From assembly GCF_035573695.1 (NCBI RefSeq), contig NZ_CP121694.1, positions 2,580,501-2,644,500 on the forward strand: a DNA stretch of 64,000 nucleotides. Direction: 5' to 3'. The notes beneath the pieces are model-generated. The model had not been told where the DNA came from. It searched no databases and was given only the letters and a program-made list of their open reading frames with translations. Both the position numbers and the translations under genes were made by a program. Of the stretch, positions 1 through 64,000 are shown one piece after another; the first letter of the stretch is position 1, and every line of letters begins with the position of its first letter. Source of the stretch: Metallumcola ferriviriculae (GTDB lineage Bacteria > Bacillota > JADQBR01).

Positions 1-1333
1 CGGCTACGATAGCTATAGCATTTTTCTTTAACTGTTCCAACACACTCGCATAAGCAATCTTAAGTGAGTATTCTAGATTTCTTATTTTCGTTTTGCTTTC
101 TGCGCTGTGTTTAATCATATCAATTTCAGCTTTGATGCCGGCTAACGTTTGTTTTAATTCCTTTATTTTGCCGTAGTCCCGGGCCGCCAGCTGCACCACA
201 ATTTCCTTTTCATTCAAGTCAATTTTTTCCTGTAATGACGCTAACGCTGCTTTTGCCTCCTCCAATGACTTGGCAAAGCCATTGACATTGTCTAATTGGT
301 CATAATATTCCTTAGACCTTTCTTCCAAATCAATCCTCTTTAATCCTTTTTCGCAGTCGGCAATTTTGTTATTTTCAACCCGGAGCTTATCATCCATCTT
401 ATTTATTTCGTTTTTCAAAAAATAGTACATGCTGGCAATATTGCCTTCCATTTCTGCCTCGCTGTCCAGAGACTTTATCAAATCGTTAAGCTGATCCAAG
501 TACTCCTCTGTTTCACTTAGAAACCCTTGATACAGTTCCTTTTCATGGATAAACTGCTCGTTACTGATCATTTCTTCCACCAGATTTTCCAACATCAGTT
601 CCAGTTTCTTCTGGTCCCTTTCTTCCTTGTTGACTACCTTCTCGATAGTTTTCAAAATCCAATTATTCATCAATTGTTGAGAAGTCTTACATTTTTCAAA
701 GATTTCAATTACTCCGCCTTCAGATTCATTGATTTTTAAAATAATAGACTTCCACTCATCCGGAAATATGTTGTAACTTTCCAGTTCACCTCGATAATCC
801 ATACCCTCTTCGTCAGTAAATAATCTAACCCGACATTCTCTATCCTTTGCTTTTTCCGAAATCAGTTTTCTAGCATTTTTAAAATCTTCTATATATATTC
901 TTTCATTTAACTTTTTAATCAGCGCTATGTTTTCTATATCAAAAAGGTTTGATTCACGGTAATATGACGTGAATGTAAAATATTTGACGCTATTATTTAC
1001 TTCTTCATCCTGCTCTCTAACCTGGTGTTCCCTGTTGGTTAAACCGACACCCGTTAGCAAATATCCACCCTGTTCCTCCAGTTTCCACTCAATTAGCACA
1101 TACGTCGGCGTCTTCCTGCCTTTAAAGAAATCTTCCATTCTCCTGCCCATCAGTTTGGTCTTAGGTATTATCGGTTGAAGCAGTAATTGAACCAATACGC
1201 TTTTACCACCACCGTTTTTTAGGCTGAGCAGAGCATTCTCCCCCTGATAGAAAATAAAAATCTCATCGATAATATTTCTGTTATTGTTATTATAGGAAAA
1301 GTTGATTATTCTGACTCTATTTATTTGAGGCAT
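1..1333 (-). CDS. jetC: Wadjet JetC, SMC-like ATPase (N-terminal part, cut by window edge)
   Basis: The reading frame is open from an ATG at 1333 to the window edge (about 444 codons). It starts MPQINRVRIINFSYNN and has an ABC/SMC Walker A motif at about residues 40-48 (LKNGGGKSVLVQ). After about residue 250 it turns into a charged heptad-like coiled coil. The family (JetC/EptC/MksB-like) is the motor of Wadjet, which extrudes and recognises small circular DNA for cleavage. It overlaps jetB by 17 bp, implying translational coupling. The C-terminal half with Walker B and signature motifs is outside the window, so its integrity cannot be judged. The Wadjet call rests on this motif plus the three neighbouring Jet genes. 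Confidence 0.9.
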   Translation of the reverse strand, partial: MPQINRVRIINFSYNNNNRNIIDEIFIFYQGENALLSLKNGGGKSVLVQLLLQPIIPKTKLMGRRMEDFFKGRKTPTYVLIEWKLEEQGGYLLTGVGLTNREHQVREQDEEVNNSVKYFTFTSYYRESNLFDIENIALIKKLNERIYIEDFKNARKLISEKAKDRECRVRLFTDEEGMDYRGELESYNIFPDEWKSIILKINESEGGVIEIFEKCKTSQQLMNNWILKTIEKVVNKEERDQKKLELMLENLVEEMISNEQFIHEKELYQGFLSETEEYLDQLNDLIKSLDSEAEMEGNIASMYYFLKNEINKMDDKLRVENNKIADCEKGLKRIDLEERSKEYYDQLDNVNGFAKSLEEAKAALASLQEKIDLNEKEIVVQLAARDYGKIKELKQTLAGIKAEIDMIKHSAESKTKIRNLEYSLKIAYASVLEQLKKNAIAIVA

Positions 1334-2030
1334 TGTTACCCTCCTCAGTAAATATACTGTTGATTTCATCAATTCTGCTGTCGTTCAGAAAATAATAGGT
1401 CATCAAGTCATCTAATTTTTTTGTAGTCCTTATTTCCTGCTTATCTTCCATTAATCGAATCAGCTTTTCCTGCTCCAGCAAAGTGCATATTCTCAGTACG
1501 GTACCATGCTTTGTTGTTCTCTTATTCTCCTCATAAACGATCTTTTGGTTCCAAACTTCAGCAATTCTGATAAGGTTTATATTTAGGTCCTCTTCCGTTT
1601 CTATAACGTCCTCTTGATTGTTAGTAAGAATTGCTTCAAACCTTTGGTCCAGTTCGTCAATCAAAGCCATTACTCTGATAAATTCTCTCTGCTTCGGGTT
1701 TTTGTTCTTCCCACTATAGAATTTATATAAGATGAACATAGTAATATAATACGATAGGTACACGTCACTCAAACGGGCATTTGAACCGATCCATTCCCTA
1801 AAGTTCTTGTTTTTAAATCCCAATAAGCTGTTATCGTGATTAGGGAGAAGGTAGATGGTATTATTTATTTTGATGATCCTGCATTCCATTTCCTCTTCAA
1901 ATTCGCTGAGCACTTCCTGCACTTCCGAGTTTAAACATTCAATAAATAAATCGCTGTGAGCATCTCTGTCCAGCTGCCCATGCTCCAGTAACACTTTAAA
2001 TATCTCGATTGCGGTCCTAACGCTGCTCAT
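1317..2030 (-). CDS. jetB: Wadjet JetB (MukE/kite-like subunit)
   Basis: A 237-residue soluble, acidic protein between jetA and jetC, with the size and position of JetB, the kite-type winged-helix subunit that bridges the JetA kleisin. The ATG at 2030 lies inside the original 3' end of jetA (14-bp overlap), so the gene was probably translationally coupled to jetA. The 3' end overlaps jetC by 17 bp. No signal peptide or membrane segment is visible. The IS3 element inserted upstream (2134-3656, opposite orientation) now separates jetB and jetC from the jetDA part of the operon, so their transcription is likely reduced or altered. Family assignment is from context and length; no catalytic motif is expected. 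Confidence 0.8.
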   Translation of the reverse strand: MSSVRTAIEIFKVLLEHGQLDRDAHSDLFIECLNSEVQEVLSEFEEEMECRIIKINNTIYLLPNHDNSLLGFKNKNFREWIGSNARLSDVYLSYYITMFILYKFYSGKNKNPKQREFIRVMALIDELDQRFEAILTNNQEDVIETEEDLNINLIRIAEVWNQKIVYEENKRTTKHGTVLRICTLLEQEKLIRLMEDKQEIRTTKKLDDLMTYYFLNDSRIDEINSIFTEEGNNASNK

Positions 2031-2127
2031 CTTGTACTTCCACCCTTATCATAAAATTAGATACCTCTATTTTTTCGAGCACATGTAAATCTTCCTGAAT
2101 ACTTCTACTGATCTCTATTTCTATTAA
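2017..2127 (-). pseudogene. jetA: Severed 3' end of jetA (last 36 codons)
   Basis: On the minus strand, bases 2127 to 2017 read as 36 sense codons (first residues LIEIEISRS, last residues VQDEQR) followed by TAG. They are in exactly the frame that continues the truncated jetA at 3657 once the IS3 element is removed. The stop lies inside jetB, giving a 14-bp overlap typical of a tight operon. This stretch now has no start and is not translated as part of JetA. With it, JetA would be 538 residues instead of 502. The reconstruction is read directly from the sequence and is the same whichever target duplication is assumed. Confidence 0.88.
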
Positions 2128-2231
2128 ATCATATATAATGTACCCATGAATTCAGACAAAATTTTCGACAAACTAAGTGAACCTGATATAATAAACGGCA
2201 GGAAAACTGTCAGAAAGAAGGTTCATACAAA

Positions 2232-2567
2232 ATGGGAAGACGAAAATTTACAGCCGAATTCAAAACTAAAATCGTACTGGAGCTACTCAAAGAAGAAAAA
2301 CAGATCGGCGAACTAGCAGCCGAACATGAGTTAAGCCCCAATCAACTGCGCAACTGGAAAAAAGATTTTTTAGAGAATGCACCACAGGTGTTCTCACAAA
2401 GCAAGCAAGAAAAAGAGCTTCGTGCCCAAGAAAAAGCTTTGGACGAAGAAAGAACCGAATTAATGGCAAAAGTCGGTCAACTCACTATTGAGAATGACTG
2501 GCTCAAAAAAAAATCTAAAGAAGTTCTTGGGGTCGACTGGGAGAATAAGTCTGGTTTCAAAAAATAA
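2232..2567 (+). CDS. IS3-family transposase OrfA (copy 1)
   Basis: A 111-residue protein with an N-terminal helix-turn-helix (RRKFTAEFKTKIVLELL, then ELAAEHELSPNQLRNWKK) and a C-terminal leucine-zipper-like coiled coil ending near LTIENDWLKKKS. This is the HTH_Tnp_1 type OrfA that binds the element ends. A run of nine A residues at 2505-2513 lies in the overlap with orfB. The protein is identical in all three copies in this window, indicating recent spread. Confidence 0.92.
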   Translation: MGRRKFTAEFKTKIVLELLKEEKQIGELAAEHELSPNQLRNWKKDFLENAPQVFSQSKQEKELRAQEKALDEERTELMAKVGQLTIENDWLKKKSKEVLGVDWENKSGFKK

Positions 2568-3375
2568 CAAACTGCCGGTTAATCGGCAATGCCAGTTACT
2601 TGAGATCAATAGAACCAGTTTTTATTACACACCTAAAGAACCTGACAGAGAGCGCGAAAATATGATTAAAAACAGGCTTGATTACTGGCATACCAAGATG
2701 CCATATCTAGGGGTTAGGAAGCTTCGCAAAAAGCTACAGAATGAAGACCACATTAAGGTTGGCCGTAAGTTAATTAAACGCTATATGGACGAAATGGGAA
2801 TATATGCGGTCTATCCTAAACCCAACCTGTCAAAGCGTAATAAGCAGCACAAAATCTATCCTTACCTGTTAAGAAACCTAGATATTAATCGGGCAAACCA
2901 GGTTTGGGCCATTGACATTACCTACATTAAGATGGGCAGAAGTCATATGTATCTAACAGCCGTCATCGACTGGTATAGTCGTTACATAGTAGGCTGGGAA
3001 CTATCAGATACTTTGGACACCGCACCGGTGTTAGCAGCAGTTAAAGAAGCTATCAACAGATACGGCACGCCGGAAATTATCAACAGCGATCAGGGGTCTC
3101 AGTTCACAAGCGCTGATTACACAGAATATTTAAAGAGCGTGAACATCAGACAAAGCATGGACGGCAAGGCCCGTTGGATTGATAATGTTATCATAGAGCG
3201 ATGGTTTAGAAGTCTAAAAACCGAACAAATCTACACACATGAATATCTAACACCTAGAGACCTAAGGATCGGTATTAGAGAATATATCCAAGAATATAAT
3301 ATAGAACGGCCACATCAAACCCATGACTACCTAACTCCTCAAGAAGTCTATCTGGGGATAAGCAAGGCAGCTTAA
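2488..3375 (+). CDS. IS3-family transposase OrfB, DDE integrase (copy 1)
   Basis: The open frame of 295 codons encodes the rve integrase core. The first Asp is in WAIDITYIKMG, the second in INSDQGSQFTS, and the Glu in DNVIIERWFRSLK, giving an intact DDE triad. An HTH_21-like region (YLGVRKLRKKLQ) precedes the core. The frame is +1 (equivalently -2) relative to orfA, not the usual -1 of IS3 elements. A fusion would therefore need slippage on the A9 run at 2505-2513, or orfB is reinitiated. The apparent TTG start at 2488 is only the first possible start, not a proven one. The protein is identical in the three copies. Confidence 0.92.
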   Translation: MRMTGSKKNLKKFLGSTGRISLVSKNNKLPVNRQCQLLEINRTSFYYTPKEPDRERENMIKNRLDYWHTKMPYLGVRKLRKKLQNEDHIKVGRKLIKRYMDEMGIYAVYPKPNLSKRNKQHKIYPYLLRNLDINRANQVWAIDITYIKMGRSHMYLTAVIDWYSRYIVGWELSDTLDTAPVLAAVKEAINRYGTPEIINSDQGSQFTSADYTEYLKSVNIRQSMDGKARWIDNVIIERWFRSLKTEQIYTHEYLTPRDLRIGIREYIQEYNIERPHQTHDYLTPQEVYLGISKAA

Positions 3376-3653
3376 TAATAGCAAGACATATCGTATATCA
3401 AAGTCAAGTAGGCTGATGGATAGTGCCGCCATGTGGACAACCCTCCGCTACGCTCCAGGTTGACGCACAAGGCTTGGACAACAAAAACCGTGTTGTCCAC
3501 ACTCTCCACAGCCTCGGCGACTGGTCTAAAGTTTACGACGACGATAAAATCATTTCAAAAGAGGCAACTAATAGCATCGTTATTGCTGCTACTAAATGGG
3601 AATATCTGGTTCACTTAGAAAATTAAAATTTCTGTCTTGACAAGGGGGACACT

Positions 3654-5162
3654 TTAATCAGTGTCTTTAAGTATTTCGAATTTGTCGACACTTCGGACAT
3701 AATCATATTTATCCATCAATTGATACAAGCAATACTCCAGATTAAATTCTTCAGACAAGTTCATAACAACCTTGTCCCCCTGATTTCTCCATTCAGCCAG
3801 ATTAACCACACCGATATCATAAAGTTTCAGTAATGTGGTAAATATCATCCGTTCTTCAGTCAACCTATGAAAAAGATCCTGATCGTCCTCCAGCAAGCAG
3901 ATAATATCCTCTAACCGGCAAGCGCCATTATTTTTTAGGGCTTGTCTTAATAGGTAATCCAAAATTTCCACGTATATGACGTTCACTCTTTCAATTTTTT
4001 CCTGTTCATAATCCTCTGACAAATCTTCATCCTTAATGAAATCTTGTTTTTCCTCTTCCTCTAGCTTGATCATACCTTGCGGCTCATAGATACTTCTGAT
4101 GTTTATGTTTTTATAAACATTGGGCAAAAATAGCGGATTTACTAACTGCCAAAATCGCTCAACCTGCTCCACATTCTGCTCCATCTGTTTTAAGATAAAT
4201 TCCTCTAGATCGTACCTGTTTTCCATCCCATAGGCCAAAGAGTCTCCTATTGTATCAATGTAGAATTTTGATAAGCTTTGACGATTCAATATCAAATCCC
4301 TTTGCTCACTGAGAGTTGCTCTAATATTATAATTAATTTGCATTATTTCCGCCTGTGCCTTTTTGATACTTGCATCAAGATTTAGACTGGACTCATAGTC
4401 CAACCGCAGTTTTTCCTCAGATTTACGTGACATATCCATAACTTCACTTAACAAATCATACTCCTCATTTAATAAATCGTACGTACTGTTAATCAGTTTT
4501 TCGTACTGGCCAATGTCAGCCTCATGAATATTTTCTTTGATCTTCATCATAAATAATTGAATTTCTTTTTTCTTCTGACGTACCATTTGAATAAGATTTC
4601 GACTTTGATCATGCGCTTTTTTGAAGTTTTTCCGTTTAATCAATTCCTTTAACTTTAATTCCTCTATTGTCATTTGAATTTCTTGATCTACTTCTTTTGT
4701 TCGAAACAAGAAATCATAACCTTGATCAGTAAGGGCATAGGTAATCTTATAGCCGCCGTTTACTTCGTGCACATGATCCGCAATTAACCTGATGGTAATA
4801 TTTTTTCTGACATCATGCTCATAATCCACAGCTTGGAAGTGGTAGGCAATGCCTTCGTTTTGAAGAACGTTCTTGATGATATAATCAGTCAACTGATGCA
4901 ATTGATTATTGTCTAACTGCACGCCATAATATTTGGGAAGCATAGCCTCCAAAAATTTTAATATGTGTTCGCTATCGCAGTCGACGTCCTCTGATAGAGT
5001 TTTCTCCATAATATATAATAGCACTGAAAATACCAGATTAAGAAAATCATTATCGTCAAATAAGCGCTCCAGTTCCATGTTGCGATTCTTACGGTTAACG
5101 ATGGACTCAACAATGCCCACTATTTCCATCCTTTTTTCGAATCCACCTAAAAAACTAAACAT
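3654..5162 (-). CDS. jetA: Wadjet JetA, kleisin-like subunit, C-terminally truncated by IS3
   Basis: 502 codons starting with ATG at 5162, directly abutting the jetD stop. It has N-terminal winged-helix-like sequence, then a long helical/coiled-coil middle (about residues 170-300, many Lys/Glu/Gln heptads) and a C-terminal helical region rich in acidic residues. This matches the JetA (MukF/kleisin-like) family found in Wadjet. The stop codon TAA (3654-3656) is contributed by the right end of the IS3 element. The original last 36 codons are at 2017-2127. In kleisins the C-terminal winged-helix domain contacts the SMC head, so loss of the tail could weaken contact with JetC; that is inference. 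Confidence 0.88.
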   Translation of the reverse strand: MFSFLGGFEKRMEIVGIVESIVNRKNRNMELERLFDDNDFLNLVFSVLLYIMEKTLSEDVDCDSEHILKFLEAMLPKYYGVQLDNNQLHQLTDYIIKNVLQNEGIAYHFQAVDYEHDVRKNITIRLIADHVHEVNGGYKITYALTDQGYDFLFRTKEVDQEIQMTIEELKLKELIKRKNFKKAHDQSRNLIQMVRQKKKEIQLFMMKIKENIHEADIGQYEKLINSTYDLLNEEYDLLSEVMDMSRKSEEKLRLDYESSLNLDASIKKAQAEIMQINYNIRATLSEQRDLILNRQSLSKFYIDTIGDSLAYGMENRYDLEEFILKQMEQNVEQVERFWQLVNPLFLPNVYKNINIRSIYEPQGMIKLEEEEKQDFIKDEDLSEDYEQEKIERVNVIYVEILDYLLRQALKNNGACRLEDIICLLEDDQDLFHRLTEERMIFTTLLKLYDIGVVNLAEWRNQGDKVVMNLSEEFNLEYCLYQLMDKYDYVRSVDKFEILKDTD

Positions 5163-6188
5163 CTACCGCTTCAGTCCTTCCATCATTTTGCCTTTCAACA
5201 ATGGATAATTTAAAATTTCTTGGGGAATGTAAAGTCCATTGTCCAGAATAGCCTTTATCTCTTCGCTCTCCTGAACGGTAAAACTCTTTACAAACGCATT
5301 AATATCTACCTTTTTCTGGCCTAATTTTGTTCTAGGTAAACTATACTCTTTGGCTTCTACCAGCATCCATGAATAAAGCGCGGCGCAGAGATTTATATCA
5401 AGTTCCTTATTGTTCTCTAACACTGTTTGATAAATCTCTATGCCTTCATAGTCCAAATCACCAAAATAGTAATACCTATTAATACTTCCTGTCAATAAAT
5501 TGTCATATTCTTTCAATCTGTTGCGGCTGGTAATTTTCTTGCCTTCACCGTACAATAATACCTGGTAATTCCTAAACAACTGATTGAGTTTATTCTCCCG
5601 CATGATCTTGCGCAAACTAAACCATGTATCCTTATTCTCAACAATTAAGATATTCATTTCATTTTCATTAGAAAAGATATATTCGAAAAATGGTTCCGGG
5701 GTTTCATAAAAATTCAATAATGACAAATGCCAGTCATTATAATTGAAAATGCTTTTGATTATCGACTTATCCTTTAATAGCTTTTCCATCCCCCAAATCT
5801 GGAAAGATCTCTCATTCATAGACATCGGCTCTTTCAAACGGTCCGCATTTTCCCATAGAAAATTGCTTATCAGGTCAATTTCCCTTTTATATCTAACATA
5901 CATTTCCGGGTGCTTGGCGTATTTAGAATGATCAAACCAGGGATGAAGCAGTTTTATTTCCTCCAAAGCAGTTGAATAATCACTTTCGGGCTTAACTATC
6001 CAATATTTATTATAAAGTGACGGCCTTCTCCCATTCTTTCCGGCAGACTTGACCGGTGCTAAAATATTTTCTTCCACATATTGATAAACCAGCGCTGCGA
6101 AATCCTCATATTCCATCGGTCCCGCCAGCTGCATCATCCCATCAACTGTAATTCTTTTATGTTTTAGAGAAAAAAGCCTTTCTTTCAT
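5163..6188 (-). CDS. jetD: Wadjet JetD, Toprim-type nuclease subunit
   Basis: A 341-residue protein, first gene of the jet operon. The C-terminal half holds the TopoVI-A/Toprim-like signature YYYFGDLDYEGIEIYQT (about residues 238-254), whose acidic residues are the expected metal ligands. This is the DUF2220-type domain of JetD, the endonuclease that cuts circular DNA loaded by JetABC. Start ATG at 6188; stop TAG immediately precedes the jetA ATG. The D-A-B-C order differs from the A-B-C-D order of type I Wadjet, so this is probably a type II or III arrangement; I cannot assign the type without a profile search. Confidence 0.88.
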   Translation of the reverse strand: MKERLFSLKHKRITVDGMMQLAGPMEYEDFAALVYQYVEENILAPVKSAGKNGRRPSLYNKYWIVKPESDYSTALEEIKLLHPWFDHSKYAKHPEMYVRYKREIDLISNFLWENADRLKEPMSMNERSFQIWGMEKLLKDKSIIKSIFNYNDWHLSLLNFYETPEPFFEYIFSNENEMNILIVENKDTWFSLRKIMRENKLNQLFRNYQVLLYGEGKKITSRNRLKEYDNLLTGSINRYYYFGDLDYEGIEIYQTVLENNKELDINLCAALYSWMLVEAKEYSLPRTKLGQKKVDINAFVKSFTVQESEEIKAILDNGLYIPQEILNYPLLKGKMMEGLKR

Positions 6189-6674
6189 TATCTCTCACAC
6201 CTACTTAGTAAGTTAGCATATCTTCTGTTTCAATAGCCAATCTTTCACTTCAACCGAAAACATCTTAGCTTTTAGAAGCATTCATTTGAGAGCCGTCCCT
6301 AAATTTATAGATTCTAGAAGTACCCTGTAAACCCTTTTACTGTAAAATTTCAACCAATATTTCCGTTTCAAGAATATCTTTAGAAAATCCTCAATATCCG
6401 AATCTTTTTTGCACATAAAAATAGAAATAAGGTCCTGGGCTTTAGCCTCATCACTTATTTCTATTTTAGCTTCTTTAGCGAGATAACATTTTCTTCAATT
6501 TCAATTTACCTCGCCTCTCTATCTGAGAATATCATTATCTAGCGATGACTTTAACCCGGATAGGATAGTACTTTAGAAATAAGTGACACCCTGGTGTCAG
6601 GCACCAAGGTGTCACTTATTTTATCATTTGAGAACGTCAGGCTTCCCCTAACTCCCCTGATCCCTTTGTTACCA
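6189..6674. other. Intergenic region upstream of the Wadjet operon
   Basis: No intact gene. The minus strand from about 6500 to 6290 reads as a decayed coding stretch (ISDEAKAQDLIS, then CKKDSDIEDFLK) with stops and no start, which may be a remnant of an unidentified gene. The jetD promoter should lie just upstream of 6188, but no convincing -35/-10 pair was picked out. An inverted repeat at 6577-6621 is listed separately. Confidence 0.4.
6577..6621. repeat. Dispersed palindromic repeat, GTGTCAGGCACC variant
   Basis: Perfect outer arms AAATAAGTGACACC (6577-6590) and GGTGTCACTTATTT (6608-6621) surround the core GGTGTCAGGCACC. On RNA either strand folds into a long hairpin. It could terminate transcription of the downstream HEPN/MNT pair. 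Closely related copies are at 7732-7788 and 9486-9530, with a degenerate one near 8782. Confidence 0.85.
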
Positions 6675-7099
6675 TCAATGCAGTTTCTGGACATAATCGT
6701 ATACAAATTCGAGATATTGTTTATACAGCTTAAGTGTTTCGGCTATGCTGCTATAACTACACCGTCATCAATCTGTTCGTATTCATGAACAATTATATTT
6801 CTTTCTCCTGTGGAAGGCGCAATTTTGTTTGCAAAATCCAAAGAAAACATATTTAGCTTTGCCCCTTGGATAAAAGAGTCATAACTGTCCTGCGGCGGCG
6901 GATTACCAGCGTCGACCACAGTGTGAGCGTTGATATCAATAGCCACGTCAACAATTAGCTGTATTAACCTTTCTACCGTACGCCGGTTCTGAAAGTTATT
7001 AACATATTCTTCGAAAGACAAGTCTGCAAAGGTCGCTAATTCCCCCAGGTATTGCTTCATCTTTTGCAGCTTTCGCTGAATAACCTTTTTATCAACCAA
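6675..7099 (-). pseudogene. hepT: HepT-like HEPN toxin, frameshifted near the 3' end
   Basis: The reading frame from a TTG at 7099 gives 118 residues with the HEPN RNase motif RNIIVHEY (R-X4-H) near residue 102. It stops early after VVIAA. A shift of one frame at about 6746 continues with SIAETLKLYKQYLEF and ends at 6675, matching the expected length and C-terminal helix of HepT (about 140 residues). The catalytic motif is before the frameshift. The gene sits 21 bp downstream of the MNT-type nucleotidyltransferase 7121-7582, the usual type VII HEPN/MNT order reversed by strand. A sequencing error cannot be excluded. Confidence 0.75.
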
Positions 7100-7120
7100 C
7101 TAACTCACCACCAATTTCCC

Positions 7121-7582
7121 TTAATTTAATTCGCTTTGTAAATACCTACTTTCCAATTGGTAAAACAACCTAGCATCCTCGTGTTGGCGCAAGGCCAATG
7201 AAGCAAATTGTACAAATTCAGCGGCACTTTTCGCAAAGACAGGCTTCCCGGTCCGGGCTACCTGAAACCGCATAAAAGGCGCAGCGCGATTCAGAAAAAC
7301 CAAATCGACCTTTGAGGTTCCTAGAAAGGAATATAATTTCCTTGCAATTTCCCGCTTTAACTTTCCAGCATCCAACGTGCTTTTGGGATAACAGGCAGTT
7401 TCAAGGAGGATTGCCAGATCAATATCACTATCTTCCCGTGCAGCCCCCCGTACTTGGGAGCCAAAGAGTATTGCTAGCGTTATTTTGTTTTCAGCGCAAA
7501 AGGCGGCAAATTCTTCGCTGCCCAATTGATTTATAATACGACTAATAAGAGTTTGCACTTTTCCACTTATCTCCTTTGCCAT
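7121..7582 (-). CDS. mntA: MntA-like minimal nucleotidyltransferase (antitoxin of HEPN/MNT pair)
   Basis: A 153-residue protein. The polymerase-beta-type nucleotidyltransferase core is LAILFGSQVRGAAREDSDID (about residues 35-54): GSX10DXD with the two metal-binding Asp. A third acidic residue in VDLVFL follows at about residue 95. In this family MntA neutralises the HepT RNase by adding AMP groups to a Tyr near the HEPN active site; HepT here has the RNXXXHXY Tyr. It is followed by the HepT-like gene with a 21-bp gap. ATG start; no strong ribosome binding site is seen, possibly a leaderless or weakly expressed gene. Confidence 0.88.
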   Translation of the reverse strand: MAKEISGKVQTLISRIINQLGSEEFAAFCAENKITLAILFGSQVRGAAREDSDIDLAILLETACYPKSTLDAGKLKREIARKLYSFLGTSKVDLVFLNRAAPFMRFQVARTGKPVFAKSAAEFVQFASLALRQHEDARLFYQLESRYLQSELN

Positions 7583-7731
7583 TAAAAAAACATAGTATAC
7601 AACATTCCGTTAATCCGTCATTAGTTACCACTCAGCCTAATACTCAGCATCCTTTAACCTTATTTTACCATCTGAACCGGTAATGTCAAAAAAATAAATG
7701 CACCCTCGCTCCCTGATAATTATCCCTTTTA

Positions 7732-7788
7732 AAATAAGTGACACCCTGGTGTCAGGCACCGAGGTGTCACAAAGGTGTCACTTATTTT
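7732..7788. repeat. Dispersed palindromic repeat with internal stutter
   Basis: Same arms and core as the copy at 6577-6621 (AAATAAGTGACACC / GGTGTCACTTATTT, core GGTGTCAGGCACC), but the right arm GGTGTCAC is present twice, separated by AAA (7763-7780). This is the same kind of local reiteration seen beside the GTGCCTGGCAC copies further on. Confidence 0.85.
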
Positions 7789-7820
7789 ACCATTTAGAAC
7801 CAAAGGAAGCAGGAGAACCG

Positions 7821-8126
7821 TCAACCGTCCCCTTGCTTCCCGTATATTTCAATCCCATCACGTTCAATTTTTTGTCTAAGCTTTTCATTATTCAGCTGCT
7901 CCATAATAATCAAATCTGTTTTATAAATCCCTGCAGCCTCATCTAATTCATGCAAAAGTCCTGTTACCGATTCTCCATTTGTGTAAACAGCAATATCAAT
8001 GTCAGAATTATACTTGAAGTCGCCTTTTGCTCTTGAACCGAAAATCATGGCTTTATGAACTGTTTTATACCTACTTAATACAGAATTGATTTTTTTAATT
8101 ATTTTGTCTTCCAAACCAAATCTCAT
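7821..8126 (-). CDS. Nucleotidyltransferase domain protein (second MNT)
   Basis: A 101-residue minimal nucleotidyltransferase with MIFGSRAKGDFKYNSDIDIA (about residues 27-46) holding GS and the DXD metal ligands, and a third acidic position in TDLIIME. It overlaps the upstream HI0074-type gene by 4 bp (ATGA), so the two are co-translated. In this family the pair makes a heterodimer (catalytic plus substrate-binding subunit) resembling a toxin-antitoxin module. It lies on the minus strand downstream of its partner. Confidence 0.88.
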   Translation of the reverse strand: MRFGLEDKIIKKINSVLSRYKTVHKAMIFGSRAKGDFKYNSDIDIAVYTNGESVTGLLHELDEAAGIYKTDLIIMEQLNNEKLRQKIERDGIEIYGKQGDG

Positions 8127-8524
8127 ACTTCAAGCTCCCTGCCGATAGACTCTTTAAGTTTATTTAATATTCCATAGTACTTACATTTAACTTTCTCATA
8201 AATTACCCGTGCCTGAGCTTCCTCATAAGTATGGGATGTACGATTTCTATCATCCAGCATGTCAATCCACACATCACCCTCATCTAGCAAACCAACGGCA
8301 AAGGCTTCTTTAAAAGCCTCTCTAGGTGTCCGCACTTCAGCTAAACCATTATATGACAAATAGACCTTAAGCAGCTTCCATGAAAGCTCATAGGTAAACT
8401 CAAACCGTTGGATTACTGCATCTAGAACAATGTCATCGGACTCGTCTCTCTCCAATGACTCTTTTAGTCTGCTTAAAGCTTTTGAATAATTAAGAAACTT
8501 GTCCTCCAGTTTTTCTATATCCAT
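8123..8524 (-). CDS. HI0074-family nucleotidyltransferase substrate-binding / HEPN-like protein
   Basis: A 133-residue all-helical protein. Conserved family features are RFEFTYELSWKLLKVYL (about residues 45-61), TPREAFKEAF, and WIDMLDDRNRTSHTYEE (about residues 86-102). RNRTSHTY is the R-X4-H-X-Y HEPN motif, so it may be the RNase partner of the nucleotidyltransferase 7821-8126. A GAGGTG ribosome binding site lies about 10 bp before the ATG at 8524. The 4-bp ATGA overlap with the next gene fixes them as one operon. Confidence 0.88.
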   Translation of the reverse strand: MDIEKLEDKFLNYSKALSRLKESLERDESDDIVLDAVIQRFEFTYELSWKLLKVYLSYNGLAEVRTPREAFKEAFAVGLLDEGDVWIDMLDDRNRTSHTYEEAQARVIYEKVKCKYYGILNKLKESIGRELEV

Positions 8525-8856
8525 AACTATCTATCACCTCTATAGTTAGTTGACTCAGAACTTTTCCCTTGTCTACTTGAATTACCCTTACTTCTATACT
8601 TCTGCATTTTACATTAATTCCCTCTATCTCCCAAGAGTTTCGGCTCTTCTCCAAGCCATCATCCAAAGAACCTCAGATTACAGTACTTGCAATTTGGTTT
8701 TGGCCTGCTACCTTACTGTCTACGAGTTACATTTTTTATAAATTTATTATATCACATTTCTCCATATTATGGAAAACATCCAAGTGACACCCTAGGGTCA
8801 GGCACCGGGGTGCGGTTCTTCCTGAATATAAAAAAAGCAAAACCAGATGGTCCCGC
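8525..8856. other. Intergenic region with a degenerate repeat
   Basis: No gene is supported. A GTGACACC / CAGGCACCGGGGTG block at about 8783-8813 is a degraded member of the dispersed palindrome family. A stretch near 8695-8730 (GGCCTGCTACC, then ACTGTCTACG) closely resembles part of the group II intron remnant at about 39284-39303, suggesting intron-derived debris here too. Confidence 0.5.
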
Positions 8857-9294
8857 TTAATCAACGCCATTCTCTCTGTCCGCGCATCGTTCTTCAACCC
8901 ACTTAATACCCTCACCTATAATAGGAAACCGCCCATTAAAGTATGCTCCGTTAACAACATACCAGGCAGCCATCACCCCTACAGTATCCTTAACAAGATC
9001 AATGACAGCAGCTGACCGGGACGGCACAAAGTATTGATGCGTTTCATCAATAAACCCATAAGCGATGGCAATCACCACCGCCAATATATTTCTCTTCCGG
9101 TCAAACTTCCCGCTTACCAGAAAGAAAAGTACCCATAAGATATATACACCGGCAAACTCCACCAGATGCAGGCTCTCTTTCAGCATAGCTTCAAAGGGAA
9201 GCCCGAGATGAATGACAGCATCACTGGGGTAGCTTGATAGGTACCAAATGAAAGCCATGTATAAAATGGGTAAAGATTTAAGTATTAGCTTCAT
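8857..9294 (-). CDS. VanZ-like membrane protein
   Basis: 145 residues from the ATG at 9294 (MKLILKSLPILYMAFIWYLSS). VanZ-family traits are the N-terminal membrane segment, FAGVYILWVLFFLV and AVVIAIAYGFIDETHQYFVPSRS (about residues 80-102), with the conserved DE-HQ-F-PSR block. About four membrane segments are predicted. Family members are linked to low-level glycopeptide resistance or phosphotransbutyrylase fusions, but the function is usually unknown. The open frame extends upstream into a fragment copied from the O-antigen-ligase gene (QLAVREIVK), so the longer start at 9381 is rejected. Confidence 0.85.
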   Translation of the reverse strand: MKLILKSLPILYMAFIWYLSSYPSDAVIHLGLPFEAMLKESLHLVEFAGVYILWVLFFLVSGKFDRKRNILAVVIAIAYGFIDETHQYFVPSRSAAVIDLVKDTVGVMAAWYVVNGAYFNGRFPIIGEGIKWVEERCADRENGVD

Positions 9295-9299
9295 AATAT

Positions 9300-9475
9300 A
9301 TCCACCAACTTCTATCGCAAACATTTCCTGCAATAACTTGACAATTTCTCGAACTGCTAGCTGCGCGGAAGCACCGCCCACGATTGTTCAACCGGGAAAA
9401 ATAAGCCGCGAAAAAAACACTTCAACAAAGTTCGCCTTTTCACGAGCATATTCCTGCCTAGATACAGTAAAATGA
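9300..9475 (-). repeat. Mosaic of fragments shared with the O-antigen-ligase gene 5' region
   Basis: Blocks match parts of 16890-17275. These are the codons for QLAVQEIVK, the start-proximal block around ACGATTGTTCAACCGGG, and the upstream block ACTTCAACAAAGTTCGCC to GCAGTAAAATGAC. The blocks are in the same order but with the intervening sequence missing. A third, shorter relative is at 14780-14820 (CCTGCAATAACTTGACA). This reads as a deleted duplicate of the ligase 5' end placed in front of vanZ. Confidence 0.75.
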
Positions 9476-9485
9476 CCCCCTAAGT

Positions 9486-9530
9486 AAATAAGTGACACCC
9501 CGTTGGTGTCAGGCACCAGGGGGTGTCACT
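9486..9530. repeat. Dispersed palindromic repeat, GTGTCAGGCACC variant
   Basis: AAATAAGTGACACC followed by GGTGTCAGGCACC and GGGTGTCACT. It forms the truncation point of the secreted-protein pseudogene 9531-10654 and lies between it and the ligase/vanZ mosaic, so it marks a junction. Confidence 0.8.
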
Positions 9531-10654
9531 GTTGTTGGGAAAGTAAGGTTAGCTATAACTGAATTTGCGCTGTCCCCAACAGTATAGCCGATTTCCAAAG
9601 CTTGAGTATCCTGAGCCACTGCTTCCGCTTCTGTCTGGGGATGCTTAATTACTGTTATACTGAACGTATCCCTCGGGGTCAGGCTTGAATAATTCACTTA
9701 TTTCATTCTCCAAGGCCCGGTTGACTGACCACCTGGCAAACAAAACGTCCCTGTGGCATCCCAGGTAAATAAAAGACCGGAGTTACTTCGGCGGTTGCCT
9801 TTCCAGTATCGTAAACCGTGGCCGTCACCGTAGGCACTTCCGTGGTACCTACAGGCAGCTCTATATCGCAGCTCGCAATGTCGGGGTCAAAACCGTCCAC
9901 CGTGGTACCGTCCACGGCTAAGTCACTTAATGTAGCATTGGAATTCGGTGATTCATCTCCACTATAAACCTTCACATCATCATAATAAATAATATTGCTA
10001 CCTGAGCCATTTCCCGAGCTCACAACCAAACTATCGGGATCGTTCCCGCTGCTCATTGCAACACCACTGGCCTTATTCACGCCGTCAATGTATATGTCAT
10101 ATGTTCTGGTATTTAAATCATGAGCTATCTTAATATGATACCATGTATCAACTGTATAGCTTTGTAAATTTACTAAATCATCATCATCATGGCCAGTTTC
10201 GCTATAAGAAATCTGTTCACTTCTAAAAACTACCCTTGCCAAGTATTCCCCCCATGTTCCCCCTTCCCTATTAAAAAGTGATATGCTTCCTGATTCACCG
10301 GTAGAAACAGGCCGCATATATGCTTCTATAGTAATGACATTAGGGATATCATTAATTTGTTTATTAAAAATTAGCAGACCATGACGTTCCACCATCTAGT
10401 TTAAAGGAATTACTGCCGGTTTTACTTACTTCATCCACAACTCCTTGTTTACTCCCACCATCTCCATCATATTTCATAATCCACCCCTCAGGGATCTCTC
10501 CCGGGGTATCCGACTCAAAGTCATCATTAATAAAACTTGTGCCAGCAACCGCAGCTTCCATACCCTCTCCAGCCAAGGTCATAACAAGCATGACTGCAAA
10601 TAGGGAAACTACCACTGCAACTTTAAGCGCTAATAAAGAAACCTTTTTAAACAT
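9531..10654 (-). pseudogene. Secreted LamG-like / cadherin-like beta-sandwich protein, frameshifted and truncated
   Basis: The start is ATG at 10654 with GGAGG 8 bp upstream. A Sec signal peptide (MFKKVSLLALKVAVVVSLFA...) is followed by a mature domain that begins FINDDFESDTPG. The frame stops at 10364 after GTSWSANF; removing one T from the T5 run at about 10375-10379 restores NKQINDIPNVITIEAYM and a concanavalin/LamG-like domain (WYHIKIAHDLNTRTYDIYID). Then comes a cadherin-like repeat (LSDLAVDGTTVDGFDPD). A second break near 9700 precedes an Ig-like segment (ALEIGYTVGDSANSVIANLT) that ends at the repeat 9486-9530. Two breaks plus 3' truncation make this a pseudogene. Confidence 0.75.
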
Positions 10655-10800
10655 ACTCCATTCCTCCAAACAATAGATTTTCTGCCAAATTCGTGACCAG
10701 TGCAGTAAATATCCCCTCCATATTTGTCTGTTCGACAAAAGCCCTAGGAAAATACCACAAGGTTAACAACTATTATAGCGAAAATTTAGAGGACGCTTTG

Positions 10801-10886
10801 TCACCCAACTGGGTGATTTATTTTCTGACCTTTTAAGCAATAAAAAATGGCTACAATGCATTTTGCATCATAGCCATTTTTATTGC
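10801..10886. terminator. Inverted repeats between ecsB and the secreted-protein pseudogene
   Basis: TCACCCAACTGGGTGA (10801-10816) is a perfect palindrome. GCAATAAAAAATGGCTA (10837-10853) pairs with the complementary TAGCCATTTTTATTGC ending at 10886 through ATGCA/TGCAT inside. The second is a long hairpin with T/A-rich flanks that could work as a terminator for ecsAB or as a regulatory hairpin before the pseudogene. Function is inferred from shape only. Confidence 0.5.
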
Positions 10887-10973
10887 TCCGGAACCCTAAG
10901 ACAACACTCCTAGACATTTAGTACACCTGGCTTTCAATCCGCTTATTAGTTTCTGGTTCTTAAAAATAAGTAA

Positions 10974-11003
10974 AAAGTTAATAAGTTAAGTGCCTTCCAC
11001 CTG
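10974..11003. repeat. Degenerate copy of the GTGCC repeat lead
   Basis: AAGTTAATAAGTTAAGTGCC matches the A/T-rich lead of the dispersed GTGCCTGGCAC repeat, but the right half of the palindrome is altered (TTCCACCTGG). It lies 60 bp downstream of the ecsB stop. Confidence 0.6.
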
Positions 11004-11064
11004 GCCTTCTATGTTAATTGGCCTGTCCTCTCGCCCCTTCTACGAACCGTCGTAAATTGCCACC

Positions 11065-12297
11065 TTATATCTTGGCAAATAAGACTATATTTCGTACTAA
11101 ATAACGTAAGAAAAAGAAAGCTATGGGCGGCGCGGCTAAAGCTCCTAGCAAAGAAAAAGTAGTTAAACCGTAGAAAAAACTCATTGCCAGGAATCCCGGT
11201 AAAGTGGTGATGAAAATGAATTTTTCGGCTGCAGTGTGTTTTAGTTCCTGTTTCCATGGGAATAGCTGCATAAAATCTGAATAGAATTCCTCCACCCAGT
11301 GTAGCCGCACCAAACTTGCCAAGATAAATGCTAAAACTGCCAGTACCATCCAGCGCCATTGGGCAGGCAATGATAACATGAATAGGGTGCCGAATAAAAT
11401 AACCTGCAGATAAATTAAAACAGCCCCTTTATTGCGTAGAAACGATTTCAACCCAAACTCTATAAGAATGTTGGAACCGCTGCGTATCCTAAAAATGTTG
11501 CCGGAATTTCTAAATAACCAAGGGCGTTTCCTTCTTGCCCCCGGTCTTTTTACCTTTTGTCCACTCACACTGAGAATAAATCCGACGTACTTAAGTTTCT
11601 CTTCCACGGCCTGGGCCCAATCTTCCAGAAACATTCCCCTCATGCTAATTCTTTTAACAGCCAATGTCACAGCAATAGCAAGAACCCCACCAATGACTGC
11701 CATCGCGTAAGCCTCACTGCTAATGACCAAAGGCGCCAAGTAGCGAAATACTATACCCCATAGGATAAAAAAAATTATTTGCACCAGTTTGCCTTTAAAG
11801 CCGTGAAATTTCCTAATCAGCAACTGGCGAAAAATCCCGAAAATAAATTTGGCCAATACTGCAATAACGTAAAACCGGACAATTTGACCCCACGTAAATG
11901 AATATATTTGAAAAAATATTGGTGCAAGAACGGCAAATAAAGCAGCAGAGATAACAACACTTTTTACCAAGTAATAAAATATGCTCATCTTTAAAAGGCC
12001 CCCGTACCAGTGGTCGTTTTGGTTGAGAAAAAGCTGGTCGGCTTGTTCCAGAAAAAGTCTTATTCTGCCTCTCCATGTAATAAGGAAAACAATACCCACA
12101 TATAGTTCCAATGGCATCAGCTTGAACTGCGGGGGAACATTATGCAGCAAGAGCAGATACTGTCTCACAATGATAATTATTGTGGGTACAACTACATAGA
12201 GTATAATAGTCCAATCGAAGACTGTTTTCCAAACGCCATACTGGAACTTCCATTCGTTGGCCAGACGGTTCAAAAAGAGCTTTCCCGGCGTGTTCAT
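11065..12297 (-). CDS. ecsB: ABC transporter permease, EcsB family
   Basis: 410 residues from ATG 12297, chosen because GGAGG lies 7 bp upstream and the ATG overlaps the ecsA stop as ATGA. Multiple membrane segments (for example TIILYVVVPTIIIIV, FLAMSFFYGLTTFSLLGAL) and a central soluble loop containing RPWLFRNSGNIFRIRSGSNIL are as in EcsB. With the ATPase 12294-13001 it forms an EcsAB exporter. In Bacilli EcsAB affects secretion, competence and intramembrane proteolysis by RasP, perhaps by exporting peptide fragments. Length is the usual about 400 residues. Confidence 0.86.
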   Translation of the reverse strand: MNTPGKLFLNRLANEWKFQYGVWKTVFDWTIILYVVVPTIIIIVRQYLLLLHNVPPQFKLMPLELYVGIVFLITWRGRIRLFLEQADQLFLNQNDHWYGGLLKMSIFYYLVKSVVISAALFAVLAPIFFQIYSFTWGQIVRFYVIAVLAKFIFGIFRQLLIRKFHGFKGKLVQIIFFILWGIVFRYLAPLVISSEAYAMAVIGGVLAIAVTLAVKRISMRGMFLEDWAQAVEEKLKYVGFILSVSGQKVKRPGARRKRPWLFRNSGNIFRIRSGSNILIEFGLKSFLRNKGAVLIYLQVILFGTLFMLSLPAQWRWMVLAVLAFILASLVRLHWVEEFYSDFMQLFPWKQELKHTAAEKFIFITTLPGFLAMSFFYGLTTFSLLGALAAPPIAFFFLRYLVRNIVLFAKI

Positions 12298-13001
12298 GAT
12301 TTTTCCTCCAAAATTTTGTTGAAACAATCAAACAGCGAGCCACACGGCAAATCGCATTGGCTTTGAATCTCCGCCAAGGTTCCATTTGCAGCAATATGGC
12401 CGTCCGATATCAACAACAAAGATCGGCAAATACGCTCGGCTACATCCAGTTGATGGGTCGAAACTAATATCCCGGCACCCCGCTCTCTTTCTTTCTCTAA
12501 CAGTTGAAGAAATTCTTTAATTGCCCGCGGGTCCAGACCCATAAATGGCTCGTCCACAATGTAAACATCAGGCTTAATTAAAAAACCAATGACCAACATA
12601 ACCTTTTGCTGCATGCCCTTTGAAAAGTTTGCCGGCATATGATTCTTTTCCTTACTTAAATGAAAAAGTTCCAGCAAATCTTCCGCGGTATTTTCAAATT
12701 CCCTTTTTTCCAAGCAATAAGCGGCCGCAACCAATTCCAAGTGCTCCCACAAAGTCAGCCTATCATACAGCACCGGCTGCTCCGGTACGTAAGCATAGTT
12801 TTTATTCAGCCCAACAAACTCTATATCGCAACGACCGGGCAGCAGACCCATTATAGTCTTCAAAATAGTGCTCTTTCCTGCTCCGTTTGGACCAATTAGC
12901 CCCAACATTTCACCGGAAAACAAGGAGAACCTGACGTCTTCCACTATTTTTTCTCTCCCCGGGTATCCGGCCTCTTTAATATCTACTCTTAAAAGTTCCA
13001 T
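12294..13001 (-). CDS. ecsA: ABC transporter ATP-binding protein, EcsA-like
   Basis: 235 residues from ATG 13001 (MELLRVDI), preferred over the upstream ATG because AGGAG lies 7 bp before it. Motifs: Walker A GPNGAGKST (about residue 36), Q-loop VPEQPVLYDRL, signature FSKGMQQK (degenerate LSGGQ, as common in EcsA), Walker B VYIVDEPFMGLD, and H-loop STHQ. It overlaps ecsB by 4 bp and so is co-translated with it. ATP hydrolysis by this subunit drives the EcsB permease. Confidence 0.88.
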   Translation of the reverse strand: MELLRVDIKEAGYPGREKIVEDVRFSLFSGEMLGLIGPNGAGKSTILKTIMGLLPGRCDIEFVGLNKNYAYVPEQPVLYDRLTLWEHLELVAAAYCLEKREFENTAEDLLELFHLSKEKNHMPANFSKGMQQKVMLVIGFLIKPDVYIVDEPFMGLDPRAIKEFLQLLEKERERGAGILVSTHQLDVAERICRSLLLISDGHIAANGTLAEIQSQCDLPCGSLFDCFNKILEEKS

Positions 13002-13133
13002 CGTTTTTCTCCTAACTAAAAACGCACTTATTAAATCATTCCTCATAATCAATTCTTTTTATTAGATGTTAATCCTCCTTAAAGCGACACATTACCTATA
13101 CTGGCTTCCCGCCCCCATGCTCTCTACAAACAA

Positions 13134-13178
13134 AATAACTTGACAAAAAGGTGCCTGACACCATTTTGTCAAGTTATT
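13134..13178. repeat. Dispersed palindromic repeat, GGTGCCTGACACC variant
   Basis: Arms AATAACTTGACAAAA and TTTTGTCAAGTTATT enclose GGTGCCTGACACC. A near-identical copy is at 14812-14856. It sits just beyond the end of the truncated carboxyltransferase fragment 13202-13513, and could act as a bidirectional terminator. Confidence 0.85.
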
Positions 13179-13201
13179 GGTCACCACCGGTGCCACTTTT
13201 T

Positions 13202-13513
13202 CTACCACGTGTCCACAAACGGAGGAATTTCCTTGCCGTTAAAATTAGGCGGCACTGACTTCAAGCCGCGCATGACCCATTTACGGGTATCTGCAGGGTC
13301 AATGACAGAATCGATTTCAAGATAAGATGCCATATTGGTTGCTTTCCCCATCTCGTAAGCTTGATCAAGCAAACGTTTATAAGCAGACTCCCGCTTGGCG
13401 GGATCTTCAATGGCTTCAAGTTCTTTTCTGTAGCCGTGCTTGACGGCTCCTTCAAGGCCCATGCCGCCAAATTCTCCTTTGCTCCCGAGACACAGATGCA
13501 GGACTTTCGGCAT
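13202..13513 (-). pseudogene. C-terminal fragment of an acyl-CoA carboxylase carboxyltransferase subunit
   Basis: The 103-codon frame reads GEFGGMGLEGAVKHGYRKEL (about residues 13-32), then NMASYLEIDSVIDPADTRKW, which is the C-terminus of the propionyl/methylmalonyl-CoA carboxyltransferase (Carboxyl_trans) family, normally about 510 residues. The first about 400 residues are missing. Together with the biotin carboxylase remnant and the acyl-CoA-ligase remnant upstream, it is the residue of an acyl-CoA carboxylation gene cluster. Confidence 0.85.
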
Positions 13514-13573
13514 TTTCTTCTATGAACCTGGTGTGAAAGTGATTTTCTCTAACTTCTGCTCTAGCTAAGAGGT

Positions 13574-14130
13574 TTAACAAAAAGGAATATTGGTTTTAAC
13601 GCCTTTGATGCGAAACTCTTTAAGAGTCCGGTAAGCTTTGGCAACCACATCCTTATACTCTGAAGTTCGTAAAGTGACAATTAATTTTGCCAGCAGCGAA
13701 TCGAAGGCCGGGTTTATCTCGTAGCCGCCATAGCCGTACCCGGCAGCAACGGTACATCCTGCTGTCGCGGCAGGGTACGGGCCTCTATTTTGTTACCAAA
13801 CAGCTGAAGGATATCCGGACGCGGGCCGATGAAGGTCAAACCTACTTCCGTACAGCGCTTGGCAAAAGTTACATTCTCACTTAAAAACCCATAGCCGGGA
13901 TGAATGGCATCACAACCCAACTCCTTTGCCGCGAAGATAATCTGCTCCGCATCAAGGTAGGCAGTTACTCCTTTTCCCTTTAACATAAAGGCCTCATCAG
14001 CAGAAACGACATGCAGTGATTTAGCATCGTCAGCGGGGTAGACAGCCACCGTCTGGATACCCAGATCCGCAGCCGCACGACTAATTCGGATTGCTATCTC
14101 ACCCCTGTTGGCAATAAGCATTTTCTTCAC
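13574..14130 (-). pseudogene. Biotin carboxylase remnant with large internal deletion
   Basis: The N-terminus from ATG 14130 (MKKMLIANRGEIAIRISRAA, then CDAIHPGYGFLSENVTFAKR) is the biotin carboxylase N domain. After about residue 130 (VPLLPGTAMAATR) it jumps, in another frame, to a C-terminal piece YEINPAFDSLLAKLIVT through EFRIKGVKTNIPF ending at 13574. The ATP-grasp domain with its catalytic residues (about 200 residues) is gone, so the enzyme cannot work. The parent would be the about 450-residue biotin carboxylase subunit of an acyl-CoA or pyruvate carboxylase. Confidence 0.85.
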
Positions 14131-14211
14131 TGTTCTATCGACCTCTTTCGTTATCTTTTAGTTTTAAAGAGTATTCGCTGTTTCAGCTTACAGTAGTTCG
14201 TATCTCATACA

Positions 14212-14735
14212 AAGTTGGCCGCTATTGAGCTTCTTTTAACAGCCTGCGAAGCACTTTGCCGGTGCCGGTCGCAGGCAGACTATCACGGAATTCTACAAAG
14301 CGAGGATATTTGTAAGCGGCCTTCTTTTCTTTAGACCAAGTAATAATGTCTTCAGCTGACACCTTGCCTTCCGCAAGGGCCGAATTTTATTTTTTCCGGG
14401 GGCATGATGGTATCACAAGTATGTGTTTCGCTAAGCCCATAAGATGCTTCATATAAATAACAGCCATTGGTAAGCTGTTTCCAGGCGTCTGACAATTCTT
14501 GATAATGAATAGGTCAGCTTGGTGGACACACCTTCCGGCCAATTTTGCAGCCAAAGCTTATCCAATTTTATTCCCCCCAATAAATCATTTGCATGAAAAT
14601 TTGCACAATTACAATTATACAATTATATTTATTGCAAGCCTTATGCCAAATACCGAAGCCGACATAGCTCAATAAATAGCGAACCATCCGCCCATTCGGT
14701 GCAATATTCCCACCGCTCGGTGCGGCGAAACACCC
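14212..14735 (-). pseudogene. Third, internally deleted copy of the AMP-forming acyl-CoA ligase
   Basis: 14212-14382 matches the 3' end of the intact ligase (18015 onward), including the C-terminal ATGTGKVLRRLLKEA codons. 14383-14490 matches the middle (FGSCG/DTIMPPEK region), and 14500-14735 matches the 5' end and upstream region of that gene. The connecting two thirds are missing. A block with GGTGCGGCGAAACACC follows, as it does near 19841. This is a degraded duplicate, not a gene. Confidence 0.82.
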
Positions 14736-14856
14736 AGCATAGCTTCAAAGGGAAGCCCGAGATGAATGACAGCAACTTTACCCACCAACTTCTATCGCAA
14801 CCATTTCCTGCAATAACTTGACAAAATGGTGCCTGACACCATTTTGTCAAGTTATT
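14736..14856. repeat. VanZ/ligase fragments ending in a GGTGCCTGACACC palindrome
   Basis: 14738-14775 copies the vanZ internal block at 9181-9220 (CAGCATAGCTTCAAAGGG). 14780-14820 copies the region 9300-9345. The palindrome at 14812-14856 has arms AATAACTTGACAAAA / TTTTGTCAAGTTATT around GGTGCCTGACACC. It lies 8 bp from the end of the O-antigen-ligase gene and may serve as its terminator. Confidence 0.8.
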
Positions 14857-14864
14857 TTAGCAAG

Positions 14865-17183
14865 TTATTTTAGTATTGGCAGGTCTTTGACGTACTGGTA
14901 CTGCTGCATAATTTGCGGATTTAGCTTCCCTGCTTGGTCCAGATACTTCTTAGCCTGTCCTGTATTACCCTCTTGTTCTGCAATTAGGGAGAGCCACATA
15001 TATGCTTCGCCATTTGTTTTCTTACTCTTTGTGGCCACAGTCAGCATTTCCTTAGCCTTTTCCCAGTTACCCAAGAAGTAATCACCGATACCTTCCTGGA
15101 GGCGGTTATAGTGGGTAGGCTGCAGCCGAGGATTGATACGCGTACCCCACAGTTTCTTTTCGGTCTCCGTCAGTGCCGCATATTTCTCGCTCATCTCATC
15201 CGGCATATCAGCCGCCTTTAGAAACACCTGATATGCTTGGGTCTGGTCACCTTTAGCGACCAGGTTTACCCCGGCAACCACGTAAAGGTGCTGTAGGTTA
15301 TCCCAATTACCCTTCATCCACGGCCCGTTTTCTACCGACTGCTCAGCCAAATCAAGCGCCTCAAATAGAAATCCTTCTCGCCAGGCAATATACGACGCTT
15401 CCTGGTAATTCCTTGGGTCGTGAGGGGATAGACTGACAGCTTTTTTTACTTCTTTAAGGCCCTCTTCTTTCTTACCGGTCATCATATTAAGCTTAGCCAT
15501 ATCAAGATGATAGCTGGGCTGCCACGGGTTAAACGTGGCGGCCTTATCAAAGTTGACCAAAGCAGTGTTATAGTTTTTCGCCTTAAAAGCATCTGATCCT
15601 CTCACTGCGTAGCTATTACCCAATAAAAGCATGGCAGACAGAGTAAAAGTAAAGAGGATAAACACAGCAAATACCGCCACATAGCGCATCTTCACTTGGG
15701 CAAACTTCTTCGCCGAAATGGGCAGAGGCTCGCCCACACGAAGTTTAGCCAAAGCCCGGGTAAAACCAAACATACTAAAAAGGACGATAGCAACGGCCGA
15801 TAAAGCTAAATCAAAGTCAATCAGGGCATGAACACCAAGCATTACCGCAGCAGCCACTATCGTCCACTGCAGCAGTTGGGTCTCAGTATCACCCTGACGA
15901 TAATTCTTCCACACCGTAAAGAAGAAGTAAAACCAAATGCCGATTAAGATTAATATTCCCACTGTACCAATTTCCGTCCACATCTGCAGCCAGTGATTGT
16001 GCACCTGAGTGGACGAATACCCATAGCTTTGAATGCGTCGATATGAAGATTCCCAAGCGCCGCCGCCCCAACCAAAAATGGGCCGCTCCTTTATCAGCTT
16101 AAAGCTATCCTTCATCCAATATATCCGGCTTAAAGTGGAATTATCCCCGGAGTTAATACTCTGAATACGCGTAAGAAATTTTTCCGGCATTACTTTCACC
16201 AAGATACTGTCTTCAGAAATTTCGCCCTGGTCAGCATTAACGACAATACTAGCTGCCATAAAAAGCCCAACCAGCGCAGCTATCATAACTGCTACACTGA
16301 CGAAAGCAACAAATTTATCTCGATCGGTAAACTTCCCGGCTATATCCAAGATAATCTGCCCGACCAAAGCTACCGCGAGACCCATAAAGAGCCAGCCCCA
16401 AGCACCGCCAAAGTCTTTTGCAAGTATCGAAGGAATAAGCTTAAAATTAGCCACAAAGGCGCCCAACATGACAAAACCCCAGTGATAGATGGTCCACCAG
16501 CGCTTTCTAAACCCTAAGAAAAATATCAGCACCGCAGGGATATATACCAAGAAACCGCCCCGGGAGTTGGTCGTTAATAAAACTATCAGTAAAAAATAAT
16601 TACCGGCGGTAAAAAGGTACTTCTGCCAAGTATTACCCTTATACCAGAGATATAATCCCAAGAAACTTACCGCCGCCAAGAGACTAGCGGTAGCATTAGC
16701 ATACTGCAATGTAGAAAATACCCGTCCGCTTACAAAGCCGTCTTTAATATTTATTGTCCCAACAGCAGTTAGAAACCCGGCTAATGCCACCCCTACTGCG
16801 CTGGTGTAAATCACCATCATGAGATAGCGAATTTTCTCTTTATCTTTACCCAAATTAGCCGCGAGCCAAAATATATATACATATAGCGCCATCTTGACAA
16901 TTTCTTGAACTGCCAGCTGGGCGGAAGCAGCACCAAAAGAAGCAATTATATAGGCCGCCAACAGGCCAAGGATATGATAGTCAAGCATGTTACGCATCAG
17001 AGAATAATCACGTTGACTGAGTTTCCATAAGTAAGTCAGCACCGCAATAATAGTGGCGCCCAGCAGTGCCCACGATTGTTCAACCGGGAAAAATAAGCCG
17101 CGAAAATATGATGGTAATAAAAGCAGAAAGCTGAAAAGCACAAAAGCGAACCAGTAATAACCGTTTTCCTTTATATGCGCCAT
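14865..17183 (-). CDS. O-antigen ligase / Wzy-family membrane protein with C-terminal TPR domain
   Basis: 772 residues. About twelve membrane segments span residues 12-470, followed by a soluble tail with tetratricopeptide-like repeats (YNTALVNFDKAATFNPWQP, EGLKEVKKAVSLSPHDPRN, AKEMLTVATKSKKTNGEAY). The Wzy_C signature region RPIFGWGGGAWESSYR, then QVHNHWLQMWTEIG (about residues 375-410) contains the conserved Arg and His typical of O-antigen ligases and polymerases. It may ligate or polymerise lipid-linked glycans at the membrane. It is a single gene bounded by repeats and not part of the capsule locus at 45-64 kb. Start ATG 17183. Confidence 0.85.
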   Translation of the reverse strand: MAHIKENGYYWFAFVLFSFLLLLPSYFRGLFFPVEQSWALLGATIIAVLTYLWKLSQRDYSLMRNMLDYHILGLLAAYIIASFGAASAQLAVQEIVKMALYVYIFWLAANLGKDKEKIRYLMMVIYTSAVGVALAGFLTAVGTINIKDGFVSGRVFSTLQYANATASLLAAVSFLGLYLWYKGNTWQKYLFTAGNYFLLIVLLTTNSRGGFLVYIPAVLIFFLGFRKRWWTIYHWGFVMLGAFVANFKLIPSILAKDFGGAWGWLFMGLAVALVGQIILDIAGKFTDRDKFVAFVSVAVMIAALVGLFMAASIVVNADQGEISEDSILVKVMPEKFLTRIQSINSGDNSTLSRIYWMKDSFKLIKERPIFGWGGGAWESSYRRIQSYGYSSTQVHNHWLQMWTEIGTVGILILIGIWFYFFFTVWKNYRQGDTETQLLQWTIVAAAVMLGVHALIDFDLALSAVAIVLFSMFGFTRALAKLRVGEPLPISAKKFAQVKMRYVAVFAVFILFTFTLSAMLLLGNSYAVRGSDAFKAKNYNTALVNFDKAATFNPWQPSYHLDMAKLNMMTGKKEEGLKEVKKAVSLSPHDPRNYQEASYIAWREGFLFEALDLAEQSVENGPWMKGNWDNLQHLYVVAGVNLVAKGDQTQAYQVFLKAADMPDEMSEKYAALTETEKKLWGTRINPRLQPTHYNRLQEGIGDYFLGNWEKAKEMLTVATKSKKTNGEAYMWLSLIAEQEGNTGQAKKYLDQAGKLNPQIMQQYQYVKDLPILK

Positions 17184-17409
17184 ATATCGATGTCCCCTTT
17201 GCTAAATAAAGTACTTCAACAAAGTTCGCCTTTTCACGAGCATATTCCTGCATAAATGCAGTAAAATGACTCCAGGATAAGTTAAGTGCCTGGTACCCGC
17301 TCTTGGTTATTAATTGTTTGAATAAAATATAACATTAACCGTTCATACTAGAGAATATATGGAATATATTAGCTTATATAATATTTCCCACGGTTAGGCG
17401 TTGCATATT

Positions 17410-17955
17410 ATGAATGAAGTACAATATATATTTGAGCAGGATATAAAAGATAAGAAACGCATTGGAACCGGCGTATTTAGTAAGACCGGTAAAAAGGGTT
17501 ATGTGGGTAAAATGAGGACTCCATATGACCTGATGAGCGCGCAAGAGAAAAGGCAATTAAATACCAATAAGGTGGTGACTTATTCTGTGTATGATACAAT
17601 CATGTCGTATGATGATTTCAAAACACTTGATGAGTTAGAACGTACTAGAATACTGGCGGAGTACTTAAAACGTTTTTCCCGTAAGAAAATATCAGAAGAA
17701 TGGGGAGTAAAGCCTTATTCGGTCAATAACTGGGTTTCCCAACTGGGTTTGAGTCAGCCAAGGCAGACACCAAAAACAAATAGCCACCGGAAAGAGGATG
17801 AACCGGCAGCCGGAAATGAAGGTTTTAGTATTAAGCTGGTTGGGTCTTTTAACGGCAAAGAAATCCAGGACAGACTAATGGCTTTGGCTCAAATATTAAT
17901 TGACGACAGGGCTTACAGCATTACCTTTGTTATTAATGAAAACGACAATAACTAG
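17410..17955 (+). CDS. Uncharacterised protein with a helix-turn-helix segment
   Basis: 181 residues from ATG 17410; an in-frame TTG at 17401 is the alternative start. The N-terminal half (residues about 20-60: GTGVFSKTGKKGYVGKMRTP) is basic. Residues about 80-115 (YLKRFSRKKISEEWGVKPYS, then WVSQLGL) look like a sigma-70-region-4 or homeodomain-like HTH. The C-terminal about 45 residues form a separate segment (IKLVGSFNGKEIQDRLMALA, ending in an acidic tail). It is the only plus-strand gene in this neighbourhood and probably monocistronic. I do not recognise the family; a DNA-binding regulator is an inference from the HTH alone. Confidence 0.7.
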   Translation: MNEVQYIFEQDIKDKKRIGTGVFSKTGKKGYVGKMRTPYDLMSAQEKRQLNTNKVVTYSVYDTIMSYDDFKTLDELERTRILAEYLKRFSRKKISEEWGVKPYSVNNWVSQLGLSQPRQTPKTNSHRKEDEPAAGNEGFSIKLVGSFNGKEIQDRLMALAQILIDDRAYSITFVINENDNN

Positions 17956-17968
17956 GCAAGGGGACTTT

Positions 17969-18013
17969 AATAAGTTAAGTGCCATAAGTCAAGTGCCAGG
18001 CACCGCCTCTTCC
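17969..18013. repeat. Dispersed GTGCC repeat at the 3' edge of the acyl-CoA ligase
   Basis: AATAAGTTAAGTGCC, then AAGTCAAGTGCCAGGCACCG and the tail CCTCTTCC: the half-palindrome is present twice. The downstream boundary (about 18014) is close to where the third ligase copy at 14212 begins its match, so the repeat marks a duplication edge. Confidence 0.8.
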
Positions 18014-18024
18014 TAAGTTGGCCG

Positions 18025-19683
18025 TTATTGAGCTTCTTTTAACAGCCGGCGAAGCACTTTGCCGGTGCCGGTCGCAGGCAGACTATCACGGAATTCTACA
18101 AAGCGAGGATATTTGTAAGCGGCCATCTTTTCTTTAGACCAAGTAATAATGTCTTCAGCTGACACCTTGCCTTTAAAATCCTGCTTCAGCACGATAAATG
18201 CTTTGACACTTTCACCACGTCTTGAATCGGGCACGCCAATAACACCCGCTTGCAGAACAGCCGGGTGCTTTATTAACATCGCCTCCACATCTTCAGGAAA
18301 AACGCTGTACCCAGAGCATTTAATCATTTCTTTGACCCTGCCAATGAAGTAGAGATAACCATCTTGATCAATCATGCCAATATCACCGGTGTAAACCCAG
18401 CCATCTTTAAGCGTTTCATCAGTGGCTTGGGGACGATTAAAATATCCTTTAAATACCCCGGGATTTTTAATCACTATTTCTCCCTGTTCACCTGGCGGCA
18501 GCGGGTCTCCGGTCTCCGGGTCCAAAATCTTAACTTCAGTATCGAAGGTAGGGATTCCGCAAGAGCCGAATTTTATTTTTTCCGGGGGCATGATGGTATC
18601 ACAAGTATGTGTTTCGCTAAGCCCATAAGATGCTTCATATAAATAACAGCTATTGGTAAGCTGTTTCCAGGCGTCTGACAATTCTTGATTTACCGGAAAG
18701 CCAAAACTTGTACACAAATTCAATTTAAGACTGCTCAAGTCACGTTTTTCAATGCCAGGATAACCCAATAGTTCCCCATTCATGGGTGCTATACTATACC
18801 AAAAGTCACATTGATACTTTTCGATGGCCGTTACTACTGCCTGAGCATCGTAACGGGTTAACATCACAGTAGTCATGCCGCTGTAAACAGGAATATTTAC
18901 CCCCATCACCATACCCGCGATATGAAATATGGGCATTACAGTAAGACCCATTTTGAGTTTTTCCGATTGGTTTCCATGAAAAGCAGCTGCAGTCTTAAAA
19001 AGAGCATTACCATAAGTGAGCATGGCTCCTTTGGGTCTGCCGGTGGTGCCGGAGGTATAAACGAATAAAGCTACGTCATCCCAAAGATTGATTTCATCGC
19101 TCTGAAGCTGTGCGCTATGCTCTTTGACAGCTTGCAACAGGTCTGTTGTATCGTCAAATAGTTTCTTTTCAAGTATTATTTCTTCAGGCACCGGCAGGGT
19201 GGGTTCTTCGGGAATAAAGTCTGCGTAATTGGTAGTTACAACTAATTCAAGAGTAGGCATCTTATCCCTTACGTTGGCAACAATGGGGTAAAGGTCCTGG
19301 GCCGCCACCACTGCTTTCGCTCCCATATCGTTTATTTCGTATTCCAATTCCCATTCTTTAAACATGGGGCTGATGGGGCCGACAATTGCTCCCAGCTTTT
19401 GCACTGCATAATGAGCAATGATGTATTGAGGACAGTTTTGCATAAACAGTCCTACCCGGTCACCCTTAACAATCCCCTTGCTTTTTAGAAAATTGGCAAA
19501 CCTATTTACATAATGCTCCAGTTCTTTCCAAGAAATTTCTGTACCATAATAGATATACGCAATGGTTTCCGGTTTATCCAGAGCGTTTTGGGTTAGATAC
19601 TGGTGTAAAGGCTTTTCTCCTAATCGATAGGTCAGCTTGGTGGACACACCTTCCGGCCAATTTTGTAGCCAAAGCTTATCCAA
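18025..19683 (-). CDS. AMP-forming acyl-CoA synthetase (long-chain fatty-acid-CoA ligase type)
   Basis: 552 residues using the TTG at 19683 (GGGGGG lies 7 bp upstream); the upstream ATG at 19731 has no ribosome site. ANL-family motifs: A3 YTSGTTGRPKGAM (about residue 195), A5 YGLSETHTCD, A7 YTGDIGMIDQDGYLYFIGR, A8 KEMIKCSGYSVFPEDVE, and the catalytic Lys of A10 in PATGTGKVLRR. It would activate a carboxylic acid to its CoA thioester via the acyl-AMP. The substrate is not evident; synthetases of this form in syntrophic or sulfate-reducing Bacillota often act on fatty or aromatic acids. Parts of the gene are copied at 26844-27972 and 14212-14735. Confidence 0.92.
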   Translation of the reverse strand: MDKLWLQNWPEGVSTKLTYRLGEKPLHQYLTQNALDKPETIAYIYYGTEISWKELEHYVNRFANFLKSKGIVKGDRVGLFMQNCPQYIIAHYAVQKLGAIVGPISPMFKEWELEYEINDMGAKAVVAAQDLYPIVANVRDKMPTLELVVTTNYADFIPEEPTLPVPEEIILEKKLFDDTTDLLQAVKEHSAQLQSDEINLWDDVALFVYTSGTTGRPKGAMLTYGNALFKTAAAFHGNQSEKLKMGLTVMPIFHIAGMVMGVNIPVYSGMTTVMLTRYDAQAVVTAIEKYQCDFWYSIAPMNGELLGYPGIEKRDLSSLKLNLCTSFGFPVNQELSDAWKQLTNSCYLYEASYGLSETHTCDTIMPPEKIKFGSCGIPTFDTEVKILDPETGDPLPPGEQGEIVIKNPGVFKGYFNRPQATDETLKDGWVYTGDIGMIDQDGYLYFIGRVKEMIKCSGYSVFPEDVEAMLIKHPAVLQAGVIGVPDSRRGESVKAFIVLKQDFKGKVSAEDIITWSKEKMAAYKYPRFVEFRDSLPATGTGKVLRRLLKEAQ

Positions 19684-19791
19684 TTTTATTCCCCCCAATA
19701 AATTATTGCATGAAAATTTGCACAATTGCAATTACAACTATACAACTATATTTATTGCAAGCCTTATGCCAAATACCGAAGCCGACATAGC

Positions 19792-20040
19792 TCAATAAAT
19801 AGTGAACCATCCGCCCAATGGGTGCAATATTCCACCGTTTGGTGCGGCGAAACACCTATGTACCATCATGAAAGCATATAAATAAAAAAATGACACCTCT
19901 TGGTGCCAGGCTAATTTCATACTTTTTCCCGGTATTCCAAACCTCATTTTTTTTGCCCCTAGATCCTGATATACCTGCGTTATCGCTGCGTAATAACTGT
20001 CCTTAATCTTAGTTACCTGATTGAAAACGCTCTTCGTCAT
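19792..20040 (-). other. Doubtful ORF over a repeat block
   Basis: The 82-codon frame (MTKSVFNQVTKIKDSYYAAI...) has no family I recognise. Its last third is the translation of the repeat at 19841-19886 and of the acyl-CoA-ligase upstream region that is also present at 14640-14735. The N-terminal 48 residues could be a fragment of a real protein. I treat it as non-functional. Confidence 0.4.
19841..19886. repeat. GGTGCGGCGAAACACC repeat block, copy A
   Basis: GGTGCGGCGAAACACC can form a small hairpin (GGTG/CACC) and is followed by TATGTACCATCATGAAAGCA. The same about 45-bp block is at 20562-20606, and its first part is also at 14719-14735. It is a second dispersed repeat family, distinct from GTGCCTGGCAC. 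Confidence 0.75.
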
Positions 20041-20100
20041 AAGTATGAGCCAATAAATTCGGCTTTTCCAACATAAGTAAGTTACGTGCCTGGCTTCGCT

Positions 20101-20352
20101 TTAGTTTACCGCTTTAGTTTGCGCTACGCTTTTTTCGTATAAAACTTCAGGATCAATATCCGCTTGATTACACCACTCAATACTATCAAAACTTACTCTA
20201 ACCGATTCAAATTTCTTCTCATCCTTTAGTTCTTTAAAAATACCTTTATCCAAATAAGGTTTCATATCAAACTTTTTCTTTTCACCGTTTTCAAAAGTTA
20301 AAAGTAGTTGGTAATCACTCAAAGGTTTTACATTTATAACAGCTAAGTACAT
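20101..20352 (-). CDS. DUF2442 family protein
   Basis: 83 residues; the pattern MYLAVINVKPLSDYQLLLTF, then FDMKPYLDKGIFKELKDE and IEWCNQADIDPEVLYE is characteristic of DUF2442. These proteins usually follow a DUF4160 gene, as here (20367-20561, although that partner is truncated), and the pair is suspected to be a toxin-antitoxin-like module. An AGGTG ribosome site precedes the ATG at 20352. Confidence 0.88.
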   Translation of the reverse strand: MYLAVINVKPLSDYQLLLTFENGEKKKFDMKPYLDKGIFKELKDEKKFESVRVSFDSIEWCNQADIDPEVLYEKSVAQTKAVN

Positions 20353-20366
20353 AAATCTGCACCTCC

Positions 20367-20561
20367 CTATTTCAACGGATCGATTTTAAAAGGAAGTTCA
20401 CTATTCATTGCTAAGGTCCAGTTTGCTAATAATTCTTCTTGTCTCAATTCAGCCCATGCCAGAACTAGCTTAAGCTGTTTCTTAGGTAGATTACCTTCTT
20501 TTAATTCGCAAGTCTTTATATCAATTATTGCCTTATTTTCTCCGTAATAAGCATGGAAGTG
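20367..20561 (-). pseudogene. DUF4160 remnant, N-terminus replaced by repeat and intron sequence
   Basis: The conserved DUF4160 block starts at HFHAYYGENKAIIDIKTCEL and continues to WTLAMNSELPFKIDPLK (65 residues). The family normally has about 20-25 more residues upstream (start, then a strand ending NPPHFH). Here those are replaced by the 45-bp repeat 20562-20606 and group II intron debris. A long open frame runs through the junction to 20747, but this is read-through of non-coding sequence. Confidence 0.8.
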
Positions 20562-20606
20562 TGGTGCGGCGGAACACCCATGTACCATCATGAAAGCATG
20601 TAAATA
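20562..20606. repeat. GGTGCGGCGGAACACC repeat block, copy B
   Basis: Matches 19841-19886 with two or three substitutions (GGTGCGGCGGAACACCC, then ATGTACCATCATGAAAGCAT). It lies exactly at the truncation point of the DUF4160 remnant. Confidence 0.75.
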
Positions 20607-20745
20607 TCGAGTAGCTAGAAGTCGGGAATAATTTCCCGGCTTCTTTGCTCTCACAGAACCGGACTTACGTTTGCCGTATCCGACTCCTGCAGGCACCGTC
20701 CTCTGTTTATGTTCCCCAACCCAACTAGGTCCTCCCGAATCTTCC
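20607..20745 (-). mobile_element. Group II intron-like fragment
   Basis: On the minus strand the segment contains AAGTCCGGTTCTGTGAGAG, a G+C-rich hairpin (AAGCCGGGAAATTATTCCCG) and CTAGCTACTCGAT. These features recur in the structured RNA near the intron-encoded-protein insertion point of bacterial group II introns. No reverse transcriptase is present. It is wedged between the DUF4160 remnant and the 3' end of dprA, whose last residues may be derived from it. Confidence 0.5.
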
Positions 20746-21840
20746 ACCAGACATAGTATGAATTAAACCGCTTAGTTCCATCATTGAAAGAATTTCGATT
20801 AATTTAAGTTGATCTATTCCAATATCTACACCAATTTGTTCAATGGTTTTAGGAGCTGAAGAAATGCTGGAGAGAATTTTCCTTTCAGTGTCTGTTAGAG
20901 CAGTCCCGTCTCTATAGGAATGCTTTTCGGTTCTGCCTTTAGTGCCTGTTAGAATTTTACCTGCTAATTTGGTTTCCTTCTTAACCGCATCATAATCCGT
21001 CAGTAATTGTGAAGGGTGTAAATAGATATTGACCCCATCCGCAATCAATTGATTTGCTCCCCTTCCACTTGGATTATAGATTTCATGGGGCAAAGCATAG
21101 ACTTCCTTTCCCTGTTCCTTGGCAAAAGCAGCAGTAATCAGTGCTCCGCTCTTTTCTGCCGCTTCTATCACCAACACTTTTTCACCCCAACTGCTGATCA
21201 AAGCATTTCTTTGAGGAAAATACTCAGGCCACGGTTTAGTATTGGGAGGATATTGGGAAATGACGGCTCCGTTTTCAATTATAGCGTCCATTAATGCTTG
21301 ATGCTCCTTGGGATAACAAATATCGACTCCGTTTCCCAGAAAAGCAATCGTATACCCTCCTGCTTTTAAACAGCCGGTGTGAGCATAACCGTCTATCCCT
21401 TTAGCCATGCCGCTGATCACGGGAATATTATTTTCAGCTAAAAAACCGGAAGCCTCTACTGCTGCCCTCTTTCCATATGCTGTACATCTACGGGAACCTA
21501 CTATCACTACCCCTGTACTGTTCTTTCGAAGCTGTCCTTTATAATATAAAAGTGTCGGGGCATCGCGATATTCTTTAGCTAAAACTGGATATAACGGGTC
21601 ATGATAGGTCAATAACTTCATATCATTTTTAAGTGCCTTTTCTAATATGGACTCTGCCTGGTCTAGGGATCGATTCTGGCGTATGACTTTTGCTAACGCG
21701 GCTCCTATTCCTGCAACCAACATCAATTCTTCTGCATTTGCCTCATAAATTGACTTAGGGGACTTACAACGGTCTAATAATCTTTTTTCCAAGACTGTTC
21801 CGATACCGCTCAATTGTCTTAACCATATCCAGTACTCCAT
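20725..21840 (-). CDS. dprA: DNA-processing protein DprA (Smf)
   Basis: 371 residues. N-terminal HhH/SAM-like region (LSGIGTVLEKRLLDRCKSPK), Rossmann-type DprA core from about residue 75 with VGSRRCTAYGKRAA, SGMAKGIDGYAHTGCLKAGG and GNGVDICYPKEH. A C-terminal winged-helix (DIGIDQLKLIEILSMMELSG) is present. DprA binds incoming single-stranded DNA and loads RecA during transformation. It lies 12 bp downstream of comM, forming a competence/recombination operon. The final residues after LIHTM may be altered by the neighbouring intron fragment; the core is intact. Confidence 0.93.
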   Translation of the reverse strand: MEYWIWLRQLSGIGTVLEKRLLDRCKSPKSIYEANAEELMLVAGIGAALAKVIRQNRSLDQAESILEKALKNDMKLLTYHDPLYPVLAKEYRDAPTLLYYKGQLRKNSTGVVIVGSRRCTAYGKRAAVEASGFLAENNIPVISGMAKGIDGYAHTGCLKAGGYTIAFLGNGVDICYPKEHQALMDAIIENGAVISQYPPNTKPWPEYFPQRNALISSWGEKVLVIEAAEKSGALITAAFAKEQGKEVYALPHEIYNPSGRGANQLIADGVNIYLHPSQLLTDYDAVKKETKLAGKILTGTKGRTEKHSYRDGTALTDTERKILSSISSAPKTIEQIGVDIGIDQLKLIEILSMMELSGLIHTMSGGRFGRT

Positions 21841-21852
21841 GCTGTTTTCCTC

Positions 21853-23391
21853 CTAAAGCACCATCATGCTTGCCCCTTCCTTTTCTAAGTCTCTGGCCAT
21901 TAGGGCCGCCGCCACATCCTTTTTCCTGATCTTAGCAGAACCCGCCATGTCAGCAAAGGTCCTTGCAACCTTTAAATACTTGTGAAAGGTTCTGGCGCTA
22001 TATGCGAACCGGTCATAGGCCAACTGCAGCAGCCTTTGTCCCTCTTCCTCCAATTGGCAGTATTCTTTAATGAGGGCATGTCCCATTTGACCGTTATTAT
22101 TTACACCTGTTATCTTCTTAAATCTATTTTTCTGAATACTTCTGGCAGATTCAACCCTCTCTCGCAGCTCCTGAGAGCTTTTTCCCGAGAAGTCGCTTGA
22201 TAGATCAATGAAATTAACGGGCTGAACATATTTTTGAATATCCATCCTGTCTAATATCGGGCCTGATAATCGCTGTCTGTATTTTATGACCTCATAATCA
22301 GTACATCGACATTTGCTTTTACCGTAATAACCACAGGGACAAGGATTCATAGCAGCCACCAGCATAAAACTTGCAGGGTAAGTATTGTTGTATTTTACCC
22401 TGGAGATGGTAACCTGTTGATCTTCCATCGGCTGTCTTAATGCGTCCAGTGTTTTCTTGCTGAACTCAGCAATTTCATCTAAGAATAATACCCCATTATG
22501 AGCCAAGGATATTTCGCCTGGGTTGGCATCGTTTCCTCCCCCGATTAAAGCATTGGTAGATGCATTATGGTGGGGAGCACGAAATGGGCGATCCATAATT
22601 AAATGTCCCTTGCCCTTCAAAAGTCCAGCCACACTATAGATTTTTGTTGTTTCCAACGCCTCTTCCTCTGTCATGCTAGGTAGGATAGTGGGAATACGTT
22701 TGGCAATCATAGACTTTCCACAGCCTGGAGTGCCAATCATCAGCAAATTATGTCCCCCAGCTGCTGCCACAACGATATATTCAATCATCGCCTCTTGCCC
22801 TTGGACTTCTTTAAAATCCACCGGATAGATGCTTTCTTCAGGTGCAGTAAAATTTGCTTCAGGCTGAATATTATAGTCTCCTTCACCCTCTAAAAATTCG
22901 ACCACTTCTCTTAAGGTATTAAAACCAACCACATTGATTCCCTTAACCAAGGAAGCCTCATGTATACTTTCTCTGGGTACGATGATATTTTTAATCCCTG
23001 CTTTTTTAGCAGCGATAACCATCGGCAGTACCCCGGTGCAGTTCCGGAGCCGTGCATTCAAGGATAACTCGCCAATACACCCAAAATCTTTCCATCTCTT
23101 TATATCAAGCTGCTCCGTTTCCAATAAAAGTCCTAATGCAATGGGTAAATCAAAATGAGAGCCGCTTTTTTTTAAATCACTGGGAGCCAAGTTGATTACG
23201 ATCTTCATCTCGGGAAAGTTAAATTGTCCGTCACGCAGGGCAGCTTCTACCCTTTCCCTTGCTTCTTTTACGGCCGTATCTCCCAGCCCGACAATAACAA
23301 TCAGGGGCATCCCTTCTATGGTTTTTGTCTCTACATCTACTAAATAGCCGTCTACACCTGAGATAGCAAAGCTTTTTACAATAGAAGCCAT
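21853..23391 (-). CDS. comM: YifB/ComM-type Mg-chelatase-like AAA+ ATPase
   Basis: 512 residues. N-terminal Lon-substrate-like domain (SFAISGVDGYLVDVETKTIE), the AAA+ core with Walker A IGTPGCGKSMIAK (about residue 220) and Walker B GVLFLDEIAEF (about residue 300), the CPCGYYGKSKCRCT metal-ligand-like cluster, and a C-terminal Mg_chelatase_C domain (SARTFHKYLKVARTFADMAG). ComM is a hexameric helicase promoting branch migration in natural transformation. Length is typical (about 510). It is the first gene of comM-dprA. Its first about 10 codons and upstream region are copied at 28017-28084. Confidence 0.93.
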   Translation of the reverse strand: MASIVKSFAISGVDGYLVDVETKTIEGMPLIVIVGLGDTAVKEARERVEAALRDGQFNFPEMKIVINLAPSDLKKSGSHFDLPIALGLLLETEQLDIKRWKDFGCIGELSLNARLRNCTGVLPMVIAAKKAGIKNIIVPRESIHEASLVKGINVVGFNTLREVVEFLEGEGDYNIQPEANFTAPEESIYPVDFKEVQGQEAMIEYIVVAAAGGHNLLMIGTPGCGKSMIAKRIPTILPSMTEEEALETTKIYSVAGLLKGKGHLIMDRPFRAPHHNASTNALIGGGNDANPGEISLAHNGVLFLDEIAEFSKKTLDALRQPMEDQQVTISRVKYNNTYPASFMLVAAMNPCPCGYYGKSKCRCTDYEVIKYRQRLSGPILDRMDIQKYVQPVNFIDLSSDFSGKSSQELRERVESARSIQKNRFKKITGVNNNGQMGHALIKEYCQLEEEGQRLLQLAYDRFAYSARTFHKYLKVARTFADMAGSAKIRKKDVAAALMARDLEKEGASMMVL

Positions 23392-23461
23392 ACGATGCCC
23401 CCCCTATTCACACTGCTTTTTACCTAATATATCCTATTTTATCAATTACTTGAATATTTTA

Positions 23462-24307
23462 CTAGTGTTTTAGCTTCTCATACATCTTATAAACAGCTGC
23501 TTCGCTAATAGATATGTTTTCTCCAATTTCTTTCATAGTATAATTGGCAGCTAAGGATTTATTGATATATGCTTGTTTATAATGGGTAAGATGTCTTTTC
23601 CGTGAGGCATTTTTTATCTCTTTGAAAATAGCGTTGTCCTGTGTCACTTCAAACAGTATTTCATCTAGACTTTTTCTTTGAATTTCCGCAAGAGGTTTAT
23701 TAATTATAGTTTTTTGGTTTCCACCTATAAACAGGCCTTCTTCAAAGATACTGCCTTCCTCCATCTCATCCATATCCATAAATTTTTCATAAGCTTTAAT
23801 GGCCTCTTGCCGATTTTCAGAAAATATGTTCAAGATAAAATCTATGTCTACGATGTCTCCGCGCTTATTTCTTCTATAATATGGGTCGCTACTCCAGCGA
23901 TAGTCTTTTGCTTTCTTACACATCTTCGCCCTCACCGGATTTTGATGGATATACCGCAGCAAAGATAAAAGATATTTATTATCTTTCACTAAAATTCCTT
24001 TATATCTATTTTCAAAAACATGTCCCGTTCTTCCATTTATGTAGTTATAGAATTTACTGTATTTATTGTTTATCCGGTGCATGATATCCTGCAATGGTGC
24101 CTCCAATGTCTTCAGCACAAAATGGTAGTGATTATCCATTAGGACGAACCCATAAAACTCAAAATTCATGATTAGTTTATATTCCTTTACCAGTTCCAGC
24201 AAATATACTTTATAATCTCTATTCTCAAATATGTACTCTCGGTTATTCCCTCTTTGAATAATGTGATATACCCCACCCTTATACTCTATCCTCGGTTTCC
24301 GTCCCAA
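23462..24307 (-). CDS. REP-associated tyrosine transposase (RAYT), copy 1
   Basis: 281 residues from TTG 24307 (GGAGG lies 10 bp upstream). Y1_Tnp domain: RIEYKGGVYHIIQRGNNR at the start, the HUH motif in GFVLMDNHYHFVLKT (about residue 60), and YIHQNPVRAKMCKKAKDYRW (about residue 120) holding the region that precedes the conserved Trp. A C-terminal HTH-like segment (YTMKEIGENISISEAAVYKM) is present. RAYTs nick single-stranded DNA beside REP palindromes and are thought to spread them. A GTGCCTGGCAC palindrome lies 60 bp upstream (24357-24387). A nearly identical copy is at 28125-28970. Confidence 0.88.
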   Translation of the reverse strand: MGRKPRIEYKGGVYHIIQRGNNREYIFENRDYKVYLLELVKEYKLIMNFEFYGFVLMDNHYHFVLKTLEAPLQDIMHRINNKYSKFYNYINGRTGHVFENRYKGILVKDNKYLLSLLRYIHQNPVRAKMCKKAKDYRWSSDPYYRRNKRGDIVDIDFILNIFSENRQEAIKAYEKFMDMDEMEEGSIFEEGLFIGGNQKTIINKPLAEIQRKSLDEILFEVTQDNAIFKEIKNASRKRHLTHYKQAYINKSLAANYTMKEIGENISISEAAVYKMYEKLKH

Positions 24308-24356
24308 TGAAAAACCACCTCCCAGTATCATCTTACCAGAAAGTGGTATCAGTTAC

Positions 24357-24435
24357 AATAAGTTAATAAGTTAAGTGCCTGGCACCGCTTTTCGCTCGCT
24401 TTTCGCTCACCGCTTTTCGCTCACCGCTTTTCGCT
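24357..24435. repeat. GTGCCTGGCAC palindrome with a four-fold stutter
   Basis: The lead AAGTTAATAAGTTAAG is followed by the palindrome GTGCCTGGCAC, then by four successive copies of CGCTTTTCGCT, two of them preceded by CAC. It stands in the 5' flank of RAYT copy 1 and ends in a non-coding stretch. The seven-fold A/T lead plus palindrome recurs at 26787, 29020, 32723, 37862 and 39568, each with its own stutter. Confidence 0.9.
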
Positions 24436-24512
24436 TAAACAATTTTGTAAAAACCGAGAGTTATGATGTCCCCGCAAGTGGTCTCACCCTTCATGTATTT
24501 TCTAATGACAGA

Positions 24513-24725
24513 TTAGGTTGGAATTAACACCAACCTGCTATCACACCTTAAGCAAAGCTGTACTGACTCTCCATCTATTTCCTCTTCATAACTACACTCA
24601 CTGCAGTAGTTCATCATACATTTTGGACAGTCATAAATTGCATCTAGCTGTTCTCCTGTCCTTTCACTTATTTCTCCTACAGATGCACCACAAAACATGC
24701 ACTGCGGCTTAAATTCCTTTTCCAT
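24513..24725 (-). CDS. Small zinc-ribbon protein
   Basis: 70 residues with four CXXC-type pairs: CMFC, CPKC, CSEC (within YCSECSYEEE) and CLRC. The spacing suggests two zinc-ribbon/RING-like knuckles. It ends 10 bp before the UPF0158-type gene stop region on the same strand and probably shares its operon (24736-25554 upstream). Function unknown; protein or nucleic acid binding is typical for such folds. Confidence 0.65.
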   Translation of the reverse strand: MEKEFKPQCMFCGASVGEISERTGEQLDAIYDCPKCMMNYCSECSYEEEIDGESVQLCLRCDSRLVLIPT

Positions 24726-24735
24726 TATAAATCAC

Positions 24736-25554
24736 TCACCTTTCTACGGGCTCTAAACCAATACTCCAAAGCCATTCTCTTACTTCCTGTTTTTCTATTT
24801 CTGTTTTGTACTTATACCACTGCTTTTCTATTTCCGGGTACCTGCTAATCACATTTTCAAATCTGCGAAATGCACCCTTGCCATCAAGAGCATCAAACAG
24901 TTTTTCCGAAACTTTCAGATCATCAAGCCTTTTCGTAAATTCAACCATAGTATCATAAGCTTCATAACTGGCTCTTTCTGGTATAACTTCATACCTTCCC
25001 TCTTCATTCTCATATACTTTCTTAACTTTTTCTACCATTTCCCTTTCCCATTGGGGTAGGCCAGCAACATATTCCTCATCATATACATTATCCTCATCCA
25101 GTTCAATAGGTATATGTATTATCTCACCTATCTCAGTATCAAGATACGCATGATTTTCCCACCTGTCAGTGTCCATAATAATACTGATATCTACCAGATC
25201 CACCTTAAGTTGCTTAAGCTCATCATAATATCTGTACTTTTCCCTTTGCACTTCTATAAGATCATAAAATGCTATAACATCTTTCGGCCTATCTTTACTC
25301 TCAGCTACAATTTTACCATCTTCATTTTCCAGGGCAATTGTTACTTTTGTTGTCTCACCTTCATACAATGTAACTCCACTCATATCTCGCCATTTTGTAT
25401 AGACTTGATTTAATGGTGGCAGTCCCTTAATAAGCAAACCCTTTTCATAGATGATAAAATTCCCATTTATTAATATAGCATCCTGGCTGGGGTGTGAACC
25501 ATCAAAATTAAATGCCCTCAACTTTTTTCCATATTCTTTATGTATATCTGACAT
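24736..25554 (-). CDS. UPF0158 family protein with an N-terminal extension
   Basis: 272 residues. The C-terminal about 160 residues match the UPF0158 pattern: AYLDTEIGEIIHIPIE, then FDALDGKGAFRRFENVISRY and EVREWLWSIGLEPVER. The N-terminal about 110 residues (LINGNFIIYEKGLLIKG, YEGETTKVTIALENEDGKIV) are beta-rich and not part of the family as usually defined. No catalytic function is known. It is followed after 10 bp by the zinc-ribbon gene. Confidence 0.75.
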   Translation of the reverse strand: MSDIHKEYGKKLRAFNFDGSHPSQDAILINGNFIIYEKGLLIKGLPPLNQVYTKWRDMSGVTLYEGETTKVTIALENEDGKIVAESKDRPKDVIAFYDLIEVQREKYRYYDELKQLKVDLVDISIIMDTDRWENHAYLDTEIGEIIHIPIELDEDNVYDEEYVAGLPQWEREMVEKVKKVYENEEGRYEVIPERASYEAYDTMVEFTKRLDDLKVSEKLFDALDGKGAFRRFENVISRYPEIEKQWYKYKTEIEKQEVREWLWSIGLEPVER

Positions 25555-25783
25555 CTTGATCCCATCCTAACATTCAAACTTTCCACGTTTCTAAAAAAAT
25601 GGACGCTAAAATAACCAAAACAGCCGGATTGAACAGTAGAATCTGCCTGCACTGCACAGCTCAAAGCCAATCGCTCCTGCCCCTCCTATAACAAGTACCC
25701 TTTTCCCTTAGAGATATGCGGAAATTTGTTGCACTTCAACTTAACAGAGAAGTAACACAAAACCTTCGTCCCCTTATGTCCCC
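25555..25783. other. Intergenic stretch with an oxidoreductase fragment
   Basis: On the minus strand about 25710-25625 reads GKRVLVIGGAGAIGFELCSA, an FAD/NAD-binding Rossmann motif as in NADH:flavin oxidoreductases. It has neither start nor end and breaks up on both sides, so it is a tiny remnant of a lost gene. Nothing else is seen. Confidence 0.45.
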
Positions 25784-26026
25784 TCACTCACAAACCTCAT
25801 AATCCTCGGAATCATCGCTTTCTCCTGTAATACAAGTAAAACAGCCATCAAATCCAACAATAGCACTTCCGGCTGCCCATATCGGTTCACCGCAATTGTT
25901 GCAAACAGCCCCAGCATTTTTTCTCTTTAAGGCTGTCTTGAGGTTTGATTTTACTTTGTCAAATTTCTCTTCAGAGTTATTCTTAACATACATCTTAGCA
26001 AATTCTTTAACTGTTATTTCAACCAT
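25784..26026 (-). CDS. Small protein with a treble-clef-like zinc site
   Basis: 80 residues, charged N-terminal helix (KEFAKMYVKNNSEEKFDKVK) then CNNCGEPIW and a second CFTC pair (GFDGCFTCITGESDDSEDYE) with an acidic tail. The two CXXC pairs 24 residues apart probably bind one zinc ion. It follows the retropepsin gene by 44 bp. Function unknown. Confidence 0.65.
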   Translation of the reverse strand: MVEITVKEFAKMYVKNNSEEKFDKVKSNLKTALKRKNAGAVCNNCGEPIWAAGSAIVGFDGCFTCITGESDDSEDYEVCE

Positions 26027-26070
26027 TCTTTTTCTCCTCTACTTCATTCATAAGTTCTTGGCATGCTCTC

Positions 26071-26460
26071 CTATTCATCAACTTCTATTATCATTCTTTT
26101 TAAGTCAATTATAACTCCAGCATCCCTCAATATATCTAATCCGATAAGACCATTAATATCATACTCGTCATGAAAAGCACCAAAATCAATAATATAGTTA
26201 TTAAGCTTTGTTGAGCCAAACTCAACTATGTCAATATACTTTTGAAATGAATTGTCAGGGCCTCCAATGCCATAAACCGTTGTAATATAGTCCCCATCTT
26301 CAAAAACAATATTTATCTCTTCAACTGCATCTACAGATATAAATGATTTTGCAGCTCCTGTATCCACAACAAGTTTATCAACCACCATGCTATTACCTTT
26401 ATATATGAGCTTTAAAGATGCATAAATAAGCTGCCCGTCAAAATACACATCTACTTCCAT
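26071..26460 (-). CDS. Retropepsin-like aspartic protease family protein
   Basis: 129 residues. The active-site motif VVDTGAAKSF (DTG, about residues 32-34) is followed by a flap-like strand (TTVYGIGGPDNSF) and the second hydrophobic-glycine motif INGLIGLDILRDAGVIIDL (about residue 102), the order seen in single-domain retropepsin-like proteins of bacteria. It would act as a homodimer, one Asp per chain. No signal peptide is visible, so it is probably cytoplasmic. Its start overlaps the upstream 84-residue gene by 10 bp, marking a conserved two-gene unit. Substrate unknown. Confidence 0.8.
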   Translation of the reverse strand: MEVDVYFDGQLIYASLKLIYKGNSMVVDKLVVDTGAAKSFISVDAVEEINIVFEDGDYITTVYGIGGPDNSFQKYIDIVEFGSTKLNNYIIDFGAFHDEYDINGLIGLDILRDAGVIIDLKRMIIEVDE

Positions 26461-26705
26461 GCTACAGCTCCTCTAAAGCCAACTCTTTTTCTCATCAAGA
26501 TTTCTATCTTTTCCTTGGAAGTATGATACACAAGAATGCCGGGTTTCGCACTTACAAGCTCACGTGTTGCTTCTTTAGGATCCTGAATAGTTCTTATGAT
26601 TGCAACATCATCAACATATTTCTTATCACCATCAACATGGCTTTCTAAAACTTGAAGTAACACATATCTTTCAGGATATATTTTTCTTACTTCTTCCCAT
26701 TTCAT
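26451..26705 (-). CDS. Uncharacterised small protein paired with the retropepsin
   Basis: 84 residues from ATG 26705 (AGGTAGGTG upstream); a GTG 9 bp earlier is an alternative. Sequence MKWEEVRKIYPERYVLLQ... with VISAK-like middle (TRELVSAKPGILVYHTSKEK) is of a type often found just before small retropepsin-like genes in Bacillota. The genes overlap by 10 bp. It may be an antitoxin, adaptor or substrate; no domain is recognised. Confidence 0.7.
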   Translation of the reverse strand: MKWEEVRKIYPERYVLLQVLESHVDGDKKYVDDVAIIRTIQDPKEATRELVSAKPGILVYHTSKEKIEILMRKRVGFRGAVAWK

Positions 26706-26786
26706 GCAAATCACCTACCTGTGCACATTTTACCATAGTTAAGCTAGCTTATGAAACAACCCAAATAAAATATATTTTATTTTTTA

Positions 26787-26843
26787 AATAAGTTAATAAG
26801 TAAAGTGCCTGGCACCGTTCTCTTTGTCACCGTTCTCTTTGTT
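26787..26843. repeat. GTGCCTGGCAC palindrome with a two-fold stutter
   Basis: The lead AATAAGTTAATAAGTAAAG and the palindrome GTGCCTGGCAC are followed by CACCGTTCTCTTTGT twice in tandem, then directly by the acyl-CoA-ligase duplicate starting at 26844. It marks the left edge of the 2.2-kb duplicated mosaic. Confidence 0.9.
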
Positions 26844-27972
26844 ATAATGTCTTCAGCTGACACCTTGCCTTTAAAATCCTGCTTCAGCACGATAAATGCT
26901 TTGACACTTTCACCACGTCTTGCATCGGGCACGCCAATAACACCCGCTTGCAGAACAGCCGGGTGCTTTATTAACATCGCCTCCACATCTTCAGGAAAAA
27001 CGCTGTACCCAGAGCATTTAATCATTTCTTTGACCCTGCCAATGAAGTAGAGATAACCATCTTGATCAATCATGCCAATATCACCGGTGTAAACCCAGCC
27101 ATCTTTAAGCGTTTCATCAGTGGCTTGGGGACGATTAAAATATCCTTTAAATACCCCGGGATTTTTAATCACTATTTCTCCCTGTTCACCTGGCGGCAGC
27201 GGGTCTCCGGTCTCCGGGTCCAAAATCTTAACTTCAGTATCGAAGGTAGGGATTCCGCAAGAGCCGAATTTTATTTTTTCCGGGGGCATGATGGTATCAC
27301 AAGTATGTGTTTCGCTAAGCCCATAAGATGCTTCATATAAATAACAGCTATTGGTAAGCTGTTTCCAGGCGTCTGACAATTCTTGATTTACCGGAAAGCC
27401 AAAACTTGTACACAAATTCAATTTAAGACTGCTCAAGTCACGTTTTTCAATGCCAGGATAACCCAATAGTTCCCCATTCATGGGTGCTATACTATACCAA
27501 AAGTCACATTGATACTTTTCGATGGCCGTTACTACTGCCTGAGCATCGTAACGGGTTAACATCACAGTAGTCATGCCGCTGTAAACAGGAATATTTACCC
27601 CCATCACCATACCCGCGATATGAAATATGGGCATTACAGTAAGACCCATTTTGAGTTTTTCCGATTGGTTTCCATGAAAAGCAGCTGCAGTCTTAAAAAG
27701 AGCATTACCATAAGTGAGCATGGCTCCTTTAGGTCTGCCGGTGGTGCCGGAGGTATAAACGAATAAAGCTACGTCATCCCAAAGATTGATTTCATCGCTC
27801 TGAAGCTGTGCGCTATGCTCTTTGACAGCTTGCAACAGGTCTGTTGTATCGTCAAATAGTTTCTTTTCAAGTATTATTTCTTCAGGCACCGGCAGGGTGG
27901 GTTCTTCGGGAATAAAGTCTGCGTAATTGGTAGTTACAACTAATTCAAGAGTAGGCATCTTATCCCTTACGT
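26844..27972 (-). pseudogene. Acyl-CoA ligase fragment (second copy, both ends missing)
   Basis: Collinear with 18146-19274 of the intact ligase without net indels over 1129 bp, and with only a few substitutions seen (for example Ser to Ala in PDSRRG). It lacks the N-terminal about 136 residues and the C-terminal about 40 residues including the A10 Lys. The open frame 26777-27958 survives because the copy is recent. It cannot be a complete ligase. Confidence 0.93.
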
Positions 27973-28016
27973 GCTGTTTTGCTCTGTTTTGCTCTGTTTT
28001 ACACCGTCCTCTGTTT
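27973..28016. repeat. Stutter junction between two duplicated segments
   Basis: The junction reads GCTGTTTT, then GCTCTGTTTT twice, then ACACCGTCCTCTGTTTT, with shared CTGTTTT units. It joins the acyl-CoA-ligase fragment (left) to the comM 5' fragment (right). The palindrome core itself is absent, but ACACCG with CTCTGTTTT resembles the tail of the other copies. Confidence 0.85.
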
Positions 28017-29051
28017 TACACCTGAGATAGCAAAGCTTTTTACAATAGAAGCCACACGATGCCCCCCTATTCCCACTGCTTTTTACCTAATATATCCTAT
28101 TTTATCAATTACTTGAATATTTTACTAGTGTTTTAGCTTCTCATACATCTTATAAACAGCTGCTTCGCTAATAGATATGTTTTCTCCAATTTCTTTCATA
28201 GTATAATTGGCAGCTAAGGATTTATTGATATATGCTTGTTTATAATGGGTAAGATGTCTTTTCCGTGAGGCATTTTTTATCTCTTTGAAAATAGCGTTGT
28301 CCTGTGTCACTTCAAACAGTATTTCATCTAGACTTTTTCTTTGAATTTCCGCAAGAGGTTTATTAATTATAGTTTTTTGGTTTCCACCTATAAACAGGCC
28401 TTCTTCAAAGATACTGCCTTCCTCCATCTCATCCATATCCATAAATTTTTCATAAGCTTTAATGGCCTCTTGCCGATTTTCAGAAAATATGTTCAAGATA
28501 AAATCTATGTCTACGATGTCTCCGCGCTTATTTCTTCTATAATATGGGTCGCTACTCCAGCGATAGTCTTTTGCTTTCTTACACATCTTCGCCCTCACCG
28601 GATTTTGATGGATATACCGCAGCAAAGATAAAAGATATTTATTATCTTTCACTAAAATTCCTTTATATCTATTTTCAAAAACATGTCCCGTTCTTCCATT
28701 TATGTAGTTATAGAATTTACTGTATTTATTGTTTATCCGGTGCATGATATCCTGCAATGGTGCCTCCAATGTCTTCAGCACAAAATGGTAGTGATTATCC
28801 ATTAGGACGAACCCATAAAACTCAAAATTCATGATTAGTTTATATTCCTTTACCAGTTCCAGCAAATATACTTTATAATCTCTATTCTCAAATATGTACT
28901 CTCGGTTATTCCCTCTTTGAATAATGTGATATACCCCACCCTTATACTCTATCCTCGGTTTCCGTCCCAATGAAAAACCACCTCCCAGTATCATCTTACC
29001 AGAAAGTGGCATCAGTTACAATAAGTTAATAAGTTAAGTGCCTGGCACCGC
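28017..29051. repeat. Duplicate of 23353-24388 (comM 5' end, RAYT and palindrome)
   Basis: Starts at the shared TACACCTGAG, covers the first about 13 codons of comM and its promoter region, the whole RAYT gene and the GTGCCTGGCAC palindrome, and ends at GGCACCGC. One base is missing in a C run (28065 area) and a few substitutions are seen. The boundary at the palindrome fits a transposition unit ending there. Confidence 0.93.
28125..28970 (-). CDS. REP-associated tyrosine transposase (RAYT), copy 2
   Basis: 281 residues, encoding the same protein as copy 1 (23462-24307), with the HUH motif DNHYHFVL and C-terminal HTH. Start TTG 28970 with GGAGG upstream. The gene lies 50 bp from the palindrome at 29020-29050. 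A complete second copy inside a duplicated segment shows that RAYT here moved or was copied within the chromosome, unlike the usual single-copy behaviour of RAYTs. Confidence 0.88.
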   Translation of the reverse strand: MGRKPRIEYKGGVYHIIQRGNNREYIFENRDYKVYLLELVKEYKLIMNFEFYGFVLMDNHYHFVLKTLEAPLQDIMHRINNKYSKFYNYINGRTGHVFENRYKGILVKDNKYLLSLLRYIHQNPVRAKMCKKAKDYRWSSDPYYRRNKRGDIVDIDFILNIFSENRQEAIKAYEKFMDMDEMEEGSIFEEGLFIGGNQKTIINKPLAEIQRKSLDEILFEVTQDNAIFKEIKNASRKRHLTHYKQAYINKSLAANYTMKEIGENISISEAAVYKMYEKLKH

Positions 29052-29115
29052 CTCTTCCCGCCTCTTCCCACCGCCTCTTCCCAATCGCCTCTTCCAATCA
29101 CCGCCTCTTCCAATC
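29020..29115. repeat. GTGCCTGGCAC palindrome with a five-fold stutter
   Basis: Lead and palindrome as in copy 24357, followed by CGCCTCTTCC five times, with linkers C, CAC, CAATC and CAATCAC between units. This is the longest stutter in the window. It ends at CAATCAAAACAGGCTCC, about 90 bp before the end of the Abi_2 gene. Confidence 0.9.
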
Positions 29116-29201
29116 AAAACAGGCTCCCCGGCAAAAAAGTCCCCTACCTTCTTCAAACCCCCGGCAGTGCCTAATAGTTCTTCTTACCGACTCTTACACC
29201 C

Positions 29202-30071
29202 TTATATAGACCTAAGCAAATGCTCCCATTTTTCTGGGAAGCCCATCAGTTCTACATCTACTTTTTCATATTGGTCGATTAAAGCACGTAAATTAGTTAC
29301 AAAAGTGCCCCATTCAATGTTATCTTTTATGAGTTTTCCCATGATCAATATAAGTGAGAACACTGTATCATTTTTTATATCTTTTGCTAAATCTTTTTTA
29401 TGAAGCATTGGTTTGATGGTTAAGGTTCGATTGTAAATCCTTCCAAAATGAGCACAAATGTTCCTAAATGTAGACAACGCATGAAGCCAGCTTCTAATAT
29501 ACTTATATGGAATTTTACAATATGTAATGGCAATTTCCAATTTATCTTCATTCTTTAGATTTGAATAAATTTTAGAAAGTAAACCAAAAGACACTACTTC
29601 TATAGCCACCCAAACTGGGAAAACACCTTTATATTTACTCTTATGATGCTTAATAAAAAGCTCATCGCTTCTATCTATTTCAAGATAAAGCTTGTCCATC
29701 AACTCTACATGAATCTTTTTAGTGATAAAATTTTCTGGGTTCATGTAGCCAGTTGCCCCATATTTATGAGCAATTAAATATGCAATATGAGTTCGGAAGG
29801 TGACCTCTATGGTTTCCAGCAATCCCATAATCAAATTACGTAACTTTTTATCAAACTCGTAAAGATTATAGATATCACTAAAAGAAACCCCATCTTGAAA
29901 TTTATTATCGGCCTTATAAGTAAGCATGTAAGCACTTAGCCGGTAATAATTAATTCTGCCAAGGATTTCTCTTGCCTGCTGTTCATCCTCTATCTGCAGG
30001 TTTCTTTCTTTTAATATATCTACCTGTTCTTGAAAGGTTGTAGGTTCCTTAATTCTATCACCATTATCCAT
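29202..30071 (-). CDS. Abi_2 (AbiD/AbiF-like) abortive infection protein
   Basis: 289 residues. Abi_2 pattern: TFQEQVDILKERNLQI at the N-terminus, INYYRLSAYMLTY (about residue 40), YEFDKKLRNLIMGLLETIEV (about 72), and the HEPN-type RNase motif RNICAHFGRIYNR (about residue 200; R-X4-H). It likely acts as an RNase that arrests infected cells; this is known for the family, not shown here. ATG at 30071. No antitoxin-like partner is adjacent, in keeping with many Abi_2 genes. Repeats flank it on the 3' side. Confidence 0.88.
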   Translation of the reverse strand: MDNGDRIKEPTTFQEQVDILKERNLQIEDEQQAREILGRINYYRLSAYMLTYKADNKFQDGVSFSDIYNLYEFDKKLRNLIMGLLETIEVTFRTHIAYLIAHKYGATGYMNPENFITKKIHVELMDKLYLEIDRSDELFIKHHKSKYKGVFPVWVAIEVVSFGLLSKIYSNLKNEDKLEIAITYCKIPYKYIRSWLHALSTFRNICAHFGRIYNRTLTIKPMLHKKDLAKDIKNDTVFSLILIMGKLIKDNIEWGTFVTNLRALIDQYEKVDVELMGFPEKWEHLLRSI

Positions 30072-30150
30072 ATTGTTTTATTTCTCCATAAATTAAATGA
30101 CCCACCGTGGTACGCATTGTTAAGAGGCGTGATGGGTACTGTTAATGTAA

Positions 30151-30305
30151 TAATACATCCACCGCCATTATTTGTCAATGCTTTTCAATCAAATCAATCT
30201 AACGCTTTAAAAAGCAGTAAGGTCTAACCCTTTGTAACCTTTATTTCCAAATTCATCATTAGATCTAACAAAGACAAGGTATCCTGATGTGCCGTTATGC
30301 AGTCT
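30151..30305. repeat. 155-bp direct repeat, left copy
   Basis: TAATACATCCACCGCC through GCCGTTATGCAGTCT. It is repeated, apparently without mismatch, at 32317-32471. The end of the block (GATGTGCCGTTATGC) resembles the IS21-type end at 52205-52225, so it includes old IS21 end sequence. The pair brackets the IS1634-type transposase. Confidence 0.9.
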
Positions 30306-30345
30306 CCGTTGTTTTACACCAACTACATATAAAAAACCGCTCTGA

Positions 30346-30366
30346 AGCCCGAGAAGTCGGGCTTTT
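30346..30366. terminator. Rho-independent terminator-like hairpin
   Basis: AGCCCGA (30346-30352) pairs with TCGGGCT (30357-30363) around GAAG, followed by TTTTC. It reads as a terminator on the plus strand just before the IS1634-type transposase, shielding it from outside transcription as IS elements often do. Confidence 0.75.
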
Positions 30367-30441
30367 CTTTTGTCAATCTTTATGCATTTATATGTTGTAT
30401 ATCGTCGTGTATTGTGATATTATGGGATTAGAGGTGAATTT

Positions 30442-32214
30442 ATGTATGTAAAGAAAAGTATCAGTAATGGTAAGGTCTATTTGTCTTTTGTCCAAGGTTA
30501 TAGACAGAATGGAAAGGTAAAACAAAAAACAGTTGAGAAACTTGGCTATCTTGAAGATCTGGAAAAGGAATATCCTGATCCTATTGCACATTTCAAGCGG
30601 GTTGCAAAGGAACGTACCAAGAACGAAGTTCCGCAAAAAAAACTAGAACTTGACCTGTTAGCTAAGCTTCCGGATCAAGCAGCATTGCGCAAAAATCTTG
30701 GTTATACTGTGCCAAAATCAGTATACTCTCTACTTGGTCTTAGAGAATATTTCCAGAACAAGCAAAGGCATTTAATCGTAGATTATAACCTAAACAGCAT
30801 ATTCAGTCTGCTCATTTTCAACCGCTTTTTATTTCCTTCATCAAAAAGACACGCCTTTGAAACCAAGGATTATTTCTTTGAATCCTTTGACTTTTCACTG
30901 GCTGACATTTACCGTGCTCTGGATTACTTTGCCGGATATTCAAATGAGATCCAACGGCATCTCCATAGTAGAATATCGGAACTTATAGCAAGAGATAACC
31001 AGCTTGGATATTATGATGTCACCAACTACTACTTCGAGATCCCTTATGAGGATGAAGATGAATACGATGAAGACGGGAATATGATTAAAAAGGGTCAAAA
31101 AAAACGTGGCCCATCTAAAGAGCACCGTAAAGATCCCATCATTCAAATGGGACTCCTGATGGATACTAATGGAATCCCCATGGCCTTCAATACTTTTTCT
31201 GGTGGCGAAAGTGAAAAACTCTCTCTACTTCCAACAATTCGCCGTGTAAAGAGAGATTTCGCCTTGGAACGTATTATCGTTGTAGCAGACAGGGGGCTTA
31301 ACACTAGTGATAATACCACTTTTCTTTCGGGAAAGAACCATGATGACATGGCAGGTAATGACGGCTATGTTTATGGACAGAGTGTTCTCGGTGCTGACAA
31401 AGAATTTAAAGAATGGGTATTAAATCAGGAAGATTATTTAATAGACAAAGAAGAAGATAAGGATGGAAATACCGTCTTTTTTAAGCACAAATTCCGCATT
31501 CATGCAAAGAAAATACAGTTAAAGGGAACAGATGGCAAGCGTGCCCAAAAGATGGAAATATTTCAGAAACAGATGGTCTACTATTCCGATAAATACGCCA
31601 AAAAACAGAAAAAAGACAGAGATAAGGCTATTGCGAAGGCAAAGGAACTGATTGCCAAACCCGGAAAATATACAAGAGCTACCAGCATTGGAGCTGCCGG
31701 CTATGTAAGCAATATCAAATTCTTAAAACAAACAGGTGAAATACCTGACGGGCTTGTTCTTTCCCTGAATGAAGCAAGAATTCAGAAGGAAGAAAAATAT
31801 GATGGATACTATTCCATTGTTACCAGTGAAAAGCATTTATCAGATAGAGAAATTCGTGATATTTACAAGGGACTTTGGGAAATCGAAGAATCCTTTAAAG
31901 TAATCAAGAGTGAATTCAAGGCGAGACCTGTATATGTAAAAAAAGATGCACATGTAGAAGCACATTTTCTGGTATGTTTTGTAGCACTCGTAATCATGCG
32001 GGTTCTTGAACAGATGCTAGAGAAAAAACATACTGTGAAGCAGATTCGCAATTCTTTGATTAGCTATTCCTGCTCCTATTTGGAACAAAACTATTACCTG
32101 TTTGATTATCGAGATGATGTAATAGAATCCATTGAGTCTGTCTTTGGCTTTGACTTAAGTAAAAAGATTATGTCTCAGGCAGCGATCAAAAAAATTTTGC
32201 AATACAAAAAATAA
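30442..32214 (+). CDS. IS1634-type (IS4 superfamily) transposase
   Basis: 590 residues. N-terminal region MYVKKSISNGKVYLSFVQGY, then a DDE core: YYDVTNYYFE (first Asp), RIIVVADRGLNTSDN (second Asp) and the downstream YSIVTSEKHLSDREI, GLWEIEESFKVIKSEFKARP, where the Glu of the IS4-type YREK-like region lies. Length is usual for IS1634. A GAGGTG site precedes the ATG. The gene appears intact. Exact element ends were not found; outer sequence is bounded by the terminator at 30346 and hairpin at 32249. Confidence 0.88.
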   Translation: MYVKKSISNGKVYLSFVQGYRQNGKVKQKTVEKLGYLEDLEKEYPDPIAHFKRVAKERTKNEVPQKKLELDLLAKLPDQAALRKNLGYTVPKSVYSLLGLREYFQNKQRHLIVDYNLNSIFSLLIFNRFLFPSSKRHAFETKDYFFESFDFSLADIYRALDYFAGYSNEIQRHLHSRISELIARDNQLGYYDVTNYYFEIPYEDEDEYDEDGNMIKKGQKKRGPSKEHRKDPIIQMGLLMDTNGIPMAFNTFSGGESEKLSLLPTIRRVKRDFALERIIVVADRGLNTSDNTTFLSGKNHDDMAGNDGYVYGQSVLGADKEFKEWVLNQEDYLIDKEEDKDGNTVFFKHKFRIHAKKIQLKGTDGKRAQKMEIFQKQMVYYSDKYAKKQKKDRDKAIAKAKELIAKPGKYTRATSIGAAGYVSNIKFLKQTGEIPDGLVLSLNEARIQKEEKYDGYYSIVTSEKHLSDREIRDIYKGLWEIEESFKVIKSEFKARPVYVKKDAHVEAHFLVCFVALVIMRVLEQMLEKKHTVKQIRNSLISYSCSYLEQNYYLFDYRDDVIESIESVFGFDLSKKIMSQAAIKKILQYKK

Positions 32215-32248
32215 GTGTCAATACACTACAAGTTTTTGACAAAATACA

Positions 32249-32291
32249 AAACCCGCTAGCCCTTGGTAATACTGGGGCAACGGGTTTTTTT
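32249..32291. terminator. Terminator after the IS1634-type transposase
   Basis: AAACCCG (about 32249-32255) pairs with CGGGTTT (32281-32287), with inner GCCC/GGGGC pairing, and is followed by a T run. Plus-strand terminator 35 bp after the transposase stop. Confidence 0.75.
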
Positions 32292-32316
32292 AATCGTTTT
32301 TGCTGTAAAACTCAGG

Positions 32317-32471
32317 TAATACATCCACCGCCATTATTTGTCAATGCTTTTCAATCAAATCAATCTAACGCTTTAAAAAGCAGTAAGGTCTAACCCTTTG
32401 TAACCTTTATTTCCAAATTCATCATTAGATCTAACAAAGACAAGGTATCCTGATGTGCCGTTATGCAGTCT
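32317..32471. repeat. 155-bp direct repeat, right copy
   Basis: Second copy of 30151-30305. It is far longer than any IS target duplication. It suggests either that the transposase sits between two copies of an older element's end or that the segment was duplicated with the insertion. Confidence 0.9.
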
Positions 32472-32529
32472 GGACGCCGCCGAAATATGCAGCCTGGCAC
32501 CGCCCTGTCTCCAACAAACCCGCCAAGCT

Positions 32530-32708
32530 CAAATTTCATTATCGCTTTATATTCCTTAATCAATTCCAACAAATATGCTTTATCATCTTTATTCCCAAAT
32601 ATATACTCCCGGTTATTTCCTCTTTGTCTTTATGCATATACTCATAATGCTCTATCCTCGGTTTCCGCCCCAATGAAAAACCACCTTCCGGTTCCATTCT
32701 ACCAGAAA
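32530..32708 (-). pseudogene. RAYT 5' remnant
   Basis: Minus strand from 32708 matches the RAYT start region (GGTGGTTTTTCATTGGG, then codons for LELIKEYK and IMKFEL), with deletions and frame breaks. The upstream palindrome is at 32723. A third RAYT copy has decayed here. Confidence 0.8.
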
Positions 32709-32722
32709 GTGGTATTATTCGC

Positions 32723-32807
32723 AATAAGTTAATAAGTTAAGTGCCTGGCACCGTCTCTTGGCACCGTCTCTATTGCAGCCGTATTGCAGCCGCACCGTCT
32801 CTATTAT
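32723..32807. repeat. GTGCCTGGCAC palindrome with a mixed stutter
   Basis: Lead and palindrome, then CACCGTCTCT three times interleaved with ATTGCAGCCGT / ATTGCAGCCG twice. The next unit is the istB C-terminal fragment from about 32810. The palindrome again stands between a RAYT 5' end and a foreign truncated gene. Confidence 0.9.
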
Positions 32808-33044
32808 ATTCCTTTCGATGCGGAGGGGTCACAGCTATTGTTCCAGGTAATTGCAGACTGTTATGAAAAGCGTAGTCTAATCATTACTACCAACATTGAG
32901 TTTAGCAAATGGAATGGCATATTCTATGATGACCAGCTTACGGCTGCTCTCATAGACCGTCTAGTCCATCACAGCCATCTAGTTGTTTTTGGTCAAGATA
33001 GCTGGAGATTAAAGCACTCACTAATGAATCAATCTAAAAACTAA
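32808..33044 (+). pseudogene. IS21-family IstB C-terminal fragment
   Basis: Reads YIPFDAEGSQLLFQVIADCY, then SLIITTNIEFSKWNGIFYDD and LIDRLVHHSHLVVFGQDSWR, the C-terminal third of IstB (AAA+ helper of IS21 transposition). The N-terminal part with Walker A is missing; the start is fused to the stutter at 32723-32807. No istA is adjacent. Confidence 0.88.
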
Positions 33045-33207
33045 AAGGCAATATGGGGTGTTACATTTTTGCATTGCATTTTGTTACAGAAAAGGCTTGC
33101 AAAACACACATAAGTCCTTTTATTGCCATAAAAAATCCCCTCTAGGTTGTTAAATATACAGTGTTTCTTTGCACTGCCTACCTAAAGGAGATAATACCAC
33201 CAATTTG

Positions 33208-33963
33208 TTACCCCTTTTCCGTTAACCGATACAAAAACTGTCTAAGTCTATCTGATTTAGGATTGTTAAATACTTCTTCGGGAGAGCCGGTTTCCATGAT
33301 ATAGCCATCATCCATAAAAACTATACGATCACCCACACCTTTAGCAAAGTCCATTTCATGCGTAACAATGACCATTGTCATTCCTTCATCTGCCAATCTT
33401 TTTATTACGGTAAGCACTTCCCCTACCAATTCCGGGTCAAGCGCTGACGTTGGCTCGTCAAATAATATTACTTTTGGTTCCATTGCTAAAGCACGGGCGA
33501 TAGCGACTCTTTGTTGTTGTCCACCGGAAAGCTCATTGGGATAACTGTATTCCTTTTCAGACAATCCAACTTTACTCAAAAATGAACGACCTATCTCTGT
33601 TGCTCTTTCTTTTTCGTATTTACGTACATTAACAGGGCCTGCTATCACATTATTTAAGACTGTCATATGGGGAAACAAATTAAAATTTTGAAAAACCATT
33701 CCCGTTTCAGTACGGACGTTACAAATTTCAGCATCATTTCTACGTTTCTTGGACTTTTTATCAAAATGTATCTGATTATTGTCTATAAATATATCACCTT
33801 CGTCAGGAATTTCTAAAAAGTTCATCGTCCGCAGCAAAGTACTCTTCCCGCTTCCACTGGGTCCTATGATTACTACTACCTCACCTTTATTAATATGGAG
33901 AGTAATGCCTTTCAACACTTCATTTTTATGAAAGCTTTTTTTAATGCCTGTTACTCGAATCAC
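33208..33963 (-). CDS. Polar amino acid ABC transporter ATPase (GlnQ-type)
   Basis: 251 residues: Walker [13 protein letters not shown] (about residue 34), Q-loop [15 protein letters not shown], signature [15 protein letters not shown], Walker [15 protein letters not shown], and H-loop VTHEMDFA. This is the HisP/GlnQ family of polar amino acid uptake ATPases. The start overlaps the permease stop by about 23 bp. It is last in the minus-strand run of opine-type dehydrogenase, GntR regulator, binding protein, permease and ATPase. Confidence 0.93.
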
Positions 33964-34597
33964 TTTTCATCTTCCTCTCCAAGTAATCTGCAATAACTGC
34001 TAAAGGATAGTGCAACAACCAATACATAACAGCCACCAGTGTGAATATCTCTAAATTTCTAAACGTTGAAGTGGCAAGCAGTTCACCGGTATGCATCAGC
34101 TCATTTACTGCAATTACAGCTGCAAGCGATGAATTCTTTAGGAGTAATATAGCGGAGTTTCCTATCGGCGGAAGAACATTTTTTATTGCCTGTGGCAAAA
34201 TAATTATTCGCATGGCAGTTGAATGATTCATACCAATAGCATAAGCCGCTTCGAATTGTCCCTTACCAATTGATTGAATTCCTGCACGAAAAATTTCAGC
34301 GAGGTAGGCTCCTTCGTATAGTGACAATCCAATAATAGCGGAAACGGAAGGAGTAAGTCTTAAACCGAATTCTGGTAAGACAAAATATACATACATTAAC
34401 TGCACAAGCAGAGGAGTACCGCGAATTAAGCTAATGTAGAACCCTGCCGTTTTTCTCAGGATAACGCTGTTTGAGATACGAAGTAAAGCAGTGACCATCC
34501 CAATGATCAATGCCAAAACCAACGAAAGACCGGTAATTTCAACAGTGATTAAAGCACCTTCGAGTAAAATCGGTATAAAATCTAGTGTACTAAGCAT
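33941..34597 (-). CDS. Polar amino acid ABC transporter permease
   Basis: 218 residues with about five membrane segments and the EAA loop ([20 protein letters not shown], about residues 137-156). The segment [20 protein letters not shown] is typical of HisM/GlnP permeases. A single permease gene implies a homodimer. It is 138 bp downstream of the binding-protein gene, from which it is separated by the inverted repeat 34636-34709, and it overlaps the ATPase gene. Confidence 0.92.
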
Positions 34598-34635
34598 TTT
34601 TCACCCCGTCTCCTTAACTCTAATATTGGTTAAAC

Positions 34636-34709
34636 AAAAACACTGGCATGATAAATATTATTTTTTATGTCATTAACTACAAAGAAGGTCTCATCAAGCC
34701 AGTGTTTTT
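34636..34709. promoter_or_regulatory. Inverted repeat between binding-protein and permease genes
   Basis: AAAAACACTGGC (34636-34647) and GCCAGTGTTTTT (34698-34709) are perfect 12-bp arms with a 50-base loop. Such hairpins after a solute-binding-protein gene usually protect the upstream mRNA or attenuate the downstream permease/ATPase, giving excess binding protein. The placement supports that; the function is inferred. Confidence 0.75.
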
Positions 34710-34734
34710 GTGGGTGTTAGATTAACTTAACAGC

Positions 34735-35589
34735 TTATTTTAACCCCCATTTTTCCAGCAACTTATCTAACTCCCCATTTTCCTGAAGTTTCTGAATTAT
34801 TGCGTTGACCGTATCTTGGAATTCATCAGTTCCCTTAGGAAAACCCATACCTATTTTCACTACTTCTTTAGGCTTGTACTCTCTAACAAGTTTGACATCC
34901 TTCTTAAAATCCGGATTTTCTGCCAACATACGCGCTACTATAGGATAATCACCAATCAACGCATCCAGTCGACCGAACTTTAACTCTTTTACCATATCAG
35001 CTATGGATTTATAAGTCTGCGTTTCGATTTCCGGATAATCCTTCATATAGTTCGCATAAACGGTCCCTTCCTGTACGCCGATTTTTTTACCACTAAAATC
35101 TTCAAACTGCTTTATCTCATTATTATCCTTTGCTACCACCAGTCCACCACCATATGAATAAACCGGTATTGAAAAGTCTATTACTTTTGCCCTATCCTCT
35201 GTAATTGCCATTCCGGCAGACACCAGGTCAATTTTTTCTGATTGAACAGACGGAATCAAAGAAGAGAATTGAATAGCATTTATTTCTACTTTTAAACCAA
35301 GTTCATCACCGACTAGACTGGCGATGTCAACCATTAGGCCTTCAATTTCATTAGACTTAGGATTTAAAAATGTAAAGGGCGGCCCTGTCGGAGTTGATCC
35401 AACTCGTATAACTCCTGTTTCTTTCAGTTCATCGAGAAAAGTTGGTTCAGCTTGTACCTCTACCTTTGCCTTTCCTTTATCATCTTTTGCATCTGACTCT
35501 TGGTTACCTGCTGAGCACGCAGTTAGTAAGCCAACACTAATCAAACTTATTACCAATACACAAAGAATTAATTTAACCCTTTTATTCAT
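34735..35589 (-). CDS. Amino acid ABC transporter substrate-binding lipoprotein
   Basis: 284 residues from ATG 35589 (GGGGGAG 8 bp upstream), rather than an upstream ATG at 35607. A lipoprotein signal (MNKRVKLILCVLVISLISVG, lipobox LTAC, Cys 26) anchors it to the outer face of the membrane. SBP_bac_3 domain: GVIRVGSTPTGPPFTF, DIASLVGDELGLKVEI, FSSLIPSVQSEKIDLVSAGM and GKKIGVQEGTVY. The aromatic and acidic ligand residues suggest a polar amino acid or opine-like ligand. Neighbours support uptake of the compound handled by the upstream dehydrogenase. Confidence 0.93.
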   Translation of the reverse strand: MNKRVKLILCVLVISLISVGLLTACSAGNQESDAKDDKGKAKVEVQAEPTFLDELKETGVIRVGSTPTGPPFTFLNPKSNEIEGLMVDIASLVGDELGLKVEINAIQFSSLIPSVQSEKIDLVSAGMAITEDRAKVIDFSIPVYSYGGGLVVAKDNNEIKQFEDFSGKKIGVQEGTVYANYMKDYPEIETQTYKSIADMVKELKFGRLDALIGDYPIVARMLAENPDFKKDVKLVREYKPKEVVKIGMGFPKGTDEFQDTVNAIIQKLQENGELDKLLEKWGLK

Positions 35590-35621
35590 CGGGTTTCTCC
35601 CCCTCAATCTATTTTTTTTGC

Positions 35622-36311
35622 CTAAAATACAGGTTTAAAGACATTTGACATGTCAGTACTGGTTTCTTTTCCCTTTTGATAAACTAAAAGGTCCTTCACC
35701 CTGGTTAAGTGACTTAAGCAGGCTTCCTGTGCTTCTTTTTCCCTTTTTTGCCGAATTAGTCTTATAATTTGCCGATGTTCTTCCGGCCCTTTAGGGTCTT
35801 TGCTGGGGTTGTCGTAAAAAGCCAGGTAAATACTTGTCAAATCAATAAGTTCCTTGCAGAATCTAGATAGCAATTCCACACCACTTAAGCGAACTATTCC
35901 AAGATGTATCTCATTTATTATCGGTAGAACTTTACCATAATCATCTTCCCTGTAAAGAGCATCTTCCTTATGTGTGAGCATTTCCAAGTTTTCTAACTGT
36001 TCTTTTGTTGCTTTTTGGCAGGCTAACCTAACAGCTTCAACTTCTAGGAGACCTCTTAATTGAAAGATTTCCTCAATTTCTTTTAACGTAGGTTCGTAAA
36101 TGAACGCCCCTCTGTTAGGCATAATCTCAACGAATTTTTCAAATTGAAGTCTTTGCAGGACCTGTCGAACCGGGGTGCGGCTTACATTAAATACCTCTGC
36201 TAATTGTTTTTCGCTTAAATGAGTTCTGGGGCCAATCTTTCTATTTATAATAGCGGACTTAATCTCATTGTAAATGTGATCTTCTTTTGAAATTGTTTCG
36301 TTATTTCTCAT
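35622..36311 (-). CDS. GntR-family regulator (FadR/VanR type)
   Basis: 229 residues from ATG 36311 (AGGGG 10 bp upstream). N-terminal winged HTH (HLSEKQLAEVFNVSRTPVRQ, about residues 35-54), and a C-terminal all-helical FCD ligand domain (IEEIFQLRGLLEVEAVRLAC, then NEIHLGIVRLSGVELL with a metal-binding-like His). It sits between the dehydrogenase and the binding protein and probably controls the operon through the paired operators at 37597-37645. Such regulators respond to amino-acid-like or organic acid ligands. Confidence 0.92.
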   Translation of the reverse strand: MRNNETISKEDHIYNEIKSAIINRKIGPRTHLSEKQLAEVFNVSRTPVRQVLQRLQFEKFVEIMPNRGAFIYEPTLKEIEEIFQLRGLLEVEAVRLACQKATKEQLENLEMLTHKEDALYREDDYGKVLPIINEIHLGIVRLSGVELLSRFCKELIDLTSIYLAFYDNPSKDPKGPEEHRQIIRLIRQKREKEAQEACLSHLTRVKDLLVYQKGKETSTDMSNVFKPVF

Positions 36312-36346
36312 TACTAACACACCCCTAAAGAATTATTTCAGTACCA

Positions 36347-37450
36347 TTAGCTTACGTACTCAATTAAACCATTACAGTCCATGTCAGCCAAACCTAATTT
36401 TTCTAAAGTCAGTCCTTCTAACCAGTAATCCTTCTCTATTAAAGAACCACCCAACATTATGATAGAGTCAATTATGGGAGTAGCAATCCCCAGGGCTTTT
36501 CCCAAACTTGACCATAAGACCAACCCCATAGAAATATCCTCCACGAAGTAACGAGAAGTTAGGCTAAGAGGTCCTTTGATTGGGCCAAAAACCTCACTAC
36601 GCCTGTACTGCTCATGTAGTTTTTCCAATGGCTCACAATATCCTATCTCCGCCAGGCGTTTCTCTGTTGGAATATACTTAACGCTTAGAGCATCACACAA
36701 GGCCTTCCGTTCCTTAGATATCGCTTTAATAACCCTACTGACACCCTCAGTTATCCCTTCGCGATATAAGTAAAACTCTCCACCGGAATATTCAATCCTT
36801 CCTGCATTTAAAAGACAAGGCCCCGGGTGTGTTTCCGGATTACCGTTATTTAACGTTGTCTCCCAAATATTTGATGCAGGAACTAATGAGTTATATAGAC
36901 ATTTACATTTCTCTAATACCTCTGGTGTATTCCTGCTGGGAAAAGCCGAAAAAAGAAGTTTTTTTGCTGACAAGTATAACTCAACCTCAGAACCATTAAT
37001 TACTCTTGTACCATAAGTAAGAGAAGACGATTCACCAATTTTGATATCGGTATCTATACCCATTGAACGAATCACGTTAATAAATCGCGCACTGGACATT
37101 GCACCTGCACTGTTAATAAATACAATTTGGTTATCTTTTAAATATGGTGCACATACTTTGGCGAACTCCTCAACTGCCAAAGCTGGAATAGTTAGCATTA
37201 TAACCTCAGCACCATCTATAGCCTTTTGAATGTCAGAGGTCACCAGATGTGGTTTGACAAAATCTTCTTTGTTCTTATTTTTTAATAAAATTCCTCCTCT
37301 TTTGATCACAGGATCTAGATTTTGCGAAAAGCGCGGTAGTTCATAAAGACGTACTTCAAAACCACGATGCCCAAGGTCTGCAGCAGCAGTAATGCCTCCA
37401 TTCCCCGCTCCTAATATAGCAACTTTTTCTACTTGTCGTTCTTCTTTCAT
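36347..37450 (-). CDS. NAD(P)-dependent octopine/nopaline dehydrogenase family protein
   Basis: 367 residues. N-terminal Rossmann GAGNGGITAAADLGHRGFEV (about residues 13-32) and the C-terminal octopine DH domain with the conserved catalytic-type His in GNPETHPGPCLLNAGRIEYS (about residues 206-225). Members reduce imines of an amino acid and a 2-oxo acid to opines, or oxidise opines; some are ketopantoate-like reductases. It is the first gene of the transporter operon, so the substrate is probably the imported compound. AAGGTGG lies before the ATG. Confidence 0.9.
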   Translation of the reverse strand: MKEERQVEKVAILGAGNGGITAAADLGHRGFEVRLYELPRFSQNLDPVIKRGGILLKNKNKEDFVKPHLVTSDIQKAIDGAEVIMLTIPALAVEEFAKVCAPYLKDNQIVFINSAGAMSSARFINVIRSMGIDTDIKIGESSSLTYGTRVINGSEVELYLSAKKLLFSAFPSRNTPEVLEKCKCLYNSLVPASNIWETTLNNGNPETHPGPCLLNAGRIEYSGGEFYLYREGITEGVSRVIKAISKERKALCDALSVKYIPTEKRLAEIGYCEPLEKLHEQYRRSEVFGPIKGPLSLTSRYFVEDISMGLVLWSSLGKALGIATPIIDSIIMLGGSLIEKDYWLEGLTLEKLGLADMDCNGLIEYVS

Positions 37451-37596
37451 AATACGCCACCTTCTTCATTGATTGTTTTTGAAAGTATCAGCTATTTAGA
37501 ACCCCTGACGTCCTGCACAAAATATATTCTTCTATAAAATCCCCCCTATTTAGTTACTTTTCGAAGAACCGTTTATATGCATTCTGAATTTTAATT

Positions 37597-37645
37597 TTGT
37601 ATCCAATTATTGTATTCAAAGATTGTATGCAATTATTGAATACAA
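37597..37645. promoter_or_regulatory. Two tandem GntR-type operators
   Basis: Two 23-bp sites, 37597-37619 and 37623-37645, start 26 bp apart. Each has TTGTAT at the left, CAATTATTG in the middle and an ATACAA/ATTCAA end, making an imperfect palindrome (TTGTAT...ATACAA). They lie about 150 bp upstream of the dehydrogenase start. The spacing places both on one helical face (about 2.5 turns). They are the best candidates for autoregulation by the GntR protein 35622-36311. Confidence 0.78.
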
Positions 37646-37861
37646 TTTTAATCTAGGGTTGTAAAAAAGTCAATAATTATTTATTAAATTTTCAAAAAAT
37701 TTTAAATAATTTTTCTCGGTTCCAATTAATCACCATTTAGAAGCATTTTAAGGACAAAAAAAAAGACTATTAAATACTTAGTCTCAAAAAAATCATAATT
37801 ATTATTTTTGTCAAGCACCAGCGGGAAACAAAAACGCCAGGCATCTACACGCCTGACTAGC

Positions 37862-38050
37862 AATAAGTTAATAAGTTAAGTGCCTGGCACGCAGCTTCTC
37901 TGCTACACGCAGCTTCTCTGCTAAACCTTGCTCAGTGGGAATCCCACCCACTATATGATATGCCCTTATCTTGACGCACTGCCTGGCACCGTCTCTACGT
38001 TTCACGCTCTTCTTTCAAAATTGATAAGTTAGTGCCTGGCACCAGCTCTC
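37862..38050. repeat. Cluster of GTGCC repeats and stutters
   Basis: 37862-37922: lead, GTGCCTGGCAC and two copies of ACGCAGCTTCTCTGCT. 37979-37996: second core TGCCTGGCACCGTCTCT. 38021-38050: third core AAGTTAGTGCCTGGCACC. The DNA between the first two is half of a 72-bp direct repeat (37920-37991, other copy 39353-39424). Confidence 0.88.
37920..37991. repeat. 72-bp direct repeat, copy 1
   Basis: From GCTAAACCTTGCTCAGTGGG to GCCTGGCACCG, ending in the palindrome core. It matches 39353-39424 with one difference (G/A in GATATGCCC). In copy 2 it directly follows group II intron debris, so the block is probably the outer edge of that element joined to the palindrome. Confidence 0.88.
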
Positions 38051-38085
38051 CAACTCTTTTTGCGGAAACTCAAGATTGCATTGTA

Positions 38086-38114
38086 TTGCGTTTGTGCATA
38101 CATCGTGATACAAT
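38086..38114 (+). promoter_or_regulatory. Sigma-A promoter of the relB/yafQ pair
   Basis: TTGCGT (38086-38091), 17-bp spacer, TACAAT (38109-38114). The start codon of the antitoxin is at 38143 with GGAGGTG 8 bp upstream. The -35 region overlaps GCATTGTATTGCG, which could be an antitoxin operator half site. Confidence 0.75.
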
Positions 38115-38142
38115 GAATATACTATTAATGGAGGTGATTCAG

Positions 38143-38430
38143 ATGGCTAAAACAGCTAATCTCAATATACGAATTGACCCTAAAACCAAGGAAGAAGCAG
38201 AAAAACTGTTTTCTAATTTTGGCATCACAGTCACAGATGCAGTCAACTTATTTTTGCATCAGTCTTTATTATCAGGAGGTTTGCCTTTTTCGGTGAAACT
38301 CCCGGAACCTAATACAGCCACATTAGCCGCAATGAAAGAAATAGAAGAAATGATTGCTAAGAAATCTTCAACCTCTTCCCAAGGCGTCGATGACTTTTTC
38401 AAGGATATGGATTTAGATGCGAACCGTTAG
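38143..38430 (+). CDS. RelB/DinJ family antitoxin
   Basis: 95 residues from ATG 38143 (GGAGGTGATTCAG before it). The frame opens further upstream at 38032 through the repeat cluster, which is not credible as coding. RHH-type N-terminus MAKTANLNIRIDPKTKEEAE, then LFSNFGITVTDAVNLFLHQS, as in DinJ/RelB. It binds DNA as a dimer and wraps the toxin with its C-terminal helix (SQGVDDFFKDMDLDANR). It overlaps the toxin gene by 14 bp. Confidence 0.92.
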   Translation: MAKTANLNIRIDPKTKEEAEKLFSNFGITVTDAVNLFLHQSLLSGGLPFSVKLPEPNTATLAAMKEIEEMIAKKSSTSSQGVDDFFKDMDLDANR

Positions 38431-38686
38431 GTATTCCAGCCAATTTAAGAAGGATGTTAAACTCGCCACCAAACGTGGATACAAAATGACCCGATTATAT
38501 GAGGTCATGAAAGCACTCGAGAACGAAGAGGTCTTGGATGCAAAATTCAAAGAACATCCTTTAGTTGGCAACTACAAAGGTTATTTAGAATGTCACATTG
38601 AACCTGATTGGATCCTGATATTCAAGATAGATGGTCAAGATTTGTATTTTGCCAGAACGGGAACGCATTCTGATTTGTTTAATTAA
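38417..38686 (+). CDS. YafQ-type mRNA interferase toxin
   Basis: 89 residues of the RelE/YafQ fold: TVRYSSQFKKDVKLATKRGY, then the catalytic region LVGNYKGYLECHIEPDWILI and FARTGTHSDLF. His in ECHIEPDW, Asp/Trp and the C-terminal His-Ser-Asp-Leu-Phe are the YafQ catalytic features. It cuts mRNA in the ribosomal A site. The operon is relB-yafQ. Confidence 0.92.
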   Translation: MRTVRYSSQFKKDVKLATKRGYKMTRLYEVMKALENEEVLDAKFKEHPLVGNYKGYLECHIEPDWILIFKIDGQDLYFARTGTHSDLFN

Positions 38687-38716
38687 AAGATACTTGCTTT
38701 ACCTATTCTACCATTT

Positions 38717-38947
38717 TTAATAAGTTGATAAGTTGGTACCGCATGGGCATGGTTCATTTCTGCTGATTTTCTTGCTCTTGGCCTGTCCACCGGGAATACT
38801 TCTTAAGTATGGAACTCCATCACTAGGAAGAGGTCGTAAATTAGACTTTTCCACCTTACTATGTAGCTCATCAGGCGTGTGTCCGTTGTTCTCCCACAGC
38901 CTCGTATTGTTGGCAAGCTCCAAACAAATCAGGAAATTCCTCTTCAT
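38717..38947 (-). pseudogene. Fragment with a truncated SEC-C motif
   Basis: 76 codons, of which LWENNGHTPDELHSKVEK and the C-terminal KKISRNEPCPCG look protein-like. RNEPCPCG is the first half of the SEC-C zinc motif (normally followed by GKKYKKCC), but it stops at the dispersed repeat lead (ACTTATCAAC, 38719-38730). The N-terminal side abuts intron debris. It is the tail of a larger SEC-C protein. Confidence 0.65.
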
Positions 38948-38949
38948 TA

Positions 38950-39350
38950 TTCACCACATGCCTTAGAATTGCCTTCCCTCCACGGGAGTTACCCCGCTTC
39001 CTCGGTACTATGCAGTCATCCGACTCCCTGCTGCATTGGACTGCCTTACTTTGTTATCGCTTGGTTAGTCCTACTTCCTCTGGGTGAAGAGCGAACAGGG
39101 TCTCTCAAGTTGACTGTATCATATCAATGTGTAGCATGCCAAGGTCACCGACCCCGGGGAAGCCTGCATATTCTCGCTTAGCGAATATGCAGGTGTTGTT
39201 TTCTACTCAGGCAACAGTATCAACCTTCCCGATGGGTATTTCGGGGCTCAATCCCTTCAGCATTTGCGAATCGCTTTCGGCCTGCTACCTCACTGTCTAC
39301 GCTTAACATCATAAGTTACCCGATGATGTCCAAGACTCGCTATGAGTGGT
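38950..39350 (-). mobile_element. Group II intron remnant (RNA part only)
   Basis: On the minus strand the segment ends with GGCAGTCCAATGCAGCAGGG, GAGTCGGATGACTGCATAG and CCCGTGGAGGGAAGG, the block that precedes the reverse-transcriptase ORF in many bacterial group II introns. Upstream is a long perfect hairpin CCTGCATATTCGC / GCGAATATGCAGG (about 39164-39192). No reverse transcriptase follows: the next sequence is the SEC-C fragment. Domain boundaries cannot be set by eye. Confidence 0.6.
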
Positions 39351-39352
39351 TT

Positions 39353-39424
39353 GCTAAACCTTGCTCAGTGGGAATCCCACCCACTATATGATATACCCTT
39401 ATCTTGACGCACTGCCTGGCACCG
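39353..39424. repeat. 72-bp direct repeat, copy 2
   Basis: Copy of 37920-37991 with one mismatch, ending in GCCTGGCACCG. It sits between the intron remnant and the RAYT 5' remnant. Confidence 0.88.
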
Positions 39425-39435
39425 CCTCTGTTCTC

Positions 39436-39545
39436 TGAACTCCCGGTTATTTCCTCTTTGAATAACGTGATAAACCCCACCCTTGTACTCTATCCTCGGT
39501 TTCCGTCCCAATGAAAAACCACCTCCGGTTCCATTCTACCAGAAA
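39436..39545 (-). pseudogene. RAYT 5' remnant
   Basis: Minus strand from 39545 matches the RAYT upstream region and first about 27 codons (GRKPRIEYKGGVYHVIQRGN-like). It breaks off after the codons for NNRE. The palindrome at 39568 is in the same position relative to the start as in both intact copies. Confidence 0.85.
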
Positions 39546-39567
39546 GTGGTATCATGGTATCATTCGC

Positions 39568-39625
39568 AATAAGTTAATAAGTTAAGTGCCTGGCACCGCC
39601 TTTCACCTGGTTCACCTGGTTCACT
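39568..39625. repeat. GTGCCTGGCAC palindrome with a stutter fused to an IS3 end
   Basis: Lead AATAAGTTAATAAGTTAAG, palindrome GTGCCTGGCAC, then CCTTTCACCTGG, TTCACCTGG and CTGGTTCAC units that merge into the IS3 right end (39616-39666). Confidence 0.88.
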
Positions 39626-39666
39626 TAGAAAATTAAAATTTCTGTCTTGACAAGGGGGACACTTTA
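39616..39666 (+). mobile_element. Solo right end of the IS3 element
   Basis: 51 bp from CTGGTTCACTTAG to GACACTTTA, identical to the last 51 bp of the three complete IS3 copies. The rest of the element is missing and the left side is the stutter 39568-39625. Confidence 0.92.
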
Positions 39667-39768
39667 CACAGAATAGGCATCATTGACGCAACCAAATAAA
39701 GGGGACCCACTTTGATAATAGTTTATACCAACAATAAGTGCAGCTCTTATTCCTTCACCCCCATCACC

Positions 39769-40125
39769 TTATAGACTATCAATGAAACTTGTAATATTAG
39801 CCCAAGTCCAAACTTTTGTATTTACACCTTCAATATTAGTTCTGTGGTCTTTATATGCCCAAACACCTAATATTTTTTTCTTCTCTTCTCTAGCACACTT
39901 TATTTCCCATTTTTGCCCACTGGAAATAAGAGAATTTTTGCTCGCCAATACTATAATGCCATCTGATCTTTTAATCCTGGTTCTCACCTTATCTTTCCAA
40001 TCTGTTGCGTAAGGTTCTTTTACAGACATATCTACATATTCAAATGTAGAATTTGTATTTAATGATTGTCCTTTTAGAAAATCTCTTTGTCGTTCATCCT
40101 CTATTGCAAATGCAATAAAAACCAC
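39769..40125 (-). CDS. TIR-like (ThsB / MTH538-type) domain protein
   Basis: 118 residues from GTG 40125. Pattern VFIAFAIEDERQRDFLKGQS, then FEYVDMSVKEPYATDWKDKV, IKRSDGIIVLASKNSLISSG and KWEIKCAREEKKKILGVWAY matches TIR-like ThsB proteins, which sense phage and make a cyclic ADP-ribose signal in Thoeris. No ThsA partner is visible nearby. Just upstream ATGGGAACTAAAAAAG is out of frame by one base: a seventh A in the A6 run would give an N-terminus MGTKKSVVFIAF typical of the family. So the gene is either started at GTG or carries a homopolymer frameshift. Confidence 0.78.
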   Translation of the reverse strand: MVFIAFAIEDERQRDFLKGQSLNTNSTFEYVDMSVKEPYATDWKDKVRTRIKRSDGIIVLASKNSLISSGQKWEIKCAREEKKKILGVWAYKDHRTNIEGVNTKVWTWANITSFIDSL

Positions 40126-40179
40126 ACTTTTTTAGTTCCCATTTTATACCCCCTAATTTGATTTACTTTCCTTGCAGCT

Positions 40180-41172
40180 TCACTTATTGTTCCTCTCAAA
40201 TTTCCATGCATCCCTGACCATATCCTCAATAGTCAAATCAGCTTTCCAGTTTAATTCTTTCTCAGCTTTACTAGCATCCGCATAGCAGGTCGCAATATCC
40301 CCCGGACGTCTTCCTACTATTTCAAATGGAACATCAATGTCATTAACCTTCATAAAAGCATTCACAAGTTCTAAAACAGAAGTTCCTCTGCCGGTTCCTA
40401 GGTTATAGATGTTAACACCATCATTAAGGTTCTCAATAGCCCTCACATGGCCTTTCGCAAGGTCAACCACATGAATATAATCACGAACGCCGGTACCATC
40501 TATTGTATCATAGTCATTTCCAAATACACTTAACTTCTCCAATTGTCCTTTAGCTACCTTTGATACAAAAGGCATCAAATTATTTGGAATGCCATTAGGA
40601 TCCTCACCGATCAAGCCACTCTCATGAGCACCTACTGGATTAAAGTATCTTAATAAACTAACCGCAAAACCATCATTAGCGTTAGCCGTATCCGTAAGGA
40701 TCCGCTCGCTCATTGCTTTAGTTTCGCCATAAGGATTGGTAATTTTCTTAAGATTCATATCTTCTTTTAACGGAGATGGCTGAGCACCATACACAGTTGC
40801 AGATGAGCTGAAAACGAACTTATTCACACCATGCTTCACACACATCTTACTAAGTATCATTGTACTTACCAAATTATTATAATAATACTCAAGTGGTTTA
40901 GAAACGGACTCTCCTACCGCTTTAAGACCTGCGAAGTGAATCACACCATCGATTTTATGATTAACAAAAATATCTTCTAACTTTGCTTTATCCGTTACAT
41001 CAATCTGATAAAAAGTAGGTTTGATGCCAGTTATGGAAGATAGATTATCCAGCACTTCAATCTTTGAGTTGATAAGATTATCAGCGATGATTACAGTATG
41101 GTTATTTTTAATTAGTTCTACTACCGTGTGGCTGCCGATAAAGCCCAGGCCTCCAGTTACTAATATGTTCAT
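40180..41172 (-). CDS. galE: UDP-glucose 4-epimerase GalE
   Basis: 330 residues. NAD-binding GGLGFIGSHT (about residues 7-16), catalytic Ser in FSSSATVYG (about residue 124) and YXXXK as YGETKAMSE (about 148), and C-terminal NLGTGRGTSVLELVNAF. It interconverts UDP-Glc/UDP-Gal (or the GlcNAc/GalNAc pair) for the polysaccharide locus that follows. It is complete, unlike the neighbouring copy at 41497-41983. Confidence 0.94.
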   Translation of the reverse strand: MNILVTGGLGFIGSHTVVELIKNNHTVIIADNLINSKIEVLDNLSSITGIKPTFYQIDVTDKAKLEDIFVNHKIDGVIHFAGLKAVGESVSKPLEYYYNNLVSTMILSKMCVKHGVNKFVFSSSATVYGAQPSPLKEDMNLKKITNPYGETKAMSERILTDTANANDGFAVSLLRYFNPVGAHESGLIGEDPNGIPNNLMPFVSKVAKGQLEKLSVFGNDYDTIDGTGVRDYIHVVDLAKGHVRAIENLNDGVNIYNLGTGRGTSVLELVNAFMKVNDIDVPFEIVGRRPGDIATCYADASKAEKELNWKADLTIEDMVRDAWKFERNNK

Positions 41173-41496
41173 TGGTTGTGGTCACCTCATTATTAAAATT
41201 CATTTACTTCTTCTAACTTCTAATTTTAGCTATAGGTATAAATATTTTGAAATAATCACAGCATAAAATCACTACTAGATGTATTGTATAGATTTTTGTG
41301 AGCTATAACATCTCTCAAAGGTATGTTGTTGAATATTTGAAATTAATAACTGGTCCTGTACTGTTGCCTTCTAAAACTATATCTTTTCTACGTTAATTGC
41401 CATGGTTGATAACACTCATCAGTAATGATTAGCAATTTACAATGTTGATATGCCCATAGTGCAGCAAATCAAATGTTCCGTAGGTTATTACTTTTC
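41173..41496. other. Intergenic region upstream of galE
   Basis: A+T-rich, no gene seen. The galE promoter should lie here. No long repeat of the families described in this window was found in this stretch. Confidence 0.4.
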
Positions 41497-41983
41497 TCAA
41501 TTATTTCTCCCCCTTAAAACCTTTGTTTCTAATTTGATTGTTCTGTCAAATTTCCAGGCATCTCTGACCATCTCTTCAATTCTTAATTCCAATCTTCATA
41601 AACAGTAGCAGATGAGCTGAAGACAAACTTCCCAATTCCGTGTTGCACACACATCTTGCTAAGGACCATAGTATTTATCAGATTATTACAATAATACTCA
41701 AGTGATTTTGAAACAGACTCACCAACTACCTTAAGTCCAGCGAAATGAATCACAACATCAATATTATGATTAGCAAAGATCTCCTCAACCCTCGCTTCAT
41801 CTGTCACATCAATCTGATAGAAAGTTGGTCTGACACCTGTTATTTGATGAAGCTTGTCCAACACTTCGATCTTTGAGTTGATAAGATTATCAGCAATGAT
41901 CACTCAATGTTCATTTTTTATAAAGCTCCCACGACAGTATGACTACCGATAAAACCTAGGCCACCGGTTACTAGTATGTTCAT
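41497..41983 (-). pseudogene. galE: Second galE copy, frameshifted with internal deletion
   Basis: The start (ATG 41983) gives MNILVTGGLGFIGSHTVV, then a stop. A shifted frame continues from 41903 as MIIADNLINSKIEVLDKLHQ through SSSATVY, after which about 170 residues are missing. The C-terminus RIEEMVRDAWKFDRTIK resumes in another frame and ends at 41497. Differences from the intact galE are scattered, so it is an old paralogue rather than a fresh duplicate. Confidence 0.88.
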
Positions 41984-42288
41984 ATTATCACACTTTCTTC
42001 TTGGCATTAAAGTGTCCCCCTTGTCAAGACAGAAATTTTAATTTTCTAAGTGAACCAGATATTCCCATTTAGTAGCAGCAATAACGATGCTATTAGTTGC
42101 CTCTTTTGAAATGATTTTATCGTCGTCGTAAACTTTAGACCAGTCGCCGAGGCTGTGGAGAGTGTGGACAACACGGTTTTTGTTGTCCAAGCCTTGTGCG
42201 TCAACCTGGAGCGTAGCGGAGGGTTGTCCACATGGCGGCACTATCCATCAGCCTACTTGACTTTGATATACGATATGTCTTGCTATTA

Positions 42289-43176
42289 TTAAGCTGCCTT
42301 GCTTATCCCCAGATAGACTTCTTGAGGAGTTAGGTAGTCATGGGTTTGATGTGGCCGTTCTATATTATATTCTTGGATATATTCTCTAATACCGATCCTT
42401 AGGTCTCTAGGTGTTAGATATTCATGTGTGTAGATTTGTTCGGTTTTTAGACTTCTAAACCATCGCTCTATGATAACATTATCAATCCAACGGGCCTTGC
42501 CGTCCATGCTTTGTCTGATGTTCACGCTCTTTAAATATTCTGTGTAATCAGCGCTTGTGAACTGAGACCCCTGATCGCTGTTGATAATTTCCGGCGTGCC
42601 GTATCTGTTGATAGCTTCTTTAACTGCTGCTAACACCGGTGCGGTGTCCAAAGTATCTGATAGTTCCCAGCCTACTATGTAACGACTATACCAGTCGATG
42701 ACGGCTGTTAGATACATATGACTTCTGCCCATCTTAATGTAGGTAATGTCAATGGCCCAAACCTGGTTTGCCCGATTAATATCTAGGTTTCTTAACAGGT
42801 AAGGATAGATTTTGTGCTGCTTATTACGCTTTGACAGGTTGGGTTTAGGATAGACCGCATATATTCCCATTTCGTCCATATAGCGTTTAATTAACTTACG
42901 GCCAACCTTAATGTGGTCTTCATTCTGTAGCTTTTTGCGAAGCTTCCTAACCCCTAGATATGGCATCTTGGTATGCCAGTAATCAAGCCTGTTTTTAATC
43001 ATATTTTCGCGCTCTCTGTCAGGTTCTTTAGGTGTGTAATAAAAACTGGTTCTATTGATCTCAAGTAACTGGCATTGCCGATTAACCGGCAGTTTGTTAT
43101 TTTTTGAAACCAGACTTATTCTCCCAGTCGACCCCAAGAACTTCTTTAGATTTTTTTTTGAGCCAGTCATTCTCAA
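42289..43176 (-). CDS. IS3-family transposase OrfB (copy 2)
   Basis: Encodes the same 295-residue rve integrase as copy 1, with the DDE residues in WAIDITY, INSDQGS and IIERWFR intact. It overlaps orfA (43097-43432) in a frame +1 to it. The apparent start is TTG. Confidence 0.92.
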   Translation of the reverse strand: MRMTGSKKNLKKFLGSTGRISLVSKNNKLPVNRQCQLLEINRTSFYYTPKEPDRERENMIKNRLDYWHTKMPYLGVRKLRKKLQNEDHIKVGRKLIKRYMDEMGIYAVYPKPNLSKRNKQHKIYPYLLRNLDINRANQVWAIDITYIKMGRSHMYLTAVIDWYSRYIVGWELSDTLDTAPVLAAVKEAINRYGTPEIINSDQGSQFTSADYTEYLKSVNIRQSMDGKARWIDNVIIERWFRSLKTEQIYTHEYLTPRDLRIGIREYIQEYNIERPHQTHDYLTPQEVYLGISKAA

Positions 43177-43432
43177 TAGTGAGTTGACCGACTTTTGCCA
43201 TTAATTCGGTTCTTTCTTCGTCCAAAGCTTTTTCTTGGGCACGAAGCTCTTTTTCTTGCTTGCTTTGTGAGAACACCTGTGGTGCATTCTCTAAAAAATC
43301 TTTTTTCCAGTTGCGCAGTTGATTGGGGCTTAACTCATGTTCGGCTGCTAGTTCGCCGATCTGTTTTTCTTCTTTGAGTAGCTCCAGTACGATTTTAGTT
43401 TTGAATTCGGCTGTAAATTTTCGTCTTCCCAT
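43097..43432 (-). CDS. IS3-family transposase OrfA (copy 2)
   Basis: Same 111-residue HTH protein as in copies 1 and 3 (MGRRKFTAEF...). ATG at 43432. Confidence 0.92.
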   Translation of the reverse strand: MGRRKFTAEFKTKIVLELLKEEKQIGELAAEHELSPNQLRNWKKDFLENAPQVFSQSKQEKELRAQEKALDEERTELMAKVGQLTIENDWLKKKSKEVLGVDWENKSGFKK

Positions 43433-43739
43433 TTTGTATGAACCTTCTTTCTGACAGTTTTCCTGCCGTTTATTATATCAGGTTCACTTAGTTTGTCGAA
43501 AATTTTGTCTGAATTCATGGGTACATTATACATATTGTAAGTTATTTACACGATGTATATATTATTACTTATTATTTATGTTATGATTCCCCTGCTGAAA
43601 GGGAGTGATTACCCCCTATTAACCCCTTGGGAGAATTTAAAATAAGCTCATTTTTTGTTTAGTTACCTCAAAGCCGGATTTTTTCAGGTATATGATGTAC
43701 ATATACATCAATAAATCCTTGTTTTCACTGTGTTTTGCT

Positions 43740-45359
43740 CTACATTGGACACACCACTTCCCTGCCTTTTGGTTTAGGCTTATTCATTGCTCGGGAAAAT
43801 TGTTTGAAGTTATGACCAATTACCTTGAGGCCAATTTGTAACTGACATTTGATCAGGCCTCTTACTCTAAGTTTGTTAGCACCTTGGCCCCTTTTAATTG
43901 CAGAGTTGGTACCCTCTATGGCAGCCCTTTTACTGGTGTTTTCACGTCGTATTTCCTTTTTTGAAATTTCTTGGCGGGTGTTGGCTGCTAGTATTGCTTT
44001 TTTACTGGCTCTCAGTACCATTGATTTTTTCTGCGGCTTTACGGGACAATGCTCTCTTATGGGGCAATAAAGGCATTCTGACTTCTCAAAATGGGTCGTT
44101 GTACTTTTAGATTTCTTACTATAGTCGCTTCGAAGTGGTATTTTACCTGCAGGACATTTTTCCACCTCATGTTCTTCATTGAAGTTGAAGTTTGTCAGAG
44201 GTAATTTGTTACTGGTACTTTTCCTGCCGGTCATGTCTGTAAAATGCAGTTTGACTTCTGCTTCATCAGCTTTGTTAATTGTTTCTTCGCCGTAATAGCC
44301 GCCATCTACGTAGAGGTCAGTAACATCAGTATTTTTCTTGATAGTATCTACACGTTTTCGTGCCAGTTCTGTATCGCTTTTTATATTGACATCCAGATCG
44401 TAATCTGTAATTAGCTGCACCGGATTATCTTTCGAACATGTTTCAGCTAGATTAACAACATAGCCTTGGTTCGTCTTACCGTTTTTATTTCTAAAGGTAG
44501 CGTCCGTATCATGGGCAGACTGCATGGATGCGGAAGAAATTTCTTTATTATCTTCGGGCACCCAGACTTTCTTTTCTGTATCATAATGTGCTTGTTCATT
44601 GAGAAAACGAGCTAACAGTTTGATTTCCTCTTTTGAAGTTAGTTGTTTTGCTTTAGCGAGGTCATAAATTTCTGTACAAAGTATGAGTACTGTCTCAAGC
44701 TTGGCATTTATCTTACTGGCCTTGGTTTTAAACAGCAGTTTGGTCTTGAAGGAAGGCTCCAGTACTTCTTTTAGTGAGTTGCTTAAATGTTTTTGAGGTA
44801 TTGCTTTCACGGCTTTTTCTAAAAAATCATAAGCAAGGGATAACCTTCCAGCTCTTTTAATATTAGGGGTAACATAGGTTGAGTCCATTCTTTGTTCGTC
44901 TGTTTTAATATTGGCTTTATCGATGAAATGCCGAGTTAAGATTTCAAACTGCTTAAACATGATTTCTTCTTCATCGGGGTGTTCCTTAACGTAGTTGACG
45001 AGGCGTTCTCTAAATTCATACAGGGTGCGTTCAGCAAAGTATATTTCGCCAATATTTTTGATACCTAAAGCGTAGATTACCTGATAATTGAAATAGAATT
45101 GTTCTAAGATTTCTTCATCTGTGTAGTCGAACATATTCTTTATTAATTCCAATGATAAAAGGATATTTACCGGGAAATTAGGCCTGCCGTTATCAAAACA
45201 GTAAAGTGGAGCAAACACTTCTTCATCTATTTTACAAAAGACATGCTCATAAAAAATCGGTGCCCAGGTATCTTTCAGCATTTTAGCTATTTTAGGGTTC
45301 ATGGTTTGATAGTGACTGAACAATTCTTCCTGCAAATGACCATCGTTTTTTCTAAACAT
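43740..45359 (-). CDS. IS1182-family transposase
   Basis: 539 residues from ATG 45359 (MFRKNDGHLQEELF); an upstream start at 45398 would run through the hairpin 45370-45432. N-terminal DUF772-type domain (PLYCFDNGRPNFPVNILLSL, then LEQFYFNYQVIYALGIKNIG), DDE core with DLYVDGGYYGEETINKA, and C-terminal ISKKEIRRENTSKRAAIEGT, SAIKRGQGANKLRVRG. Cys-rich segment CLYCPIREHCPVK is typical. Length is usual (about 540). It appears intact; the IS ends were not pinned down. It separates galE from the rest of the capsule locus together with IS3 copies 2 and 3. Confidence 0.9.
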   Translation of the reverse strand: MFRKNDGHLQEELFSHYQTMNPKIAKMLKDTWAPIFYEHVFCKIDEEVFAPLYCFDNGRPNFPVNILLSLELIKNMFDYTDEEILEQFYFNYQVIYALGIKNIGEIYFAERTLYEFRERLVNYVKEHPDEEEIMFKQFEILTRHFIDKANIKTDEQRMDSTYVTPNIKRAGRLSLAYDFLEKAVKAIPQKHLSNSLKEVLEPSFKTKLLFKTKASKINAKLETVLILCTEIYDLAKAKQLTSKEEIKLLARFLNEQAHYDTEKKVWVPEDNKEISSASMQSAHDTDATFRNKNGKTNQGYVVNLAETCSKDNPVQLITDYDLDVNIKSDTELARKRVDTIKKNTDVTDLYVDGGYYGEETINKADEAEVKLHFTDMTGRKSTSNKLPLTNFNFNEEHEVEKCPAGKIPLRSDYSKKSKSTTTHFEKSECLYCPIREHCPVKPQKKSMVLRASKKAILAANTRQEISKKEIRRENTSKRAAIEGTNSAIKRGQGANKLRVRGLIKCQLQIGLKVIGHNFKQFSRAMNKPKPKGREVVCPM

Positions 45360-45369
45360 TCTTTGCACG

Positions 45370-45432
45370 CCCCTTCGCCTCAAGTGTAGACCTACCAATG
45401 GTTTCTACCATTATTACTTCGACGCGAAGGGG
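45370..45432. repeat. Inverted repeat before the IS1182-type transposase
   Basis: CCCCTTCGC (45370-45378) and GCGAAGGGG (45424-45432), with inner ACCAATGGT. It may be the left end or the regulatory hairpin of the element. Confidence 0.6.
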
Positions 45433-45481
45433 GTAAAATCTTCCTTTTTAAGACCTTTTTTTAGGGGTTTTTGCAGGGGAA

Positions 45482-46633
45482 TCATGTTATACTTTTTAAT
45501 AATTTTACATATTTATCTAATGTTTCCTCATATATATAAGATTCAAAGTTAAAATGTTTGTTTCTTTCTAATACTTCTTTTATCTCTAGAAATTTATCAC
45601 TTGGAGTATCTTCTAAGACATTAATATATCTATCTCCATAAAAATTTGTTGTATCAAACAACTTGATAAATGCGCTGATTTTTCCATTTTTTTTATCTGT
45701 ATAATCTAATATATAGTTATTACCATTTAATAATGTTTGAAAAACAACAGAATGATACCTCATACCTATGCAAGCTTCAGCTTCAGAGTAAATATCAAAT
45801 AATTGATATAAATTCATAGGCTTATGCACAACTTCAATATTCTCTGACTTTGTTTCATTTTGTAGCTTAGTTAAATAATATCTATCGTCTCCGCCTATAC
45901 CATATGTATGCATTGGAATTAATTTTACCATGCCGTACTTCTTTGAAACATCTTCTAATAATTCAATAATCTTAGTCTCAGAAACATACTTATCGGCCCT
46001 GAATCCGATATTCTGAAATTGGCGAACATTAACAGCTATGTAATTTTTAAGCGTCCCTCTAGTTTCTTGCTTGTGTAATTTATACTGATAACCAGCAAGT
46101 ATTGCAGGATCATGAGAATAATTAAATTGAATCATAGGGTCTTTTAATAGTTCTTTTGATGACTCTACAGATTTTTTATCTCTAAAAATAACTAGATTAG
46201 AATGCTTTAATATTTCTTTAGCCGTATTCTTAAACTGTTTTCTATATAGCGGTCCTAAACCACATCCAAGAATCGCCGTGGGTTTTCGGTTTTTATTCGC
46301 TTTGATGAAAATATATTTTATTACTTCTAATTCCATAAGGTCCATTATCGGACCACCACCAAATACTACTAAGTCTGTTGCATTGATTTCACGATCTAAA
46401 ACACCTAAATTATTTACATCAAAATAAGTCAAGTTTAATCCAGGTGCTATACTTACATATATGTTTCTATCTTCAATTAGGGTTCGTTTAGTTAAAAAAG
46501 GATACAAACTAGCAATTTTAACATTAACATCACCTTTTTGAAAAGTATTCCCTAAAATTTTTAATATGCCTGCTAAAATCGCTCTATCGCCTAATGTTTC
46601 AGTTCCATACCAACCACAAATTAATATATTCAC
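45482..46633 (-). CDS. Polysaccharide pyruvyl transferase family protein
   Basis: 383 residues. N-terminal ILICGWYGTETLGDRAILAG (GXXGXXNXGD-like), LVVFGGGPIMDL (about residue 90), CGLGPLY and C-terminal ACIGMRYHSVVFQTLLNG (about residue 292) are the PS_pyruv_trans pattern (CsaB/WcaK type). It would add pyruvate ketals or work on related nucleotide-activated substrates during capsule synthesis. Between two IS elements; ATG at 46633. The product it modifies is unknown. Confidence 0.88.
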   Translation of the reverse strand: MNILICGWYGTETLGDRAILAGILKILGNTFQKGDVNVKIASLYPFLTKRTLIEDRNIYVSIAPGLNLTYFDVNNLGVLDREINATDLVVFGGGPIMDLMELEVIKYIFIKANKNRKPTAILGCGLGPLYRKQFKNTAKEILKHSNLVIFRDKKSVESSKELLKDPMIQFNYSHDPAILAGYQYKLHKQETRGTLKNYIAVNVRQFQNIGFRADKYVSETKIIELLEDVSKKYGMVKLIPMHTYGIGGDDRYYLTKLQNETKSENIEVVHKPMNLYQLFDIYSEAEACIGMRYHSVVFQTLLNGNNYILDYTDKKNGKISAFIKLFDTTNFYGDRYINVLEDTPSDKFLEIKEVLERNKHFNFESYIYEETLDKYVKLLKSIT

Positions 46634-46784
46634 TAAACCAACCTCCCTCTATAATCTTTAAATTTCTTCGTTTTTCTCCCTCATTCTTAGAAATTCATTC
46701 TTTCAAAAATGAGCTTGTTCCGCAAAGCAGGCCTCTAAATTACAGATATTCAAATATATGGAATATAAGGGTTGCCACTTATTA
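46634..46784. other. Short upstream region before IS3 copy 3
   Basis: Contains the presumed promoter or read-through leader of the pyruvyl transferase gene; no conserved element was identified. Confidence 0.35.
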
Positions 46785-46882
46785 TATAATGTACCCATGA
46801 ATTCAGACAAAATTTTCGACAAACTAAGTGAACCTGATATAATAAACGGCAGGAAAACTGTCAGAAAGAAGGTTCATACAAA

Positions 46883-47218
46883 ATGGGAAGACGAAAATTT
46901 ACAGCCGAATTCAAAACTAAAATCGTACTGGAGCTACTCAAAGAAGAAAAACAGATCGGCGAACTAGCAGCCGAACATGAGTTAAGCCCCAATCAACTGC
47001 GCAACTGGAAAAAAGATTTTTTAGAGAATGCACCACAGGTGTTCTCACAAAGCAAGCAAGAAAAAGAGCTTCGTGCCCAAGAAAAAGCTTTGGACGAAGA
47101 AAGAACCGAATTAATGGCAAAAGTCGGTCAACTCACTATTGAGAATGACTGGCTCAAAAAAAAATCTAAAGAAGTTCTTGGGGTCGACTGGGAGAATAAG
47201 TCTGGTTTCAAAAAATAA
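46883..47218 (+). CDS. IS3-family transposase OrfA (copy 3)
   Basis: Same 111-residue HTH/coiled-coil protein as copy 1. The A9 run lies at 47156-47164. Confidence 0.92.
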   Translation: MGRRKFTAEFKTKIVLELLKEEKQIGELAAEHELSPNQLRNWKKDFLENAPQVFSQSKQEKELRAQEKALDEERTELMAKVGQLTIENDWLKKKSKEVLGVDWENKSGFKK

Positions 47219-48026
47219 CAAACTGCCGGTTAATCGGCAATGCCAGTTACTTGAGATCAATAGAACCAGTTTTTATTACACACCTAAAGAACCTGACAGA
47301 GAGCGCGAAAATATGATTAAAAACAGGCTTGATTACTGGCATACCAAGATGCCATATCTAGGGGTTAGGAAGCTTCGCAAAAAGCTACAGAATGAAGACC
47401 ACATTAAGGTTGGCCGTAAGTTAATTAAACGCTATATGGACGAAATGGGAATATATGCGGTCTATCCTAAACCCAACCTGTCAAAGCGTAATAAGCAGCA
47501 CAAAATCTATCCTTACCTGTTAAGAAACCTAGATATTAATCGGGCAAACCAGGTTTGGGCCATTGACATTACCTACATTAAGATGGGCAGAAGTCATATG
47601 TATCTAACAGCCGTCATCGACTGGTATAGTCGTTACATAGTAGGCTGGGAACTATCAGATACTTTGGACACCGCACCGGTGTTAGCAGCAGTTAAAGAAG
47701 CTATCAACAGATACGGCACGCCGGAAATTATCAACAGCGATCAGGGGTCTCAGTTCACAAGCGCTGATTACACAGAATATTTAAAGAGCGTGAACATCAG
47801 ACAAAGCATGGACGGCAAGGCCCGTTGGATTGATAATGTTATCATAGAGCGATGGTTTAGAAGTCTAAAAACCGAACAAATCTACACACATGAATATCTA
47901 ACACCTAGAGACCTAAGGATCGGTATTAGAGAATATATCCAAGAATATAATATAGAACGGCCACATCAAACCCATGACTACCTAACTCCTCAAGAAGTCT
48001 ATCTGGGGATAAGCAAGGCAGCTTAA
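47139..48026 (+). CDS. IS3-family transposase OrfB (copy 3)
   Basis: Same 295-residue DDE integrase as copies 1 and 2; frame +1 relative to orfA. Confidence 0.92.
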   Translation: MRMTGSKKNLKKFLGSTGRISLVSKNNKLPVNRQCQLLEINRTSFYYTPKEPDRERENMIKNRLDYWHTKMPYLGVRKLRKKLQNEDHIKVGRKLIKRYMDEMGIYAVYPKPNLSKRNKQHKIYPYLLRNLDINRANQVWAIDITYIKMGRSHMYLTAVIDWYSRYIVGWELSDTLDTAPVLAAVKEAINRYGTPEIINSDQGSQFTSADYTEYLKSVNIRQSMDGKARWIDNVIIERWFRSLKTEQIYTHEYLTPRDLRIGIREYIQEYNIERPHQTHDYLTPQEVYLGISKAA

Positions 48027-48353
48027 TAATAGCAAGACATATCGTATATCAAAGTCAAGTAGGCTGATGGATAGTGCCGCCATGTGGACAACCCTCCGCT
48101 ACGCTCCAGGTTGACGCACAAGGCTTGGACAACAAAAACCGTGTTGTCCACACTCTCCACAGCCTCGGCGACTGGTCTAAAGTTTACGACGACGATAAAA
48201 TCATTTCAAAAGAGGCAACTAATAGCATCGTTATTGCTGCTACTAAATGGGAATATCTGGTTCACTTAGAAAATTAAAATTTCTGTCTTGACAAGGGGGA
48301 CACTTTATTACGGTCACTTGCGAAATCTTGAAATTTTGGTTATACTTCATCTT

Positions 48354-48420
48354 GGAGTACCTCCTTTGCGAATTAAGGGTCATCGACCGGTGACACCTAG
48401 TATATTAGCAGGAGGTACTT
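48354..48420 (-). terminator. Inverted repeat downstream of the radical SAM gene
   Basis: AGTACCTCC (48356-48364) pairs with GGAGGTACT (48411-48419). The loop of about 46 bases contains TCATCGACCGGTGA, itself a small palindrome. On the minus strand it follows the radical SAM stop by about 65 bases and ends 47 bp before the IS3 copy 3. It may be a terminator or attenuator within the capsule transcript before the pyruvyl transferase gene. Confidence 0.5.
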
Positions 48421-48484
48421 CTTTTTTCAAAGATCATTTTTTTTGATTACAGGAATGCTCCTAGTTTGTATTACAATATCATTG

Positions 48485-49639
48485 TTATATTCGATATTTG
48501 AAAGGCTTCCTAATTATATCATCAACGTACTCCTTATAGTATTCAACAGCTACAGATCCAGAGTAGTGGGAACAATTATTACACTCTTTGGAAACTAATC
48601 GGTTCCTATAATCCAAATTGCTTTCAAAAATTATATCGGCAGGTTTATTAATCGAATTTCCAATTACTTTACTCTGAGTTGCACAATATGAAATATCTCC
48701 ATTCGGCATAAGCGTTATTCCATCAACTTGATAATCACATTTTGCTATTCGTTTTCCATCAAGTAGGTATCTATAAATCGAATAATATTTTTCTGAATTG
48801 GTTCTCCTAAATTTATAATAAAACCATTCTGTAGCCAGAGTTTTAAAATGTTCATCTGTTAGCACGGAGAAATGATTAAATCTATCCTCATTAAATAATC
48901 TCTTGTGAATTGTAGCTATGTTATATGAGATATCAATCTTATTTTTTTCCGCCCAATAATCCACTTCATTAATCTTTTCAATATTCACTTTTGTAATCGT
49001 ACATAATACACCAAAATTATCGCAGTATTTCCCGGGTGCATTCGATATTGAAATACATGTGTTCTCAATACTATTAAAAATATTTTTCCTGCCTCTCATT
49101 TTATCTTGCATTGTTCCTATTCCATCTACCGATATCGAGACTGTTAATTTAATATTATTCATTTCACATTCTTTTTTTATAATTTCTAACTTGTTTAATA
49201 TTCTTTCAGTTAAGTATCCATTAGTTATAATAAAGATATTTCTTAGTTTAGGAAGTCTATTAATTATCGTTTTTATATAGTTTTCAATGTCCTTTACAAC
49301 AAATGGCTCTCCTCCATTTGTACCAATCGATCTTACATTACTAAATAGATTGTTCGATAATATTTTATCAACATCTTCAATATCCATATCTCTTTGTTGA
49401 GACATCTTTTGCATTCCGCACATTACACAATCAAAATTACACTTATAAGTTATGGGAAATTGAAGAACTCTTGGTTTATTGGATTGCAATTTTCTAATAA
49501 CTCTCTTTATTTTTTCTTTAATTATTTTGGTCAAGTACTTTGTGTTGTATTTAATGGATTGACTAGCATATAACAAAAATCTAGCGATGTACGGATAATC
49601 ATGCAGTAAAGTTCTAGCAATTTTCTTCATATAATTCAC
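48485..49639 (-). CDS. Radical SAM protein with SPASM-like C-terminus
   Basis: 384 residues. CNFDCVMCGMQ (about residues 68-78) is the CX3CX2C [4Fe-4S] motif with the following GTNGGEPFV (about residue 109). C-terminal Cys cluster (LMPNGDISYCATQ, then CNNCSHYSG) resembles a SPASM domain with auxiliary cluster. N-terminal about 55 residues are basic. Such proteins in glycan clusters may modify a sugar, lipid or peptide; the substrate is not evident. It lies 10 bp downstream of the flippase gene, so it shares the operon. Confidence 0.88.
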   Translation of the reverse strand: MNYMKKIARTLLHDYPYIARFLLYASQSIKYNTKYLTKIIKEKIKRVIRKLQSNKPRVLQFPITYKCNFDCVMCGMQKMSQQRDMDIEDVDKILSNNLFSNVRSIGTNGGEPFVVKDIENYIKTIINRLPKLRNIFIITNGYLTERILNKLEIIKKECEMNNIKLTVSISVDGIGTMQDKMRGRKNIFNSIENTCISISNAPGKYCDNFGVLCTITKVNIEKINEVDYWAEKNKIDISYNIATIHKRLFNEDRFNHFSVLTDEHFKTLATEWFYYKFRRTNSEKYYSIYRYLLDGKRIAKCDYQVDGITLMPNGDISYCATQSKVIGNSINKPADIIFESNLDYRNRLVSKECNNCSHYSGSVAVEYYKEYVDDIIRKPFKYRI

Positions 49640-49649
49640 CTCATATTAT

Positions 49650-51080
49650 TTATGTTTTCTTCTCTCGTTTAATAAAATTTTTAATAAAGAAGATTATTGT
49701 TGTTAAGAAACGTTTATTTAAGAATATTATCCCTAACATTATTAAAACACTTAAATTACTTATCAAATTATCTGATCTAGAAATTATGAAAACCTGAATT
49801 TGTAACAAAAGCCAACTAATTATATTCTTTGAACTAAATTCAAAGAACTTTCTGCTTGATTTAAACTTTTTTGTGTCAATTATTCTATATATCACTACTA
49901 CTAAGTAACTGGCATAAGTGGAAAATCCAGCACCAACAAGCCCGTATTTCGGTATGAGCATAATATTTAATCCAATATTTAAAATCGCACCACTTAATGT
50001 GGAAAGCATATTACCAAGGTTTTTTTTCGCAACAATGTAGTTATTACCGATAAAGGCCGCTAAAACACTAAATCCTGCCGATAGTAGTAATAGTGATCCG
50101 CTTTCCCAAGCTGAATAATAGCTATCTGCCACATATATTTTTACAATAATCTTAAGAACCACTATGAGTACTGTAATTAATATAAATAAAAAACTAATTA
50201 CATTCTCAAATATCACCTCATAATATCTTTCTTTATCTGGTGAGTTTTGCTCCTTAACTGCACTAAGTAACCACGCTTGTATAAAAACTCCAGATATTGT
50301 AGTAATAATTGCAGGAACTTTATTTGCCACTGCATAAATAGCATTAGCATCTGCCCCCATATTCCAGAGAATTATATATCTATCTGAAGCATTAGTTATC
50401 CACCAAAATAGGGCATTTGGTATTAAAAACATACTATATCTTAACATCTCAAAAATATATATTGAGTTTTCTTTTTTGAAAATTTTATAAGTTAGAAAAG
50501 TAAACGCTTTAATTCTTATTGAAAAATATAGTATTGCAGATAAATATCCTGTACAAAGTGATATTAAATATCCTTCTATTCCCAAATTTAGAACTGCAAT
50601 TGTATAAATACTGAGAGCTGTTGATATAAATACATACAATATATTCCCAAAAATGAAATCTTTTATCTTTTCCATGCCTCTGGTAAATTCACTTAATAAA
50701 ACATATATAATATTTGCTGTGAATAATAACAGGAGCAATTTTTGATATGCTTCAATAAATTTAACTACTGTAAAAAATCTTGATGCTACGAAAAACAATG
50801 CCAGATTTATACATATTATAAAAAAAGCATACGAAAATATTAGTTCTCTATCTTTATTTTTTTCTAGAGTGAATCTTAATACAGCTTGATGAATAGATAA
50901 TGTTATGATTGGCAATAACAAGTTCATACTTGTAGTAAAGATATCAATCATACCATAGTCTTCTTTCGTTAATACATACGTATAAAATGGTACCATCAAA
51001 AATGATATCAATTTTGTGCTAATCATTGATATACTATATAAATATGTGTTTTTCATCAAATATTTTGTGTTACTATTCAT
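49650..51080 (-). CDS. Wzx-type polysaccharide flippase
   Basis: 476 residues and about 12-14 membrane segments (for example ISMISTKLISFLMVPFYTYV near the N-terminus, YVLTKEDYGMIDIFTTSMNL, IGLNIMLIPKYGLVGAGFST). This is the MATE-like polysaccharide biosynthesis export family (Wzx). It moves the lipid-linked repeat unit to the outside. Neighbours: polymerase, glycosyltransferases. Confidence 0.9.
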   Translation of the reverse strand: MNSNTKYLMKNTYLYSISMISTKLISFLMVPFYTYVLTKEDYGMIDIFTTSMNLLLPIITLSIHQAVLRFTLEKNKDRELIFSYAFFIICINLALFFVASRFFTVVKFIEAYQKLLLLLFTANIIYVLLSEFTRGMEKIKDFIFGNILYVFISTALSIYTIAVLNLGIEGYLISLCTGYLSAILYFSIRIKAFTFLTYKIFKKENSIYIFEMLRYSMFLIPNALFWWITNASDRYIILWNMGADANAIYAVANKVPAIITTISGVFIQAWLLSAVKEQNSPDKERYYEVIFENVISFLFILITVLIVVLKIIVKIYVADSYYSAWESGSLLLLSAGFSVLAAFIGNNYIVAKKNLGNMLSTLSGAILNIGLNIMLIPKYGLVGAGFSTYASYLVVVIYRIIDTKKFKSSRKFFEFSSKNIISWLLLQIQVFIISRSDNLISNLSVLIMLGIIFLNKRFLTTIIFFIKNFIKREKKT

Positions 51081-51330
51081 AGAAATCCTTCTTTAACATA
51101 GATTTATATCCAAAATCACTAGCGTTGCATAAATAAAAACCAAATTTGTCAACCCTGAAAAACAGTTGAAAACTGAAAGAAAAACGTCGAAAAACCCTGA
51201 TTTAACAAGAAAAATCCCTTATAATAGAGATATAGGGTAGTCCTTGCCCAAATCTCTAAAATAAGGGAGATCCATATATGGGATAAGGATACCAAAATAG
51301 CCACATTTTTCAACTGTTTGAACCCATCTT
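51081..51330. other. Non-coding stretch between flippase and IS21 remnant
   Basis: No gene. It contains GTTGCATAAATAAAAACC and a series of A-rich runs that read like the end of an unidentified mobile element abutting the truncated istA (joint near 51340). The 5' edge may hold a promoter for the flippase gene; not identified. Confidence 0.4.
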
Positions 51331-52140
51331 AAATGGACAATATGTTGCGATTATCCTCCGAGATACATTACCTACCATGTTCTCATCTGCTGCTTTATCT
51401 TTTGGTTTTGCGGCCCTAGCCGGGATAAGGGTTGTCCCATAGTGCCGTGCCATCTCCTGATAACTTTTGTTTAATACAGGGTCAACAAGATCCGGCTTAG
51501 TAACTGCAGTCTTGGTATTGTCAGGAATGGTGACTTTCGGAACGCCTTTAAAGAATTCAAATGCTCTAACATGTGCATCAATCCAACTTGGTGCTTTCAT
51601 ATCCCCGAAGGCATATACAAAAGGATAGCTGCTTGCCGGAAGCACAGCGACAAATATGTACGCACATCTTTTTTCTCCTGTAGATGTCTCTACATAGGAC
51701 ATTGTCTGACCCGCCCAATCGACTTCAATTTCCTCACCGGCTTTATGTTCTTTACGCATTGAGAGGTTATTATTCTTTTTGAATTTCCTGTATCGCTCAC
51801 AAAATTGGGTGTACATGACCCCATCCCGATGTTTTTCTTTATACTCCTCCCAAAGAAGCATCAGCGTAACGCCTTTTTTCTTCATTTCACGAAAGGTATA
51901 ATCCATATCGGGTTCAGGGGGAGAGGTCATTTTTTCCGTTGGAGGGTATAATGCTGACATCAATTGTTTGTCACTAAGCTCAACCGGCCAAGTGATCCCA
52001 GCTTTTTTGGCCCTCCCGAGTAGCTCTGAAACTGTGGTCTTGCCGCAGTTATTTGCTTTGCCTATTTCTCTTAAAGATAGTCCGGTTTCGTACTTCAGTC
52101 TTAAAATTTCTCTTACTTTTAGCATCTCCAGTCTCCTCAT
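51310..52140 (-). pseudogene. istA: IS21-family IstA transposase, C-terminally truncated
   Basis: 276 codons: the N-terminal HTH (LSLREIGKANNCGKTTVSEL) and the start of the rve core (GEEIEVDWAGQTMSYVET with the first Asp, then FPFVYAFGDMK-like YPFVYAFGD and KVTIPDNTKTAVT with the second Asp). After KPKDKAADENMVG the match stops (IstA is normally about 500 residues), so the Glu and C-terminus are lost and no istB follows. Start ATG at 52140. Confidence 0.88.
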
Positions 52141-52187
52141 CGTCTGGCCCCCCCTTAATCTATCTGATTAAAAGAGTACCAGTTTTT

Positions 52188-52763
52188 TTATTTAATCGAC
52201 AAGGTGTCCGGATGTGCCGTTATGCTGTCCGGATGTTTCCGGAATGGGTGTCCGGATACGGCCGAAATACGCATAAAAAGTTTATCACAAGCTGAGCTAT
52301 CAATATTATTCCATGTCAAAAGGTTTCCAATAGCTTCTCGACTTTCCCATATCATATGTCCTTCAAATGAAAATAATGGATGCAATTCTTCGCCTAGAAC
52401 ATTATAGCGCCCACACATTGCTATTTGGGAACTGTTTTCTTTACAAGCTTCAAGGAGTTTTTCATACATATCAGATTCAATAAAATCATCACTATCAACA
52501 AAACCAATATACTCTCCTTGCGCAACCTCTAACCCAGCATTTCTTGCATCTGATAATCCACCATTTTTTTTATGAATTACTTTAATACGACTATCTATTA
52601 AGGCATACTCGTCACATATTTTCCCACTTTGATCAGGAGAGCCATCATCAACCAAAATTAACTCAAACTCTTTAAAGGTTTGAGCCAAAATACTATCTAT
52701 GCATCTATGAATATACTCTTCTACATTATAAACTGGTACAATTACACTTATTATTGGCATCAT
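52188..52763 (-). pseudogene. GT2 glycosyltransferase, C-terminus replaced by IS21 end
   Basis: Starts IISVIVPVYNVEEYIHRCID, with DDGSPDQSG and DSDDFIESDMYEK (the DXD motif, about residue 95), a GT-A fold family 2 enzyme. After about residue 163 (DSSACDKLFM) the frame enters the IS21 end (RISAVSGHPF...), so the normal C-terminal about 100-150 residues are lost. It overlaps the upstream gene spacing as part of the capsule operon. Confidence 0.88.
52195..52275. repeat. IS21-type terminal repeat region
   Basis: Contains three copies of the motif TGTCCGGAT (AAGGTGTCCGGATGTGCCG, ATGCTGTCCGGATG, GGTGTCCGGATACGG), the multiple-repeat end typical of IS21. It lies at the junction with the broken glycosyltransferase. 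A degraded version (TATCCTGATGTGCCGTTATG) is in the 155-bp repeats at 30290 and 32450. Confidence 0.7.
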
Positions 52764-52773
52764 TTCTCTCCCT

Positions 52774-54048
52774 TCAACTTCTTTTAGAAACTATTTCTTC
52801 ATATATTTCAAGTAATTTTCTATTATTATATTCTCTATCATGAGTTCTTAACGCACGTGCTCTGGAATTATTAGATAGCTTTATAGCTAAATCTTCATTT
52901 TCAAAAATCTCGCAAACATAATAAGCTAACATATATGGAGCATCGTGCTGATATAAAAACCCCTCTTCTTTGTCTACTAACATGTCTGGAATGCCTCCAA
53001 CTAATGAGGCTACACTTGGAACACCTAGTATCATCGCTTCTCCTAATGAATTAGGGCTATTCTCGATTGAAGAAGGACAAACAAATACATGAGACTTTAA
53101 ATATCTATGACACATACTTATCTCATCTAGCGGTCCAGTAAAAATAGTATTTTTTTCTAATGCTAGTTTTTTTATCATCTTCTTTATATACTTACCATAA
53201 TAAGTCATCAATAACTGATCTTTTATGGTGTCTGATTTTGTTATATCTTTTCCACTTATATATACTTTCGCATTAGGATACTTTTTCAATATCAATGGCA
53301 TTGCTTCTAACATATAGTGTAACCCCTTAATTGGGTATTGTCCTTGACTTAAAAAGATCGAGTGTTTTTCACAATCGTTGAGATTCCATTGGTGCTTATA
53401 AAATTGTTCTCTAAGCGTTTCATTACAAAAATGATACTTAGCTTCTGGATTTATTTGGTTTATACAGGCTTTATCCCATGTTGTTCGGCCAATAATATGA
53501 TTTGTCTTTTTTAAAGCCTCGATCTCATTTTTCCCTCTATTTTTGAAAAGTCTTTTTAATCCACTCACATTATCTTTTCTTAAAATATTTCTAAATGTTT
53601 TACCATAAACAGCATGTACAGGCAAGTTAGAATACATATGTTTTTCTATTATTGATACTAATCCTTGAATGGATATTACTGTTTTTGTATTTAATTCATT
53701 ACAGGTATTAACCATAGATAGAGTATGTGGTATCTCAGTTCCATAGATATGGACAATATCTGGCTTTAATTTATTTAATAATGTTTCGAATGATTCATTA
53801 TATTCAATAACTTTATTGTCGGTTTCTTTAACTGGGATAAACGGGTAGTAGTTTATCTTTTCTCCTTTTAGTTCTTTGAATTTACTATCCTTATTACTTG
53901 GAAATGCTATAGATAGTTCTATACCTTCCTTATTTGCTAAATCTTTTGATGCATTTATTAACCAACCACCAAATGGCGATGGTTTCTCCCCCATTAATTG
54001 ACTTGCTTCTGGTAATGGTATATTAATTGACCATAAGATATTCATCAT
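52774..54048 (-). CDS. GT4-family glycosyltransferase
   Basis: 424 residues. GT-B fold: N-terminal MMNILWSINIPLPEASQLMG, C-terminal FLSQGQYPIKGLHYMLEAMP, HVFVCPSSIENSPNSLGEAM (about residues 330-350; E-X7-E) and GVPSVASLVGGIPDML. It transfers a sugar from a nucleotide donor in the cytoplasm. It is 11 bp upstream of the broken GT2, in the same operon. Confidence 0.88.
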   Translation of the reverse strand: MMNILWSINIPLPEASQLMGEKPSPFGGWLINASKDLANKEGIELSIAFPSNKDSKFKELKGEKINYYPFIPVKETDNKVIEYNESFETLLNKLKPDIVHIYGTEIPHTLSMVNTCNELNTKTVISIQGLVSIIEKHMYSNLPVHAVYGKTFRNILRKDNVSGLKRLFKNRGKNEIEALKKTNHIIGRTTWDKACINQINPEAKYHFCNETLREQFYKHQWNLNDCEKHSIFLSQGQYPIKGLHYMLEAMPLILKKYPNAKVYISGKDITKSDTIKDQLLMTYYGKYIKKMIKKLALEKNTIFTGPLDEISMCHRYLKSHVFVCPSSIENSPNSLGEAMILGVPSVASLVGGIPDMLVDKEEGFLYQHDAPYMLAYYVCEIFENEDLAIKLSNNSRARALRTHDREYNNRKLLEIYEEIVSKRS

Positions 54049-54071
54049 GCCTCACCTACAATATTATTATT

Positions 54072-55199
54072 TTAAAAATTAAACTCTCCTATCTCATTTT
54101 TGTTGAAAGAAAAATAAAACGGTGTAACAAGTGGAAAGAACCATATATTTTGACTACTTAAGGTAATTACTAGGATGATAAATAATACTTTCTGATTTTT
54201 GATTAATCTAAGTAACTGAAAAATTATAAATATAAACAATGGATATCCATACCTAATAAAAATCTGTCCAAACGAATCCCACGGAGGCGTAGTTACGTTT
54301 CTATAATAAATGTCAAAACCACTATTACCCATTCCCATGAAATAGTTCTTTCCTTCATTAAAGGCATGTAATAGAGGTTGCAACCTAATCTCAAATGCAA
54401 AACTTCCAAATAGCTTATACCTAAATTGGTATATAAGCTCCTCTAAAATTAATCCTCCGAAGATTAGCACTGATGATAATATCAAAACCCTAGCTTTCTT
54501 ATCTTCTATAAATAACTTAAACGTTACTGCCATGAAAATTAAAATTCCAGCCGTAGATCTAGTTGTTATTATAGCCAAAGCATAAATTCCAATCCTAAAT
54601 AAGCTAATTTTTTTATTAGTCTTTAAATATGCATAAATTCCTAGATTTGCAATGAACTGAAATGCACCTGGTTCCCATGCTATACCTGCATTCCTTTTTA
54701 AAATGCCATTTGGCCCATTCGTTAATACATTGAAAATATAAGCGGTTCTATGTGTTGTATGATAGTAGTTATATGAAGGCAAATAAGTTACTAAATTAGG
54801 AATAAAAGTATATATTAATACACCTATTAAAGAAAACACGGCTAAAACAATTATTATTTTGTCCAAAAGATAATAGAATCTAGTTAATGTATACTTTTCA
54901 CTGATAACATAACCTAAAAGTATACACATAGGAAAATATAGATTTAATATGTTCATTTGCGATATTGAAGATATATTTCTTAAATCCAAAGCTAAGCTTA
55001 AGGTAAAAATTGCGATAAATATTCCTAGTGTAATGATTTTATTTTTTCTAAATTTTAGCAGATATTTAAAATTTACTACTAAAAGCATCAATACTAATGC
55101 TGCTTTAATAGGTTGTGATAACAGCGGAGAGAAACTCGCTAGAATTAAAATTGTGATTTCTATATATGCATTTCTGTTATTCATTGTTAATCTCCCCAT
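54072..55199 (-). CDS. Wzy-like polysaccharide polymerase
   Basis: 375 residues with about ten membrane segments, and a large periplasmic loop (HTTHRTAYIFNVLTNGPNGI, about residue 150) rich in His and Arg residues. The pattern of length, hydrophobicity and position between glycosyltransferases and epimerases is that of Wzy; sequence identity in this family is always low. Its product would polymerise repeat units outside the membrane. Confidence 0.78.
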   Translation of the reverse strand: MGRLTMNNRNAYIEITILILASFSPLLSQPIKAALVLMLLVVNFKYLLKFRKNKIITLGIFIAIFTLSLALDLRNISSISQMNILNLYFPMCILLGYVISEKYTLTRFYYLLDKIIIVLAVFSLIGVLIYTFIPNLVTYLPSYNYYHTTHRTAYIFNVLTNGPNGILKRNAGIAWEPGAFQFIANLGIYAYLKTNKKISLFRIGIYALAIITTRSTAGILIFMAVTFKLFIEDKKARVLILSSVLIFGGLILEELIYQFRYKLFGSFAFEIRLQPLLHAFNEGKNYFMGMGNSGFDIYYRNVTTPPWDSFGQIFIRYGYPLFIFIIFQLLRLIKNQKVLFIILVITLSSQNIWFFPLVTPFYFSFNKNEIGEFNF

Positions 55200-55220
55200 T
55201 ATAAATATATAGTCAAAATT

Positions 55221-56345
55221 TTACTTTTCCCAAACAACTCTATTCACATAATCTGTGTAAGATAAAATAATTCTCAACACTTTATCAGACACATTAGCCA
55301 TACTATAATCTGCAACCAACCTCAATGTGTCTTTCTCTTGTGTTTCAAGTATTTTTAGCCCTTGAAAAATTCTCTCCTTTTTAAGTCCTACCATCATCAC
55401 TGATGCCTCTTCCATCGCTTCAGGTCGCTCATGAGCTTGTCTAATATTCAGTGCTTTAAATCCAACAATTGAAGACTCTTCACTGATTGTTCCACTGTCA
55501 CTCAAAACAGCTTTAGCATACTTCTGAAGTTTCACATAATCATTGAATCCAAGAGGTTTCATTGTCTTAACTAATGGATTGAACTCAATGCCTTTAGCTT
55601 CAATCATTTTTCTTGTTCTTGGGTGTGTGCTTACAATCAACGGCATCTGATATTTTTCGGCTATCGTGTTTAAACTCTCTACAAGATCTATAAAGTTTTG
55701 CTTAGAACTTATGTTTTCTTCTCGATGAGCAGACACAACAAAATATTTACCCTCTTCTAATCCTAATCTTTCAAGAACATCTGACTTCTCGATATCTTCT
55801 TTTCTAGAATTAAGAACCTCAAACATCGGGCTACCAGTCTTAATTACTCTATCTGCAGAAAGGCCTTCTCTTAAGAGATAATCTCTAGCAATATCGCTAT
55901 AAGTTAAATTGATATCTGCAATGTGGTCGACAATCTTTCTATTGGTTTCTTCTGGTACTCTTTGGTCAAAACATCTATTTCCTGCTTCCATATGGAATAT
56001 CGGTATATGTCTTCTTTTTGCTGCTATCGTACATAAACAACTATTGGTATCTCCAAGGACCAAGAAGACATCTGGTTTTACCTCTTCCATAATCGGGTCT
56101 ATTTTAATAAGGATATTCCCTATAGTTTCCACTGCTGTTCCGGTAGCTGCATTAAGGAAATAATCCGGTTTTTTCAAATTGAAGTCTTTAAAGAACACTT
56201 CATTTAATTCGTAATCATAATTCTGCCCTGTGTGTACAAGGATGTGTTCTATTGCTTCTGATTCTTCTAATTTATTGATAGTAGCTGACAGTCTAATAAT
56301 CTCTGGCCTGGTTCCAACGACTGTCATCACTTTTAGTTTCTTCAT
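55221..56345 (-). CDS. capG: UDP-N-acetylglucosamine 2-epimerase family (WecB/CapG)
   Basis: 374 residues: VVGTRPEIIRLSATINKLEE at the start, DVFLVLGDTNSCLCTIAAKR (about residue 90), AGNRCFDQRVPEETNRKI (about residue 122), and SDSGTISEESSIVGFKALNI (about residue 280). Just after capF, it makes the last step of UDP-N-acetyl-L-fucosamine synthesis (CapG: 2-epimerisation). 3 bp gap from capF. Confidence 0.9.
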   Translation of the reverse strand: MKKLKVMTVVGTRPEIIRLSATINKLEESEAIEHILVHTGQNYDYELNEVFFKDFNLKKPDYFLNAATGTAVETIGNILIKIDPIMEEVKPDVFLVLGDTNSCLCTIAAKRRHIPIFHMEAGNRCFDQRVPEETNRKIVDHIADINLTYSDIARDYLLREGLSADRVIKTGSPMFEVLNSRKEDIEKSDVLERLGLEEGKYFVVSAHREENISSKQNFIDLVESLNTIAEKYQMPLIVSTHPRTRKMIEAKGIEFNPLVKTMKPLGFNDYVKLQKYAKAVLSDSGTISEESSIVGFKALNIRQAHERPEAMEEASVMMVGLKKERIFQGLKILETQEKDTLRLVADYSMANVSDKVLRIILSYTDYVNRVVWEK

Positions 56346-56348
56346 CTA

Positions 56349-57458
56349 TTAAACCTCCAAGTAATAAGTGTCCGGCTTTTCCGGGTCAAACGGTTCATTG
56401 GCCCACATGATGGTAACCATGTCGGTATTTCCAAGATTCTCAATGTTGTGTGTGTAGCCAGTTGGTATATCAACAACTTCCATCTTGTCACCACTTACGA
56501 AATACTCTAGTACTTCATCTGAATCAATCTTCCTAAATCGAATGACACCTTTACCACTTACAACTAGGAACTTCTCATTCTTGGTATGGTGCCAATGGTT
56601 ACCTTTTGTAATTCCGGGCTTTGAGATATTAATCGAAACTTGTCCACGGTCAGGCGTTTTGATGACCTCGGTGAAAGACCCTCTCTGATCCACATTCATC
56701 TTTAAGTCATAACTAAACTCGTCTTCTGGTAAATAGCTTAGAAATGTGCTATAGAGCTTTTTTGTAAACGCATCAGACATATTTGGAACTGACCTATCTT
56801 CTCTACTTTTCCTAAACGAATAAATTAATTCTACTATTTCACCAAGTGTTATAGTATGTACCACAGAAACTTCACAGAATGAATCTACTTTGTTTTCATT
56901 TCCTTCTAATGCATTAATCAATTCATTAACTACATCATCTATATAAACAAGATTCATCACTACACTCGGATCATTCACTTTAATAGGTAAGTCATGAGCA
57001 ATATTATGACAGAACGTCGCCACTGCACTGTTATAGTTTGGTCTGCACCACTTCCCGAAAACATTAGGAAATCTATACACAAGCACTTTTGCACCAGTTT
57101 CTTTACCATATGCAGACAAAAGATCTTCCCCTGCTTTCTTACTTTCACCATAAGGATTATCTAACTCAGCTTGAATAGAAGACGAAATCATCACCGGGCG
57201 GGTGTTATTATGTTTCTTAAGAGAATCTAATAGATCGGAGGTAAAACCAAAGTTGCCTTCCATAAACTCAGATTGTTCTTTTGGACGGTTAACTCCCGCG
57301 AGATGAAACACAAAGTCAGCCTCTTTACAATACTCATCAAGTAGAGAAGAATCTGTATCTCGATCATATTCAAAAATCTCAGTGTATTTTCTATTTCTGA
57401 GCTCTGCTATTAAGTTTTTTCCTATGAAGCCCTTTGCCCCAGTGACTAAAATCTTCAT
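56349..57458 (-). CDS. capF: CapF-type bifunctional epimerase/reductase
   Basis: 369 residues. N-terminal Rossmann GAKGFIGKNLIAELRNRKYT, YGESKKAGED (YXXXK, about residue 103), and a C-terminal cupin domain (GQVSINISKPGITKGNHWHH, about residue 275, then GKGVIRFRKI) with metal-binding His residues. CapF reduces the 4-keto product of CapE using NADPH. It directly precedes capG; its ATG overlaps the capE stop. Confidence 0.92.
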   Translation of the reverse strand: MKILVTGAKGFIGKNLIAELRNRKYTEIFEYDRDTDSSLLDEYCKEADFVFHLAGVNRPKEQSEFMEGNFGFTSDLLDSLKKHNNTRPVMISSSIQAELDNPYGESKKAGEDLLSAYGKETGAKVLVYRFPNVFGKWCRPNYNSAVATFCHNIAHDLPIKVNDPSVVMNLVYIDDVVNELINALEGNENKVDSFCEVSVVHTITLGEIVELIYSFRKSREDRSVPNMSDAFTKKLYSTFLSYLPEDEFSYDLKMNVDQRGSFTEVIKTPDRGQVSINISKPGITKGNHWHHTKNEKFLVVSGKGVIRFRKIDSDEVLEYFVSGDKMEVVDIPTGYTHNIENLGNTDMVTIMWANEPFDPEKPDTYYLEV

Positions 57459-58477
57459 TATCTATCCCAACTTTCCAATTGTTCTCTTACATAATCAAGC
57501 TGAAGTAGCTTTTCTTTAATCTGCTCTATGTTAAGCCTTTCTGTATTATGAGAATTGTACTCATCTTCAGAGGATAGCTTTTGATCTCCTTCAACGAAGT
57601 ATTTGTCATAGTTTAGATCCCTCTTATCAGCAGGTACTTTATAGAACCCCCCCATGTCCTTAGATACAACATGTTCTTCCTTTGTAAGGAGCGTTTCATA
57701 AAGCTTCTCTCCATGACGAGTACCGATTACTTTGATTTCATTGTCTGCATTAAATATTTCTTTAACTGCTTTAGCTAAATCTCCGATAGTTGATGCTGGG
57801 GATTTCTGAACCATAATATCTCCGGCTTCAGCATTTTGAAATGCAAACACAACAAGTTCAACCGCTTCTTCTAAACTCATCAAGAATCTTGTCATATTAG
57901 TATCTGTAACTGTCAAAGCTTGTCCACTCTTAATCTGATCAATAAACAACGGAATTACTGAACCTCTTGAAGCCATTACATTACCATATCTCGTACCACA
58001 GATAAGTGTTCTTTCTGAATCAACTGTCTTAGATTTTGCAACAAATACTTTCTCCATCATAGCTTTCGAGATTCCCATAGCGTTAATAGGATAAGCTGCC
58101 TTGTCAGTTGAAAGACAGATAACTTTTTTGACTCCCATCTCGATTGCACCTGTAAGTACATTATCTGTGCCAAGCACATTGGTCTTCACTGCTTCAAGTG
58201 GAAAGAACTCACAAGAAGGTACTTGCTTAAGAGCAGCTGCATGAAAAATATAATCTACTCCATGCATAGCATTTTTAACGCTTGAAAGATCTCTAACATC
58301 TCCAATATAAAACTTCAATTTATCATTCTTATAAATCTTTCTCATATCATCTTGTTTCTTCTCATCACGAGAAAAAATTCGGACTTCTTTGATATCTGTA
58401 TCAAGGAATCTTTTCATAACTGCATTCCCAAAAGATCCTGTTCCACCTGTAATTAATAAAGTTTTATCTTTAAACAT
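57458..58477 (-). CDS. capE: CapE-type UDP-GlcNAc 4,6-dehydratase/5-epimerase
   Basis: 339 residues: LLITGGTGSFGNAVMKRFLD, FSRDEKKQDDMRKIYKN, DYIFHAAALKQVPSCEFFPL and the MXXXK-type motif INAMGISKAMMEKVF (about residue 133). This is the inverting 4,6-dehydratase that opens UDP-L-FucNAc synthesis with CapF and CapG. It begins the cap(EFG) triplet and is itself 3 bp from the upstream GT4 gene. Confidence 0.92.
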   Translation of the reverse strand: MFKDKTLLITGGTGSFGNAVMKRFLDTDIKEVRIFSRDEKKQDDMRKIYKNDKLKFYIGDVRDLSSVKNAMHGVDYIFHAAALKQVPSCEFFPLEAVKTNVLGTDNVLTGAIEMGVKKVICLSTDKAAYPINAMGISKAMMEKVFVAKSKTVDSERTLICGTRYGNVMASRGSVIPLFIDQIKSGQALTVTDTNMTRFLMSLEEAVELVVFAFQNAEAGDIMVQKSPASTIGDLAKAVKEIFNADNEIKVIGTRHGEKLYETLLTKEEHVVSKDMGGFYKVPADKRDLNYDKYFVEGDQKLSSEDEYNSHNTERLNIEQIKEKLLQLDYVREQLESWDR

Positions 58478-58480
58478 TCT

Positions 58481-59713
58481 CTATCTACTCCTACTCTCTT
58501 GAATCATCTCAATTATTTTTTGGCTTGCTGAAATGTTATTTTTCTCATTCAGCACATAAGTTCTAGCTCTATCTCCAAATTCACTTCTGCTATCTTCATC
58601 CATTAACAAAATTTCTTCAATTTTTTTAGTAAAGCTATCTATCGAATCATCTTCAACATAGTGAAAATACTTATCATATTCATCAGGTATTCCATCTAGT
58701 TTATATGCAATTACAGGTCTGCCTGTTAATAGATACTCCATATTCTTTGATGGGAATGAATACTTAGTAAATTCTTCATTATTCTGTCTAGGGTTTACTA
58801 GTACAGTTGCTCTTTTTTGGAGCTTAACTGCTTCTGTATTTGGTAATTGGCCTAAAAAAATAACCCTTTCATCTTTAGCGGCATAACTCTTAATAATTTC
58901 TTCTGAGTCTCCTCTACCACATATTTTGAGATGAGCATTTTTGATATTTATATTGTGGAAGGCCTCAACTAAGCTTACTACACCGAATTTCTTGTTTAGT
59001 GTGCCTGTATAAACCACAGTCATACTATCTGTACTTTTGATATCATCAGTTGGTTCTTCATTATTGCTGCTCTCTATATTTACAACTCCCTCAACAACAA
59101 CATAGGGTCTCTCTCCTACGTTTAACATTTTTTTCATTGGATCAGTCAGTAAGACAAAGGAGTCTACAAATTTCGAATTCTTTTCAAAAATATCTATATC
59201 GATTTTCTTTAATCTATCGTAAATTAAAGTTCGTTTGTCATTCAGATTCATAAATTGAGGTAAGTCTGGAACAACTAGACATATGTGTATAGTTGGATCA
59301 ATTTTTTTTGCATAAACTGCTGCTTGTAAAAACGGAGTGTGAGGAGAATAAATAAAAATCACCTTATTATCAACTCTATTAGTAGCAAAACTTTTAATGC
59401 CTTTAATTAAATTGCTTTTCCTAGAGATACTCCTATATCCCCATATATTATTAAAACCAACATAATTACTCTCAACTACATTTTTATAAATAGATTTCTG
59501 TCCTTTATATTGAATATCTTCATACTCTTTAGGGAAAGTGCCGATAAAAGGTGCTGACAATATCTCAAGATTCAAGTTATTTATCGCAAGTAATCCATCA
59601 ATAAGATTCCACTGAAGCTTATTAGCAGCATAATGTACTGTCCCTTTTGATTTTTTAAGAATCTCATTTTCTATTGTGTTATCAAAAACTCCACCTAAAA
59701 ACAAAACATTCAT
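58481..59713 (-). CDS. GT4-family glycosyltransferase
   Basis: 410 residues. N-terminal MNVLFLGGVFDNTIENEILK, C-terminal STDSMTVVYTGTLNKKFGVV, AHLKICGRGDSEEIIKSYAA, and VLVNPRQNNEEFTKYSFPSK (about residues 310-330; E-X7-E-like). GT-B enzyme. In the capsule operon 3 bp before capE. Confidence 0.87.
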   Translation of the reverse strand: MNVLFLGGVFDNTIENEILKKSKGTVHYAANKLQWNLIDGLLAINNLNLEILSAPFIGTFPKEYEDIQYKGQKSIYKNVVESNYVGFNNIWGYRSISRKSNLIKGIKSFATNRVDNKVIFIYSPHTPFLQAAVYAKKIDPTIHICLVVPDLPQFMNLNDKRTLIYDRLKKIDIDIFEKNSKFVDSFVLLTDPMKKMLNVGERPYVVVEGVVNIESSNNEEPTDDIKSTDSMTVVYTGTLNKKFGVVSLVEAFHNINIKNAHLKICGRGDSEEIIKSYAAKDERVIFLGQLPNTEAVKLQKRATVLVNPRQNNEEFTKYSFPSKNMEYLLTGRPVIAYKLDGIPDEYDKYFHYVEDDSIDSFTKKIEEILLMDEDSRSEFGDRARTYVLNEKNNISASQKIIEMIQESRSR

Positions 59714-59792
59714 TAGCTACACTCCAAATCTCATTCAAATAATAAAACTTCTTAAACCTCAAAATATTCTCTCTATCATTAGTCTAAAACTT

Positions 59793-60563
59793 CTATAACA
59801 ACCTCTTCTTCGTAGCATTAAACATGTATCCTATCTGACAATTTATACTCTTCATCAATGACAATTTCTGTTTTTTTCTTAAGCACCAAAAATATCTCTT
59901 TGCATTCTTAAATTTATTACTAGACACTGAATTTTCTGCGACTCTATACATTGCTAAGTTCTCATCTAACCCATAGGCAATATGACCTTCTCTTAAATAT
60001 TTCATCCAAGTTAATACATCTTCTAAATATCCTACTTCTACTCTTATATCACCGAGTATTTCTTTATCCATAACAACTGTTAAGTTGCCAATAATTGTGT
60101 TTTTAAGATATTTATTATAGTTAATCTTCTCTGGCACTTTAAAAATTTTCTTTTTATCTAAAGGTTTATCACTCATAATTTCATACGAAGTAAAAGTAAA
60201 CCCATATTTGTTTTCAAGCATAAATTCAAGCTGTCTTTCTAACTTATTTGGCTTCCAAGTATCATCAGAATCCAAAAAAGCAACAAATCTACCTTGCGAT
60301 AATTCTAACGCTTTATTTCTTGCAGCTGCAGCTCCTGCATTCTTTTCTTGGTTAAACAATTTGATTCTAGGATCTTTCTTTGCATAAGACTCTACAATAA
60401 ATTGTGTGTTATCAGTTGATTTGTCATTAACGATAATCATTTCCCAGTTCTGATATGTCTGATTTAAGACACTTCCTATACATTCTTCTATGTACTCTGC
60501 ACAATTGTATGCAGGAGTAATTACAGATACTAAATGATTGGATTTATTGGTCGTCTCCCTCAT
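59793..60563 (-). CDS. GT2-family glycosyltransferase
   Basis: 256 residues: LVSVITPAYNCAEYIEECIG, NDKSTDNTQ, and FLDSDDTWKPNKLERQLEFM (DXD, about residue 97). GT-A fold, full-length for the small GT2 type. ATG 60563 with AATTG/GGG upstream; 24-bp gap from the previous epimerase-type gene stop. The sugar is unknown. Confidence 0.88.
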   Translation of the reverse strand: MRETTNKSNHLVSVITPAYNCAEYIEECIGSVLNQTYQNWEMIIVNDKSTDNTQFIVESYAKKDPRIKLFNQEKNAGAAAARNKALELSQGRFVAFLDSDDTWKPNKLERQLEFMLENKYGFTFTSYEIMSDKPLDKKKIFKVPEKINYNKYLKNTIIGNLTVVMDKEILGDIRVEVGYLEDVLTWMKYLREGHIAYGLDENLAMYRVAENSVSSNKFKNAKRYFWCLRKKQKLSLMKSINCQIGYMFNATKKRLL

Positions 60564-60586
60564 TTCAATTTACCTACCCTTCCTAA

Positions 60587-61441
60587 TTATTTCTCCGTCA
60601 ACTCAATAGATTCTCTAAATGATCTAATTCGGTAATTCGCCTTATCATAGTCACTCATTGACTTCTCATAAACCAAATTGCCGAATACCTTATTAACTAC
60701 TCCTATACCAAACATCATTCTAATGAGCCAATTCATCCAACTGATCATCCAAATCTTCTTCCCATGAACCTCAGCAATCGTACTAACCAGTTCACTGGTC
60801 TTCACATAGTCCTTGTTCTGAGGGAAATACAACCCGCTTTCCTCATGTTCTATCATGACTTTTATGAACTCACAAAGATTATCTATATGAAGCATACTGC
60901 GCTCATTATCGAAGTCAGGAAATACCGCTATCTTCTTAGCCATGTTTGCGAGTCTAGGATAGTTCCCTTTAGACCCTTTCCCATAAATCATAGGCGGTCT
61001 AAGCACCACAGTCTTGAAGTCATCGGACTCTAAATGCTTGATTCCTTCCTCAGCCTGCAGCTTACTATTTCCATAGAAGTTACTCGGTGTTGGAACTGTA
61101 TTTTTATCAATGATTCTCTTGCTGCTGCTATCACCATAGACTATAATGCTGCTCATAAAAATGAACTGCTTTACACCTTCTGCCTTGGCCTTCTCAGCAG
61201 TTTCAATCGTAAGGTCTCTATTCACTTTATAGTAGAGGTCTTCCATCTTTGGATCAGATGAAACATGAGCTATCCCGGCTACATGAAACACAACATCATA
61301 TTGACTAAAGTCCTTCTCTTTCCATGATCCATCTTTCATATCAACAGTATCTACTTTATATTTATCAGGTTCTCTCATGAGCCAATTCTCAAAAGATGTA
61401 CCTATGTAACTGTTCTTTCCGGTAATTAGTACTCGCTTCAT
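60587..61441 (-). CDS. NAD-dependent epimerase/dehydratase (4-keto sugar reductase type)
   Basis: 284 residues. VLITGKNSYIGTSFENWLMR, FMSSIIVYGDSS, and FYGNSKLQAEEGI (YXXXK, about residue 134). Short SDR-type proteins next to a priming transferase and a PglF/CapD-type dehydratase often reduce the 4-keto sugar made by that dehydratase, for example giving UDP-QuiNAc. Here the dehydratase is at 62453-64000 and the transferase at 61491-62102. This assignment is inference from the neighbours. Confidence 0.82.
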   Translation of the reverse strand: MKRVLITGKNSYIGTSFENWLMREPDKYKVDTVDMKDGSWKEKDFSQYDVVFHVAGIAHVSSDPKMEDLYYKVNRDLTIETAEKAKAEGVKQFIFMSSIIVYGDSSSKRIIDKNTVPTPSNFYGNSKLQAEEGIKHLESDDFKTVVLRPPMIYGKGSKGNYPRLANMAKKIAVFPDFDNERSMLHIDNLCEFIKVMIEHEESGLYFPQNKDYVKTSELVSTIAEVHGKKIWMISWMNWLIRMMFGIGVVNKVFGNLVYEKSMSDYDKANYRIRSFRESIELTEK

Positions 61442-61490
61442 TACTTCACCTCGTATAAGTTGGAAAGTTGGTATGTTGGAAGGGAAAAGA

Positions 61491-62102
61491 TTAAAAACTC
61501 TTCCCCTTGTCTTTACTTGCTGTGCCTCCTTCTAATACTCCATCGCTTTTGAATACTGCAATGATTGTCCCAAAGAAGCACTTAACGTCCATCATAAGGC
61601 TCATTCTCTGAACATACTCTCCATCCAACTTAGCTTTAATTTCTATAGGTAACTCATCTCTACCATTAATCTGCGCCCAACCTGTAAGACCAACCGGCAC
61701 GTCATTTGCACAGTATTTGTCTCTTTCTTCAATCAGGTCATACTGATTCCAAAGCGCAGGTCTTGGGCCGATGATACTCATTTCACCTTTAAAGATGTTA
61801 ATGATCTGCGGTAACTCGTCTAGGCTTGTCTTTCTTAAGAACTTACCAACGTTTGTAATCCACTGATCTGGATTCTCTAAAAGATGAGTTGGCGTGTCCT
61901 TCGGCGTATCAATCCTCATTGTTCTAAACTTCAATATATGAAAATGACTCTTATGAATCCCGACTCTCTTCTGTTTAAAGAGAACAGGCCCAGGGGAGTC
62001 AACCTTGATTGCGATGATTAGGATTGCAAATATCGGAGAAAGGATGATTAGGCCGAGCGCAGATAAAATTATATCAATTAGGCGCTTTATTTTTAGATAC
62101 AT
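61491..62102 (-). CDS. Priming sugar transferase (WcaJ/PglC type)
   Basis: 203 residues. One N-terminal hydrophobic helix (MYLKIKRLIDIILSALGLII), then SPGPVLFKQKRVGIHKSHFH, ILKFRTM, KFLRKTSLDELPQIINIFKG and IIGPRPALWNQYDL. A monotopic phosphoglycosyl transferase that places the first sugar-phosphate on undecaprenyl phosphate. The short PglC-type lacks the extra membrane domain of WbaP. Confidence 0.93.
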   Translation of the reverse strand: MYLKIKRLIDIILSALGLIILSPIFAILIIAIKVDSPGPVLFKQKRVGIHKSHFHILKFRTMRIDTPKDTPTHLLENPDQWITNVGKFLRKTSLDELPQIINIFKGEMSIIGPRPALWNQYDLIEERDKYCANDVPVGLTGWAQINGRDELPIEIKAKLDGEYVQRMSLMMDVKCFFGTIIAVFKSDGVLEGGTASKDKGKSF

Positions 62103-62176
62103 ATTGTTAACCTCCGAATTTGCAATTTAGTTGGTCAGTTAGTCAGGAAGTTCAAAATCTTTTCCTGTCCAACTTT

Positions 62177-62333
62177 CTACTGTCCACTTGATAAACTTTT
62201 AATCAGTCCGCCAAGCAATCTACCAACTTCATCCATTCTCCTGTAAACTTCTTTGTAAACTACTTCATCTATATATCTCAAATCTTTTGCTAATAGCAAC
62301 TGATACTTCGTTTCCTCCAAAGAACCACGTTTT
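62177..62333 (-). pseudogene. Four-helix-bundle (23S rRNA IVS-type) protein fragment
   Basis: Minus-strand frame SLEETKYQLLLAKDLRYIDE, then VVYKEVYRRMDEVGRLLGGL and IKSLSSGQ followed by TAG. This is the C-terminal half of the short four-helix-bundle family often found near capsule genes. The first half is missing at 62333. Confidence 0.75.
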
Positions 62334-62452
62334 TAGTGAAACTACTACCGGAAAACAAAATAAGGGACACACAGTGCCCCCATTCAATTTTCAAAATGCT
62401 GTTGGGAATTATCCTCAACCGGCATTGTATACTCTCCTTTTACACCAGGTTG

Positions 62453-64000
62453 TTATCCAGTCATCTTGCTTTCATCGTTTCTAAATTCAGGAAGGAAAGT
62501 CTGCAAAAACCCTTCGGTCTCATATTTATTGCGTGGGGTAATCCCTTTTCTTAAGTTATTTACCCTTTCTTCTATCAACTTACCATTTATATCATGAGGT
62601 CTAGCAACAAAAATCCGCTTATGATTTGTGGCATTTACCCCTTCTTCATCAGTCAGCAGTTCTTCGTAAAGTTTCTCCCCCGGCCTTATCCCTGTGACGA
62701 CTATTTCGATATCTTCTTGCGGTTCGAAACCGGACAACCTAATCAAACTTTCAGCAAGGTCCATAATCTTCACCGGTTCTCCCATATCAAGTACGAAGAT
62801 CTCGCCGCCCTTGGCCATTGCACCTGCTTGTATTACCAGTTGTACTGCTTCTGGGATGGTCATGAAGTATCTGACCATTTCTTCATGGGTGACGGTAACC
62901 GGGCCGCCTTCGGCAATTTGCTTTTTGAATAAGGGAACTACGCTCCCCCTACTGCCTAATACATTGCCAAACCTCACGGCTACAAAATTGGTGCTGCTTA
63001 CCGTATCTAGATGTTGGATAACCATTTCCGCTACACGCTTAGAAGCACCCATAATACTGGTCGGGTTAACCGCTTTGTCGGTAGAGACGAAGACAAATTT
63101 ATTTGCACCAAACTTATCCGCAGCACTGGCTACATTATATGTACCCATGACATTGTTCTTAATGGCCTCTTCGGGATTGACTTCCATTAAGGGCACATGC
63201 TTATGCGCTGCAGCATGGAACACTACTTTTGGGTTATGCAGTTTAAATACCTGTTCCACTGCCTGTTCATCTCTGACATCTTTGACAATAGGATAAATAT
63301 CCAGCTGGGGAAAGCTATTGCTAAGCTCCATCTCGATATCATAAACATTATTTTCCGATACATCTAACAGCAGTAATTTCTTGGGCGAAAAGCCGGCAAC
63401 CTGGCGGCATAACTCTGAACCGATGGAACCGCCGGCACCGGTAAGGAGAACAACTTCTCCTTTTAGGTAATGCGAAATACTATCTAAATCTACCTTGACA
63501 GGCGCTCTACCAAGTAAATCTTCTACCTGCACCTCTCTAATCTGGTTTATCGTTACATTGCCTTCAAGTAAGTCATACATCCCGGGAATTGTCTTAACAC
63601 CGGCATCTGTCTTGTGGCAGATCTCAACTACTTCTCGAATCATCTTGCCTTCTGCTGAGGGCATCGCCAGCACAATCTCCTGCACACCATGCTGCTTTAC
63701 TATATCAGGAATTTCTTCACGGCCGCCTAAGACCAGGCTTCCTAATATTTGCAGCTTCTTTTTAGAGGGATCATCGTCTATAAAACCAACTAAATTAATC
63801 TGGCCGTTATAGTGGTTTTTTAGTTCTTTGGCCACCATCGCTCCGGCGTCACCGGCACCAACTATTAGTATCGGTTTGCCACCCTTGGTCGGCCCCGGCT
63901 TTAAGCCGTAGTCTCTCAATAGCCGCCATCCTAAACGCGAACCACCGATTAGAAAGACATTTAGCAGCCATTGCAGGACAAATACTCCCCGGGAAAACTG
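62453..64000 (-). CDS. PglF/CapD-type nucleoside-diphosphate-sugar dehydratase (C-terminal part, cut by window edge)
   Basis: 515 codons visible; the frame runs to the window edge and the N-terminal membrane helices lie beyond it. First Rossmann-like domain ILIVGAGDAGAMVAKELKNH (about 40 residues in), second NAD domain LLTGAGGSIGSELCRQVAGF with FHAAAHKHVPLMEVNPEEAI and the MXXXK motif NPTSIMGASKRVAEM. It is a retaining 4,6-dehydratase on UDP-GlcNAc. With the SDR at 60587 it may make a second amino sugar besides UDP-L-FucNAc. Whether the full gene is intact is unknown. Confidence 0.93.
   Translation of the reverse strand, partial: QFSRGVFVLQWLLNVFLIGGSRLGWRLLRDYGLKPGPTKGGKPILIVGAGDAGAMVAKELKNHYNGQINLVGFIDDDPSKKKLQILGSLVLGGREEIPDIVKQHGVQEIVLAMPSAEGKMIREVVEICHKTDAGVKTIPGMYDLLEGNVTINQIREVQVEDLLGRAPVKVDLDSISHYLKGEVVLLTGAGGSIGSELCRQVAGFSPKKLLLLDVSENNVYDIEMELSNSFPQLDIYPIVKDVRDEQAVEQVFKLHNPKVVFHAAAHKHVPLMEVNPEEAIKNNVMGTYNVASAADKFGANKFVFVSTDKAVNPTSIMGASKRVAEMVIQHLDTVSSTNFVAVRFGNVLGSRGSVVPLFKKQIAEGGPVTVTHEEMVRYFMTIPEAVQLVIQAGAMAKGGEIFVLDMGEPVKIMDLAESLIRLSGFEPQEDIEIVVTGIRPGEKLYEELLTDEEGVNATNHKRIFVARPHDINGKLIEERVNNLRKGITPRNKYETEGFLQTFLPEFRNDESKMTG

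Follow-up and report, generated by a model that had tools for sequence, protein, structure and literature searches.

A mosaic gene duplication beside a class 2 HUH transposase, and signs of local, same-strand copying from its hairpin repeat

How did part of the interior of an acyl-CoA ligase gene come to be joined to a complete transposase gene, in a patchwork that lies only a few kilobases from both of its sources? The window in which we followed this question is a 64,000-nucleotide stretch (bases 2580501-2644500) of the 3,720,236-bp single-contig genome of Metallumcola ferriviriculae, a Clostridia-type Bacillota. Self-BLAST of the window resolved a chimera of ~2.2 kb into two blocks. Block A (26841-27972, minus strand) shares 99.7% identity with 18143-19274 and derives from the interior of the acyl-CoA ligase gene at 18025-19731 (minus strand, with AMP-binding domains), both gene ends being absent, whilst block B (28017-29051, minus strand) shares 99.6% identity with 23353-24388 (minus strand) and carries the start of comM, a spacer, the transposase gene and a hairpin repeat. 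The sources are separated by 4,078 bp and the copy retains their strand and order, as an earlier note on this DNA had claimed (sources ~4.1 kb apart), although the fusion to the 5' end of comM that it described extends to just 39 nt of coding sequence (source 23353-23391). The alignments contain 2 differences in 1,129 positions for block A (26844-27972 vs. 18146-19274), and three substitutions and one indel in 1,035 for block B (28017-29051 vs. 23353-24388); in divergence the two are statistically indistinguishable (Fisher p = 0.72), so the two blocks appear equally old, and we rejected a mosaic built over several eras, as no age difference between them was detected. Self-comparison found no IS ends flanking 26787-29112, where the hairpins on both sides share one orientation, and the chimera has neither terminal inverted repeats nor a target-site duplication around it, the hallmarks of a conventional IS. 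Unequal block ages or a normal IS at the boundaries, which the note had named as evidence against its own reading, were thus both absent. Next to the chimera lies an Abi_2 (AbiF-like) gene (29202-30136) with an abiF RNA (RF03085) directly upstream.

All three joints of the chimera carry short stutters. At the left, a hairpin repeat (REP1, 26787-26815, plus strand), which is probably older than the chimera, runs into two copies of a 15-bp unit, CACCGTTCTCTTTGT, identified by a tandem repeat finder (26813-26842, plus strand). At the right, a second hairpin repeat (REP2, 29020-29048, plus strand), which self-BLAST shows to have come along with block B, is followed by ~five overlapping units built on CACCGCCTCTTCC (29046-29111, plus strand). 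Both outer boundaries are therefore a palindrome with stutter, as first described. The middle boundary (27973-28022, plus strand), which had been described as a stutter without palindrome, does stutter, with a 10-bp unit present ~2.7 times and further pieces, but it also holds a half-palindrome with its tail: the sequence CACCGTCCTCTGTTT at 28002-28016 is a 15-nt exact match to 20694-20708 (plus strand), with a chance expectation of ~0.005 by our own estimate (128,000 positions, ~45 start points, 4^15). As 20694-20708 is itself a half-hairpin with tail, situated on the same strand in the interval that separates the sources, the chimera is collinear with its template region, with skips: 18143-19274, 20694-20708, 23353-24388. 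A microhomology or templated patch of the kind found at MMBIR-like joints is thus present at the middle joint as the 15-nt patch, and the other joints have short shared bases.

The right stutter can be tiled entirely into substrings of a single joint, GGCACC-GCCTCTTCC-AATCAAAACAGG, a pattern like that left by repeated copying of a short stretch adjacent to the hairpin. Stutters at 24383, 26813, 37888 and 39594 likewise tile from one joint each, the exception being 32746-32805, where tiling requires extra sequence. An exact tandem duplication (period >=7) lies within 50 nt to the right of the palindrome at 6 of 11 sites, against 1.3% of random window 50-mers. Generic slippage at hairpins was considered as the sole cause and rejected: 24 of the 30 listed palindrome sites belong to other families and have no stutter, with one exception, a 13-bp unit present twice (14848-14873) by a 45-bp palindrome.

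The enzyme encoded in block B belongs to the HUH tyrosine transposases. Its source gene (23462-24331, minus strand, 289 aa; PF01797, 5e-10) is intact, as is the copy (28125-29012, minus strand, 295 aa from an earlier start). The motifs DNHYHF and YIHQNP are present, with the H-Y-H (HYH) and NP residues invariant in nine relatives, and the NCBIfam RAYT model NF047646 matched across its whole length with 74.3 bits, below its cut-off of 80. The Y---Q context of class 1 IS200/IS605 enzymes is replaced by Y---NP, the published signature of class 2 TnpAY1 (PMC6006769), by which the predicted protein is a class 2 Y1 HUH transposase of the RAYT/TIRYT kind. The C-terminus is conserved, with weak HTH-like matches (YlxM, E 3.5e-4; UPF0122, 0.019; Sigma70_r4, 0.02), and by motifs and this HTH-like C-terminus, rather than by placement in a tree, the protein resembles subclass 2.1, for which published surveys report REP-like hairpins to be absent and the TIRYT members of which are described with inverted repeats (PMC3733652, PMC6006769). 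An inverted repeat downstream of the transposase gene occurs in the relatives L115, L116, L118 and G017, and is absent in the present genome.

The hairpin of the element, AATAAGTTAATAAGTTAAGTGCCTGGCACC, is concentrated around the transposase. Searching with AAGTTAAGTGCCTGGCACC and allowing <=3 mismatches recovered 11 copies in the 3.72-Mb genome, 10 of them in a 28.6-kb part of this window and without exception on the plus strand (scan estimate for local clustering ~1e-17); with 10 of 11 copies local, a genome-wide spread of this repeat was rejected. Most copies are followed by a CTCTT-like tail and then a stutter; the stutter units of the repeat by the source gene (24357-24435, plus strand) are CACCGCTTTTCGCT. 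The tail consensus is CACC-G-N-CTCTT (26 tails drawn from G001 and the present genome, including one antisense artefact), and CTCT occurs within 14 nt in 20 of the 26 tails against a background of 5.6%. The tails differ between a source hairpin and its recent copy, which implies that the tail belongs to the target rather than to the element and that each joint was made anew. The foot of the hairpin reads TTAAG / AAGTTAA, whilst the GT[AG]G foot tetranucleotide of RAYT-associated REPs is not found. REPs are numerous, spread genome-wide and often arranged as inverted pairs; here there are 11 copies, 10 of them local and on one strand. TnpAREP cuts single-stranded REP at a CT on either the 3' or the 5' side of the hairpin; the cut generates a 3'-OH together with a 5' phosphotyrosine, and the hairpin foot probably guides which site is chosen (PMC8266576). 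Both the CTCTT tail and the AAG in the foot of the present hairpin would be compatible with such cleavage.

Further palindromes share a GTGCCTGGCACC core; these represent different families, occur throughout the genome on either strand and are without stutter. Among the palindromes of this genome are also 45-bp near-perfect ones with a GGTGCC..GGCACC core, at 13134-13178, at 14812-14856 and genome-wide (L026-L055) on both strands, a repeat family distinct from the transposase hairpin and without a known mover.

The chimera is not the only duplication in the window to be tied to this hairpin. We counted six dispersed duplicated pieces, excluding IS copies and an IS target repeat: in five of the six, the first base lies 14-29 nt rightward of a hairpin arm, and four of the six stop 2-8 nt past one. 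The chance of >=5 such starts with random ends is ~2e-8, for a set and a test that were drawn up after the pattern had been seen. Among the parts of the window are an older truncated transposase piece (32525-32805, plus strand), which begins 25 nt past a half-hairpin at 32492 and ends at a hairpin with stutter; a hairpin followed by an 18-bp unit present twice and a copy of 39352-39429, comprising an intron 5' end and half-hairpin (37862-37997, plus strand); and a half-hairpin with a truncated transposase piece that ends at a hairpin, followed by a stutter and a 51-bp IS-end fragment (39413-39666, plus strand). The sixth piece, an older copy of the ligase gene (14212-14734), neither starts nor ends at a hairpin. 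Pieces and sources share 82%, 87%, 97% or 99.7% identity, so the process has recurred. That most duplicated pieces in this window start at a palindrome tail had escaped the earlier note.

Several other features of the window deserve description. The older ligase copy has two internal deletions and no hairpin repeat nearby; at one of its joints an A-to-G change completes a small hairpin, CCTTGC..GCAAGG, and the other has a 7-nt insertion. A group II intron remnant without an ORF (~38738-39407; RF02005 at 39142-39377) seemingly lies inside a hairpin-repeat copy, and its 5' end with the half-hairpin is copied at 37919-37996. Three near-identical 1.5-kb repeats (2124-3658, 42006-43540 and 46783-48307) are probably IS, and a 51-bp end fragment of this repeat is found at 39616-39666, directly past a hairpin stutter. 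An IS1634-family transposase (NF033559, 30442-32214) is flanked by identical 155-bp direct repeats (30151-30305 and 32317-32471), long target duplications being usual for IS1634.

To place the locus among other genomes, we reached those of other species via the transposase and counted exact GTGCCTGGCAC matches; the nearest comparison genomes are related to this one at the level of bacterial family only, and, among the genomes compared, isolate Soudan_17 (a Bacillota genome assembled from a metagenome) is the closest relative to carry the hairpin repeat. Clusters near the transposase comprised six copies in 15.5 kb (G398, five on one strand), four in 2.2 kb (G399, all four on one strand), four in 3.8 kb (G400, all four), four in 9.8 kb (G401, three) and seven in 2.3 kb (G402, five). 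G008 has eight related hairpins, confined to a single strand and to 19.4 kb, with no transposase found within the 24 kb examined. When one copy of each cluster was set aside as the reference, 32 of the remaining 36 hairpins were co-oriented. Local clustering and strand bias therefore recur in other Clostridia; in G017 the repeat is genome-wide and on both strands, so that local spread is frequent rather than universal.

Other details of the anatomy are more restricted. Strong stutter was found only in this genome and, to a lesser degree, in G001; the idea that it typifies the transposase family at large gained no support, since outside bacterial family f1 the exact test found it in just 1 of 33, with inexact or short cases scattered in L114, L118 and L121. 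In G001, one hairpin tail is immediately followed by a 702-bp host duplication, and another by an intron-end fragment that carries a half-hairpin (L081). One truncated piece in L155 lies within the tail of the next hairpin, whereas those in L152, L154 and L156 are not clearly in a tail, nor are the duplicated pieces of G398, G399 and G400 clearly beside one. Internally deleted transposase copies occur in L155 and L167; in L167 (from G017) a transposase gene bounded at either end by inverted hairpins (12816-13830) is accompanied by an internally deleted, MITE-like derivative (18514-18791). A separate stretch, L160 (contig C31 of G251), carries five hairpin copies on the same strand and a 3,369-bp duplication (1-3369 = 11273-14641, 99.9% identity) with several smaller overlapping repeats.

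The anatomy to be explained thus comprises a fixed hairpin end on most pieces with a variable far end, copies that stay close and almost invariably keep one strand, skips along a collinear template, stuttered joints beside the hairpin, and a position for most pieces in the window just past older hairpin tails. We read the chimera as one product of a local, strand-keeping spread by a class 2 HUH element through nick-primed, template-switching copying, a reading to which we assign a probability of about one half. The transposase would nick at the hairpin/CTCTT junction and the free 3'-OH would be extended on nearby same-strand DNA, slipping several times beside the hairpin to give the stutter; copying would then jump along the template (19274, 20694-20708, 23353) before the product is joined back at the site. 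Synthesis could have run from the REP1 tail to REP2, or could have begun at the target and passed outward through REP2, in the manner of target-primed copying; its direction and the polymerase belong, like the nick and the primer, to what we infer. Nick-primed, template-switching copying would explain the whole anatomy in one mechanism, although the strong stutter, being nearly confined to one bacterial family, may reflect a repair habit of the host rather than a part of the mechanism. The equal divergence of the two blocks, the fresh tail at each joint, a CTCTT tail that fits the published CT cleavage 3' of REP and, in G001, the host or intron fragments just past hairpin tails speak for this reading; the pieces of G398, G399 and G400 that do not clearly adjoin a tail, the genome-wide, two-stranded repeat of G017 and the lack of a transposase in the examined 24 kb of G008 speak against it. 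The contig does not start at dnaA and GC skew is -0.16 on the plus strand; gene strand and skew suggest that the strand with the transposase sense sequence is the lagging-strand template here. The genome also encodes Ku, and end joining (NHEJ) may seal the ends, yet it does not predict the hairpin-linked pattern.

Much of the same anatomy could be explained in several steps by ordinary HUH single-strand transposition, in which a one-ended piece enters a hairpin tail as its preferred target and is later altered by internal deletions and replication slippage. The constant spacing between CTCTT/AAGAG and the hairpin does resemble a target preference, relatives retain inverted repeats flanking the gene where this copy has no downstream one, and internally deleted transposase copies do occur in L155 and L167. 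We nevertheless consider this account somewhat unlikely, as the separate steps that it needs sit poorly with blocks A and B that appear equally old, the 24 other listed palindromes give no sign of general hairpin slippage, and the tight clustering on one strand is not explained by transposition itself.

Less probable still, in our judgement, is template switching at a replication fork independent of the transposase (MMBIR-like), with the hairpin serving merely as a stall site. Local, same-strand, collinear skips with an inserted patch typify template switching, and the ligase copy at 14212-14734, with its two deletions and 7-nt insertion, arose with no hairpin nearby; however, longer palindromes elsewhere in the genome have no stutter, the ends of the pieces coincide with CTCT-bearing hairpin tails, and the clusters recur near the transposase in other genomes.

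The preference of the earlier note for a template switch over an ordinary IS is upheld in part, by the equal ages, the collinearity, the single strand and the 15-nt patch, whilst it had overlooked the role of the transposase and its local hairpin, and the switching itself we infer; judged on sequence, the chimera is better seen as a product of the HUH transposase family than of a free template switch.

Copying by a group II intron reverse transcriptase through template jumping is very improbable: the genome has six reverse-transcriptase domains and an intron remnant lies inside one hairpin repeat of the window, but the copied blocks are without intron ends and the pattern tracks the hairpin and transposase, in other genomes too. 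An assembly artefact, for which nothing but the complexity of the region speaks, is the least credible account, as the 3.72-Mb genome is a single contig, the copies differ by several bases and like anatomy is found in independently assembled genomes; the region is a real, recurrent structure.

In the open-access literature searched, we found no description of local one-strand REP spread or of the stutter. The dissemination mechanism of REPs has been described as poorly understood, cleavage and strand transfer having been shown in vitro (PMC8266576). Copies that stay by the gene, on one strand, with new tails and host DNA, form a footprint able to separate models of copying, and this footprint connects local duplications and mosaic fragments of genes with this class of enzyme. 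The local clustering suggests that the family spreads by error-prone local copying, in which the copying step would be the conjectural part.

Comparison with known systems shows a partial likeness to each. With TIRYT/TnpAY1 subclass 2.1 (TIRtrons; PMC3733652, PMC6006769) the element shares the class 2 Y1 core, a C-terminal region that weakly resembles an HTH, a patchy distribution and, in several relatives, inverted repeats around the gene; published surveys of that subclass found no REP-like hairpins, whereas here a hairpin repeat is present in many local one-strand copies with stuttered joints, so that hairpin repeats adjoin an enzyme resembling a subclass for which a published survey reported none. 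RAYT/TnpAREP and REP systems (E. coli, Stenotrophomonas, Marinomonas; PMC8266576, PMC2817692) likewise pair an HUH gene with cognate hairpins and a CT by the hairpin, but REPs form genome-wide inverted pairs, whilst here there is no GTAG foot, the copies are few, local and on the same strand, and host DNA is carried along. IS200/IS605 elements (IS608, ISDra2) share the Y1 HUH chemistry, the hairpin ends and a target sequence by one end, yet they move one defined single-stranded element with a Y---Q enzyme, in contrast to the variable far end, stuttering joints and Y---NP found here. In one-ended rolling-circle transposition (IS91, ISCR and Helitrons), an HUH enzyme acts on one fixed and one variable end and captures flanking genes. 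Fixed and variable ends and gene capture are thus common to both, but the present copies are local, same-strand, stuttered and collinear with skips, and the enzyme is of another family. MMBIR/FoSTeS also yields a patchwork of nearby templates with microhomology and short templated patches, although here the switch points follow the hairpin tails of one transposase family. Finally, non-LTR retrotransposons use target-primed copying, with a fixed start end that bears short tandem additions and a variable truncation of the far end. The fixed end with tandem additions and the variable truncation are shared, whilst neither an RNA template nor an element-encoded reverse transcriptase is implied here. 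That an HUH transposase spreads by nicking at a hairpin and copying from the 3' end in place, with slippage and jumps, rather than by moving a finished element, is a generalisation that we offer tentatively; if true, it would be a DNA-level counterpart of target-primed copying, locally duplicating and shuffling pieces of host genes.
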